64,000 nt of DNA from Bryoerythrophyllum caledonicum (lineage: Eukaryota > Streptophyta > Bryopsida > Pottiales > Pottiaceae). The notes below the pieces were generated by a model. That model worked only from the letters and a program-made list of their open reading frames with translations. It made no database searches and was not told where the DNA came from. Where the stretch lies: positions 10,246,291 to 10,310,290 of the forward strand of contig OZ020515.1 of NCBI GenBank assembly GCA_963971425.1, in the 5' to 3' direction. Shown here piece by piece: positions 1 to 64,000 of this stretch; positions within the stretch are counted from its first letter, which is position 1, and every line of letters begins with the position of its first letter. The position numbers were made by a program, and so were the translations under genes.

Positions 1-305
1 TAACTTCCAAATATAGAACTTGGAAGCTTCTAATTCCTAATTCTAACCGAAGCTAAGAAGATTCCCCTCCAAGGCGGAGTCTTCTAGAAAATCTTATCCT
101 AAAAGATCCGTGAAATCCGGAAAAGTCACGTATCTGATCCTCAGATCCTAAAATCACGGAAAAGGTTCCGCACTTCAGAATTCCTACTTTATGCTACAAA
201 AATTGGCGGTTCATTCCGTCCATAGCTGGGTGCAATGGTGAGCCCCATCGTTAATCGTTGTTCCGACTAGAATTACAGCCAAAAATCCTAAGTCTAAAGA
301 CTATT
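1..305. other. 3' flank of the decayed element, CCGGA-rich
   Basis: No gene is visible. The stretch around 235-305 (GAGCCCCATCGTTAATCG) recurs with changes near 9005-9060, next to a second decayed copy of the same C-terminal coding end. It is therefore probably the untranslated or terminal part of that repeat family. The window edge cuts the element, so its end cannot be seen. Confidence 0.4.
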
Positions 306-2386
306 CTAAGAAGTGGTATCCGGTGCCTTATTTTTCCCGCTTCTACGCGTAGGAGAAACCTCAATTGGTACCCACTGCTTATCCTTGCCTTTCTTCAACG
401 TGGACGGAGGAAGATCCACCTTCTGAGCTGCCGGTTTGGAAGTGGGAGAAGTCTTTGCCACCGGAGTTCTGGAAACCGGAGGCAGAGGTTGCATTTCCGG
501 CGCACTTTCCTCCCTTGGTGTGGACCGAAGCTCCTGCTCGGCACTTTGTACGACCTCCTTGATCAAGTCTTTGTAGCTGCTCGAAGGACTTTCGAGTCCA
601 TGTGCCAAACGTCTGGATACTGACTTAGGTGGTGTCTGGAAATCCGTCTCCTCCGGAGAGTTAGGTAGTCGCATTGCCGGAGGTGTCAGCAGTTCCGGGA
701 GACAATTCAATAATTCTTCGGTGCTGAGGTTGGAAAATGCCATCCCTTCCGCAGATGCCCTTGGTGAAGGCGTATCGAGGTCCTCCGGATTCAAGGAGGT
801 TCCACTTGCTGTAGCCGGATCCGATTGTGGTGGTTCCAGAGGTGCCGTGGTCTGGGCAGGAGTCATGAAGTCATCCGGTACTTGGGCCGCCTTGTCCTCC
901 AGACTAACCTGGGGGATATTGGCCACCAATAATTACATCTGACTCCAAGTGTGACCCATCATCTCTGTCTGGTCAAAGAGGAACCGAAAGATGTTTGTTT
1001 GGTTCAACTTCTTCTCCTTCTCTACTAGCTCGGTGAAGAGCTGACTCCGGATAACAATGTCCACCGGAAAGTCTAGAGCTTTCCGGACATCCGTCAAGGC
1101 GGCGGCAAATGCATTGGCCCTTGCCTCGACCTGATTCTGGGCCTCCGCCGCGTTTGTTGCCTCCTACCGTAAGTCCACCACCTGTTTCTCCAACATGTTG
1201 TTAGCTTGGTACAGATTGGAGGTCTGTAGATGCAGCGCCTTCAATGAAATCTCTTTGCTCCGGAGTTCCTCTACCCGGACGATGACATCCTCGACCTGGA
1301 TGACACCCAGGCTTTTGAAGACCTGCTCCACCCCCTTCTTCATTGCTTCGTTGAGGGTCTGGAGGACTTTCACCCTCCAGAGTAACCCGTCTAGAATTTG
1401 GTCGATTTCAACCACTTGGTCTCCGGACCCCTCTGAGTCGAGCTTTCGCTTCTTCCGGCTGGCGATTTCTGACAGTCCGGCCCCATTTGAACTGGACGGT
1501 CCAGCTGAATGACTGGTCTCCGTCCTCTCCGGCTCCGGATCCTTGTTCCGTGCCCTCTTTTGGGTTTGCCATTCGTCACCCGGAGTTTCTGCCACTGGCG
1601 CTTCCGGCGCTGGTCCAGCTTCCTCCGTTTTCACACCCCCATACTTTTGGAAGCTCATAACTTTGTCGTACACCTTCTGCTCCGGTTGAATGAGTTGTTG
1701 TTGGTGGCAATATAGTTGCGCCACATAGGAGGCTAGCGGCGTTTCGGACTTTTCACCTTCTGGAGGTTTGCCACCAGCCAGTTGATCATTTCACTCATAA
1801 GAATGGCCCAATCAACCGTAATCTTACCCCGGAGCGCTCCAAGAAATGTGCAGGCCCACTTGGACACTATATGCTTCGGCTTTTTAGGATGGAAAATCGG
1901 GTTGAGAAACCCGAGCACGAGCTTAGCATCCGCGTGTTTGAGGTCTAGGAGATTGAACCCGTCCTTTGGGTCGGCCTTCGCTTCAAACTCCTCCGCCAAG
2001 AACTCATCCCTCCGTTCCACCACCTTGGTTTGTCCTGCTCGGAAGTCATAGGCTTGCGTCCATTCCGGTACTCCACATAGCTCGTGGTGTCCCCGCAACA
2101 TCCCGTCGTACTTGGGGTCCGGAGTTCCTATAAACTCCTGGACAAAAGTGTCGTTTCTAATTCCGCAGGCGACGTCCACGAATCCGGCACAGCCCATGTC
2201 CTATAGACAAGCCCTCAAAATGCTGACTTTGTCTTGGTCTTCAAGGATATCCGGCAGTACCTTTGTCAAGGGGGAAGAACGATGGCCAACACCTCGCCCT
2301 GCTTTCCTCTTCCGTCCTTGTTCGTCTTCTTCTTTTGGGCCATGGCGCCCGTCTTCATTTGCTCTACTGACGATCCTCACAGTCAC
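306..2386 (-). pseudogene. decayed mobile-element protein (gag-like), unassigned family
   Basis: Four consecutive open segments (2386-2201, 2197-1733, 1724-1164, 929-306) read as one protein of about 690 residues. Stops TAG (2198-2200), TAG (1164-1166) and a TAA near 940 lie in one frame, and there is one frameshift near 1735. The N-terminal third is a globular alpha/beta-like part (motifs EFIGTPDPKYDG, LGFLNPIFHPKKPKHI). The middle is predicted helical and coiled-coil (KEISLKALHLQTSNLYQANN). The C-terminal 200 residues are Pro/Ser/Thr-rich and end in a basic RRSGKNK tail. An alternative N-terminus beginning MKTGAMAQKKKTNKDG near 2355 is joined by another frame change, so the true start is unsure. 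The composition and multiple decay suggest a transposon gag or accessory protein. No family is assigned and no function is claimed. Confidence 0.55.
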
Positions 2387-2399
2387 TCAAAGTCACCCC

Positions 2400-2828
2400 T
2401 GCACGCATCGTCCACACAAGAACTCTCCCTAACAGACACTCGTCCATTCTAACCATTTTTGCTATTAAACCCTAACAGACAACAGTTGGAGGGAGAAGGA
2501 GAGAGAGAGAGAGCGAAGGAACAAAAAGAAGTGTTGGAGGAAAAAAAAGAATTTCCTCGCGTCGCGTCCTTTCATAGGTGACAATTAAGCCGGCTTCCGG
2601 AATCTGTACGGTCGATAGTGACAGCTCTGGATTTTAGATTTTCCCGGAGTTCCGGCAAACTAATCCGGACATTTGTTTAACAGTTTAGGATCCATTAAGG
2701 ATTTTGGACGGGTTCAAGAGTCTTTATTCCGACATCCTGACTTTAGGTTCTATTCTAGTCTAGACTATAATACTTATCTAATTATTTTTTTTCTTTTTCC
2801 GGATTTTTAAGGTTAACTCTGAAACGTG
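2400..2828. other. intergenic or 5' leader of the gag-like pseudogene
   Basis: No reading frame is supported. On the minus strand it holds a CT-rich run (2495-2545) and a TAGGGTTTAATAG stretch, as in many plant 5' leaders. It could be the leader of the pseudogene to its left. Confidence 0.3.
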
Positions 2829-2829
2829 G

Positions 2830-3545
2830 TGGGAAACGACTTCCATATTACCACCGCCAAAGGTGCTTGGTCGTCATGATAAATGCGCCAAGGTGCATTG
2901 TGAGGATCTAAAATATCACTCGCATAGACATCCGGGCGCTTAATACGATCTATGGTGGACTATAGCAACTCTTGAGGTGCGATAATCGTCCACCTCAATA
3001 GCAGGCAATGTGCTCGCGATTTCACCGCAACCGCATCCAACAACACTGGCAAATCCAGAGTCTGGCGTATGCGGTGTATGCCCTCCAAAGTCCTTGACCT
3101 GGAGCTACTCACCATCGGTATATTCTCCACGATGTAATCTTGTCGCTTCTGAGATGTTTGAAGCAAATACAGTATGCGGATCATATCATGAAATTGGGAA
3201 GAACAAATATCTTTCAACCCGTTCTGATGTCCAACCATGTACATACCGTGACATGGTCAACTCGCAATGACAAGGTCCACATAGCCAGCAAGAATGAATG
3301 TCCTGTGCTAAAAGTAAGGCAATATCACCAACAAAGGTGGAAAAAGTAGTCTTGATTGCACTAGTGGCCAATAAGTCCAAAAATTGTGTCCTTAATTGCC
3401 ATGAATGCCGCTTGGCCACATGCCTTGTTGCTTCATCGACATCTATGTAGATGCAGTGTTTGACTTTGATCCGCACTTTTAGCAACCACTTTCAATCCCT
3501 CCAAATAACTCCAACAAGAAAATACCATCCTCTGGTGCCTTCCAA
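2830..3545 (-). pseudogene. C5-cytosine DNA methyltransferase-like domain, frameshifted
   Basis: Minus-strand frames show the ordered hallmarks of a C5-cytosine methyltransferase. Motif I, FLLELFGGIESG (about 3495-3530), would bind S-adenosylmethionine. It is followed by YIDVDEATRHVAKRH (about 3425-3465) and a motif-IV-like GPCHCE (about 3255-3270), where the catalytic Cys would sit. Motif VI appears as YIVENIP (about 3115-3140) and a motif-VIII-like segment as AHCLLLRWTIIAP (about 2975-3015). A further conserved-looking tail, YASDILDPHNAPW, lies near 2880-2915. The parts are spread over at least three frames, with a stop (TAG) near 2957, so this is a relic. It lies beside a mobile-element pseudogene on the same strand and could belong to the same element. 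Retrotransposons that captured such domains are known from charophyte algae and dinoflagellates. A free-standing host methyltransferase fragment is the alternative. Confidence 0.6.
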
Positions 3546-4590
3546 TGAATCATAGATGTGTCTAAACGTGGTCCTAAATCTTGGTCCCCTATAGATTCCT
3601 CTTGCACTTGTGGGAGCATTGAATGCTGCCAAGCATCTTTGATTCTTGCTCAACATCCTTTTTAAGTTGAGTCGTGGTGCTCCACGCTGCTTCAATTCCA
3701 AGTTGATACCTCTCTATGTCTCCACCACTCGTGTCACCCCATCACCTTCATTCAAACCACAAGTTTCTAAGAGTGAAAGGAGGTGTCTTGATCTTAGAAA
3801 GAATTATATCATTCCTTTCTAGAGGGCACCATCATTAAATCTCCCGACCAGTCAATGAATTCTTGGTGGAATTTGGAAATCCAAGCCAAAAAAATGCTCA
3901 TTGACCTATTCCTCTTGTTGAAATTGATAAGAAGTAAAGTTCCCGAGCCAAGCAAGGAAAGGGTGAGCTCGTCATCCTCTGAAAGCTAACGCTCTAAACT
4001 GCGCGGAAAGGATGAACTCGTCATCCTATAAATGCACTTTTCAGGACTAGCTACGCGAGAAAGATGACTCGTCATCCTTCAAACACGTTTTAAAGCTAGC
4101 CACACTGGAAAGATGACTTATCATCCTTCAAACACGTTTTTAATTGGCAAGAATTTTCTTTTCCAAAGGATCCAACTCAACTACGGGGAAGTTAGTGAGC
4201 ATCACAAACATGCCATGCATCACAAGTATAGACTAGTCTTCCAAGTAACCAACAACCCCCTATTCAAATGGCTTTGAATACTTTACCTTGTTGAAGTTGT
4301 CCCGGACCTCTAGATAGCTAAAATCTACCATTGGATAAGTATTGAGAAAATCCTAAATCCAATCTATGCTTTAAAATGCCACATGCAAGAAAAAGTGCAC
4401 CTCATAGGAGACAACGGCAATGCTTCCTCACAAGAAGTGGACATTGAACTGAGAGTCGCCGACTACACAACACCGAACACAAAGGAGTCCAATTCACAGG
4501 TCTTGAATCAATAATCCCTCGGCTCCCAACTTGTATCTGTGTCGTCCCTCCTGATCTCTTACTCTCATCACCTCGCACTTGATGTTGCAC
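3546..4590. other. non-coding stretch between relic and CACTA-like element
   Basis: Apart from the palindromic tandem repeat at 3960-4145, no coding or RNA gene could be supported here. The minus frame at 3492-3701 is largely a shadow of the methyltransferase relic. Confidence 0.4.
3960..4145. repeat. imperfect tandem repeat with GATGA..TCATC palindromes
   Basis: Four imperfect units of about 50-60 bases each carry a short palindrome of the form GATGACTCGTCATCC followed by a variable arm (CAAACACGTTTT in the last two). The palindromes could form small hairpins. No gene overlaps them. Confidence 0.6.
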
Positions 4591-5281
4591 GCACAGTATA
4601 AGAAAACCATGTTTTTGGTGTTGTCAAGGTTATTACGTCTCGTGTTTTCTGTGACGTTAGGCGTTGGTCAAAAAATCCTACAGTACCTCAAATTTAGTTT
4701 GACGTTGCATCAAATGTATTCCTGCTAAAGATGAAACGCGCTGATGTCATTGTAGACAGACACGTTTTTGGTGATGTAAAAAAAACATGGTCACGTCAGA
4801 GTGTAACGTCATAGAAAACGCGGGATGTCCACGTCCGCCACTGCTTTTATTTTCACTGTAGCATGACTGCAAACCGCTGCCCGGAAGCAAAAATTCAAAA
4901 AATGGGTAGCTCGTCTATATAGGTACGCAAAAACTTTGTAAGCATCGGCGCACAAACACATCCAGAGACCTCCGCCATCACCATCACAATGTGCACCAAT
5001 TCCTCTCCTCCACCTTCTCTCTAAACGTACGCACTTCTTCTTTTTCATCCTCGTCACAAAATTGGAGTTGGGTTTTGAGTAGAGAGGGCGCAATCAAAGA
5101 TTGGAGATGGGCTTTGGCAAGAATAGGCACGATCGCTAGGGTTTTCAAAGTTTTGCGATCTTCCGTCCTTCATTGCTGAAATTCTCATTAAATTTGAGGT
5201 GGATTTTCTTGAATTTTGTATGGGCACCTTCTGACGTTTTAGTTATGAAATCTAGAGATTGTTTGGTTTGTATGTAGAGTC

Positions 5282-5574
5282 ATGGCCGTCGCCAAGGACA
5301 ACATCCGCCTCATCAAGCGCTACTAGAAGCCTGATTGCGGAGGTACAAAACAAACCAACGTCCCATAGTCACGCCCAACAACTCCACATGCTCCGTGTTG
5401 TAGTAGGGTTTAAAGTTCTAGAATTAGGGTTTGGATTTTTTGATGGATTCTGTGGTTGGTTGTGTGCATGTAGAGCTCTTGAAGGTGGCAATTAGGAGGG
5501 CACCATGGTTCAACAGAATCTTTGTGGAGCTCATCTTCATCTCCATCAACGACATCATTGTCGGCACTATGTAG
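5282..5574 (+). pseudogene. SEC61 gamma subunit-like gene fragment captured in the CACTA-like element
   Basis: Two exons (5282-5342 and 5474-5574) joined at GT-AG borders in the same phase give AKDNIRLIKRY, stop, KPDCGELLKVAIRR, then a hydrophobic end with VELIFISINDIIVG. SEC61 gamma, the small single-span subunit of the ER protein-translocation channel, has the same order: an AKDSIRLVKR-like helix, a KPD element, then a membrane helix ending in a SIN..IVG-like sequence. The copy has an in-frame TAG (5324-5326), a shortened and altered membrane segment, and no recognisable first exon, so it is broken. Keeping an intron shows it was copied from DNA, not through RNA. It lies wholly inside the CACTA-like element, so it is most simply a captured gene fragment. 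Confidence 0.65.
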
Positions 5575-6359
5575 TAGGAGGTGATGCCTGGTGGATGTGG
5601 AGTCGATTTTGAGCACTAGAAAATAGTTTTGTTGGAAAGTATATGATGTTTGCATGTTGGTTTGGAGGAGAATTTGCTGAGAAGAGTGTACACAAGTCTG
5701 TACAGAGCGAGACCATTTCCAACGGAGAGGGTTTGTTCTTATGATTTTTTATTTTGTAACATTGTATCCGTTTGAATTGACGTCTCGAGAAACATGGAGG
5801 TAGACACGCTGTTGTTCAGTTTGACATCAAGTGAAACGTAAGTCGTAAGCCCTAATCCCAAAGCTTTGTACTTGATATTTGCAGTTTGTAGGATTTGTTT
5901 GGTGATTTGAGAAGACAGTAGAGGCTTTATCTAACTCGCTGTTGGCAATCTCTCTCTCTTATGCCACCTAAGTCACTTGATCTCAATCTTCTTAATGAAT
6001 GTCTTGTATGACTTTTTAGTAAAATGCTCGTCATAAATTCTAATTTATATTTCGTCTAAAATTAAAGTGCATCAGTTAGTTCAGTTTGACTCAAAAGATC
6101 TCAACCCGTCTGGCAACAAAAGGAGGACCAGAGTCTTTGACATGACAACCTCCTGTCAATCTTGACGTCTTTTTTGACGTCATAGATGGTTGTTTGTAAT
6201 GTTAATGAGGACGGGGGCAGTACCTCTAATTCACCTTACAAGTGACTATGGTTTCTAAATGCGTTCATTTTCACAAGCAAGTTTTTTTCTTAGCATGTGT
6301 CGATGCTAGATGTTGTGTTTCCATGTAATAGGAAAAAATCAATCCATTGAGCTCTGGAA

Positions 6360-6659
6360 TTGATGCAAGTGTGTACTCTAATATGTCATCCTAGTGAACT
6401 CTTACAAGAAGTGATTGAAACACCAGGTGAGCCATCAAGCCGCTCACGACGTGCTGTGAAGACCTCACAAGCTACAAAGGCAACAAAACAAACAGCTAAG
6501 GCAGCAAGAAGTAAAGGCCCAACACCAAAGCCAAATAGTCTATCCAAACCTCCGCAAGTTGTGTCAAAGGTGACTAAGAAGTATTTAACTTTTTATATTG
6601 CATTAGATGAGATACATTTTGTATGTCATACTCAATTAGTAGACCACAGAGATGTATAG
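6360..6659 (+). other. short Lys/Thr/Pro-rich open stretch inside the CACTA-like element
   Basis: A 99-codon frame contains a basic low-complexity part (SSRSRRAVKTSQATKATKQT) resembling linker histone tails or transposase N-termini only in composition. No domain is recognised. It may be a remnant of transposon coding sequence. Confidence 0.2.
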
Positions 6660-7426
6660 GATGCTTTGTGATGCTGCAGGCGATGAATGTAGCAACGGTG
6701 TTCCAATGTTGACCACCATCCATGTTACCGGATATGTGAAGCCACGTTGATGGCATGTTCATCTCTCACATTAGAGCTGACAGTGTTGCTCGTCTCCACT
6801 GACATTGTCACACGTTCCTCCCACATTAAAGAGAACATTACATAGAATAGCAGTTTCTTAAATGCATGTTTAGAAAAACGCCCGCAAAAACAAGGGGATG
6901 TTCAAGTGAATATGAGCTCTAGCATGACAAATGTCAATGACAACATATTGGCAAAACGTGCAAACTTCAGGATTGATGCCATGAACAACACAAGCATGTG
7001 ATAACAAACGTCAAAAGTAACAGCCCTGTGTGGACCACTTATGCCTTAAAACCATGACGTTAGCTGACGTGGGCTGTCCACGTTAGAAATTGGGGAGTCC
7101 AAGTCAGCAAATATTTAATTCCACGTCACTGCCTGTTCAAAATGGAGTTGGATGAAAAAAATTCCTGCGGGGCGCTACCCAAAGGAAAAAATTGCTGATG
7201 TGGACATGGGCCCCCCTCCACGTGGAGCCCTTTCCAAAACTTTTTAGGCTACGTTCATTTGGATGTCAAGAGATTGACAACCATGTTACGACAAATTTTT
7301 GGACGATTTTGGCCCGTTCATGAAGACAGATTTTAGGTGACATCAATTGACGTAACATCATGTTCTTTTTTACGTTCATGTATGTTTTGCAACGCGTTAC
7401 AAAAAACACGGATTTCTTATAGTAGC

Positions 7427-8690
7427 AACCAGCACCTCAACACCCTTCTCGGCTGCCACCGTGTGCTCTTGCCATACCACCTCTTCCTACAATCTTCACG
7501 TTGTTTGGGAGGATGGCGATTGCAAATCCGAGCTCTGAAAAGCCAGAACTCCAGCTTGGATTGTGCCAGAGATGGCGCTCTACGTGAGTGGCACGCCAGG
7601 TGAGAGAACAAGTTGTGTTGCCTTGAGCAACGTCTCAAGTTTGTGGTCACCAAGCTCTGTATGCGCACGTTTGAGATTGCATCCCTCAAGAGTTGCATTA
7701 TTTTCAAGCTCAGACTATGGCATCTGTTGTTGTTGCAAGTCCTAGAGTCAGTATTCCTTCAAAATGCATATAATTTTTATTAAATGCTTCCAAAGTAAAC
7801 CGCTCCGGTTTTGTTCCTACAAACACCTATTGTTTCTTATAGAATATACTATTAAAACTAAACCTACCAAACACTCCTCCATTGGTCACTCTTTCTATTC
7901 ATTCTTTTACTAAAAATTTGGATCCTTCCGGATTCCAATTTTCTTTCAATAGATTTTGGAATTAAACTTCTAGATACCTCAAGATGGAGTTTTATTTATC
8001 TCTATTCCTCTACAGAGAGTCTTCCGGAATTTTTAAACGAGCGGCCAGAAGGCCAGTGGTCCTATAAAGTAAAGTGGCCGGATGCCCCACTATCTCGTGA
8101 CTTATAGTGGCTAGACACCCACTCTTCCTACTTTTCTAACCGGTGAACAATTGTTGTTGCTGGACTTATACTCTCACATCATCCGGATGGCTGTTCGGAT
8201 GCGGTCACACAGAGATAAATCCGGACTACAACAACATTCCGGACGTTATTGTCTTAGTTCTATTGAGTAAGTTTCACAAGTTCTACAGAGAGCTCCTTCT
8301 AGACATGCACATCAAGCTTTTTCTCAGTCGTGGGGGTAAACTCCGGCCTCAATCAGAATTCGGGCTCACACAAAACCTCCGTGCCCTAGAGACTACGAGG
8401 CTCACCTCTGCAATACTTCTCTTCCCATCCTGGCTACTTCCGGACCCTGGAGAGTATCAGGCCTTCCCGTCACCTCGTCTCTAGCTCTCCTGGGTGCTCT
8501 CCCATTTTGAGTCCCAACCAGCTATCTCTAATGCAACCTCTTTAGTGAAACTTATCAAGAAAGAACAACAACACGGTACTCACCGCAATGAATCCGTCCC
8601 TTGCAATAGCTCCTCAATACCTCAATGATATCAAGAAGAATAACATATAAGAGGAAATTGCAAGCTTCAGCCAGGAAAACTAGATGATGA
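7427..8690. other. non-coding or unassigned stretch
   Basis: Short frames on both strands (7417-7707 minus, 7563-7745 plus, 8143-8484 plus) show no recognisable domain, and their codon patterns look random. From about 7900 rightward the DNA becomes CCGGA-rich, like the relic at the left edge, which suggests more decayed retroelement. Confidence 0.35.
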
Positions 8691-9540
8691 GTTTTAAAAC
8701 TCATCCATTAAGTACAAGCTAAGTTCCTAACTTAGTCCTACCTTATCCGCGAGAAATCTGGAAAGTCTAATCTTGACAGCCAAAAGGTCCAAGAACTCCG
8801 CTTCTGAAAGTCCGATAACTCTTAGGACTCTTATCTTGAAGTATTGATAATTCCAAAGAAGGTCGATGTTTCCAAGGAAAGTCGATGTTTCCAAGGAAAG
8901 ATCCGGAATTTCCGGATTAGAGATCTAAACTCACTATCTTCTGATTTGAAGGTATTTACAAAAAGCTCCTTAGTCCATTGGTTAGTAGCCGGGTGCAAAT
9001 CTGAGCCCCATTGTTAATCGCTATTAAGTCCAAGTGACCAAGAATTCCTAAGACTAATTCTACTTTGACTACGGTGTCTTCTGGACACTGTTATTCCTAG
9101 TGCTCCTACGCCTACAGGATTCGTCCACTAACTCCTTCCCGGTGTCCATCTCTTCCGAAGTCGGTTCCGGGTCCTTGGCCTTTTATCCGGAAGTTGGTGC
9201 CCAAGGTTCTTCCATTGATGGCACCACCTTCATCGACGGTTTTTTATAGTTGCGCTCGAGGTCCGTTCGGCCGCTGGACGGAGTCGGGCTCATGATGACG
9301 GTTCTAGATATCAGTCTCGACCGGATGTCCAATCTCGGCCGGATTCCGGTCTAGTCCGGATGTCCAGTCTCGACCGGATTCCGGTCTCGACAAAATAGTC
9401 TAGTCTCGGCCGGATTCGAGATTCTGGATTAATACTCAAATAGTACCGTTTAAGGATTCCGGTTTGGACCTAGAGTTCTTATCAACTAATTCTATTGGCT
9501 TATGCTATTCTAAACTGTCATTTCCACTAAGTTTTTACAA
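8690..9540 (-). repeat. second decayed copy of the CCGGA-rich element
   Basis: The stretch 8990-9140 parallels 225-360 (GAGCCCCATTGTTAATCG followed by the complement of a basic RR-S-N C-terminal coding end). It therefore appears to be a relic of the family seen at 1-2386, on the same strand. It also contains short direct repeats of a CTCGACCGGATTCCGGTCT unit at about 9310-9425. Confidence 0.45.
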
Positions 9541-10571
9541 ATTTTTATTTTTACCGGATTTTATAGCTATTTCCGGAACCTTGCGGGAACGAACTCCCGC
9601 AGTCGTCAAAGACTTCCTTCCGCTTCTGGTTCCATAGAGGTGCAACAGAGAGAAATCTCCGTCGTGAGAGCGCCACACAAGATTTAGATGAATCTTGGCC
9701 GTCTTCAACGCTCCAGTTGTTGTAGTCTGCTTTGCCACCCTGGAAAGACCCCACAACTCGTCCCTTTTGTTGGCTCTCCAGCGCAATCGTCTCCCGACTA
9801 GCTTCGCCTCTTGGAAAGTTGTATGCCTTCTTTCAAACTGAGCTCTAACCCTACACTTCCGGCAAGTGCTAGCAGCCGGTGCAGTTGAACCAAGGAATCT
9901 TCTGAGCGCAAACCACCCTCGCACAAGATGTGATCTCGTGCGTGGAACCGGAGATGATGCTACTGGTGAAAACCAACACATTTCTTCTCCAAACCCTAGT
10001 TTTACCGGCACTCAGGAAAGAGATGTTAGGAAGGGTGACAACTCTGTCGAGTCTAGACCGAGGTGCTCCACAAGGTGTAGTCGTCAAGTCGGGCTACTAA
10101 AGACTGTTGTTGCAGTTTAGGGACCGGTCGCAGCTCGTGCGCCCATACTATTATTGTGAGCCTTCTTTTGTGAATAATGAGTTCACAAATATGTTTGAGG
10201 CGACCTCCACCTCAAAGATGCCGAAGCCCTGCAACCCGGCTCTCAGCACTTGAGTACCACAAATCACGATCATGTGCGCAGTCTTGTGTACCACGGGACA
10301 CCAAGAAGGTTGCAACCCCAACTTCCAAGTGAGTAGATAAAATCTTCTTTGAATCCTCACGTCCTTAGTCCAACTCTACAGTTTGCATTGTTTGTCACGC
10401 TCTACTTTATGCTAACTCCGCAGCTGATTCGCTATGCTTGCACCCCAAGCTGCAACTTGAACTTGCGTGCAGCCCGCTGCCGGTTATCTCTAGAGACTCA
10501 ATATTCTACTTCTCAATATTCTACTTCTCGCAATCTAATGTACCCACAGATTGAGTACTTCAATGAAACTA
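9541..10571. other. unassigned stretch with a 158-codon minus-strand frame
   Basis: The minus frame 10011-9535 is open for 158 codons but begins with GTG. It has an Arg-rich, compositionally odd translation and no motif I recognise. A second minus frame (10360-10151) includes IVICGTQVLRAGLQGFG, also unrecognised. These could be fragments of the neighbouring CCGGA-rich retroelement. No gene is claimed. Confidence 0.25.
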
Positions 10572-10762
10572 GACAAAACAACCAATCGTCTAAATTTTCA
10601 AATGGCCATAACTTACTCAAATTATGTCCAAATTGGGCATACAAGGTGTTTTTTGACATTTGCAGAAAATCTGAATTTCAAAAATCACCTCATATGACCA
10701 ATTTAGACATAATTTAAATAAGTTATGGCCATTTGAAAATTTAGACAATTGGTTGTTTTGTC
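10572..10762. mobile_element. 191-bp foldback (hairpin) element
   Basis: The left arm starts GACAAAACAACCAATCGTC and the right arm ends with its near-perfect reverse complement, ACAATTGGTTGTTTTGTC. Complementarity continues inward through AAATGGCCATAACTTA and the ATTATGTC part, leaving a short centre near 10660. The whole unit is thus one long hairpin, typical of a foldback MITE or a small-RNA-producing inverted repeat. Confidence 0.75.
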
Positions 10763-12580
10763 CAGGTTGAGTGAATTACCCAAAATGTGGGTATAGTTTA
10801 GATCCACTCGACCGAAACTGTCATTAAATTGGGAGATTGGAAATCTTCAAAATAACAAATATGGTGTTTTTGTACACGATAATATTTGCGCACAAGATCG
10901 TGAAATCCCTATAGTGTACTGCAATGTTAATCTTTCCCGTGCTAAAACTCTAGGCTTGCATTTGAGTTCCAAACACCGAGTCTGCACTCGTCCAAATTTC
11001 CCCCCCGCTCCGGTTCTAGAACCTCGCTCCTCGCGTCAAACATTCAGCCTCACGCCTTCATGAACACATGCTACTTCTCGCGCTTCATCCGGAGCTCACA
11101 TGCTCAAACTCACATGTCATTCGTCCAGTTTGTTCGAGCACCTTTTCCGCTTCTAGAGCTCCTTGTCAACGTCCACCTTCCTCCTCAGCCCATAGACTCC
11201 CAAGGAAGTGGATTTGGACAAAGGCTCCTACTTTCTATGGATATCATCCAACTCTATCTCCATTGTTTTGCTCTCCACCACCTCTTATAACCTTATCTCT
11301 AACTTTCATCCATTCCCTTCTAAGCAAGTTTGAGTTCTTGCAACAAAATCAACACTCAAACATAGCTTTAAAAACATCCTAGACACATGATTTTGAGGAT
11401 TTTTGGTGTTGAAAATCCACTAAGACTACACTCATATCAAAGTGGTGATCTTTCTCAAGTAATAAATAAGTGAAAAACAGTCATAAATCACAATAAGTTG
11501 AGTCCATGCCGCTCTTCAAAAGTGAAAGCATGATACCAATGAAGCTAATGATATGCAACACGTACACCCTCACCACATCACGTGCGAGATTCAACTTGAG
11601 AAAGATGAGTCTCTCTCAATCACAGGTGGAGGTCATTTGGGCTCGAGTTTCTAAACGAGGTGTCAAAAGACACCACTGTAGACCTAGCCGTCACACCCCA
11701 TTAACCCTAACTCTAATCGCTAATTTGGGCTAAATTGTATGTGTAAGCTCCAAATAAACCCCCCCTAGTGGGAGGCTTATCTTGAACACAAGACCCTACT
11801 CCAGGGATTCAGCCCCTTGTACAACCACAATCAAGACCATTCATTCACACCACATGTTAGGGTATAGTGGCTTCTGATGTAGCTACGTGGAATTTGGTGA
11901 TTACAAGTGTTTTTAATGCATGAATTCAGCCTTACTTCATGCCCAGACTTTAAACTTGCATAACTTTTTCTTTACGGCTTTGTTTTCAATGTTTTTTGGC
12001 TTAAAAGGGTTCAGCACGTCCTTGTTAACTTGTTTAAATCATTCAGGACCAGATTTAGACCAGGATACGACCCCCACAGCAGTTGACAGTAGACACACAC
12101 TCTTCAAGACTCCAGAACCTTGTTCCCCTTATCTTCTTGTTCACAACTCCGATTTTTATGTTTTCTCCTCCTGCCTTAACTAGTTTTTCGTGCTTAACAC
12201 AATGGAATCACTTAAATAAACCAACCGACTTACAACCGGACTCACAAGCATGCGACCAGTAGTACCACTACTTAACACATCCATTCACAGAAATCATGAA
12301 CCATCCAATCACATGCACATTGTCATGCAACCATCTTCCCAGTGTGATTAAACCCTTGGTTTTTACTTAAGAATGTTTTTAGATTAGGAAGCCCTAACTA
12401 TGCCCTAAATTCAACAGCGCTTTCGCATAGGTGTTGGATATAAAAAATTTAATTGTTCTTTTCCTTCGACATGCAAAAGTGCAAGACAATCACATTTACA
12501 AATTGGATTTAGCAAGTGTGGAGGAAAAGCTCCTTGATTCCCAACGCAGTTCACCCTCTGCCGTTGTCTTCTCTCTAATC
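10763..12580. other. non-coding stretch
   Basis: No gene is supported. The open frames at 11060-11382 and 11920-12183 lack domains and look random. Confidence 0.4.
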
Positions 12581-12584
12581 TTTC

Positions 12585-12940
12585 GTTGTGATCTTCGTGT
12601 TCGTCCTCTTCCTCTCGGTCGTGATGGTGTTCAGCTCCTCTTCCTCTTTGCTGTGATCTTTGTGTTCGTCTTCTTCCTCTCAGTCGTGATGGTGTTCAGC
12701 TCCTCTTCCTCTCAGTCGTGATGGTGTTCAGCTCCTCTTCCTCTTCGTTGTGATCTTCGGTTCGTCCTCTTCCTCTCGGTCGTGATGGTGTTCAGCTCCT
12801 CTTCCTCTTGGCTGTGATCTTCGTGTTCGTCCTCTTCCTCTCGGTCGTGATGGTGTTCAGCTCCTCTTCCTCTTGGCTGTGATCTTTGTGTTCGTCCTCT
12901 TCTTCTCGGTCGTGATGGTGTTCAGCTCCTCTTCCTACCA
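12585..12940. repeat. CT-rich minisatellite, unit about 66 bases
   Basis: About five or six imperfect units contain CGTGATGGTGTTCAGCTCC followed by CTCTTCCTCTTGGCTGTGATC-type spacers. Units vary by internal duplication. The apparent frames through it are repeat translations. Confidence 0.8.
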
Positions 12941-14079
12941 AAAATTCTCTCCTCGTACCTTCGAATGAGCTCCTTGCGGAGGGTAACCCCTCTAGGGACT
13001 CCTCCTCCTCATGGGATCACGCGTTCCCTCGTCGTTCCCTACCGCCATCTTTGTTTCACCAATAATGACCTCAATTAATAAAAAACCTTAACCTACATAC
13101 TAAATACTTCCAAGCCACCCTTGTAATAACTAAGGAGGTCCCTCTACTAACCTAAGAATACTTCTACTAATAATTTAACCTCATCTCACATGATGTGCAC
13201 ATGATCAACAATAAGTGAGCCCCTTTAACTAATTCAAGGGTTCTAAACCCACCTACATCTACCTAACCTTGAACCGCCCTTGCATGGACCATGGTTAATT
13301 AATTAGTGATTGGTGGAGGGATTTTGCTTCAAGCCATTTTGACTTCTTTAACTAATTTTTTAATGGGCTTTTCAAGCCTCATTCTTTTTTCTTCCTCCTC
13401 ACCATCATTCTTTATTTTTTTCCCTTTCATCTAACCCCCTTTTAATTGTGGTTAAATCACCAGGGCTACTCGTGGTTTCTGAATTGGTGGGAGGTCATTT
13501 CCTTCTCCATTCTTTTCTTTTTATCATTTCTATTGTTTTTATTTTTTAACCTTTGTTTTTTCTACTCTATTTTTTTTTGGTTAACCATATAAAAATATTG
13601 GTTGCCATAACATGGCTTTCAATTAAGAATTAGTAGATGAAAAGGCCAATTGGCCATTTTTAGCAAAGAATCATGGATTAATTCAATTGGTGAACCCATT
13701 TTATTAATTTCTAACCTCAACATGTGAGTTGTGTGACCCTTTCGTCACCGTGAGCCATTTTTGTGGCTCATCGTACGCCTTTTGATAACTCCACAACTCC
13801 CTAGGTGGTTTCTAACCAAAAACCACCTACACCTCTTTGATAGGCACATTTAAAGGATTCCTTCAAAGGGCGTATATGGAAGATTCTTTCAAAGAACACA
13901 TCCAAAGAACAAAGTGATTCCTCCAAAAGGTTTTGTTATCTCCAAAAATTGATGGATGAAAGTTGTTTGTTGCGGAATGACAAATGTTCCGAACAAACTT
14001 TTTTGTTATATATATATATATATATATCTACCTACATAAAAGGCGTCAGTCTGTCTATCCAATTCCGGTCACGTGACCT
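12941..14079. other. AT-rich non-coding stretch
   Basis: No gene is seen. A short TA microsatellite lies at about 14008-14028. Confidence 0.4.
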
Positions 14080-14287
14080 CTCTTTCTTGATTTTGACCTC
14101 TTGATGTGAAGGGTGAGGCATGGTGATGCACTCTTCTTGACTCTTGATATTAGGTAGTAACTTAATGATTCTTGATTTTGACCTCTTGATGTGAAGGGTT
14201 TTCTCCTCCTATAATAGGTATTAACCTAATGACTCTTGATTTTGACCTCTTGATGTGAAGGGTTTTCTCCTCCTATATTAGGCAAGT
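14080..14287. repeat. tandem repeat, unit about 65-80 bases
   Basis: Three copies contain TTGATTTTGACCTCTTGATG followed by GTGAAGGG, starting near 14088, 14170 and 14235. The last two also share TTTTCTCCTCCTAT. No coding content is seen. Confidence 0.8.
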
Positions 14288-16081
14288 GATACTTATGTGC
14301 ACAAAGGGTTGATTAAAATGCAAATGTAAAGCAAAAGTACTTTATTTTTGGAGTGGATTTAAACTAGGGTAACGTTTACATGCACTCCAAAAATATAAAT
14401 ACTTTTCCATTTAGATTTGATTTGAGCTTATAGGTTTTAAAATACAAAACATACAAACGTAAATTTAACACACCACCCTCCGCTCTCCCCGTCGGGACGA
14501 CGGGTACCAACCCTAGTATATATATATAACTTTGTTGAAAACATCTCAATGTTCATACAAGCTTGTAACAAACAGTTGGAGCTACGCGGAGTCTCCAATT
14601 TGCACTTAGAATAGCAGTTCAATTTTTTGAAAGGTTTAGTGTGAAAAAGAAATCAGATTTCCTCAAGGTTACCACTATGCAACATCTTCATAAGACACTT
14701 GAGAAATTTATGATCAAAATTAAGACCATATGAATCTATCCAAAATGAAATTGTCCTCTCATGGAGAAACGGTCCTTTAGGGGTTAAGATTCTATAACTA
14801 ACGTTTTTGAAGTGTTTCTTGTGTAAAAAATGTCAAGAAACTCAAGGGGTTAAAATCTAAACTAGAAATGTATATCACTACTTATGAAATGTTTATACAT
14901 ACTTTGAGATTCATTATCTAAATTTCTATGCAATTATGACTTACTTCAAAACTCACTAAAGCATATAATTTCTGGTCATGGTCTTGTAAACTGGCATATA
15001 TGTAATTCTCATTGTAATCCAAGCATCATTTCAATGTCTACATCTAAACTTGAGGAAGAATGTCTTCTTTGTTACAAATCTTGACTTAATTAAATGTGCT
15101 TAAATCCAACAACCATCACTTGCATGATTCCAAAGGATTAAGGACTTGGAAATGTGCAACCGAGAAATAACTAATCAAAATTGACTTAGTCATTAATTTT
15201 GTTATTTGGATCACGTATGCGAACATCATGGAGGTGGATTTCTTTGTGACATGCCATGTCTTTTTACTCACAATGGCCAAGGACTCACTCTCTCAAAGAA
15301 GACAAAGGAGCAATGGATATTTCAAAGCTGATCATGCGTCATCCTATATTAACATTCCCAAGTAATGTTTTTTAAACTTCTTTTATGAACTTGCTAGAGT
15401 GGCGACACAAATTTCATAGAGACCAAAAGTTTGGCATCATTTTCAGAGTATTGTAGAAAAATCTTTTGTGTTTCATCTAGACCATGTAGTCCACATATAC
15501 TAAGAGAAATGTTTATGTCGACTATAGGGTGTAGATGCAACACAAAAGATTGGCATTAACATTGGGTGTGATAATTGGCATTAACTGCCAAAGGAATCAT
15601 TATCACACCCTATAGTCCACATATGATGGCAAATAGGGGAGGGGCGTACTCGCCCATCTTTGGCACTCAATTTCATGATATCACATAGTAATTTCGCCGA
15701 AAACTAGGTCAGGATTAAAAAAAATTAGTTATTAGGCAAACAATTCCTCTAAAAAAAACAATGTTCCTACAAGCTAAATTCTCAAATTTTTAAAAAGATG
15801 TGAACTTTTTTCATAACATTGAAAGTAAATTAAAAAACACTTAGGTGTCAAATTGGCACTAACATAGGGTGTGATAATGATTCGTTTTTGAGCAAATTCA
15901 ATCAACACATGATGGTGAGCTCAGGGCATAATTGACACCATGTTCTTTATTGACAATGCTTTAGCCATGCAAGGAAAAATAGAGTTAAATTTTTGGACTC
16001 AATAGAGTTAAATGCAAAGTCACCTAAAGTTTTTATAAGATATCTCCTCTTTTAATTGACAATATTATTCTGACCTCACTC
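14288..16081. other. AT-rich stretch with solitary TTAA-element ends
   Basis: No gene is supported. A right end of the TTAA-flanked family (GGTCCTTTAGGGGTTAA) lies near 14771-14787 without a matching left end, and a weaker one lies near 14844-14853. Around 15500-15620 and 15850-15885, inverted or direct copies of TAGGGTGTGATAAT occur. Confidence 0.45.
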
Positions 16082-17037
16082 TTAACCCCTAAAGGACCAA
16101 GGCAGTTTTACACCAAAAACACTTCAAAATTAATGGATTCTAGTGCAATGAATAAAGAAGGAAACAAAGTTTTTTTTATTTTTAGTTCTGACCGTAGGAT
16201 CTCAATAAAGGCTTATTAAGTAATACATGTTCAAAATTTCATAAACTTTGACCGCACGGATTGAAAGATTATAGTGTTTGAAGTCAAGCAAATGGTTCAT
16301 TTTCTTCCCTGCGTTTAGTAGATCAGCAGACTTTGACTTCACTTGGTGTCAAAAAATTTCACTACACAAGGTCTAAATCTATTACCGTCTTGTTAAGCAT
16401 GCCGTTAGCTCTTTACACACCAATTTTTAGAGGTAGAGACGGGGTGTAGCATATTCAAAACAAGTGTGCAAGGAGTGGAGGCTCGAAATTCGTTAATTCA
16501 CACTTTAATTTTTTTTGAACTTAATATGTTTTCAATTGATAATCCGAATGGTTGATAAGAAGGTTTACATTACATATTGTTGTGGACAAAATAAAAAGTG
16601 AAAAATATGAAGATCTCTAGGTTTTATGGGGAAAAGAAAAAGTTTTTTTGGTACCTTGCCCGACAATGAGTGACAATGTGTGAAAATGTTTGACTTGGGT
16701 TGGTATGCTATTTTTCACTAAAGACAAGAACTTTTTTTTGACAACATGAAGGGAAATAATATTACTTGGGAACACTGAAAATCTCACTTTCAATAGAGTG
16801 TCCTATCAAAAGTTTTTGGAGGTGCCCGAGGTGCCCGCCGACCCCATTTAAAATTCAAAATCCTATAACTTTTTCATCAAATGTCCAATTTAGGAAAAAT
16901 TTATTTTCCCACTAAGCTCTTGGTAATGTCTTTCTATAGTGAAATTTTTTAAAGAAGAATGTTGGAAATTGACACCATAGGAACCTGACCGAACTTTCAA
17001 AAAGCCCATTTTGGGCACTTGGTCCTTTAGGGGTTAA
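16082..17037. mobile_element. TTAA-flanked terminal-inverted-repeat element (piggyBac-like MITE), best copy
   Basis: The left end is TTAACCCCTAAAGGACCAAG and the right end is its exact reverse complement, CTTGGTCCTTTAGGGGTTAA. A TTAA duplication therefore flanks a 948-bp unit with perfect 16-bp inverted repeats starting CCCC. TTAA targets and CCC-starting ends are characteristic of piggyBac transposons. No transposase is present, so it would move only in trans. Internal sequence (AAACTTTGACCGCACGG, a GTGTAGCATATTCAAAA block) recurs in the copies at 33264-33950 (opposite orientation), 34293-35705 and 54505-56042. Confidence 0.8.
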
Positions 17038-17239
17038 TAGCTATTAGATCAACAAAAGACTATGGTACTCTCTTATTTTTATTTTGGAAGAGCTTCGTGG
17101 TCTTGAAACTCAAGTCAATGTTAGTTTTAGATCCCTTAGAGAAAGAAGAAGGAGAGATCCAAGCATACTATACTTGTGGATCAAATTTGGCACCGGAAGT
17201 CATTTTATGAGACTTTAAGCATTTGGCACTTAGGAATTA

Positions 17240-17564
17240 CAGTCAACTCCCTTTAGAAAAGCATATGATATTTAACAACAATCTCATTATAAGAGGCGGT
17301 TTGGGTCAAGAACAAATTTCGGCTCATTATAACAGCCATATGTCATTACAGCCTCATTCATCATCAAATCCCTTCCCTAGGCTTTGCTTATTGTGCACTT
17401 TCAAGTTGTCATCACTCCCACCAAACTAAAACAACCATCACTATACATCCACAACTCCCACATTACAACCTTCACCCACCTTCCCATTTTAACAATTGCC
17501 CATTATAGCAGCCTCTATATATAGCAGGCATAACCAACAAGGTTGTTGTAAAGGGAGCTGACTG
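17240..17564. mobile_element. pogo-like MITE with TA duplication
   Basis: The left inverted repeat CAGTCAACTCCCTTTA pairs with the right end, whose reverse complement is CAGTCAGCTCCCTTTA. Both sides are flanked by TA (17238-17239 and 17565-17566). CAGT-starting ends with TA targets are typical of pogo/Tigger elements of the Tc1/mariner superfamily. At 325 bp with no transposase frame, it is non-autonomous. Confidence 0.65.
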
Positions 17565-17566
17565 TA

Positions 17567-19012
17567 CATATTCTAGGTTTTAGCAAGAGCTCTTTTAGAA
17601 TTTTCAACAATTTCTTCATTAGTGGCTTTGGATCTTTGTCCTTAAACAATTTCCAAGGCTCCTCTCCGCAGCTCCATTATTGCTACAACTTTTGACATTC
17701 CTTTTTTGAATATATGTCAATTGTAATCATTATAATTCCATTGATTTTAAAATATTATACAAACATCTAATTTTATATTTATATAAAATTAGATTAAAAT
17801 TAGATAAAATTAGATATAGAGAGGTATTTTATATTTAATGATTTTTTGTTGTGTTTTATTTATTTCAACAACTTCATCTTTAGACTTTTTTTGTTTGGAC
17901 AAATTCCTTGAATTTTCTCAAAATTTTGGACACTCCCCATTGTGAATTCATTATGTACGAAAGTGACCCGCAAGGAGGGTATACGAAACAAACGAATATT
18001 ATTGCATCTTCTTCTCCAAGCACATGCCTCATTTCAAACATGACCCGTGATGTAGGATATGGACAGATGTGACCCAAGATCCATATTTGTTGTCACATCC
18101 ACCTCACATGGGAAAAGGAAGATGCTGCCTCTCTCACTTGTCTTTGTCACCAAGAACAAGTTCCGCAAGATGATTGACCAGAACAAGGGTCTTCAGCATG
18201 CAATTGTGTACGGAGAATACCAAGGGATCCCCAAAAGACTGGCAAAATTGTCTACAATTCTGACATGATTCCAGCTCATGATGTGAATATTAATTGCTAA
18301 TGCACACAAACTCTAACATGTAAATTTTGTGACAGCTTCGTGAATTCATGTAGCACTAACCAAGGACGTCCTCTTCAGACTGGAGTACGAGGCCTGGAGC
18401 ACACAAGGAAGTCGCCCAAACAACAAATTTGAGTACGTCATAGAAACTGCAGACAATCAGCTTGATCACTCGATTTCCAGGATCCTTGATGCTGAGAAAT
18501 CTAAGTTTATCCCTAAAAGACCCAGCATGCTGGATTTATAAAAAAATAACAATGCCAAAAATCACATAAGTTCATGACAAACAGAATTCTACTGCCAGAG
18601 CATCAATGTCAAAAGTATGATGTGTGTCAACATATCATCCAGATATTGACCTCGATGTCTGAGTTGAATGGAATCAAAATACTCTAAAAACTCTATCTGA
18701 GTTGTCTCCTATTGACGTCATACTTTTAATACCACCTTTCACTTTCGGCTCATGAATCCCTACAGGAAACAGTGTGAAAAGTGAGGCTGGTCAGGGATAT
18801 TTGCCAAGCCGGTTTTCTATGAGCAGAGTTTGTGTTTTCTAAATCTGTGAAAATCACCTTCAAAGGCGAAAATCTCTTCATTTTTCACAGGCGCCGTAGA
18901 TCTTGACAGGGCGGCAAGGAAGGGATTGATGAAACACAAGTCAGGAAGAGACAGAAGGGCTCTGGCTAGTTTGAGGGCAATGTTTTGGGCTGAGGAATCT
19001 AATGGGTACCAG
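17567..19012. other. mostly non-coding, with two coding-like plus-strand stretches
   Basis: Plus-strand frames at about 18365-18540 (LEYEAWSTQGSRPNNKFEY, then NQLDHSISRILDAEKS) and about 18892-19095 (RAARKGLMKHKSGRDRRALA, preceded by TTTTTCACAG as a possible splice acceptor) look coding in composition. I could not join them into a gene or recognise them. The second overlaps the small minus-strand gene in antisense. They may be exons of an unrecognised or decayed gene. Confidence 0.3.
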
Positions 19013-19962
19013 CTACCTGCGAAGGGAAGTTACTCTAGCAATGAGCCAGGACAGGAAGCGAAGGATGGAGGGGTAGAGAAAGAAAATCATGGATAGGGTA
19101 AGCGTAACGAACACCAAGGATGGTATCAACGCTCCAGGTTTGTTGGTGGAGGGTTGGCCAACCGCAGGAGAGTCTCCTTGTGACATTGAGGCATGAATGC
19201 TGGTGGATCCGAACTTTGGCTCAGAACCTTGCTTCGACCTGATAAGCAAAAGAAATAAGGTTTATATTAGATGGTAAGATAGCACAACCCGCTAATAAAT
19301 AGTTCAGAAGATGTGGTGTGTATTAACCTTTCAATACCAACCGAGCTGCTTTTACTTATATTAATGTAGGAACTGTATGTTCTCCACCAAAGCCTCGCAC
19401 TATGATAGTTACAAAGCTGAAACCAAAGCCAAATGATAGTTACAGTGAGGTGAAGAGCTCGTGTTCACAATTTTCTGGGTTAAGACCATCATGTCTCTCC
19501 AGCTGCTTTGCAGTCACAATTATGCTATGAACATGAGTGAAGAACTGGCAAAATACAGGAGGTCATGATTGATGGAAATTAAGACAAACACTGGTTCAAA
19601 TGCAGTACCCGGCGAAATTCTGAACGGCACCCCAAATTCCCTTTCCTTGACCTGATGGGCCAGCAGCGCCTTCATCCGACTCCTTTTCAGGCGGTTTGTT
19701 ATGAGGAGGACCTGCATCCAATCCAAAGTGTCAGAGCCAAATCTCTAGCAAACATGGATAACGCTAAGCAGACTGAGGAGGCCTCCTGCACATGAAGAAC
19801 TGGATGCAGCATGTCAACAAATAATAACAGATGACTTGATCCAATGCAGTCATAAAAAAACAGCCCTGACATAACCACATTGATCAAGTAAAAGACCCGC
19901 AGTCCTCTCAAAAACTAAGGCAAGCTGAAACCTGCAAATTCAACAGCGGAGTTCCCATTCAT
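19013..19962 (-). CDS. small tail-anchored-type membrane protein, three exons
   Basis: Exons 19962-19932, 19711-19609 and 19238-19013 splice at GT-AG sites in matching phase to give a 119-residue protein. It starts MNGNSAVEFAGPPHNKPPEK and continues through a Gly-rich hydrophilic segment (GPSGQGKGIWGAVQNFAG). It ends with one hydrophobic helix (about residues 82-110: PSLVFVTLTLSMIFFLYPSI) and a short basic tail, SLRR. No signal peptide is visible, so a single C-terminal anchor with a cytosolic N-terminus is likely. The protein is not recognised and no function is assigned. It lies 274 bases downstream of the DnaJ gene on the same strand. A coding-like antisense frame overlaps its last exon, so expression should decide between them. 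Confidence 0.55.
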
Positions 19963-20236
19963 AGAAGAGGCGCAACTTAATACCCAGAGAGGCGCCGGGA
20001 GAAGATCCAAAATTTCAACTGGGTGATTCTAGGACTCATGGTGACAAAAGTATTGTGAATACCTCGTGCAAAGGTGAATAAGAATTCATTTTCAAGTCAA
20101 AATACAAGGCTATGAAGTAGGAAACAAGAGGCTCAGGCATGGTTACACTCAGGCCTGTGGCAGGCCCAAAACTACATCAAAATTTTGATCATCAACTCTC
20201 CCGGGCATCTGGGGGGGTGGGGGGCGAATGGAAAGG

Positions 20237-23200
20237 CTACCCAAAGCCGGATGATCCAGCAAGGCCCGAACTAGGAGGGGATTTCTTTTGTTTGGCTTTC
20301 GCAGCCGTAGTGCTCTTCTTACGCTGAGGCTTGCTGGTTGCATCCCGGACTTTTCCGCCCCCTCCTCCACGCCCTCCTCCTCCTCCCTTCTTCCGCAGCT
20401 CCCCTAATTCCTCCACCAGCTCACGCTCTTCGTCACTGCAGGTCCCCCAACACACACACACACAAGGCCAAAACTCATTGGAGCTAATCCTTGAAAAGTA
20501 ATTCAGATTTGAAACAACTCCCTATCCTTAACCCCTAAGCGCCCATGAGGACAGAATTGTCCAGTGTCACACCTCAAATTGAGACTTCTAGGAAGGGGCT
20601 GATTTACACAGCATTGGAAAGAAGAAAGTTAGCCTCATATACGTATCCAAACTTCATCTCAACTTCGTTGGTAAAAGAAACCACTGGGAAGACGAGGTAG
20701 TTTGAATACGTTTCGGAGATTACTACGAAGGTTGAAGTGCCGCGTCTAGTTATACTTCGGCACTTCGGGGTTAAATGTAGAGTTCCAACAGTGTACTTTA
20801 CCTCAGCTTTCGTGGTATTTTGACCTTCACTGTAAAGTAGTGGTCCCCACGTGACGTTAGCTTGTTCAGTTTCGGAGCTCCCAATTTGGGAAGCATCAAC
20901 GTCTCATCAGGTTGAGTGCCGGCCGGCACTTCAAGCTCCTTCTCACCCTCTACGGTTTGCACCTGCCAGTCAAAGAGAAAATCAATATAAAAAGTAAAAA
21001 GTAAAAAGTAAAACTGAAAACTACCGATCGAAGTGCAGAAAATAACGAGACCCTGGTGGAGGTTCATCTCTTCTTGATGTATCTGTAGTGCTGGCAACTA
21101 AACAAATGCCCGATTTCATAAGTCCGCATGAGCAGATTCAGAGTAGTAACCTGAGCAACTGTGCCAAGTATAGCATCTGTGTAATCAATGCTGACGTTCG
21201 AAAAGAGGTTGGTCCCCTCTCTTATAATCCCAGGCATCTCCTTCACGCTTAAAAATACATATAAATCCCCTGGTGGACCCCTGCATGATGCAAAATAAAA
21301 ACTAGATCAGTCATCACAAGTGCCCTATTCTCATATCCATCCAAGCTCTCACTGAAATTTAAAAACATGTCCCTTCTTCTTGAGTGAAAGACGTACCCTC
21401 GAGGGCCTGCATCACCTTCTCCACGCACACGGAGCGTGCTCCCATTATTAACACCTACAGGAATCTTGACCTTCAAATTCTTCTTCACTCGCACCCTTCC
21501 ATCTCCACCACATTTCCGACAAAATTCAGCTATCACTTGACCCTCTCCTCCACACTTTGGGCAAGTGGACACCTACAAACAAAGCCACTAAGACGTCAGA
21601 TTTCCAGATTACCTGATAAATACTCTAGTCCTCATGAACTAAACTTCAGAGTGAACATTTCGAAGGAATATAAGCACAACAATTGAACATTCCACGAAGA
21701 GGAAGTAGCTAGAGATAAGCTTGATTGCAAAACGGAAGGTAAACCTGAGAGAACGTTCCAAACGGGGTTTGTGACGATTGGACAACTTGCCCCACACCGC
21801 CACAAGTTTGACATCCTTTCCTACTGCTCCCTGATTTCGCACCACTTCCTGAGCAAGTGGTGCACGTCTCTAAATGCGAGGCCTCAAACTCCTTCTCCGT
21901 TCCAAATATGGCTTCCTTGAACTCTAAAGTCGTGTCATATCTGTCAAATATAAAAAAGTTCTAAGGATTACGTCCGTTGTCAAATCCAGATTCTTCTCCT
22001 TCGTCGCATTGAAGAGGTTTCGCAATCCAGGGGGAAAAAAACCAAATCCACCATAAATTGAAAAATATCGTCATATCCAAATTTGTGAAGAGTTCGCAAG
22101 CTTACCGAATGTCATCACCCTGAACGGACCTAGATCGTTGCTGCGTGTTGAATCCCATGCCACCCATGCCTCCCATTCCACCCATGCCACCCATACTGCC
22201 TCCGAAGAAGGACTCAAACAAATCAAACGGATTCGTCTGCACAATGGAAGAAAACAAGGTTTCAAAACCAGTTGAAAGTCAAAACAGTTCACACGGATCC
22301 ATCTGAACCATGAAAAAAAACAGAAATTTAGAGTCAGTTCTACAAAAAACTGAATGAAAATTAGGCTTGAACGTCGAAAGAGAACGAAGTTTCAGAGCCA
22401 GTTTTTGAACAAAACGGATTACTATTCAAGGCGTGCACAATGAAAGAACCCGAGGTTTAAAAATCAGTTGACAGACGAAACTGATCGTAAGTTGCGGCTT
22501 GAACAATGAAAAGAAAACGAGGTTTCAGAGCCAGTTTCTGAACAAACTGACTGTAATTCAAGGCTTTAGGAATGAAAGAAAGCGAGGTTTTGAGAGACAA
22601 AACAGGTGTGAGGAGAATCATCATACCCCATACGCCCCAGCGCCACCGGCAGCACCGCCCTTGAAAGCCGCCTCCCCATACTGATCATACAGTGGCCTCT
22701 TCTCATCGTCTGACAAAATCTGCAAACAAGCCGCACGTCAAAACCTTAAACCCCAAACCAAAACACAAAACCCACAAAGAAAGAGAGAGAGAGAAATGCA
22801 CATACCTCATAGGCGTTGGCAATCTCCTTAAACTTCTCCTCCGCGCCCTCTGTCTTGTTCACATCCGGATGATACTGAACACGAAAGGAACGCAAAAAAG
22901 CAATAAGAATCATCAATTCACAAACCTAGACCTCAAAAACCTACTGCATCTACAAATTTCAACTCAAAACCCTAGACCTCAAAAACCTTGAACCACAATT
23001 TTATCCACAAGCCCAATTCGTGCACACTTCAGAAACCTAGACCTCAAGCACAACTGCACCCACAAATCCCATTCGCCCACAATTCGCAAACCTAGACCTC
23101 AAAGACCTTAAACAAAACCTGCATCCACGAATAGCCCAAGACCTCAACCACGAATGCTCACCTTCCGGGCGAGTTTGCGATATGCGGACTTGATATCGCT

Positions 23201-23461
23201 CTTGGTGGCGTTCCTGGAGACGCCGAGAGAGGCGTAGTAATCCGCAGCCATGGCCACTACCCCCCTGCTGCTTCCGGTCCTCCCCTTGCGCTTCTCTGAC
23301 GCCCACAACCGCGTCTCGCCTGCTGCGAACGACGCCCGCCCGCCCGCCACGAACGCGCACCGCAGCCCCTTCCGGACCGAGACCTTCACCCTATGGTGGC
23401 ACCCCGGCATTGCCGCTGCGTACGACGTCGACGGTACCACCATCGCCGTCGTGTGCGCCAT
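20237..23461 (-). CDS. DJA7: chloroplast-targeted type-A DnaJ (HSP40) co-chaperone, nine exons
   Basis: Exons 23461-23162, 22874-22806, 22719-22627, 22236-22106, 21940-21745, 21572-21397, 21280-21151, 20962-20802 and 20435-20237 all have GT-AG borders and keep frame, giving 484 residues. Order of parts: a Ser/Arg/Ala-rich transit peptide (about 1-70); the J-domain with KYHPDVNK holding the HPD motif that stimulates Hsp70 ATPase; a Gly/Met-rich linker (repeated GGM); four zinc-binding CxxCxGxG-type motifs ([32 protein letters not shown]); then the two client-binding beta domains ([20 protein letters not shown] and [11 protein letters not shown]). It ends in a basic Gly/Lys-rich tail. By motif wording it is closest to the Arabidopsis DJA7 type. 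It would act with stromal Hsp70. The gene is divergent from the ZIP gene at 24154. Intron 8 contains a TTAA-flanked MITE. Confidence 0.93.
20528..20774. mobile_element. TTAA-flanked MITE inside a DnaJ intron
   Basis: A unit of about 240 bp begins TTAACCCCTAAGCGCC and ends GGCACTTCGGGGTTAA. The ends are imperfect inverted repeats (CCCCTAAGCGCC against CCCCGAAGTGCC) with TTAA on both sides. It lies wholly within the intron between DnaJ exons 8 and 9 (20436-20801), so it should be spliced out. It is a divergent member of the family best seen at 16082-17037, sharing a GCGCCC-type end with 58310. Confidence 0.65.
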
Positions 23462-24153
23462 CTCGTCTCACTCCTCCTCTCGCTCTCCCTCTCTCACCAC
23501 ATTCCGAAACTTCAAAAATCCCTGGTAAGAAACTGAAACCTAACCCACTCCGGAACTCGAGCTCCTAACCCTAATCTCAAAGCTCCAACCCTAAAATCAG
23601 GCTGCAACCTCCAAATCCCAAATTCAAAACTCAAGCCTCCAAAGCCTGAACTCAAGCTCCGAATTCACATCCCTACCACCTCAACCATCATGTGCTCCTC
23701 TCCTCCACCAATTGTGTTTTCAGTTAGCAATGCATCATTGAATGTTTGATATTTTGGCCTCCAAAAGAGTGTGACCTAAAGCCCAAGATAAAGGCACATT
23801 TTGACTCTGTTCACACTTGAGATGAAGTCCCAGTTCGTCAAGACGATGGTGTAGATTCCCACTTTATATGTGATAGTGCAAAGTGCTTTTCTGGGTCTTT
23901 AACTGCAGTTTGGGGCCTTAATTGCAGTCTATTCTTCACAATTTTACTATATCCACCAACCTATATATTTTTACGGCCACAAACTGCAGTTAAAGACGCG
24001 GGGTGGCTACGGCTTCGAACATAATAGATTCTGCAGAATAGCATCTACTACGAGCCATAGCCAGCCCGGTCATATGATTCTAAACATTTCTTTAGCTTCT
24101 GGTTGTTTGAAGTTTGAATTTTTTGTTTTAGGACTGTTGAAGATTCGACCACA
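23462..24153. promoter_or_regulatory. shared divergent promoter region of the DnaJ and ZIP-a genes
   Basis: The start codons of the minus-strand DnaJ gene and the plus-strand ZIP gene are 692 bases apart, head to head, so both promoters must lie here or overlap. The first 240 bases are CT-rich on the plus strand near the DnaJ start. No firm TATA box was assigned. A perfect-looking inverted repeat (23895-23997) sits nearer the ZIP gene. Confidence 0.5.
23895..23997. repeat. 103-bp inverted repeat in the divergent promoter
   Basis: The left arm GTCTTTAACTGCAGTTTGG pairs with the right arm CAAACTGCAGTTAAAGAC, extended by GGCC on both sides, around a centre of about 55 bases. It could be a tiny foldback element. 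Because of its place, it could also act as a binding site or small-RNA source. Confidence 0.7.
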
Positions 24154-25431
24154 ATGGTGAAGATGGAGATGATCGTTGCGATTGCTTTGTGTGCGTTGTT
24201 GTTTCTTGAGGTTTGCGAAGCGCATGTCGATACAACAACGGACGCCTCTGTCGATTTGAGATCTCGGGGGTTAATCTTGACCAAATGTTGGGCTCTCATT
24301 ATCTTATTTCTTGTGGCGTTTTGGGGGAGTGTCCTGCCGTATTGGCGCAGGAAGTGCAAGACGTTCCTACTCCTAGGTACGCAGTTCGCGGGGGGCGTGT
24401 TTCTGTCGACGACGCTGATGCACTTCCTGTTCGATGCGGACGTGACGTTCAAGGTGCTGCTGCCCTCGGCGAAGTACTCATTCGCCGCCATGTTCACCGT
24501 CGTAGGATACTTGCTCACCATGCTGGCGGACTGGCTGGTGCATCGCGTGTACAATCTCCGCGCGTTTCAGCAGCTGCAGAGGGATCAGTATCTCGAGAGC
24601 GCCACCGAAGCGGGTACCCATGCAAAAACTTGCATGCGTTTAGTTTCTTTTGGTTTTTTGATACATTACTTTCAACTAAGAGTTTCGGGAGGTCCAGGAG
24701 TTCAATTTCTTGTTTTTGTTATTTCGCATGATCAGTTTGAAAGCGGAGATTTCCATCGACTATTTATGTGAATTTTCTGCCAGGGCCTGAAACGAAGGCA
24801 GCAATTCTGAAGACTCTGAACCTGTTTGACACGGTGCTGCTCCTCCTCATCTTATGCTTCCATTCAATATTTGACGGCATTACAATCGGCGTATCAGGTC
24901 ATTTTCATCTCTCAAACCTCTTTTCCCTCTCCAAGCTGAAAATCTAAATACCTCCGCGTAGCGTTATTTACAGTAAAAAACAGTGCAAAACAAGAAGATG
25001 GATCATATTAGCATTGATTTTGTTTTCTCATGAAATCGATTACAGCAACCCGTTACGAGACGTTCACCAAGGCGTGGAAGGTGGGGCTGCACAAGCTCAT
25101 CCTGGGCATAGCCATGGGCATCACAGTGTTGCGCCTGGCGTCGCCCCGGCAGTGGCTCAACTTGGTCCTCTACGGCTTCGCCTTCTCCATCTCCACCTCC
25201 GTCGGCGTGGCTATCGGCATCCTCATGAACACCACCGCCGAGAACGCCATCGCCGACTGGATCTTCGCTGTGTGCATGAGCCTCGGCACCGGCGTGTTCG
25301 TGTACGTGGTCATCAACCACCTGTTGGCGTGGGACAACCACAAGCTTTTCCACCAGGAGCGTGCGCTCTTCCGGTGGCTGGCTGTCCTCTCCGGCGCCAT
25401 TGTCGCTGGAGTCGTCCTCATCTGGGATTGA
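24154..25431 (+). CDS. ZIP-family divalent metal transporter (ZIP-a), three exons
   Basis: Exons 24154-24613, 24784-24897 and 25046-25431 join at GT-AG borders in phase 1 to give 319 residues. An N-terminal signal or first helix (IVAIALCALLFLEVCEA) precedes the eight-helix ZIP core: [19 protein letters not shown] (helix 2), [16 protein letters not shown] (helix 3), LLLILCFHSIFDGITIGVS (helix 4), VGLHKLILGIAMGITVLRL (helix 5). It ends in the short luminal tail VLIWD seen in this family. Plant ZIP proteins carry zinc, iron or manganese into the cytosol across the plasma or vacuolar membrane. The helix-4 metal site reads HSIFDG, where the usual form (and the paralogue at 60773) has HSVFEG. The His-rich cytosolic loop is short. 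The start ATG is followed at once by a membrane segment, supporting the choice. Confidence 0.9.
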
Positions 25432-26230
25432 CAAGCTTTCTCCCTCTTCTCCTTCGTCAAGCTGAATGTAAGACGTGAGGTTCTGCGGATGATTTCCTAT
25501 GTAAAAACGGCCTGAACATTTTTGTTTGTAGATGATAGCTAAGCATAACTTGGAGCTCTACTGTATCTAGAGATGGTTATGAATTTGTGCATATTGTTTG
25601 TGTAAAGAAGGCCATGAAACGAGCCTTGTCTCTTTCAATTTGGAATATTATAAGTTAACGCTTGGCAAATTTGAGTGTGGACGTGAGTGTACTTGCTAGA
25701 GTCATGCTATTGGATTTTACAAATTTCCACCCTCTCCTCGGATATACAGGCACATATTTCACTCTTTATTTCACCAAAAAAAAATGTAGTAAAGTTTAGC
25801 AACACATACACCATTGGATTGAAGATTCTTCAACTAGCATCTTTCATTTGGAGATCATTTCAATATCTGAACCTTATGATGTTCAATTACGACACCATAC
25901 ATGTAGAATACTGTGGCCAATCTTTTCAGGGAAACTAAAAATGAGTATATACTCTACAAATAAATTTACAAGCTCAGGAAGCTCTAGCGGCTTTAGTTGC
26001 CATGATGCGTCACAGGATACAATTTTTCCGAGTGGAGATCACTGCAGTAGCGTTGGGGACGAAATACTTGGTCACCAGCAATTCGCATCGGTACAGAAGA
26101 GCTAAGGATAAGAATAATCCGTCACCCAGATTTCTTGCGAGTTATACATCAAGGTGAGAGTTTATCAGCAAATATTGAGAGTCGAAAACATATATTGAGA
26201 GTAAAACTCTTGTTGTTTTAGTCCGAGTCT
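25432..26230. other. 3' region of ZIP-a and intergenic stretch
   Basis: The first 200 bases are a probable 3' untranslated region. At 25687-25733 lies one copy of a 47-bp direct repeat found again at 32409-32455. The frames at 25687-26105 show no recognisable protein. Confidence 0.45.
25687..25733 (+). repeat. 47-bp direct repeat, left copy
   Basis: It begins GTGTACTTGCTAGAGTCATG and ends AAATTTCCACCCT, and matches 32409-32455 with a single mismatch. The two copies bracket the ABCF5-like pseudogene and the Copia element. Confidence 0.85.
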
Positions 26231-26760
26231 TCAATTCCAGCGCTTCCCCTTCACTTTACTCTGGCTTTCTGCTTCTTCTGCAACTCCTTCCCGGCCTGAA
26301 AAACGAACAACGAAGCTCTTAGAGAAGCCTTCATATCATCTGCCTAACATCTGGTGCAACTAGCATCTACATAGAGACCTCCAGTTCAAGAAGATTGCAT
26401 ACAAACCTTGGTATGCAAGGGTACTGTGGTTGCTGTTTTGCTGTTAATATGAAAGTTCAAATCATTTGAGGTGCAATTAACAATCACGTGATTCTGCTCA
26501 AAGTGGTTCGGACCGACTCTGTGTTCGCCAAGGACTATCTCTCCAGAAGTTGCCTTTAGAGTTCCCATCAACACCCGAAGGACAGTACTTTTCCCACACC
26601 GATGACTGCGATGCATTTTCAAACAGAACCTACACGACAAAATTTAAGTTATTCACTAGCCTCATATGCCGGGACATCCTTCGCAAAATCATAACTACGC
26701 AGATGTCAAAAATATACATATCTAGAAGGTATGTATCGTCCAAGGATGCATGTTCCACTC

Positions 26761-27174
26761 TGTTAAAATTTATGGATACGTGGAGGGGAACGTCCCAAAA
26801 AATGCAGTGAAAAATCGCCACGTCAAACGAGTGCATCATAACCTCCGTGTTAACAAACTTGATCTTGATCTGGTTGTTAGTTAGTTAGGTTGTTGTGATT
26901 CCCTGGAGATACCATTTAAGGAAGGTAGGAGGGAGTGATCGGATCACCGGAGTAGGATGCGAGTAAGTTCACTGCTAGTAAGTAGGAGGGAGTGAATAGC
27001 AACGTCACCATGCACTCTGCAGTGCATGCATGAACAGTTTGAGTTTGTATTCACGTCAAGGTGTTTTTTCACTTAATTAAATTGACGTTTGAGTGGCATA
27101 ACTGACGTGAGCATATAGTACTAGTGTCTTCTCGACTACCAGGTAACGTTGTCATCTTGTTTGCATTTTGAATA
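26761..27174 (+). repeat. Copia 5' LTR
   Basis: This 414-bp long terminal repeat is about 98.8 percent identical by eye to 31662-32075. The differences cluster near its 3' end, where it ends GAATA and the other ends TAACA, so this copy has lost the usual CA terminus. It should hold the element's promoter and polyadenylation signals, but none was assigned. Confidence 0.93.
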
Positions 27175-27294
27175 GGTTATGGGCCCACTACGTATAGATA
27201 GCAAACATGAGTTCAACAAATTGAGCACTGAAGGCATTTAGATAGAGCCTATCCACGTAAGTTGAGAGAGTGTTTTACTCCACTGACAAGTGTC

Positions 27295-28608
27295 ATGGAC
27301 GTACGAAGCACCACAGCCGGCCGAGGAGCTGGTCATGCTCACACGCCGATTTTTGGAGAAGTGGTTGACGACCACAGAAGCCAAAACTCGGTCCTTGTTC
27401 AAGTCCCGGCAAGACATGAGGCTGTAAGCCTCACTACGCACGTAGATAAACTAACTGGTGACAACTTTGGTGTGTGGAAGTTCCAAATGAGTGTTGTATT
27501 TAGAGCCAGAAAGTTGATGAAAATTGTAGATGGTACACTTCCGAGAGAGATGTTTGAGGATGAGGAAGAGTGGTATGACAAAGATGCAGTATGCCAGTCT
27601 ATTATCATCTCAGCCCTGGATCCTAAACTCATACGTAGGTTGATGGCTTGCAAGACTGCAAACCAAATGTGGCGTAGATTAAGCGTAGTGCACGAGCAAA
27701 ACGCTACAGAAAATATACAACTATTGCAACAACAGTTTTTTGAACTTAAAATGAAACCTAACGGAGCAATAGCCGACCACATTGGTGCGGTAGAGCATTT
27801 GACGAACCAGTAATCAGATCTTGGAGAACTTGTAGGTGAAAGGGCAATGATGACCAAGATCACATGTTCTTTACCACCCAGCTTCAGGTACTTAATAGCT
27901 GCATGGGACAACGTTCCACTTGAGCAACAGAATCTTGAGTCCTTGACCCTACGACTTCTAAGAGAAGAAACAAGAAACCGCATCTTGAGTGAGATTGATG
28001 GCGAAGGAGAGAAGGCATTTTTTAGCCGTGGAAGCACATCTGGAGCTGGCCAGAAACACGTGACGGTTGAAGAGAGAAAGAAACGTGCAGCAAAGGTAGC
28101 TGAGCTGAAGAAGAAGACAAGCTGCAACCGATGTGGCAAGAAAGGCCATTCGGAGCGTGACCCAGAGTGCCTGGAGGGAAAGAAAGAAAACAGTCAAGCA
28201 AAGGTCGATAAACCATCTGGAGGAAAGAGTCAGAAGTCAAAGAGTGCAGCACACGTCGTGGCAAGTGAAGATACCGATGAAGAAGAAGACAGCACTGCAT
28301 TTATGGTGCATGGAGGCGAATGTGAAAAAGATGATTCTTGGTACATGGATGGTAGGGCGACGGAGCATATGACTGATCGCATCGATTGGTTTTCTACTTT
28401 TGAAGAAGTTGCTGAAGGCCGTTGGCCTGTAATGATAGCTGATAATCGCCGCCTATGGATTCGAGGTATTGGAGCCATACAAATAAAGTGCCTCCTTGAC
28501 GAAAAGTGGCTCGGACGAAGAATGGAGAGAGTACTATTTGTGTCCGAGTTACGAAAGAATCTCTCTTGGGTGGGCCAGGCAGCTGATCGTGGATATGTTA
28601 CAACATAA
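27295..28608 (+). pseudogene. Copia gag and protease region
   Basis: A gag protein begins near MDVRSTTAGRG and contains the Copia gag core KLTGDNFGVWKFQMSVVFRA. It is broken by TAA at 27811-27813, then continues in frame to a zinc knuckle, CNRCGKKGHSERDPEC, in which two extra residues precede the last Cys. The protease follows as DSWYMDGRATEHMT. The usual catalytic Asp-Ser-Gly reads Asp-Gly-Arg, so the protease should be inactive. The frame ends at TAA (28606-28608). Confidence 0.85.
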
Positions 28609-30050
28609 ACGAAGGATGCTTGTTATCTTGCTACTGCAGACGGAAGCGTGGTGATGACTGAGACACGTATACAAAGTTGTACCGACTGCAGATAAAGGTG
28701 CTTTTACCAATGAGCCTTGCAAACTTCGTAGAAGCTGATAGAGGTTCGGCCGAGCAAGGAGATGAAGATTCTGCTGCACTGGAGAAGAAATCTCGATCTT
28801 CAAGAAAGTTAACTCTCTGGCATCAGTGATTTGGCCACGTAAATACTGCTACCATCGTGAACATGCACTCTCACGAATCTGTCAACGGTTTGGAGCTTCC
28901 AAATCATGTGTTACCGCAAACACCATGCGCTGGATGTGCCATGGGAAAGAACAAGCGCCGCCTATTTCCAAGAGCCAGTACAACCCCACGAGTAGATAAA
29001 CCTGGCATTTTCTTCCATACGGATGTATGCAGGCCAATGCACCAGGCATCAGCTGGAGGAGCCAGGTATTTCGTTTTGTTTAAAGACGATTGCACTGGTT
29101 ATCGTTTCATCTATTGTGTGAAAAATAAATTTGACGTGTTGGAGTGTTTCAAAGACATGTATTCCTTAGTTCTTCAGTAGACAGGAAACCAAGTGCAAAA
29201 GATTCGCACTGATAGAGGCGGTGAATACGTAAATAGTGAGTTTAAAGCTTATCTGCAAAGCTTCCATATCCGCCATGAACTCACAACCTCTCACACACCC
29301 AAGCAAAATGGAGTGGCTCAACGAGACAATCGTACGATTGTGGAGTGTGTGCGGACAATGTTGCATGCGAAAAATCTCAGCTTGCGCTAGTGGGGGGAGG
29401 CAGTCCAGACCGTGACATATTTGCTGAACTGTTCGGGTTCAAGAGCAAGAGAATATCGTACACCGTATGAACTGTGGTGGGGAAGACGACCAGCCGTTGA
29501 TCATCTCAAGGTCTTTGGAAGCGTAGCCTTTGTCCACGTGCCCAAAGCTCTCAGGCGAAAGCTCGACCCAAAAAGCGTAAAAGCCATTTTTGTGGGGTAT
29601 TGTGCTACAACAAAAGCTTATCGATTGTGGGACCTGAAGAATCGTCGTATTATCGTCAGCCGTGATGTCATATTTGACGAGTTCTCTCTACCCGATGAGG
29701 CGCCGAGCGACACCATGTCAGGTGTATTTACACTACATGTTGATGAGACTGCACGACCAAGAAGCGTGTCAGCCGTGCACCCTCCAACCGCCAACCAAAC
29801 CCTGGACGAAGAGACAAACCTGTCACCTGCGGACGCTGACAACGTGGATAGCAACACTGAAGGCGGTCAAGGCTCAAGCTCCCAGGCACCAAATCCAAAG
29901 AACGAAAGAGACGAGCATCTCCAGGAAGACCACCGCTCTCCCCGTCCACACCGCATGCGAGGCGCGCCAGCACGTTTGGCCGACTACTACGTTCCCAAAT
30001 CTTTTGCAGGTGTAGCAAGCACCTCTGTGTGCATCCCCAACGACCCATAA
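28609..30050 (+). pseudogene. Copia integrase region
   Basis: The GAG-pre-integrase motif LWHQ, stop, FGHVN is followed by a zinc-binding CAGCAMGK region. The catalytic core follows with HTDVCRPM (first Asp), IRTDRGGEY (second Asp) and NGVAQRDNRTIVE, where the catalytic Glu of the normal AER motif is Gln. The sequence then runs through WGRRPAVDHLKVFGS and FVGYCATTKAYRLWD, typical of Copia. Stops lie at 28827-28829 (TGA, from CGA by C-to-T), 29178-29180 and 29388-29390, with a frameshift near 28690. Integration activity is lost. Confidence 0.88.
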
Positions 30051-31597
30051 AGTTATCACGATGCCATGCGGAGTCCTCATGCGCACGATAAGAGGGCAGC
30101 AATGCAGGCTGAATATGATTCGTTGATCAAAGCTCAAACTTGGTATCGCTTCCAAAAGGCAGAAAGGCAGTCAGGTGCAAATGGATCTTCCGTATCAAGA
30201 CTAATGCGGATGGATCAATTTCCAAATATAAAGCGCGATTGGTGGCCCAAGGATGCTCACAAACTCATGGAATTGACTACGACCAGACTTTTAGTCCGGT
30301 CGTCAAGTATGATGTTCGTGCCGTATTGGGGATCGCCGCACAATAAGCTATGTATATGACTCAGTTTGACGTCCAAACTACTTTTTTGAACGGTCTGATG
30401 GATACAATTCTCTACATGTTCCAGCGGCCCGGGTTTGAGGTAAAGGATCTAGAGGGCATCATACTCGTATGTCTGGTACTGCGGAGTCTTTATGGTTTTA
30501 AACAATCCGGTAGAATCTGGAACAAGACTTTTAACGTATTTTTGCAGACATTTGAATTGGAACCAACCACTGCCGACCCTTGTGCTTATGTTTCTAAGGA
30601 GATGCCACCTCTTTTTGTTACCCTCTTTGTGGATGACAAGCTCGCCTGCTGTGCCATCCAGAAGCGCCTTGATGGTCTCATCCATTATATGGAACATGAG
30701 TTTGCAATCACTCGTTCTTCCGCAGAATTATATGTGGGGCTCCATATACACCAAAATGCCAGTCGTCACATTATCTATGTAAACCAGTCTGTGTATTTAC
30801 AGAGAATTCTTCAGCGATTTGGTTTTGAGGGATGCGAGTTTGCTACAACACCTGCTGATCCAAATGTTCAGCTTGATGCCACTGTCGACCCACCTAAAGA
30901 AGTCACTTTTGTTTATCCAACTGCTGTTGGATGTTTGCTTTTTGCTCAAACTCTTACAAGGCGTGACATAAGCTTTGCTGTGAGCAAAGTGGCACAATTC
31001 TCTGCAAGCCCCCAACGGCCTCACTTCCAGGCTGTAAGCAGAATTTACCGCTACCTAGCAGGCACGATAAACCTATCTCTTTGCTATGATGGCAACACTG
31101 CAAACACAGTACTTGCAGCATTTGCCGATGTTGATTATGCAGGGGATGTGACTAATCGAAAGAGCCGCTCAGGCAGTCTCCTTATATTGAACCATACTCC
31201 AGTCTCTTGGAATAGCAGAAAGCAAGCATGTGTAGCAACGTCAACTACTGAAGCTGAGTATGTCGCTGCCAGCTCTACCACCAAGGACATCCTTTGGTTT
31301 TGTCGACTGCTCAGCAACCTTGGTTTTGCCCAGCCTTCACCAACTCCATTATTCTCTGACAACCAAAGTGCCATCCGGCTTGTACATAATCCAGAGTTTC
31401 ACCGCCGCACCAAGCACATTGACGTTGTCTACCATTTTATAAGGGAGCATCAACGCCAAGGCGACATCAGCGTTAGCTTTGTGTCCACCACTAAGCAACT
31501 CGCTAATCTGCACACCAAGGCGCTCCCTGCAGATCGTTTCTGTCACTTACAACAAGCCATTGGACTCTTGCCTTGTCCCACTGATGAAAACTTATAA
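30050..31597 (+). pseudogene. Copia reverse transcriptase and RNase H region
   Basis: After a frameshift near 30140 the reverse transcriptase reads CKWIFRIKTNADGSI, ARLVAQGCSQTHGIDYDQTF, FDVQTTFLNG, SLYGFKQSGRIWN and LFVDDKLA (the DD catalytic pair). RNase H follows with FADVDYAGD, STTEAEYVA and FSDNQSAI, giving its acidic residues. One stop (TAA, 30344-30346) breaks it. From 30350 to 31597 the frame is open and looks largely intact. Confidence 0.92.
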
Positions 31598-31661
31598 TCT
31601 TTAGACCTCCACTATCCTAATGCAGACAGCCACCACTAACAGCTAACTCTCTGGAGTAGGG

Positions 31662-32075
31662 TGTTAAAATTTATGGATACGTGGAGGGGAACGTCCCAAA
31701 AAATGCAGTGAAAAATCGCCACGTCAAACGAGTGCATCATAACCTCCGTGTTAACAAACTTGATCTTGATCTGGTTGTTAGTTAGTTAGGTTGTTGTGAT
31801 TCCCTGGAGATACCATTTAAGGAAGGTAGGAGGGAGTGATCGGATCACCGGAGTAGGATGCGAGTAAGTTCACTGCTAGTAAGTAGGAGGGAGTGAATAG
31901 CAACGTCACCATGCACTCTGCAGTGCATGCATGAACAGTTTGAGTTTGTATTCACGTCAAGGTGTTTTTTCACTTAATTAAATTGACGTTTGAGTGGCAT
32001 AACTCACGTGTGCATATAGTACTAGTGTCTTCTCGACTACCAGTTAACGTTGTCATCTTGTTTGCATTTTTAACA
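31662..32075 (+). repeat. Copia 3' LTR
   Basis: This is the right long terminal repeat, 414 bp, TGTTAA...TTAACA, followed by the duplicated target CACTC. It is a near-identical partner of 26761-27174. Confidence 0.95.
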
Positions 32076-32408
32076 CACTCTTCAAAAAATGAACAACGGT
32101 GCCATAAAAACATCCCACATAGGTACCATAAAGTATCAGCTTTAAGGCAGATGCATACCTTGTCGTCGTAGCAAAAGCTCAGTTTCTGCATCCACCCAGC
32201 AACTGCGAATAATACTGAAACCAGAACACATGCTTGGATAGGAGTTAAGTCACCAAAATTGGTCTCAGAAAAATATGCTCGTAACAATCGCGGAGCAACA
32301 CAGAGCCTGGAAAACCCAAACAAACCTGCACTTTCTTCATCCTCGCCGAAACATGCATCTCACTGGCAAAAGTACAAGTTACTGTGTGTGAACGTGTGTT
32401 TCCTCATC

Positions 32409-32455
32409 GTGTACTTGCTAGAGTCATGCTAATGGATTTTACAAATTTCCACCCT
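32409..32455 (+). repeat. 47-bp direct repeat, right copy
   Basis: Partner of 25687-25733 in the same orientation with one mismatch. The sequences outside the two copies do not match each other. Confidence 0.85.
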
Positions 32456-32589
32456 AAACCCTAGCCAACTGTTATAATGAAATGGTTGTTAAAATAGATT
32501 TTCCTGCATAGGGAGTTGACAGTATGAATATTTTACTTTGTAAAATAAGGGTCTTTTTGATAGAGCTAATGTATATAGACATATACACT

Positions 32590-32695
32590 ACTAATCCATG
32601 TCCGGTGGACATGAACCTAGTAGTGGAACGAACAGACACTCTATTCACACAGACCCCCGACAAGACCGGAATTCTTCTTCTATAAAGACATGTCT
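32590..32695 (+). mobile_element. 5'-truncated LINE 3' end (third copy)
   Basis: The block AGTGGAACGAACAGACACT, followed by a short GC-rich stretch and a TTCTTCTTC tail, matches the 3' end of the long LINE at 51075-51140. Only about 100 bases remain, which is typical of severe 5' truncation during target-primed reverse transcription. Confidence 0.7.
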
Positions 32696-33263
32696 AATTA
32701 CAAGTACGATATCCAAATGCTAGCCATCGACAAAGTTAGTGTAATATTTTTTTATTATAGCCTTTAAAATGTTTCATCCAATTTGGTTTTACTATTATTA
32801 AATTTGGCTAGCAATTGGATTAAAGGCTCGTTTATTCTATAGCCTTCATCTAAGATCATGCCATAGCTTTTTTGTAGCAAGTTTTATTGCCATTTGGATT
32901 GATTATTTACAAAGCTTTTATCCGTTTGAGTCCTAGAAACTGAAGTAGAAAGATAAATTCTTTGAAATCTATTTCATAAGCAATTGTCTTTGAAGAAATG
33001 AAGAGGTTTTTTTAATTAAATCTTGTCTAAAACCCAATGTAAAAATTAAAGTATTCATTTTATTATATTTTTCATTCAATCTAGAGGCTTTAAAAAAAAT
33101 TATATATATTCTTAGAAGAAAATGTGCACATGTAAATGAAACACCTCAAAACAAGTATCCTTGTAAAATTTATTCCTAAGAGACAACGAGTATGTTCATG
33201 GGGAAAGAATTTCAAAACAGTTTTAAAATTCATGGGGAAAGAATTTCAAAATAGTTACTATGA
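32696..33263. other. AT-rich non-coding stretch
   Basis: No gene or clear element is seen. Confidence 0.4.
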
Positions 33264-33950
33264 TCAACTCCTAAAGGCCGAAGAGCCCCCTCGAGGGACT
33301 CTTGAAGGTTTGGGCACATTCCTATGATGTCGTTTTATAACATTCTTCTTTCAGATTTATGTTGTAGATGGGCATTAATAAAAGCTTTGTGTGAATACAA
33401 TTTTTTCCTACATCCAATATTTAATGAAAAAGTTATAGGATTTTGAATTTCAAATGGGGAGAGCAAGCACATCGGGCCATTCCAAAAACTTTTCCAATCA
33501 AAAGCAAGTATTATTATTTTCTTTCATATTGTCAAAAAATAAAACATGAATTGGCAATTTTTGAACCTCCCCTCCTTGCACAATCATTTTGAATATGCTA
33601 CACACCTCCTCTACGTCTAGAAATTGGTGAAAAGAAAATAACATTTTGATTATCATGATGATAATGAATTTAGACCTTGTGTACTGCAAAAACTTGATAC
33701 CAAGTGAAGTCAAAGTTTGTTGATCCACTCAAAGTAGGGAAGAAAATGAACCATGTTCTCTACTTCAAACACTATAATCTTTCAATCCGAGCGGTCAAAG
33801 TTTATGAAATTTTGTGAGGACGTACCTGAATAAGTCTTAACTCATATCCTATGGTTGGATGTAGAAATGATCCCTCCTCACTCATTGCCCTAGAACAAGC
33901 AGTTTTGAAGTGTTTTTGGTGTGAAAATGTCTTGGACCTTTAGGGGTTAA
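33264..33950. mobile_element. TTAA-family element, inverted copy
   Basis: The left end TCAACTCCTAAAGGCCGAAG is a decayed form of the family end. The right end GACCTTTAGGGGTTAA is intact. Internal blocks, in reverse orientation to 16082-17037, include the complement of GTGTAGCATATTCAAAA and an AAACTTTGACC-type block. No coding capacity. Confidence 0.65.
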
Positions 33951-34292
33951 GGTTACCATTGTGATACACTCACAAATAATGATCTCACTCCACTTCTAAA
34001 CATACACTCTTCTCATGTACTACTAGAAGAACATTTTTTTTTTGCATAGTTTTAAAAAGCACCGATTGAAGGCTATAGCGATTAAAGTTCAGAAGGTGCC
34101 AGTGGTAGCCACTATATGGTGTTGTATTTGAGCATCACAAGGTTCAAATATTGAAATGACCTCGAAATGAAAGATATTGGTTAAAAAATCTTCAATTCAA
34201 AGGTGTAAGTTTTGCTAAACTTAAATACATATTTTATATTCTGTAAAGTGAATACGTCCTTGTATATGTTGTTCCTAAATGACATTTAAGGG

Positions 34293-35002
34293 TAAATCCC
34301 TAAAGGACGGTGACTATGTTCCACAAAACCACCCCTTAAATGCCTATTGATATGGGATATTATTCTTAAAAACTTTTACTATTTTCAACCACTAAATCTC
34401 AAAGTATAGTACTACAAGAGGACACTTAAACCATTTTGTAAACTTTGACCACGCAGATTGTAAGAGACATGCATTGAAAGCAAGCAAAATTGTGTTTTTT
34501 TCCTTGCGGACAAGGTCGGCATACATTGACTTAAGATGATAGCATATTTTTCCATAAGTATTATGGATCTGTGTTTAACATTGTGCTAGGTCATTGCACG
34601 CCAAAATTCACAAGTGATGAAAGTGTTTAGGATACGAAAAAAAAGTCTTGCAATGACAAGGGGTATTGAATGTGGCCATTTCCCTAGGAAACATTTTTTA
34701 ATCTAGATTTGAAATAAATATTTGTTGGATCTCAAATCCAAATGGTAGATGATATTATCATGCATTTTCCTATTATGAGGAATCATTCTTGAAAACTTTT
34801 GAAATTCTTGATTTCAATGCATTTTATGAAATTCATAATTTCTATAAAATCAATGAGGGTTGCCAAGAACTTTTCTTCACCACTGCCTCCCTCAAGAAAT
34901 TATACTATTCAACCCCACAATACTTTGCTTAGCTAGCCCAAACTTAACCTTTTGATGATTGAAATATCATTTCCCCTCTAGAAGTACTAAATATAGATAT
35001 AT

Positions 35003-35067
<65 letters not shown>

Positions 35068-35705
35068 CATATATATATATTATTTATATTATATATAATA
35101 TTTATATATAATATTTATATATAATGTATGACTATTTTTATATAAAAATAATCAATAATCAATACTAGATTTTTGGATTTGCCCAAACTCAACTTGTACC
35201 CTACATGTACAAATTGTCCTTTAAGGATTAAGACAAATTTTATGGTGTTTTAGCACTCAAATTTTATAGGGTTAGCACTCTAAATGTTTTTGATGAGCTG
35301 AATTTTTTTTAGACTATGAAATTTGCCACTCTTTACCATCACAAACTACATGATGTACTGTACAGCACTATACAACATCTCAATTTTTTGCACCATACAT
35401 CTCATTTTTTTTGCACTATACATCATCTAAATTTTTTTGCACTGTACAACATTTCAAATCTTTTGAGTAACTTGGTAAAGTGCTTGAATTGTGCACCCTC
35501 CAACAATAGTAGCTTCAGATAACATAGATTTTCATCAAGTGTTAGAATTTTATTTTTTTAAACAGTACTCTTAAAATCATTTAGAAGTCACTATCTATAA
35601 TTAAAAAAAACTTCAAAGGAAATTCTTGAAAATTGACACACAAAAACATGCCTCCCAATCTTAAAAAAACCCCCATTTTGGAGAATTCGGTCCTTTAGAT
35701 GTTAA
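34293..35705. mobile_element. TTAA-family element, long copy with TA microsatellite
   Basis: The left end TAAATCCCTAAAGGACGG and right end CGGTCCTTTAGATGTTAA are imperfect inverted repeats. The right subterminal part (GAAAATTGACAC followed by CCCCCATTTTGGA) matches the right part of 16082-17037. A long TA microsatellite (about 35007-35064) and an extra end-like TTGTCCTTTAAGGATTAA (35214-35231) lie inside and suggest nested insertion. Confidence 0.55.
35007..35064. repeat. TA dinucleotide microsatellite
   Basis: A long uninterrupted alternating TA run, followed by degenerate TATATAATAT sequence to about 35140. Confidence 0.9.
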
Positions 35706-35916
35706 AATTTGCTTACATTCTGATTTTCTAGCTTGGATTTATCATATGTGCTAGCTAAAAACATGCTTCACTAGAGCCACAAGTACATCAAGGATGTCCA
35801 GGCACACCCAAGTATGGTGTAACTTATCATATTCCATGGTCTATTTAAACGTGTTAGAGTTTTCCTGTGGGTAAAAGGGGCGGCCTTGCATGTTACCCCA
35901 TATGTTGTGGTCTTAT

Positions 35917-36270
35917 AAGGTAAGCCCCCCATAACCAACCAAAATCCATAATCAACGCCTATAAAATTGGGGTATATCCAACCCTCTTCTGTCCCATTAC
36001 CACCAAGTCAGCTCCAAATGGAGGTTCGCTATCACTCAAGACCCTTGCTTTTGGTCGTTGGTTATGGAGGGTACCTATTGCTAGCCAATCACTAAACATG
36101 GGTGCATAGTTCAAAAATTCATAACTAATTCAATTTTCATCGGAAAAATATGAAATAACTTGGGTTGGATTTGTAATTCTACTGACTATCACTGAAAAAT
36201 AACAGTATAATTATCTTTTCTCTCCATATATGCACATTCCTTAACTTGTCGGTTTTAGGGGGACTTATCT
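35917..36270 (+). mobile_element. 355-bp inverted-repeat MITE, copy 1
   Basis: It starts AAGGTAAGCCCCCCATAACC and ends GGTTTTAGGGGGACTTATC, which are imperfect inverted repeats of one another. The interior (GGGGTATATCCAACCCTC, TCAGCTCCAAATGGAGG) is shared with the copies at 56199-56556 and 59972-60325. Confidence 0.8.
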
Positions 36271-37359
36271 CAATAGTAATCAATTCCAAACCGCTTGGAA
36301 AAGGTGTAAAGAACTACCGGTCAACTCTTGGGAAATTTGAGGTCTATTAGAGTTATTTGTAAAGGGAACCGGTCTTTTATCCTCCTTTTTTCATAGGAAT
36401 GAAAATCTAACATGTATTTGAGTGTAGCCGCAAAGTAATCATGTGAAATAAATTCAGGATTTGAGGGTTTTATGGAGGTGTCAGTTACCACAAATGGCAC
36501 AAATCTCCCAAAAACAAACAAGAATAGTGTTGAACAGTGTTGGCTCATTGGACCAGTGTGGTATACATATTCGGCAAAGTTGCTGACATGGCTGACTTGA
36601 ACAATGTGTACCATGTGACAACACTCGGCGCTCAATAAAAGCCAGGCTCAAACTGGAGTTTGGCAATTATGGGGCTCAAAAACTAATATGTCCAGTGTTC
36701 TATTCAAGGTCTACACTAAAAACCTCCCAATGGACTCGGCGACCCTGGCTTTTCCATTTTACAGGTCAGAAATTGAGGATTTGGGGTACTTTGCGGAATA
36801 CTCTATTGTATGGACAAGCTTTGTGATATTTAGAGATGTAAGACAACCTTTTTTTTTTTCGAAGTAGGATGAAGGTTGAGTGAGCTCCGTATTTTCTGGT
36901 GAGGGGGAGTGCGGAACTTAGTGTCAAATCAAACAACATAGGCCACAAGGAGTGCTGGACCTTGTCGAGAGCCCCTATTTTGCATCTGATTTGATTATAG
37001 GGTTAGGCCTGGGAAGCAGGCTGTGTTGGAAAGGCTCACAAGCTCCAGATCTGAGGTTTTAGTGAGGAGATCGAGGTACTTTGGAGTAGGATTTTGTGGA
37101 GAGTTTTAGATCTGAAAGCTTGGGGACTCGTGTTGGACACAGATCTACTCTTCAAAGTACCAACATACCTGACCGCCCTAATCTGTGAGAGGTTCCGGAT
37201 CTGCAAGCCGCCTACAAGCCCCACACCCTCCGAGCCAGCGCCACAGCATACAACATTGGAGGAAGAACCAGCAAACTTGGGTCCAGGAGCTATGGCGCAT
37301 CATATCAGGCTATTTCTTACCTACACACCTTCTTTTCATTTTTTCTCATCTTAGTATTA
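36271..37359. other. non-coding stretch left of the LINE
   Basis: No gene is supported. The 5' end of the LINE probably lies in its right part (after about 36960), but no target duplication was found to fix it. Confidence 0.35.
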
Positions 37360-38367
37360 GTGTGTTTTGCTTGCGGCTTCCTAGTACACTTTAAACTCAC
37401 ATCAACACCAACAGTATGCTCACTAGTGCACACACCTGACCATGAAGAACACAACACTCTCACACACATAAAATTTGCTCGCAAACACAACGTTAGCGCA
37501 CAAGTAAGGAAATGCCAATTTGTCCAACGCAATTTCAATAAGAAGTCATACAGGCTAAGCACCATCCACCTAGCTAACACCGACATAGGCACATTGTCTA
37601 GACCTCTAACAGGAGATTCAGTATCTCCACAAGTGAACGGACTCTGCAGCAATACAGGATTGTGTGCCGTACCGCTGCGTCGCAGCAGAGACCCCGACTC
37701 TGCGGATTTGAAGTCCACGATCAGAGGGCAAACACGCAATTTGCTGAGGGCCGCGAGCAAGACGAAATTCTACAACGCAACGAAGTACATCAGAACAAGA
37801 CCTCAACCGCACCTACAAAGCAGACCAAAGCAAAACAAAGACCAGCACCAACACACGCAAGATGGAAGCATCTCGCCTAACCCCGAATGCACACACTCCA
37901 CAACAACAAATCTAGGTAAGTTTTCTAACACCCTCAATTACTGTTGTTCATATATTCATGCTGAGAAGAAACATAACGTACATCATAACCACGAGATTAA
38001 TAGAACTGAATCCATAGCATCCATAGCAGCAGTTCATAACATCAGAAACACAAGTAGTAGCTGCTATACCCGCACTAAAAGTAAAAACCCTAACAAAACC
38101 CTAGTAAAACAAAAAATAAAACAGCGTAAACAGCCAGTAGACAAAGTAAGGCAGTACGTACCTGTGCTTCGAAAAAATCTTGTCTGGATCCTAAGCTACA
38201 GCCAGTACCAAGGAGATTCGACCCAAAAGCGCCTGGGACAGTGGTGCCGTAGTCAACCTGCACGGGGAGTGAAGAAAATCAGCAAACATTGCCGCCAGCC
38301 CAAAGACGAAGACACCGACACGACCAACACGAATCAAGACTACGTAAACACCAAAGAGGACCAATAC

Positions 38368-40652
38368 ATGAAGGAGCTGCAGGACGAAACCAAGCAAGAA
38401 GTAGCTGTCAAGGAAAGAAGGGACTCTGCACAAGCAAGACGAAGCCGAAGAACCGCAGAGGCCACCCAAGAAGACCGAAACCAAGACAAAGTCGAAGACG
38501 AGCCGCGAGACCACAAACAGAGGCAGGAAGCAAGAGAGCGCGAGAAAGAGGCTGCAGCAACAAGCCCAAGCGAGAGAACCCAGCACAACAAGACCAAGAC
38601 ACATCAAGATCAGGAACGAGCAGCAACAAGACCAAGAAATAGAAGTCCGAAGAAGCGAAGACCGAAAACAAACAATCAGGAGCAGCGAGGTCAAGAGCGA
38701 GTACGCGAAACGAAGAACCAAGTGCACCAAGACCAAGAACGCGAAACATACACAACAAGATCAGGAATCGCGAGGCGGCTAACGGGAGGCAGCGAGACCA
38801 AGTGGACGTCAGCAGGAGCATTTCCCCACAGCCACAGCCCCGGGCAAGAGCAGAGGAGCGACCCCCCGAAGCCACAGCCCCAGGCGAGAGCAGAACGCGC
38901 GAACAAGACTTATACGGGCCTCCACTGCTCGGCGAGAGCGGGGCTCCTCCTGAATTGGGCCGAAGGAACTGTAGGAGAGGCGGAGGACACAACCATACGG
39001 GACGCCCCAGTGGCAAACGGCTACCCAGCCAGCATGGCAGGCAGCTCCAGAAGGACTGGCTCCAGCAGCGTTGACATGGAAGGCCTGGAGGAAAGTCCCA
39101 TCAGAGCACCATCAAAGGGTACAACGGAAGCCAGTAGCCACAAGAAGAACAAAGTCTCGATCACGCAAAAAGGTAAGTCACTACACGAAACAGACTCACC
39201 AAAGTTCAAATTTTGGTTGGATTTCCAGGACATGGAGACCTTGGCATTGGAGGACGGTGCCGAAGAATTGTACAGCGGTGAATCCATAGGGGACATGGTC
39301 ACACGTGGAATGAAGGCGGAGGAAGCTATGAAGGTATGCAACGCAAGAGTGGCCTTCCCCCGAATTCCACAACTACTTTACTCCATGGTAACAAGCGATG
39401 GAATGGGCCAACATTTCAACATCACCCAAGTCCCCGTTGACATCAAAACTAGTGAGAATTTTGGCCTCTCCCTTGACTTTCACATTGCCATCTTCTTCGA
39501 AACACCTAAAAACCCACTCATGCATGATGTAGTTAAAAAATGGTTGTAGAAAGACTAAAGAAAATGAACATAGCCTTAGGGGAAGACCTTATCGATCCAA
39601 TTGCTATCCAATGCTTAAGCATTAAGAATGGGAAAACTAAAGGGGTTTGGGCCGGTAACATTAAGTTGCATCTCCTCAAACCGGAGATTGATGGGCTAAT
39701 GCTACTCAAAGGCCTTAGGCCTTTTATTCTAACCATTGATGATGAATGTGTAGTTGGAAAAGTGTGCAAGTCCTATCATGGCATTGCCAAAGGATCTAAC
39801 CTCTCCGTGAAGATCAAGTGTGACACTTTGATAGGAGTTTCCGCTCAAGTAGTGTTTAAGGAGATACTTGGCAATAGCTTCCATCGTGGCCACAAGTTTG
39901 AGATCTCGGGCGTCCAAAAAATGATTGGAGACTCACATGCCTTTGTCATTGCCACTACCCCCCAACAAGTGAAGAAAATACTAGCACACCACATCACCAT
40001 GCGAAGTAAAGTCTTGGAAGCAAGACAAGTCCTTGACACCAAAGGACCAAAAGGTAATTTCGAAACCAAAGCCCGAAAAGATGCTTTAACACTGACCTTA
40101 TCTCCCCTTCCTATTCGTTTGGACCTCGCAAACACTACCCATGAAATATACAAAGTCATGGGAGGTACTAATGTGCGCTCTATTTGGTTTCATAGGGACA
40201 ATGGCACTCACCACAATGGTAGTGCAAACGTCCTTTGTGCTAACCCAATAGTGTATAGGACTTTTGTGAAGAAGACTCACGAAATAGGGGGAAACTTTGT
40301 GGATTTCGCACCACATAGAAGAAGCTTAGAGGGGGTAGACCCTCCCACCGCCGAACAAGTGAAGGAGTTTGGGTTTGAAGACATCAACACCGCAATTGTC
40401 AATACCATCACCACATTCAACATGCAAGAGAAGAATGAGCACATCACCAAGAAGAACATGGTGGAGTTATTGGAAGAGAACAACAAGAAACTAAGACAAG
40501 AGAGCAAGGAGTACACCGACAAACTACACGACGAATTGAAGACTCAAATGGAAGGCATCCAAGAATCAATGTTAGCCACCCTCCAAAGTATGAGAGCATT
40601 CTCGGGAAGAATCAACAATCCAAGAATTGAAGAAAACCGGCCAAACATGTGA
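38368..40652 (+). pseudogene. LINE ORF1-type protein in two overlapping frames
   Basis: The first frame is open from 37360 but has no ATG until 38368 (MKELQDETKQEV). It runs to TAG at 39547-39549. The second, in the -1 frame, begins at 39540 within the overlap and runs to 40652. Joined, this is about 760 residues. The N-terminal part is a long Arg/Gln/Glu-rich disordered basic region. The middle contains FWLDFQDMETLALED and FGLSLDFHIAIFFETP and spans the frame change. The C-terminal part ends in a coiled coil (MVELLEENNKKLRQESKEY). No known RNA-binding domain is recognised. Position upstream of a LINE ORF2 on the same strand makes ORF1, a nucleic-acid-binding partner of the retroelement RNA, the best guess. 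Confidence 0.6.
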
Positions 40653-41845
<1,193 letters not shown>

Positions 41846-42229
41846 GAATAAAGTGTCTGTTCGTTCCACTACTAAGACCATGCCCATAGGACAAGGAATT
41901 AGTGAGCTGGAACTACTTCCCTCTCTCGAGGATAGACACTATGTAACAAGAAACCGAAGAACCACAAGTCAACCAGCCAACCAACGAATCACAAACCAAG
42001 CAACTAGCCAATGAACTAACCTCAAACAAGGCAAGTAGTCAAAAACCTTAAAACCAACTAGTCATGAAAATCAAGGCGGGGGGAGAATTTAGGGGGGGAC
42101 CTGTGTGTTTGGGAGGGCTTGGTTGTTTTCGATTTTGCGTTTATGTAGAAGAATGGACATGGCATGTTGGATAGCTATGGTGTTAATGTTTTTAAAGGAT
42201 GTTTTAATTGTTTCTCAATTAGTGGGCAA

Positions 42230-42230
42230 T

Positions 42231-42277
<47 letters not shown>

Positions 42278-42309
42278 AAACAACAACAACAACAACAAAA
42301 ACAACAACA
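42230..42309. repeat. interrupted AAC repeat
   Basis: AAC units with two AAAAAC interruptions, forming the right flank of the nested minus-strand LINE copy. Confidence 0.9.
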
Positions 42310-42312
42310 TAT

Positions 42313-42850
42313 ACAAAGACGAATACACACAATCAAATAAACAAAAAAGAAAATACCAAAGCCACATACAAAACCAAAAAACTCTAAAACAAAACAAAAA
42401 ACCCATCTACTACAAAACACTAATACTAAATATGTATACCAATATAAAACCAAATACAACCACATCTACACACCCAATATACAAAGACAACCACACAACA
42501 TCAAAAAATACATACATACACACATACACACATACAAAGAAGAATACATACAATCAAATAAACAAAAAATAAAAAACCAAAGCCACATACAAAAACAAAA
42601 AATTCCAAAACAAAACAAAAAACCCATCTACTACAAAACACCAATACTAAATATGAATACCAATATAAAACCAAATACAACTACATATACACACCCATAT
42701 ACAAAGACAACCACACATCATCAAAAAAACACATACATACACACATACAAAGACGAATACATGCAATCAAATAAACAAAAAATAAAATACCAAAGCCACA
42801 TACATAACCAAAAAATTCCAAAACAAAACAAAAAACCCATCTACTACAAG
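42313..42850 (+). repeat. tandem 215-220-bp monomers in the LINE 5' part
   Basis: Three head-to-tail copies begin near 42313, 42533 and 42746. They share ATACAAAGACGAATACA, CAATCAAATAAACAAAAAA and AAAACCCATCTACTACAAAA. The third runs directly into the first, degenerate 2A module of ORF2. Tandem monomers upstream of coding sequence recall the promoter monomers of some animal L1 elements. Promoter function here is inference. Confidence 0.75.
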
Positions 42851-42871
42851 ATACTAACACTAAATAGAAAA

Positions 42872-42895
42872 GACTTAGAGACTAACCCAAGACCC
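42872..42895 (+). other. degenerate 2A site, copy 1
   Basis: Reads DLETNPRP where a working 2A peptide needs D-x-E-x-N-P-G-P. The Gly codon has become AGA (a G-to-A change), so ribosome skipping is not expected here. The residues after it (MPNALKRHLALHKKN) parallel those after the intact copy. Confidence 0.8.
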
Positions 42896-43732
42896 ATGCC
42901 AAACGCTCTAAAAAGGCACCTTGCCTTGCACAAAAAGAATACCAAAACACATTTTTTACCAAACACCATAAAACTACAACCCGAATACGTGCACATAGCC
43001 CAAAAACGTGCCCCCCTCTCTAAAACAACACACACAACACATCAACAATATAATGACACATACCCATTTATCGCCATATACTTAAATCAAAATAATAAAC
43101 ACCCTCCATCCCACATTTTTTACGCCCTAGGAAACCATGAAAAATCAATACACAAGGTATCATATGTTTTTCTACACAGTCAAGCCATACCTTCCTCAAT
43201 TAAAACAATAAAACTAAAATTCCCCTACCTCCCTAACACTAGTATCAATGAATCAATGAATATAAATAATGAAATACATACTGATACAAACACCAAAACA
43301 AACACCTTTTTAATACCCAACATAAATACTAACACAACTCCATACGAAAGTGACTTAAATACCCCCGCAAATACCAACATAAACCCATATACAAATATCT
43401 TTACACATAATATTCACATATTCAAAAAACCAAACACAATCACAAAAATAGAAAAACAAACATACACACACCTACACATCATTAATAAAACAACAACCAC
43501 TAAACAAATAAACACACGAGCACAAAATTGGTTAAAAATAAATTCAACTACACCCACTATAGAAATCAATAACAAAAAATTCATTACCCACATACTAAAT
43601 ATAAACAACCACCTCCCCCCAAACAAACAAGACCTTAATAACATAACTAAGTCTAAAACAACTACTATACAAAAAATAAAAACGCTAACATACAATACTA
43701 AACAAACACAAAACAAACTCTTACTACTTCTA

Positions 43733-43762
43733 GGAGGAGACATAGAAACCAACCCCGGACCC
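43733..43762 (+). other. 2A ribosome-skipping peptide, intact copy
   Basis: GGDIETNPGP followed by Met-Pro, preceded by a Leu-rich stretch (LLLLL), matches the 2A consensus D-I/V-E-x-N-P-G-P. In 2A peptides the ribosome skips the Gly-Pro bond, releasing the upstream product and continuing. Here it would separate the N-terminal module from the enzymatic polyprotein. Confidence 0.85.
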
Positions 43763-45394
43763 ATGCCAAATATACTAAAAAGGCACCCTACATCACACAA
43801 GAAAAATGCCAAAATATACTTCATACCTAATACCATAAAACTACAACCGGAATATGAACACATTGCAAAATCCTTTGCACCCTTTTTAAAAAACACACAT
43901 ACATTACACCACACACATAACACCACACACCCAAACATTGCCCAATACATACAACAAAAAAATATGGATCCACCTCCCCACATTCTATATGCACTGATAA
44001 TCACTACTCACCCAAACATCGATAAATGTAACCATCTCTTATACCCACAAAATTTGAACACAATTACATGGGCCAATACACTTCTACAAACTCTACAAAA
44101 CTTACAAAATCCACCAGAACGACACATTTTCACTACACACTCGTATACTAAATTCCTAGTAGACAACCAAAATATTATAAACCATGAGAATTCAATACAT
44201 AAAAGATTATACGACTTCTTACACAGTCAAGACATACCACCCTCAAATGATACAATAAAACTAAAATTCCCTTACCTCCCTAATATACTCATAAATGAAT
44301 CACTAAAATGTCTACACCCTATACCAGAATACATCCACCCACCCCCACCCCTTCCCTACATCCCTCCTCAAAATCATAACATTAGATCAAACCAAGAAAA
44401 AACATACATAATCACATGGAATGCCTCCTCACTAAACACTGCCCTTCCTAGCTTACAAACTTTAGTCACAAACACAAACACACCACCAGCCCTTATAGTA
44501 ATACAAGAAACAAAACTAACCGTCACAAAATCCACAAAATATATACATAATATATTTCAAAACTATAAACTCATCTTTAACAATACACATACACTTACAA
44601 GATGCATGCAACAACGGAGACCATACACTCCGGGCCGAGGTGGCCTCCTTGCATTAATACACAAAAAATATACATTCCCAGGCAACATCAACAAAATCCC
44701 TACCCCAATGCACATATCACCATACATTCAAATAATCAAAATCGCTAATCACCCACTACAACCGTCGTTAATCTTTCACATGTTTATGCCATCCCATCCC
44801 GAAGATATTAGATTTCTCTTGGATATACAAAACACTATTACATCCCAAATTAATAATAATCCCAATCATTCATACCTATTATGCGGAGACTTCAACAGAG
44901 ACATAGCGTTAATTGGCCGCCAAAATGGAAACCATCACACCCCCCCTCAAAACCTAGATTACCAATGGCGTCGCTTCACAGAAAACTTAAACTTCACTTA
45001 TATCAATACCGATACACAATTCTCTAGACAGGGTGGCTATAATTATGGTGGTTGGAGTCTAATAGATGGATTCTATATAAATACAAACAACAATACACAA
45101 TGCACCTCTTCAACAAACAAAGATATTATTCTCAACTCGGACTACTCAACCGTACAATTGCACATTCCAAATAACACACTAATTAGTAGAACTCCTATAA
45201 CCCTAAACAAAGACACTATACGTATACTCAACCCCATCCCAAAATCCAACATAGAAAAATTCAACATAAAATTCTTCGAAGAAAACTCCGTACGAATAGA
45301 CTCCCTCATAAACACTCTTGAAAATAATAGTCAATTTACACAAGCACAATGGCAAGAAGCATGCGACACCCTAGACAAACTCATCAAAAAAATC

Positions 45395-45520
45395 TCTGAC
45401 ACACTAGAACAAACTTGTAGAGCTCTACCTGTAGAGTATATTGAGCTCTACAATACACTAGAACTACACTACAGGTAGAGCTCAATACACTAGAACAAAC
45501 TTGTAGAGCCCAATACCTCA
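45395..45520 (+). repeat. local duplication and inversion inside ORF2
   Basis: ACACTAGAACAAACTTGTAG occurs twice (about 45400 and 45487), with inverted CTACCTGTAGAG / CTACAGGTAGAGC pieces between. This 85-base rearrangement ends the first ORF2 segment and explains the loss of frame between the APE and reverse transcriptase parts. Confidence 0.7.
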
Positions 45521-48500
45521 AATGACAAACAGAACTTCTCAACAAGGCGGGTACCTACCCCGCAAACTCTCTAAAACTTGGAAACAACACTTAACCACAT
45601 ACCATACCATACGCAAAACCATTAGAATTGTAAAAAACAACCCTCAATGGCATAACCATCCAATATACAATGAACTACTAACTCTACAACACATCCAAAT
45701 CCCTACCCCGCCGCCTCCGGACCTTCCCCACGATACATGGATAAATGATATCGCGCTAATTGCAAAAAATGCCAACATACAAGCCCGGAAAGTAATCACA
45801 AATTACACCAAAGAAAACATTAAAAAAGCCATCTCAAAATACATACAACTATACGAAATCAGTCCAAAAAAAATTAACAAAAAAGTCTTTAAAAACCTTG
45901 AATCCCCGCCAATGGACTGTATCACAGATCAATATAATAATATTCTAACTAGCCCCGAAGACATTGCGAATGAAATATTCAACCAACAAACAAAAACCAA
46001 TAGACCAACAGTACCAACATGTAATTATCAACATACAATAGAATGTACATGTGCAATACGCCAATACCCATGGCATGACTTGGACGAATATACTCTTGAT
46101 AAATGGGGCAAACCAGAAATTCCAATACATAAATACCTCAACAGAGCCACATACGACACATGCCTTCAAAATCTTGGAAATAATAAAGCCCCAGGCCCAG
46201 ACCGCATACCAAACTCAATACTCAAAAACATGCCTCCAAGATTTCATAAACTTTTATTCGTATTCTTCTCTCACAGCTATAAACAAAAACAAATACCAAA
46301 CTCATGGAAAACAAGCACAACAATTTTACTATAGAAAAAAGGCGACTCTTCAATGCTACCCAACCATAGGCCAATTGCACTAGCTAACACAATATATAAA
46401 TTCTTTACCAGTACACTCACCTCCATATTATCCTCATACGGTGAAAAATTCAAAATCCTACATGATAGTCAAGAAGGATTTAGAGCAGAGAGAAGTACCG
46501 CACGACAAATACAAACTATAATAGCCGCGCTAGAAGAGGCAAAATTTACTAACCAAGATATATACATATTATACGTGGACTTCAAAAATGCCCTTGGCTC
46601 AATTGACCATGCCCGACTTCTAGCAATAATGATAGACCTTGGGTATCCAAAAGATGCAACTACACTTGTTGGAAACATCTATTCTCAATCATCTACTTGT
46701 TATATCGGTGAACACTTTGGGAAAACAAAACCTATATCCATCCAAAGAGGAACTATACAAGGGGACACCCTCAGCCCATACTTATTCATTATATTTTTAG
46801 AACCACTACTCAGATGGCTAGAAAGAATCAATTTTGGGTACACTTTTGGCACATCATAGGTCACAATAAACTCCGCCGTATACGCGGATGACCTAGCCAC
46901 CATAACTAACAAAATCAAATCAATCCAGATACAACTAAACAAAATTGATAGATATTGTAAATGGGCCGGTATGGACATAGGTGTCCCAAAATGTGCCGCT
47001 ACTGGATGCCCAAACAAATCCAAATTGAACCCTACCACTTTCAAAGCCCTAATGCAAGCCTCGAACATCAATTACCGCAATCAACCGATCCCCATACTAC
47101 ACCAAAATGAACCATACATATACTTAGGTATAAACCTTGTTCCCTCGCTAAAATGGAAAATCCAAATCCACACCACAACGACGAAACTCATCAAACAATG
47201 CAAAGAACTAACAACATGCCCAGCCACCATGAAACAAAAAATAATAATGGTGGATACCGTACTACGCCCAGGGGTGGCATACAGTTTCTACAGTGTACCA
47301 TACTCTATACCAGCTATCAAAAAACTTGATAAAAAAATAATAGCCATACAAAAAACCATATGTGGACTACCAAAATGTATGTCAAATGCAATAACCCAAC
47401 TTCCACATAACCTATTTGGACTAGAAGCTTTCTCCCTCAAAAATGCATATCTCCGATGTATAGGCGAACAACTGCAATATGCTTTAAACGATAAAGGAAG
47501 GCTTGGGAAAATATATAATGGACTAACTCATTATGTCCTTGCCCAATATGGTGGCGCCGAAAACATACCTAGAATTAAAAAATAATGACTGCTTAAGATC
47601 ACCAATAACACGAACATTCTTCTTATTAAAACATATAGCTAAAGTCCACCTTAAAAGTACACTGCCAAACTTCCTCACTAATCCTACAACACTAGAAATA
47701 CTATGGCGCCAAGAAACACTAAACCACAACACACTAAATTCCCAACCCTCCCAAAAGCTCCTACAAAAGCTCCTCTCAAAAAATATTTTTGAACTAAACC
47801 AAATTACTTTACCCAACGGCACACACATCATGAACAATGAGGACTTCAAAACCTACCATTTCACCCCATCCAAACTAATAAAAAAACGCCCTAAATATTG
47901 CTAAACAACTATTTTTCCACCCTACTTGCCCCACTACATGTCACACTCCTTGTAACATACATCCCTACTCTCACATACTTAAAGATTCCTTCATCACCCT
48001 CAACAATAGCATCATCCCAAGAAATATCCCCACACCAATCAATCCCCCTAACCCTCCACATACACACCACCCCCGTCCCCCTACATACATCCCCAAAAAC
48101 CCTACCACATATCCCATTAATAACATCATACGCCATAAACATATCCAACACACAGACACAAATAACATACAAACTACCTACACAAAATATTTATGCCAAT
48201 GGCAACACAATGATAATACATACAATAAATGGCTCCCCCAAAGAATCAATTTTCCACGGCACGATACCAATACCTCCACACATAACACCGAAAAATTAAA
48301 ACAATACTACCAAACGATCCAAAAGAAAATATACTCAGATATCATCCTTGCCCACCAGCCACAAGAACAATTTTTAGACTCAAGATCCGTAACACCACCC
48401 ATAATTATCCCACTCTTAAACATCTACACAACAGAATGCAACCCCGAAAATGATATCCTTACATCCTCAAACACAATTCAAATAGATAACAATCAAGCAC

Positions 48501-50865
48501 ATCTATATGAAGAAAACGGCCGACATTTACACACCATGCCTGTTACCCGACTCCAATGGCTATGGAATCAATATAATACAAAATTACAAACTCCTACAAA
48601 CATCGAACCAACGACCCAACCCTTTGAAACCGAACTAATATGGCTCTACCAAAGGTATAAATACCGAATACCAAAAACTAACCCCCTCAAAAATGCCCAA
48701 TACACAATACCCACTCTCAATTTAGACTCACTGATCTCATCCTTTAATATCGAGCAATCATACTTTTCTTCCCCGGTCACATGTTCTACCAAACTAAAAA
48801 AATTCTACTCACCTTATGAAAGAGACAAAATATTCGGATCCCTAGGAAAGGCCTTTGACTACAAATGGATCGGTAAAATGGCATAGCCCACCCCCACAAC
48901 GAGAAGGACATGGAACAAGCCATACAATGAGCTAGACTTGCCGCCAAACACAATCCAAATAACACAAAAACAGTCATCATCACACCGAACAATAATTGGT
49001 ACCAAAACAACAACCAACATCCAAACCCATTCCCAGATTCCCATATCATTGCATTATTTGAAGCAGACACAATACCATACGAAGAACCTACTATTCCACC
49101 CGAGCTAAAAAAACCCCGAATAGAGCCATCTACATTACAAATACTATACGTCCATCATCAAAATCATACCCTTGGTTCCCTAGAACAACATGCGGAACTT
49201 ACCTCCATAACAAACAATCTAAACATACACCGACTATACACAAAACCGGCCCCACCAACACCCATACAAACCTCCGTAAACAAAAGTAAAAACTGGTCAA
49301 AACTAAACTATGTCAACAACACATTAAACTACTCCGTCATACCTCCCCCTCTTCCAAACTACCAAACCCATACCACACCAGAATTTAACCCCACATACAG
49401 TTATTACACCGATGGCTCCTTTAAACCACCATAACAAATTAGCCCGGGCTCTTGGCACAGAGAAAAAGCTGGCTATGGCATATATAATTCTACCAAAGAA
49501 ATTAAACTAGCCAAAAGACTCCATGGACTATAGAATATCCTCAGAGCAGAACTCATGGCTATCCACAAAACACTACAAATCATCACAACAAAATACAATG
49601 ATGAACCCGCACATATATTCACCGATTGTATAAATGCCCTCTACCTACTTAATACTCAAATAACACACCCTACCCTTCACAATAGCCACCCCGACCAAAC
49701 CATATTAACATCAATGGTCCAAATGTTACAAAACCGTACACAAATCACAACCCTCCACAAAGTGAGAGCCCATGCCAACATCGATGGCAACGACCAAGCA
49801 GACAAATTAGCAAAAGAAGGCCGAGAAAAAACACACAAAAATGCCAAAGACCCACACAAACATGCCCATGCCACCCCATACTACTTTCAAAAAGAAGATT
49901 GGCCTTCCAAAGAAGATACCCCCCACAAAGGCCCAATTAGATTTTTGGGCAAATATCTCAAAAAACAAGACCTCTACAACAACCTTGACACAATTTCAGA
50001 AAATATTCCTAACATAGAAAAATGGTCTAACAATAACGACATAGACAATGAACTCTCTACAAACTTTTGGAAAAACCCCATCATCTCAGACTCGCAAATA
50101 ACATGCCTCATCAAATTCCGTACTGGTCAGTATATGGGAAACGCTCGCAAACAACTCTTCTTTGGAATAGAATGATTCCCATCCATAACATGTCCCATAT
50201 GCCCCTCAACGGACCCCGACACATGGCTCCATGTCCTTCTCAAATGCCAAAACCACCACATACACTCTCTAATTGTTAAAAGACATAATAAAGCGGTATG
50301 GGAAGTCCGAAAACTAATCACCTCCTACAATAAATCGAGATGTTTCATATTAATGAACGCCGGCACTTATAATAATAATCCACAAGAGAATACGGTCCCC
50401 CCTTGGCTACTCCCATGCTCGTGTATGACCCAAAGATGTCATTGCAACGCTAGGCTCAAACCAGACATCCTTTGCGTTAAAGGTTTACCATATAATGACC
50501 CACCACCCGATAACATCAACCAAGAATACACCATTCAATTCATTGAATTCACATATTGCAACGATAGATTTTCCCCAGAATCAATCCAAAATAAAATTGA
50601 TAAATACCAACCCCTTATTGACGACATCGTCGCCCTCGGATGGAATGTCGACCCCCTTATTGTAATCACATCAGGCGCTCGTGCCATCACCTTTATCCCA
50701 TCTATGAAATCTCTAGAAGATACCTTCAAGATACCCATTGAAACAATTAAAACCTCCTTTAAAAACATTAACACCATTGCTATTCAATATGCCATGTCCA
50801 TTTTACTACACAAACGCAAAATCGAAAACAATCAAGCCCTCCCCGATACACAGGACCCCCCTTAA

Positions 50866-51145
50866 ATTCTCCCCCCGCGTTGATTTATCATGACTAGTTG
50901 GTTTTGAGATTTTCGACTAATTGCTTGATTTGTGGTTCGTTCGTTGGCTAGCTGGTTAGTTAGTGGCTCGTTGGTTGGTTTGTGGTTCCTTGGCTACTTG
51001 TTACATAGTGTCTACCCTCGAGAGTGGGAAGTAGTTCCAGTTTACTAATTCCTTGTCATGTAGGCATGGTCTTAGAAGTGGAACGAACAGACACTTTATT
51101 CAAACCGGTCCCCTCTCGAGAACCGGTGTTCTTCTTCTTCTGGAC
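50866..51145 (+). other. LINE 3' untranslated region and tail
   Basis: It follows the ORF2 stop. It contains a GTTGGTTTG/GGTTAGTTAGTGG low-complexity part, a conserved AGTGGAACGAACAGACACTT block, arms ACCGGT...ACCGGT (51104-51127) and a short TTCTTCTTC tail. The whole is present inverted at 41820-42105 and its end at 32590-32695. Confidence 0.85.
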
Positions 51146-52062
51146 AAGCTTTAGCTTACACTAATTGCCATTACTATTCATGCCTTTCATTGGTGTAAAG
51201 AAAGGAAGCATGAAAATTCTCATACTCTCTCCCTTTTCTAAATTGAAATCTCACTTTATCTTCATCTTTTCTTTCCATATTTAGGATTTTAAGAGAAAGT
51301 TTATATTCTCTCCATGATATGTTAGATACTAAAGAATTTAAAATGAGTATACACTCAAACCTCATTAATATGACACTCTTGGTTCCCAGAAAATGTGATA
51401 CAATTGATCAATACTACATTGATGCTACATAAGATGGCATGATGTGACACTAGTAAGACGATTAGAGATTAGTGCTAAAAATAATATAAGAATGTCAAAT
51501 GCACATGTATATTATAATTGCATTTTCTTACAAGTGCTAAAATATAGATCACTTCTACTATTAGTTGGAAGTAAGGAAACTTTGAATGACACTTTACTTA
51601 CAACATAACAATTGGACAATATGCATCTCAAATTGAAAGTTTGTTACATGTTTTATTTATTTTCAAAAAAATTGTAGTAGAAAATAATTGACTTCCTGAG
51701 TAAAACTTGACAAAATCTCCACAAAATGTTTGAGCATCTTTCCATTTCAAAACCTTGGATTCAATGTCATTAACATCATATAGCATTGTGTCAACATCAA
51801 CATCATATAGCATTGTGTCAACATCAACATCATCTGTACTAACACATGCAATATCCTCAAAATGCAAATCTTTTCTAAAAAATCCTACGACTTCTTGTGG
51901 GTTTTGTAAAAATAAAATTTTCCTTAAGAAAATCCTAAACGTAAGATAATCTAGAGTGGGAAGAGACAAAGAGGGTAATTTTAAATCTACTGTAAGAAAT
52001 AACCCTTTTCACCCCTACTTTGCTTGTTAGTGTCACACTTGTTCATGTCACTTATAGAGGTA
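51146..52062. other. AT-rich non-coding stretch
   Basis: No gene is supported. A direct repeat of 27-30 bases (CATCATATAGCATTGTGTCAA) occurs twice at about 51773-51825. Confidence 0.4.
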
Positions 52063-52280
52063 TTAACCCCTACAGGACCATGGCATTTTAGAGGAATTTT
52101 TACTCCCCCAATTAAAAATTACCAAGATAAGCTTTTTTAGGATGTAGTAGTAGGATCTTCTTCTACACTTCAATTGAGATGATGTTATGAAACAATTCGA
52201 TTGTATGGATTTGAAATACAATTGCAATCAAATTGAAAAATTTGTCACAAAAAACGGACACTTAGTCCTTTAGGGGTCAT
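52063..52280. mobile_element. 218-bp TTAA-family MITE
   Basis: The left end TTAACCCCTACAGGACCATG and right end CTTAGTCCTTTAGGGGTCA are inverted repeats of the same family as 16082-17037. The right TTAA is mutated to TCAT. It is the smallest copy in the window. Confidence 0.7.
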
Positions 52281-54504
52281 TTTTACACAAGGGACATCCG
52301 TACTTCCCAACTTTAGGTGATCCTATCGAGATGTGATAGTAACAAGAGTGACATTAACTCGGTAGGACAAAGCCATTTGATGCAGTGCAATCCACCTGGC
52401 AACCAGAACAATCAAGTCTTGAATCCATGCACCACCTTGAGCCGAGCACACCCGCTCCACACTTCCAGATCCTTTGCAAAGGTTAGCCAAATAAAGTCCG
52501 GATTTCTCACATTGCAACATCTGATTGGCAGATTAATGTCCCAGATAGTACACCAGATTTAGCCATGAATCTCTGCAACATATCCATCTCCTGTTCACTG
52601 CTCAACACTATGGCCGATGGGTGAGAAATGTGTCAAGTTACATCAATCAAATTTTGAGAAAAAGTCTTCTTGTTGTTAGAAATAAGAAATTGTGAGAAAG
52701 ACTTGGTTTATTTCTTGATATTAAAATTACCAAAATTGGTTGAAAAGGTTTGGAAAGCATTATCGCACAATAAATTCTAAGGTACAAAATTTTGCACCTT
52801 TGGGTGTGTTCACCGGACACATTGTTTAATATTGACACCTCCCTCTCCAATCATTTAATTTTTCTAATCAGAGTATTTCAGACACAACGGTATTGTATGG
52901 GTATCACCTTGGCATCACATGGGTATCATTTAGATAAATCTCTTGACTTTTCCATTGTGAATTCACTATGTACAAAACTGACCAATGCATAGGCTATATG
53001 CTAATGTTTTTTTTAGAATTGGTCACATCTTGCCTTTGGCACGGGTTGGACAAGAATGGAAATCACAGGACTTTCTCGAGTTGCAATAAAGTATTATTCA
53101 AACATACATAGTAGAGAAGGTTTTTGAGATGTGAAGGACTACTCATGCTTTGGATACCTTATCATAGACTCAGTAGAGTCTTCCTGAAAGTCACCAAAAT
53201 ACATTGGATAGGTACCCTGAATCTTAAGGTCTTATGTTAGTAACCGGGACCACATGCACATGGTGTCTTGGCTTGGGAATGGTTTGTGGGAACTATTGGT
53301 CAACCCTTTGAGAACTCAGGGTACTATGGGGGAACTTTAGCTTGCATAGGATAGGGCCCAAGAACATCAATTGCAAAGCATTTCATTGGTGTAGAAAAAG
53401 GCGATATGAAATTTCCTCATGCTTTTTTTTTTTCCGTTTATACATCTCATATTGTTTGGCACCATATTCCTCCTGACTTGCACCTTGAGGAAGCACTTTC
53501 ACGAAAACTCTAATGGTTGGAAGTTTTGTAATGTTTGAAAACTCCTTCACGAGAATGAATTGATTGCCATATTATATTGCTAATATGGCAACCTAAAGAA
53601 AACAATAATTACTACACTTATTAAGGAATAAAAATAAAATGTATGAGATTAGAAACCCAACATAAAAAGGTATCATTGAGGCACTAACTTCAAGTGCATA
53701 AGAAATTAAAAGGATTACGTGGTTGACGTACAAGTTAAAATGTAGGTACAATCATTAGGACTATTCAATGAGCTTCACTATATAAAACTAATCAGATAGA
53801 CCAGCAAAAGGTACTGCACCGCTTGGTTTAGTACAGTTTGTTCTCTATACAATTAACTCCAACCAGCTGGAAAGGATTGCTGCTAGGAAATTGTTGGAGT
53901 TGACTTCGGTGAAGCCTTTTTCTAAATTTCAAATGGAATGTTGAGAATACCAACAACGAGGCTCACATGAGAAATGCATCTAAAAAAATTCTATCTCTTC
54001 TTTTGAAAATAAAATTATATAGTTAAGCCCCTGACAGATCAAGATGAGCTTCTTGAGAATATAACCGTAGGATGTCCTTCTTTAACCTATATAAGATGAT
54101 GTGGCAAAAAAATTGTGAATTTTGACTATACGAAATAAAAGATAATTGTAGCCAAAGTGAACAGATTTGTATGCCGAAGGGACAATTTGTTCTTTAGGGG
54201 TTATAATCTATGTCTCCTATTGTACTACCAAGGGTTTTGGACATGTTGTTGAGCATGTTTATGGCGGCTCTATTCACATTGGTCCAATATTTTTATTTGA
54301 TGGAAACTAATAGGCTTTTACATTCTACACATGAAATTAAAAACATAGAAAAGAAAGTTGTAGAGTTGATTAGATCTTAGAACAAAATGGTCTAAGACAT
54401 TCTTGTATGTTGTAATTTGTAAAAACATCAACGTTTACTTGTGCTCATGAACTCATTTACGCGATGGAACCCAAGTTTATACAAAATATTTTGATATTAT
54501 GTGT
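52281..54504. other. non-coding stretch with a possible minus-strand exon relic
   Basis: On the minus strand, 52520-52323 reads MLQCEKSGLYLANLCKGSGS and continues to VARWIALHQMALSY. The composition is coding-like but unrecognised. A right end of the TTAA family (GTTCTTTAGGGGTTATAA) lies near 54190-54207 without a clear partner. GTGAATTCACTATGTAC near 52957 recurs near 17940. Confidence 0.35.
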
Positions 54505-56042
54505 TTAGCCCCTAAAGGACAAGTGACCCTTAGGGCCGCTTCACACCTAATGCTTGAGTCAAAAGTCCGTCGGTTTCCACCAATGAGATTGCTTGAATGG
54601 CCAAAGTCCGGCCTCTCGGCCTTCACACCAAAGGCCAAAGTCCGTCGTCTTCCAATGTGCCTACATGGCGATACTTTTGGTGCCAAGGCGACGGACTCTT
54701 GAGCAAAACTTGGGTTGTCATTTTTAGTTGACCAAAACTTCTTTCGAGAGTACGTCGGTTTTTTCGATAAAATAATCAAAATCTGACAAGATCTAGACCA
54801 TTAGATGAAAGAGGGCAAATTTTTTGGCTAGTTTTTTCTGGCTGGTTTTTTTTGGCGTAATGATATTGGGTTTGAACTTTGGACTTGGGTTTTGGGGCTT
54901 CACACCATAGCCGCCCAAAGGCTTCAATATATATTTTTTAATGTTTTTTTTAAATCCAAAAGTTTGGACTCTCGCCATAGTTTTGGCAGAAATTTTGACG
55001 AACGAACTCTCGACTCGGCCTAGTGTGAAGTGGCCCTTAGGGGAACGATTATGATTTTGGGCAAGTTCCTGAAGTTCAAAAAAAATCCTTTAAAAAAATA
55101 ACTTATTCTAGATTGTCCATGAGGAGGGCTTTGTGGAGGTTTTTTTTTTTTTTTTGAATTCATGGTTTGAAAGTTAGTACCACTCAAAGTTAGAAATGGG
55201 GACGGCAAGCAGGTGAAACACAAGTGCCAAAGAGGTGCACTAAGTAGGGGCACAAATGGTGGAGGAAGGGTAGGGCACCTCAAATCATAGGAGATAAAAG
55301 TGCAAGGAAAGACTCCGCAAAGTCCAAAAAGTATGGACCAATTAAAAGTAGATATAAAGGAATGTCAAATCTTAGAAGACCCTGACTTCTAGGGTGAGTG
55401 GGTGAATGACGTGACCCTTTATTTCATGAAGGGTCTCCAATCTCAAACCTTGCCCTCCACATAATGCTTGAATAATTCAGTAAATTCATAAAAATTAAAG
55501 AGTTTGTTAAATCTTAGATTTATTTTTTCTAAAATTAGTGTATATAGAAATGTCACATGTGAGCCGTTGCAATTCTCAAAGTTGTAAAATTTGATGTAGC
55601 AAGAAATATTTTACCACTATTGAACTCATTTCCATGATTTTATACCCCCTTTCACTAAATTATTTATTTCCACATGTTATATACCTCGATTAGACCCCAA
55701 ATTTTGCACACAATTAGCCAACACCATATGGGTCATATTGGTAATTGTTTAAAACACACTTTAGCATAAATGTTACAAGATATGCTAAGTCAAAGTGGGC
55801 TGACCATGCTGAGCAAGGTGGGAAAACAACTATTTTGTGTACTTCAAACGCTACAATCTTTATATCCGTGTGGTGGATTGCTACCAAAAAAAATATGGCA
55901 TATTTTCATATGAGTTCATTTTAAGATCTTATGGTTAAAATTCCAAATGGCCACTCAAAAATGTGATTATTGTGCCTCTTTTTGACAGTGGCAGTTTTGG
56001 ACTAGTTTTTGAGGGAAATTGTCAAGGAACTTTAGGGATTAA
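54505..56042. mobile_element. TTAA-family element, 1.5-kb copy with a nested insertion
   Basis: The left end TTAGCCCCTAAAGGACAAGTG and right end GGAACTTTAGGGATTAA are imperfect inverted repeats. The right third (ACTTCAAACGCTACAATC and the following block) matches 33730-33800. A PIF/Harbinger-type element is inserted just inside its left end. Confidence 0.55.
54533..55036. mobile_element. PIF/Harbinger-type MITE A
   Basis: Inverted repeats GGGCCGCTTCACAC and, from the right, GGGCCACTTCACAC, with TTA duplicated on both sides (54530-54532 and 55037-55039). GGGCC ends with a TTA target are typical of PIF/Harbinger (Tourist-like) elements. At 504 bp there is no transposase. It is nested in the TTAA-family element 54505-56042. 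Confidence 0.75.
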
Positions 56043-56198
56043 TGAATCAAACGTGATGTGAAAATGAAGAGTTATTTGTCTCGTAGTGTGCGTTGGTCCT
56101 TGGTTATGTGATTTAGAGCCATGATACTAAAGAATGCAAACTAATTCATGTCAAAAATATGGTGCAACTGCTCTATGAAGTCCAAATGTACAGTATAT

Positions 56199-56556
56199 AA
56201 GGTAAGCCCCTCTAAAACCGACAAGTTAAGGAATGTGCATAGATGGAGAGAGGAGATAATCATACTATTATCTTTCAATGATACCCAATACAGTTACAAT
56301 TCCAACCCAAGTGATTTTTCATTTTTCCAATGAAAACTGAATTAGTTATGAATTTTGAAATTGTGCAGCCATGTTTATTGGGTGGCCAGCAATTGGTATC
56401 CCCCACAACCAACGACCAAAAGTAAGGTTCTTGACCAATAGCAAACCTCTATTTGGAGCTGTGAGCTGGTGGTAATGGGATGGAAGAGGGTTGGATATAC
56501 CCCAATTTTATAGACGATGGCTATGGATTTTAGTTGGATATGGAGGGGCTTACCTT
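56199..56556 (-). mobile_element. 355-bp inverted-repeat MITE, copy 2 (inverted)
   Basis: It starts AAGGTAAGCCCCTCTAAAACC and ends GGAGGGGCTTACCTT. Its interior is the reverse complement of copy 1 (35917-36270), including GGTTGGATATACCCCAATT. Confidence 0.8.
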
Positions 56557-56905
56557 GCTAAGATATATCCTTGTTTTGGGCGCTCCTTGATTTCTCCTGA
56601 AGCAGGGGATTGCGCTCAATGCAACAAACCAAGTCGTGCTCATGTACAAAGGGGTCATTTGCTTTTAATCTTCTCCTTGCAAATGAATGTTCTTCTCAAT
56701 GTAATCAAACCATTCTATACACTCAATACTCCACACTAGTCATCAACAATTGAAAATTTGGTATGCTCGTGTCTACAAATAACGTTGAAGTTGACATGTA
56801 GTGTTGCAACACTAAATTCCTAGTTCATATTTGGTATTCAAGTTCATAATCAATGTGGCAGAAACTAAACATCATTTCTAGTGTAGTGATTTGGAGGAAC
56901 ACTTA

Positions 56906-57893
56906 GGGCCAGTTTACACTACGATGGAGAAGTCCACCGGTCAACTTGAATAAAATATTCATGCAATGCTTCTATTCTCATCCTACACTACCTACGCATG
57001 TGCTGTCCTAAACATTCCAAGGTCATTTTTGAAGGTTTAGGGCTTCTTTTTAGGCATTTTAACATGCTCCATTGCATAGTATTGCATGGTCCCCTACAAT
57101 TTAATTAGGTTTTAGATTTTGGACATGGAATTTCAAAAATGTTATGAACGTCAAATTTGTAATCAAGAGTTTCAAATCTATTTTGGATAAGCACAAATTG
57201 CAACACACAAATGCAAATTTCACACACCCACAAACTCAACTTGCAATTACAATCTCAATTTCACACACCCACAAATTCAACTTGCAATTACAATCTCAAT
57301 TTCACACACCCACAAATTCAACTTGCAATTACAATCTCAAATTCACACACCCACAAACTCAATTTGCAATTACAATCTCAAAACTTGCAATCTCACCTCA
57401 AAACTTGTAATTTCAATTTCCACAACTCAAATATGCAATTTTACAAGTCCAACTTTGTATGCCAACCTCCAAGATCACAACTCCAACTTCACAACTTTTT
57501 CACTCCAAGTTTACAACTCATAATTTACAATTCAATCTTTTAGTGCTTAACTCAAAAAATTCATGTTATGAAAGAAGTTCCAAAACATTGCCAAATATAT
57601 TTTATTTTTTAATCAATAATTTTTTTAAAAAAAATTCAATACAATGGTCGTTTAGTATCCGGTAAGGTTTCTACTATAGCCGGCTATGACCATTTTGTGA
57701 AGTAGTCCGATGAAGATATCCGATACACTTCTCCTTTAGATGGTTACACTACGGCCGGTCAAGACCTCTTGACACATTTTTTTATTGTCTTTTCCTCTTC
57801 TCCGGCACATCTTCCCTTGCCTCAAATAACCATGTCTTGGACTGAAGTTCTTGACCGACTGGTGCACTTCTCCACCGTAGTGTAAACTGGCCC
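56906..57893. mobile_element. PIF/Harbinger-type element B
   Basis: The left end GGGCCAGTTTACACTACG, extended by ATGGAGAAGTCCACCGGTC, pairs with the right end over about 40 bases with few mismatches. TTA is duplicated outside (56903-56905 and 57894-57896). The interior has no transposase. It contains a tandem repeat (57212-57385). The long inverted repeats and 988-bp size make it a well-preserved non-autonomous element. Confidence 0.8.
57212..57385. repeat. 45-bp tandem repeat
   Basis: Four units contain TTCACACACCCACAAA followed by TTGCAATTACAATCTC. They lie inside PIF/Harbinger-type element B. Spacers are identical, so this is not a CRISPR array. Confidence 0.85.
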
Positions 57894-57896
57894 TTA

Positions 57897-59971
57897 ACTT
57901 TGATAGGAGCCACTTTGATGGAGAAAAAAGGAAAACATACCAACAAACCTCAAACCTCCTATCCCTCTACAATGTGAATGAAAACTAGTTTTTGCAGTCG
58001 AGTACATTGATAATGATATTTAGTGTTAATCACACTAGTTTGTTTATAAATGCTATTAGTTTTTACTCTTGATGAGTATTTTTACCAACTATGTTTACAA
58101 TGATGCCCCTCCTTAAATAGTACAAATAGTTGTGCTCGATGTAAAATTCTTTTCAAAAATAAAAAGCTATAGCATATTCAAATCAATTAGTATGGTTACA
58201 CTGTATATCATTATTAGTGTAGTGGTTCTAAAATGTCGGGGGTGCTCTAAACCACAAGGGGGAACATGCCACTAGCATCATAACTTGACATGCTCAAGTA
58301 GAGGATATGTTAACCCTTTAGCGCCCGGGTCATGTTTTTACAAAATCAAGATATGTGCTTATTTTTTTCTTTGAACTAATTTGATGGAAACCTAATGACA
58401 AATTTTAGTATCCAACCTTACAAAATTGAACTCAAACCATGACCTTTACTTTGGGGAAAATTTGCACAACATCCAATGGTTGATAGAATAGATTATAGTA
58501 TTTAAAGATATTGTACATTGGTCTTGTCACATGGCCGGTCCTTGCTGGTTTCTTTGTGTGGCTTGCGTCTCTTTCGGCAATTGAGCTCCAATCTCTTTCT
58601 CCAAGAAACAAGAAAAAATAAAAAGTAGAACGAGACAATAACATGGAATAGATCCAAGTAGACCTCTTTATTTCATGTAGATGGATGTCATTGGGCCAGG
58701 GTTGACCTATTTTTCTGGATTTTTTTTGTGGAGCCCAGAAGTTTATTTGGATTTTTGTTGGCCAAATTTGGGGCATGCTGCCCCAATTTACCGGAGGAGG
58801 CCACACCTTGGACTAAATAGGGCTCCCCTCCAACATAAAAACACGGGTCAGGTTTTGTCTTCACCCCCTTCCCGTACCATCCGTTTGCGTGGTTTAAAGA
58901 GATCCGATCCAAGTTTGGATTAGTGGCAGTGCACCAGCAATCTGGGTTTCCGCTTCTTTCTGATGGTAATGTCAGGCCTGTGGCATTTAAATTTTGATTT
59001 GAACTGATGAGAAAAAACAACTTGACATCTGATCCTGTGGAAGCCTGCAACTAATGGAAAGAAGCTTTTGAAAGTTCCATGAGTGTAAGTTTGTACAATT
59101 CTGGAGGATCTCATGCTCATGACATCATGACACTGTACATTTTCATCATAAAGTTCATGGTAGCTTTTTAGTAGGAGTCTAATAGCGATCTGCCTCATAT
59201 ACAGAATTTGCTCACATACTCTACGCGTTGGTCCAGAATTTGTTCACATTTTGGTGAAATTTTAATGGACATTCGAGGTGGTCAGAATGTCCAAAGTTTT
59301 TTTGGAAAATTCAAGATAGAGATGAAGCATTTTCAAAACAATCTTGCAAGGAAAGGAAGTTAAAAACCCACTTCTAATTTTTTGTGAAGGTAATTCAGTA
59401 TAGAATGCATATTGAAATGGTCAAAACTAGCCTCTATATTGCAACTTGAGTTTCATTTTAAATTCAAAAGAACTAATTTCTTTTAGTTAGTTTTACACAA
59501 ACATTTTTGTATCATGTCCATGAAGGTGTAAAAATCTTTGACTTGCCTGAAAATGAAAATTTCGCAATTAGAAAGAAAGTATCATTTTGACATCTCAAAA
59601 AAATTGTAGTAGTTATCAGTGTAAAAACTATTTATGTAATCCTTTACTATTTTGCAGGAAAAACAATTCAAAACGGCCCACTCTAGTGATAAAACGAGAC
59701 AGAAATTTGTATTTCCATTTAAAACCATAAGCCAATAAAATAATGCATTCACCAATTTTCACAAAGTTTAATTGCATGAATTGGAAAACTATAGTGTGTG
59801 AAGTAAAAGAAAAGTAAATATTCACATTTACTTCAAAATAAATAACCTCTACATTTAGTGATAGTCACATTCAGGCCTTTGTTGAGATTTAGATAGAGTG
59901 TTGCCAACACTAAATACCATAGTTACTAGGAAGCAACAACAGTAAAGAAGAACACCGAGAAGAAACGCATC
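57897..59971. other. AT-rich non-coding stretch
   Basis: No gene is supported. The minus frame 59050-58688 (120 codons) has no recognisable domain. A left end of the TTAA family (TTAACCCTTTAGCGCCCGGG) occurs at 58310 without a visible right end. Confidence 0.35.
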
Positions 59972-60325
59972 AAGGTAGCGCCCCCATAACCAACCAAAAC
60001 CCATAGCCAACGCCGATAAAATTGGGGTATATCCAACCCTCTTCCATCCCATTACCACCAACTCAGCTCCAAATGGAGGTTTGCTATTAGTCAACACCCT
60101 TACTTTTGGTCATTGGTTATGGGGGTACCTACTCCTCGCCACCCACTAAATATAGCTGCACAGTTCAAAAATTCATAACTAATTTAGTTTTCATCGAAAA
60201 AATATGAAATCATTAGGGTTGGAATTGTAATTCTATTGGCTATGAGTGAAAAATAAAAGTATAATTACCTCCATCCTCCATATATGCACATTCCTTAACT
60301 TGTCGGTTATAGGGGGGCTTACCTA
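59972..60325 (+). mobile_element. 355-bp inverted-repeat MITE, copy 3
   Basis: The left end is AAGGTAGCGCCCCCATAACC and the right end GGTTATAGGGGGGCTTACC. It has the same orientation and interior as copy 1, and differs from it by scattered substitutions. It lies about 450 bases upstream of the ZIP-b start. Confidence 0.8.
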
Positions 60326-60772
60326 ACACCAAAAAGAACGAAAAGCACTTCCGTTGATGGAGCAAAAGCCCTTTTCCACCAACCGCTTCCGCAACGAGTG
60401 GCCCTCCTTAATATCACGATCCTGGAGGGCAGGGGAAGAAAAGTGACAGAAGAGAGGGGGAGTACGACGCCCCAACTGTACTACCATCAACGCCCAGAGC
60501 GCCCATCACCAGAAACGGGAACAGTCTATCCTGTACTACGACTCGCATGTGTAGTACTCTGCCAGTACTATAACCTCACCACCGCGGCCCGAGCGCGCCT
60601 GTCACGCTGTCTTGTCGCTCTCCGACTCGAATGCCACTCCTGCGCACCTGCACGCCTGCAATCTTCGCTTCCAATCCGCCATCGATTGCCGAATCCCATG
60701 ACCCGCAGCTAGTACCTCTCCCCCTTGCATCCCCTCTCGCAATCCACCCGCATTGTGTTGAGGACGTGAGCC
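60326..60772 (+). promoter_or_regulatory. promoter and 5' leader region of ZIP-b
   Basis: GC content rises from about 60580 toward the ATG at 60773. No TATA box or regulatory motif was assigned with confidence. Confidence 0.4.
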
Positions 60773-62342
60773 ATGAGGTTTGGGATGGGGGTCGTGAGGG
60801 GTTGTTTGGGGGCGTGGGCAGTGGCGGAGCTTTGTGCGTTCGCCGCGGCGCATGGCGGGGTGGACCACGATGCGGAGGAGGGGGTGGATTTGCGGGACAA
60901 GGGGTTGATTTTGACCAAGGTGTACGCGCTGATTATCGTGTTCCTGGCGACGTTCGTGTCTGGGATCTCGCCTTACTTCCTGCGCTGGAACGAGGCGTTT
61001 CTGGTGCTGGGCACGCAGTTCGCCGGGGGTGTGTTCCTTGCCACCGCCTTGATTCACTTCCTGGCCGACTCGCACGACACGTTCCGCGACCTCAAGCCCG
61101 GGTCCGAGTACGGGTACGCTGAGATGCTGGCCGTCGTCGGGTACCTGCTCACCATGCTCGCCGACGTCGCCATCCAGCGCGTGCACCGCCGCGGGATGCA
61201 ACCCGACCTCGACGTGGAGCGCGCCAAGCAGCAGCTGCCGTATTCTGCCCGCGTTGAGAATTCCGTCGACGGTAGGATTCTTTGATGCTTACGAAGGTCA
61301 TCCTTGATTGGATTTGTCGTTGCTGACGAGGGTCATGCTCGAATTGGGTTTCTGCACCTGATTGTTTGTTGATGTTTTTTTCATGATTGTTGAAGTTGCT
61401 CAGTATGCTTCACTTGATGTTTTTTTGCACCTGATTGTTGTTGTTTGGCAACGCGCTGTGTGTCTTGAATTGCTCATGATTGAGAAACCTTTTGGTTTTG
61501 TGCTGATTTTCTGCAGTGCCGGAGGATAAGGAATCTGTGGCGAAGGCGAACCTCGGCGACGCGTTGCTGCTCATCCTGGCGCTGTGCTTCCACTCCGTCT
61601 TCGAAGGCATTGCTGTGGGTGTGGCATGTAAGTAGACCTTAGTCCCACTCTTATATTTGTTGTGTGAACCATAGTCGGCGTGCTTCTGATTGCGGTCAGT
61701 TCGTTTGTTCTCAAGGCTTACATATTGATTAAACCGGCACTTCAATGCAAAGCTTCCTAGTGCAATTCAGACCCAATTTTTTTTGGGTGTATTCTACGGT
61801 GTAGATGTAGTAGGATATGTCAGATTTTAACACAGGAGTAAAAGGAGAGAAGCACGAAACGATCAGAGAGAGGCAGCACAATCGCCTGCTTCTCTGTCCT
61901 CGTTTTCTGATGGTGTCGTTGTTTTTTGCCATGTTGTGTCGTGTTGGCAGCCACGAAGGACGATACATGGAGGGCGCTGTGGACGATTTCGCTGCACAAG
62001 ATCTTCGCGGCGATCGCGATGGGCATCGCGCTGCTGCGCATGCTGCCCAACCGGGCGCTGTTGCAGTGCTGCCTGTACGCGTTCGCGTTCGCCATCTCGA
62101 CGCCCGTGGGCGTGGCCATCGGCATCATCATCGAGTCCACGACGGAGGGCCACACGGCGGACTGGATCTACGCCGTGTCCATGGGCATCGCCACGGGCGT
62201 GTTCGTGTACGTCGCCATCAACCACCTGCTCGCCAAGGGCTACAAGCCCATCAACCCCCAAAGGCTCAACACGCCCTTCTGGCGCTGGGCCGCCGTCGTC
62301 GTCGGCGCCGCGCTCATCGGCATCGTCATGATATGGGACTAG
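60773..62342 (+). CDS. ZIP-family divalent metal transporter (ZIP-b), three exons
   Basis: Exons 60773-61271, 61517-61627 and 61951-62342 splice at GT-AG sites in phase 1, giving 333 residues. After a signal or first helix, the ZIP core reads [59 protein letters not shown] (helix 4 with the canonical H-x-x-x-E metal site) and [20 protein letters not shown] (helix 5). It ends with GIVMIWD. The wording is that of the plant ZIP2/ZIP11 branch, plasma-membrane or vacuolar carriers of zinc, manganese or iron. Its exon plan is the same as that of ZIP-a at 24154. The cytosolic loop between helices 3 and 4 is short with a single HRR cluster. All key residues look intact. Confidence 0.94.
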
Positions 62343-63552
62343 TCACTGGTCATAATCCTCCTCCCTCTTCCCCACTTTGATCATAATCCTCTTCTCGTTC
62401 CCACCTCGACCATAATCCTCTCTGTTTTTGCTGGTCATGTACCAATCCATTTTGTAGCGTTCATGAGAGCTGAATCTAGCGACTAGTTCGGAGAGTGATT
62501 GTACATCGGGATCATGTGCCATAGAATCCATCCATCAATTTTATCTCTTGTGCATTTTCAAATAACTGCTTCTGTGACTGCTTTTCTTTCTACAGAAACA
62601 AGATTAGAATGGCTATATTTGATTTTCTTCCCAAATTCTCGGCTGGCTGAGTTCGTTGTTGTTAATAGGAGGCCATGATGCCGGGATATCTGTTTGTTTA
62701 GAAGATCTGGTGCCGTTGAATCGAAAAGGAGCTTGACTTATCTTTTTTGGGACATTGGGTCTTGATTGTGCACGTGGTATATTTGATCGTTCAGTTGGAA
62801 CTATATGTATATATATGTTACTTCTGTAAGTGTTATAATCTCATGTATGTTGTGAAAATATTGCTCCCGACCAAACTAACACTTATTAACACTATTAAGT
62901 GTTATATGTTAAGTGTTATGACATGCTCCGCTCTCTCATTGTTGATTTCACTTTGGTAAGTGTCTTAAGTTGAGAAAAACAATATAATAATAAGCGAGAG
63001 CCATAAATTTTTATACCTCTTTACATACTTGTATTATACCATATTTTTTTAGCATAACTTAGAGATTCTTCCTTATCAAAAGAATCTTGCTTGTGTACTT
63101 CGAGGCAAAGATCTTTGTAATTCGGAAGAAGGGATCTGTGGAGGAGCGCAGTTTTGGGGGAGTTCAATTTTGGAGGAGTGCAGTTTGGTGAACTGGAGTG
63201 TACTTTGGTGGGAGCAACCATTGGGATTTCCACGGTTGCAACGGCTTAGGTTTCTACAATTCTGTGGGGATTCCATGAGCGGGGACACGACTGCATCAGG
63301 ACTGGGCACGACTTCAGAGCTGGGCACTAGCATTTGCGACAACACAACATTGGGACCATGCATCAAGACCAGCCGGACTTCAGAATTGGGCACTGGCATC
63401 CACCACGACACAACATTGGGACTAGGCACCGGGATCAGTGGGCATTGGAATTGAGCAGGGATTCACCGCACAATACAAGGCATGGTCCAGGCACTATATT
63501 TCACGACTTTAGAGTTCATGACTTCATGGCATTAGACACTCCACATTTTTAA
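62343..63552. other. 3' region of ZIP-b and non-coding stretch
   Basis: The 3' untranslated region of ZIP-b begins here and contains repeated CATAATCCTCTC-type sequence. From 63090 the DNA has imperfect repeats (GGGCACT followed by CACAACATTGGGAC, twice at about 63310-63430). No gene is supported. Confidence 0.4.
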
Positions 63553-63630
63553 GCACCAAGCACTGGAGTTTGTGCGCCAAGCACTGGAGTTTGTGCGCCA
63601 AGCACTGGAGTTTGTGCGCCAAGCACTAGA
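63553..63630. repeat. 21-bp tandem repeat
   Basis: Nearly four units of AAGCACTGGAGTTTGTGCGCC. No coding role is evident. Confidence 0.9.
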
Positions 63631-63751
63631 CCTTTTTTTTGAGGAGGTTTTTTTATACAACAAACACTTGACGTTTATTTTGTACAAAGGTGTATTGTGT
63701 ACCAAAAACCCAACATTTATGTTTTAATATTTCATATTGAGTTGAAGGTTG

Positions 63752-64000
63752 CAATGGATAAAGGTCAAGAGTTCACCTTCAAGGAGAAGCAAGATATTAT
63801 TTCTCATCATAAGAGCTTGATGGCTATACGGCAAAAAATTAGCAATAAGGCATTGACTGAGCGGGCAAATGCCAAATTTGATGCTTTGGTTTCCCAAATG
63901 TGTATTGGTAGACAATTGAAACGGAAAGAATTGTTCACTAATGTTGATGTGGGCCATATCGGTGATTCAAAATGCATTAAGAAAGTGCAATGTCCAAAAG
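63752..64000 (+). CDS. partial unassigned reading frame running off the right edge
   Basis: From ATG at 63752 the frame is open for 83 codons to the window end (MDKGQEFTFKEKQDIISHHK, later ALVSQMCIGRQLKRKELF). The composition is Lys/Gln-rich and coding-like. No domain is recognised. It may be a gene or a transposon protein, and the rest lies outside the window. Confidence 0.35.

Follow-up and report, generated by a model that had tools for sequence, protein, structure and literature searches.

The window analysed here, a 64,000-nucleotide stretch of Bryoerythrophyllum caledonicum DNA (C2:10246291-10310290 of the assembly), contains a LINE copy of ~14.3 kb. Taken as a whole, this element is very probably best explained as a Dualen-type LINE encoding a 2A-freed protein with APE endonuclease, reverse transcriptase (RT), PCIF1-like, RNase H, CCHC, and restriction-like endonuclease (RLE) parts, in which the PCIF1-like module is most likely non-catalytic. 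We identified computationally its domains, the predicted folds of the RLE and the PCIF1-like domain, the target-site duplications, and the selection acting on the coding sequence.

Element structure and family copies

The copy in the window spans positions 36868-51141 on the forward strand and is flanked by an 11-base target-site duplication, GGACAAGCTTT, at 36812-36822 and, immediately behind the 3′ tail, at 51142-51152. Extra bases separate the 5′ duplication from the conserved element start (36823-36867), as they also do in intact copies. We delimited the 3′ part by blastn to copies c1, c9, and c11a and placed the 5′ start by eye, from its resemblance to the start of c1; the element thus begins to the left of position 37300, where the initial annotation had put it. 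From 5′ to 3′, the duplications enclose an ORF1 region, a stretch rich in microsatellites, ORF2, and a terminal hairpin with its (TTC)n tail (51100-51141, forward strand). In this copy the ORF2 frame is no longer intact: it contains in-frame stops, additional sequence near 45424-45484, and frameshifts at three places (near 47530-47580, 47880-47900, and 48884-48892). A 5′-truncated copy of the same family, represented by its 3′ end only, is nested in reverse orientation at 41800-42214 and is 84% identical to the 3′ end of c1. The stretch preceding the 2A motif is present as three tandem copies on the forward strand (42274-42910; 70-100% alike, with start-to-start distances of 221 and 213 bp), which include a degenerate 2A, KDLETNPRP, at 42869-42895.

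The surroundings of the LINE hold several other features. Two multi-exon genes whose translations, read by eye, resemble plant ZIP metal transporters flank it at 24118-25557 and 60770-62377, and at 27232-31594 there is an LTR retrotransposon of the copia type whose long open frames show gag, integrase, and reverse transcriptase pieces, again read by eye. Repeats at 25742-25919 and 34120-34304 match the 5′ flank of c1 in both orientations and look like a short inverted-repeat element. Elsewhere in the assembly, C1 begins with TTTAGGG arrays.

The ORF1 region (37189-40652, forward strand) comprises open stretches at 37189-39546 and 39537-40649, with a conserved part at ~39140-40652; blastn aligns 39140-40774 to c11a at 70% identity. 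The ORF1 protein (L010:4-1443) belongs to a conserved family with 41 relatives (P0019-P0059), up to 56% identical and including one from the moss Ceratodon purpureus, and has a charged, probably helical C-terminus. A Pfam search with this protein gave no match, and a 14-row profile compared with the PDB gave no credible one (best E=0.05). The ORF1 and ORF2 frames overlap by ~120 nt in c1 and c9. We considered a programmed frameshift from ORF1 to ORF2 and dropped it because the two frames do not overlap in c11a.

A search of the moss's own 437-Mb assembly with the last 170 residues returned 7850 first-look candidates, and all 150 that were scored, the window copy included, are at least 92% identical. 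Counted by eye, the open frame is exactly 2809 aa long for 15 of these 150 and longer for four (3386, 3371, 3077, and 2991 aa). We examined ten copies at 20 kb and eight more at 8 kb, and found that the genome retains intact copies with a single ORF2 frame. Among the 2809-aa copies, six located on as many chromosomes are separated by 5 to 14 base differences across ~12.6 kb; when the gapless comparison is extended to c15, the seventh, it stops within ORF1. A script detects target-site duplications of 11-13 bp in six of seven full-length copies and a 7-bp match only in the remaining one, c11b. Because near-identical copies are spread over six chromosomes and carry target-site duplications, the family must have moved very recently.

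The 26 stretches examined for 3′ ends contain 23 distinct ones, 19 located by a pattern requiring the tail and four by eye; this count leaves out L002, L004, L005, and L031, which repeat counted copies, and c15 carries a second, neighbouring 3′ end. In each of the 23, a hairpin region precedes a TTC-type tail, and the hairpin stem, inspected by eye, shows paired changes between c9-type and c1-type copies. The flanks, compared by eye, differ between insertions, which indicates that there is no single target and rules out site-specific insertion, including an R2-like insertion at one 28S rDNA site.

Among 12 distinct intact copies, every part of ORF2 that was measured is under purifying selection, with dN/dS of 0.06-0.32 (pooled pairwise Nei-Gojobori values, no tree correction). 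The values are 0.18 for APE, 0.077 for RT, 0.197 for the PCIF1-like domain, 0.32 for the linker preceding RNase H, 0.087 for RNase H, and 0.064 for CCHC-RLE, the second-lowest of 11 parts.

The 2A motif and the enzymatic domains of ORF2

A StopGo/2A motif, GGDIETNPGP, lies at 43733-43762 on the forward strand, as initially annotated, and the 2A pattern appeared in none of 200 mononucleotide shuffles. GDIETNPGP is present in all four distinct intact copies that reach this position, two of which (c9 and c8b) are close to each other; eight further copies start downstream. Between 464 and 1040 residues of open frame precede the motif. The combination of a leader of highly variable length with a conserved 2A suggests that ribosome skipping may separate the enzyme from that leader. 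AGDVEPNPGP is found close to the start of P0007, a distant relative, and NPGP occurs in none of the other relatives among P0002-P0014, several of which start downstream. In c9, joined at 8600-9622 (L019/L020), a three-base repeat of ~1 kb runs inside the open ORF2 leader and reads as poly-Asn or poly-Thr depending on frame; the c9 frame is full-length. The accessible portion of a 2026 survey reports no evidence for StopGo/2A in plant viruses (PMC12846837), and among the open-access papers listed by our searches there was no report of 2A in Dualen and no paper treating both. The motif described here would show StopGo in natural use within the genome of a plant.

The APE domain (44408-45166, forward strand) retains the motifs QETK (44504-44515) and GDFNRD (44885-44902) that had first drawn attention to it, and matches PF03372 below the cut-off (E=2e-4; 21.7 bits against 24.5). 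In the intact ORF2, Pfam does not list it even at E=1, a profile built from five relatives misses it with default filters, and the APE region alone finds nothing in the PDB at E≤1. With filters off, the same five-relative profile matches residues 682-941 of the intact ORF2 at E=2.9e-21, and profile-profile comparison (hhalign) gives 97.6% probability over 244 columns. Pfam sees APE in five of nine members and RNase H in eight of nine. Judged from these alignments, the APE domain is real but diverged.

The reverse transcriptase and thumb region occupies 45522-47582 (forward strand), with the YADD box in YADDLATI (46881-46904); RVT_1 matches it at E=2e-16 in the window and 6e-26 in an intact copy. 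RNase H follows at 49402-49850 on the same strand (PF00075; E=2e-6 in the window, 1.5e-11 in an intact copy), and its expected acidic set is found in YYTDGSF (49402-49422), LRAELMA (49540-49560), FTDCINA (49618-49638), and DGNDQADKLA (49783-49812). A chromodomain between RT and the PCIF1-like domain, seen at E=0.085 in only one of nine members, is not claimed.

ORF2 ends in a CCHC finger and a putative R2-type RLE (50176-50862, forward strand). The finger, at 50191-50247, is also found in intact copies, and the C-terminal motifs read RLKPDILC (50452-50475, with PD at 50461-50466), IEFTYCNDR (50542-50568, with E at 50545-50547), and NKIDKY (50590-50607, with K at 50593-50595). The second nuclease, originally proposed from motifs and spacing as PD-(D/E)XK-like, passed a structural comparison: the AF2 model of the RLE (pLDDT 78.6, pTM 0.80) has R2 endonucleases, which are of the PD-(D/E)XK type, as its seven best PDB matches, and R2 scores best in both Foldseek and VIA. 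Profile comparison also matches the CCHC part to Bombyx R2 (E=0.003). As a single sequence, the RLE finds no R2 match in the PDB, so that profiles or models are needed. These predictions support the assignment of the C-terminal module as an R2-type RLE, with a CCHC finger followed by a PD-(D/E)XK fold.

The PCIF1/CAPAM-like domain and alternative readings of the element

A PCIF1/CAPAM-like domain, missed in the initial annotation, lies between RT and RNase H at 48428-49220 (forward strand; right end approximate), and its frame is broken at 48884-48892. Pfam matches PCIF1_WW at 48536-48883 (E=1e-10), and no WW domain is detected by Pfam in the intact ORF2. The window fragment used as a single sequence has no match in the PDB, and here too profiles or models are needed. 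The predicted structure is of middling confidence (pLDDT 65.2, pTM 0.59). The fold is kept in the model of the relative P0002, where the match to PCIF1 structures spans human residues 416-668 only. All nine RT-clade members whose sequence spans the interval from RT to RNase H have the domain, metagenomic relatives among them, and in related LINEs it is 22-43% identical to that of P0002. It is absent from P0012 and P0014. P0013, a distantly related LINE protein of 4194 aa that has a SET domain (Pfam) and a weak RLE match, matches the PCIF1-like domain doubtfully at best, at E=3e-4 when filters are off.

Read by eye against the alignment, the catalytic NPPF motif is kept in none of 12 sequences; in its place all 12 intact copies of the moss family read HPHN. 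Partial remnants occur in relatives (NPPG in P0005, NPEY in P0006, IPPF in P0016, and LPPY in P0010), of which P0005 and P0006 retain the Asn of the motif. The domain descends from a cap methyltransferase, apparently without its active site, and is most likely a non-catalytic RNA-binding or scaffold module that perhaps serves the element's own capped RNA. Cap binding is assigned to the helical domain of PCIF1 in the available text of PMC7641849; because the match covers human residues 416-668 only, cap binding is here a guess. A dN/dS of 0.197 indicates that the domain is kept, though under weaker constraint than RT, RNase H, or RLE. There is about an even chance that the Dualen-type lineage acquired this PCIF1-derived pseudo-methyltransferase long ago and has it as one of its core parts, a ribonucleoprotein module whose fold was kept and whose chemistry was lost, standing beside PHD-like fingers in some relatives. 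In P0006, P0007, and P0008 (in P0007 by eye), cysteine clusters resembling PHD fingers occupy the interval from RT to the PCIF1-like domain, and PHD fingers are matched below cut-off in P0008 (E=1.6e-4) and P0006 (E=0.048); these clusters suggest chromatin reading. Josephin domains are matched in P0008 (E=1e-11) and, below cut-off, in P0002 (E=0.002). A search for relatives in viral contigs gave 37 pattern matches, none of which was confirmed.

Three other readings were weighed. The PCIF1-like domain might still be an active methyltransferase with an altered active site, placing m6A on the element's RNA or cDNA to escape host silencing. Its retention across such divergent LINEs, the preserved fold of the P0002 model, purifying selection, and the NPPF remnants would all fit this idea; we nevertheless consider it quite improbable and do not favour it because NPPF is missing, with HPHN uniform in the moss family, and disruption of this motif in human PCIF1 lowers or abolishes activity, as the accessible parts of two studies report (PMC6318281, PMC10544176). 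A somewhat less improbable, though still unlikely, alternative is that the RLE is a degenerate remnant that no longer cuts and is kept for DNA binding, leaving all cutting to APE. In six of eight aligned rows, both rows of the moss family included, its (D/E)xK motif has T or G as the third residue, and the differing flanks argue that R2-like site specificity is absent. Against this, all eight rows share the PD, the E, and the D after it, a K-rich helix aligns, weakly, with the K..HY of R2, and the RLE is among the most constrained parts of ORF2 by dN/dS.

The remaining reading, that a plant L1 separately gained RLE-like and other domains and is not Dualen-type, is very improbable indeed. Plant L1 elements also carry RNase H, according to the available text of PMC4640811, and in PDB comparisons of the RT human L1 (E ~1e-20) outscores Bombyx R2 (2.3e-15). 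The best RT matches, however, are turtle R2 (E=1.5e-31) and bird R2 (2.7e-26), and the tail is (TTC)n-type, not poly(A). A 17-row RT tree also places the element in an 11-row group (92/95) with the PCIF1-bearing LINEs P0002-P0011, apart from two R2 rows and the one L1 row; the inside of this group is unresolved, and the deeper branches are long and unsure.

Proposed working and comparison with known systems

For a Dualen-type LINE with a non-catalytic PCIF1-like module, we infer the following scheme. ORF1 would supply a conserved protein without known fold and ORF2 a polyprotein whose hypervariable, microsatellite-like N-terminal leader would be cut loose by 2A ribosome skipping, yielding a leader-free APE-RT-PCIF1L-RNaseH-CCHC-RLE protein. 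APE and/or the R2-type RLE would then nick both strands of the target, at positions offset by 11-13 bp. RT may prime cDNA synthesis on the 3′ hairpin and (TTC)n tail, and RNase H would remove the RNA. The PCIF1-like domain, with a cap-adenosine methyltransferase fold kept and NPPF lost, could act in RNA binding or as a scaffold. This young, many-copy family, whose frames are still intact in a plant genome, offers a way to test how the two endonucleases divide their work.

PCIF1/CAPAM, the cap m6Am methyltransferase, resembles the module described here in the sequence and fold of its methyltransferase domain. The module differs in its loss of NPPF, in showing no match to a WW or cap-binding helical domain, and in being embedded in a retrotransposon polyprotein. 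No report of such a domain in retrotransposons was found among the open-access papers listed; a review by Iyer and others (2016) on adenine methylation in eukaryotes might mention one. The PCIF1-like domain would represent a new kind of captured module, suggestive of a LINE that recognises caps or RNA.

R2 elements are not known to carry APE or RNase H and use one rDNA target. The C-terminal module shares with their RLE the order of a CCHC finger and a PD-(D/E)XK fold; unlike them, the moss family inserts at many different sites. Another point of likeness is with 2A-bearing APE-type LINEs, reportedly the subject of Odon 2013, judged by its title, in which a (V/I)ExNPGP-type motif lies upstream of APE.

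The closest counterparts are the Dualen/RandI elements of green algae. Since the RT tree contains no named Dualen row, membership rests on architecture, by which the element would be Dualen-type. The initial annotation knew of no plant element with the whole set of domains. Of that set, only the 2A and the plant host add to the known plan, because APE, RNase H, and RLE together are already the published Dualen/RandI plan in the text available from PMC3636483 and PMC4640811. The latter, in the same portion, takes Dualen as a link between RLE-type and APE-type LINEs, and the accessible part of PMC8226300 describes Dualen families in all core-Reinhardtinia algae compared. Among the open-access papers listed on Dualen, and on dual-endonuclease LINEs in mosses or charophytes, there was no report of 2A or a PCIF1-like domain in Dualen. 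Like Dualen/RandI, the moss element combines APE and RLE in ORF2, encodes RNase H (E=1.5e-11 in the intact ORF2), and ends in short repeats other than poly(A), here of (TTC)n type; such ends are listed for eight of eight RandI families in a table of PMC3747384. Unlike the algal families as they are described, it carries a 2A motif and a PCIF1-like domain, the latter shared with metagenomic relatives, and resides in a plant, a moss.
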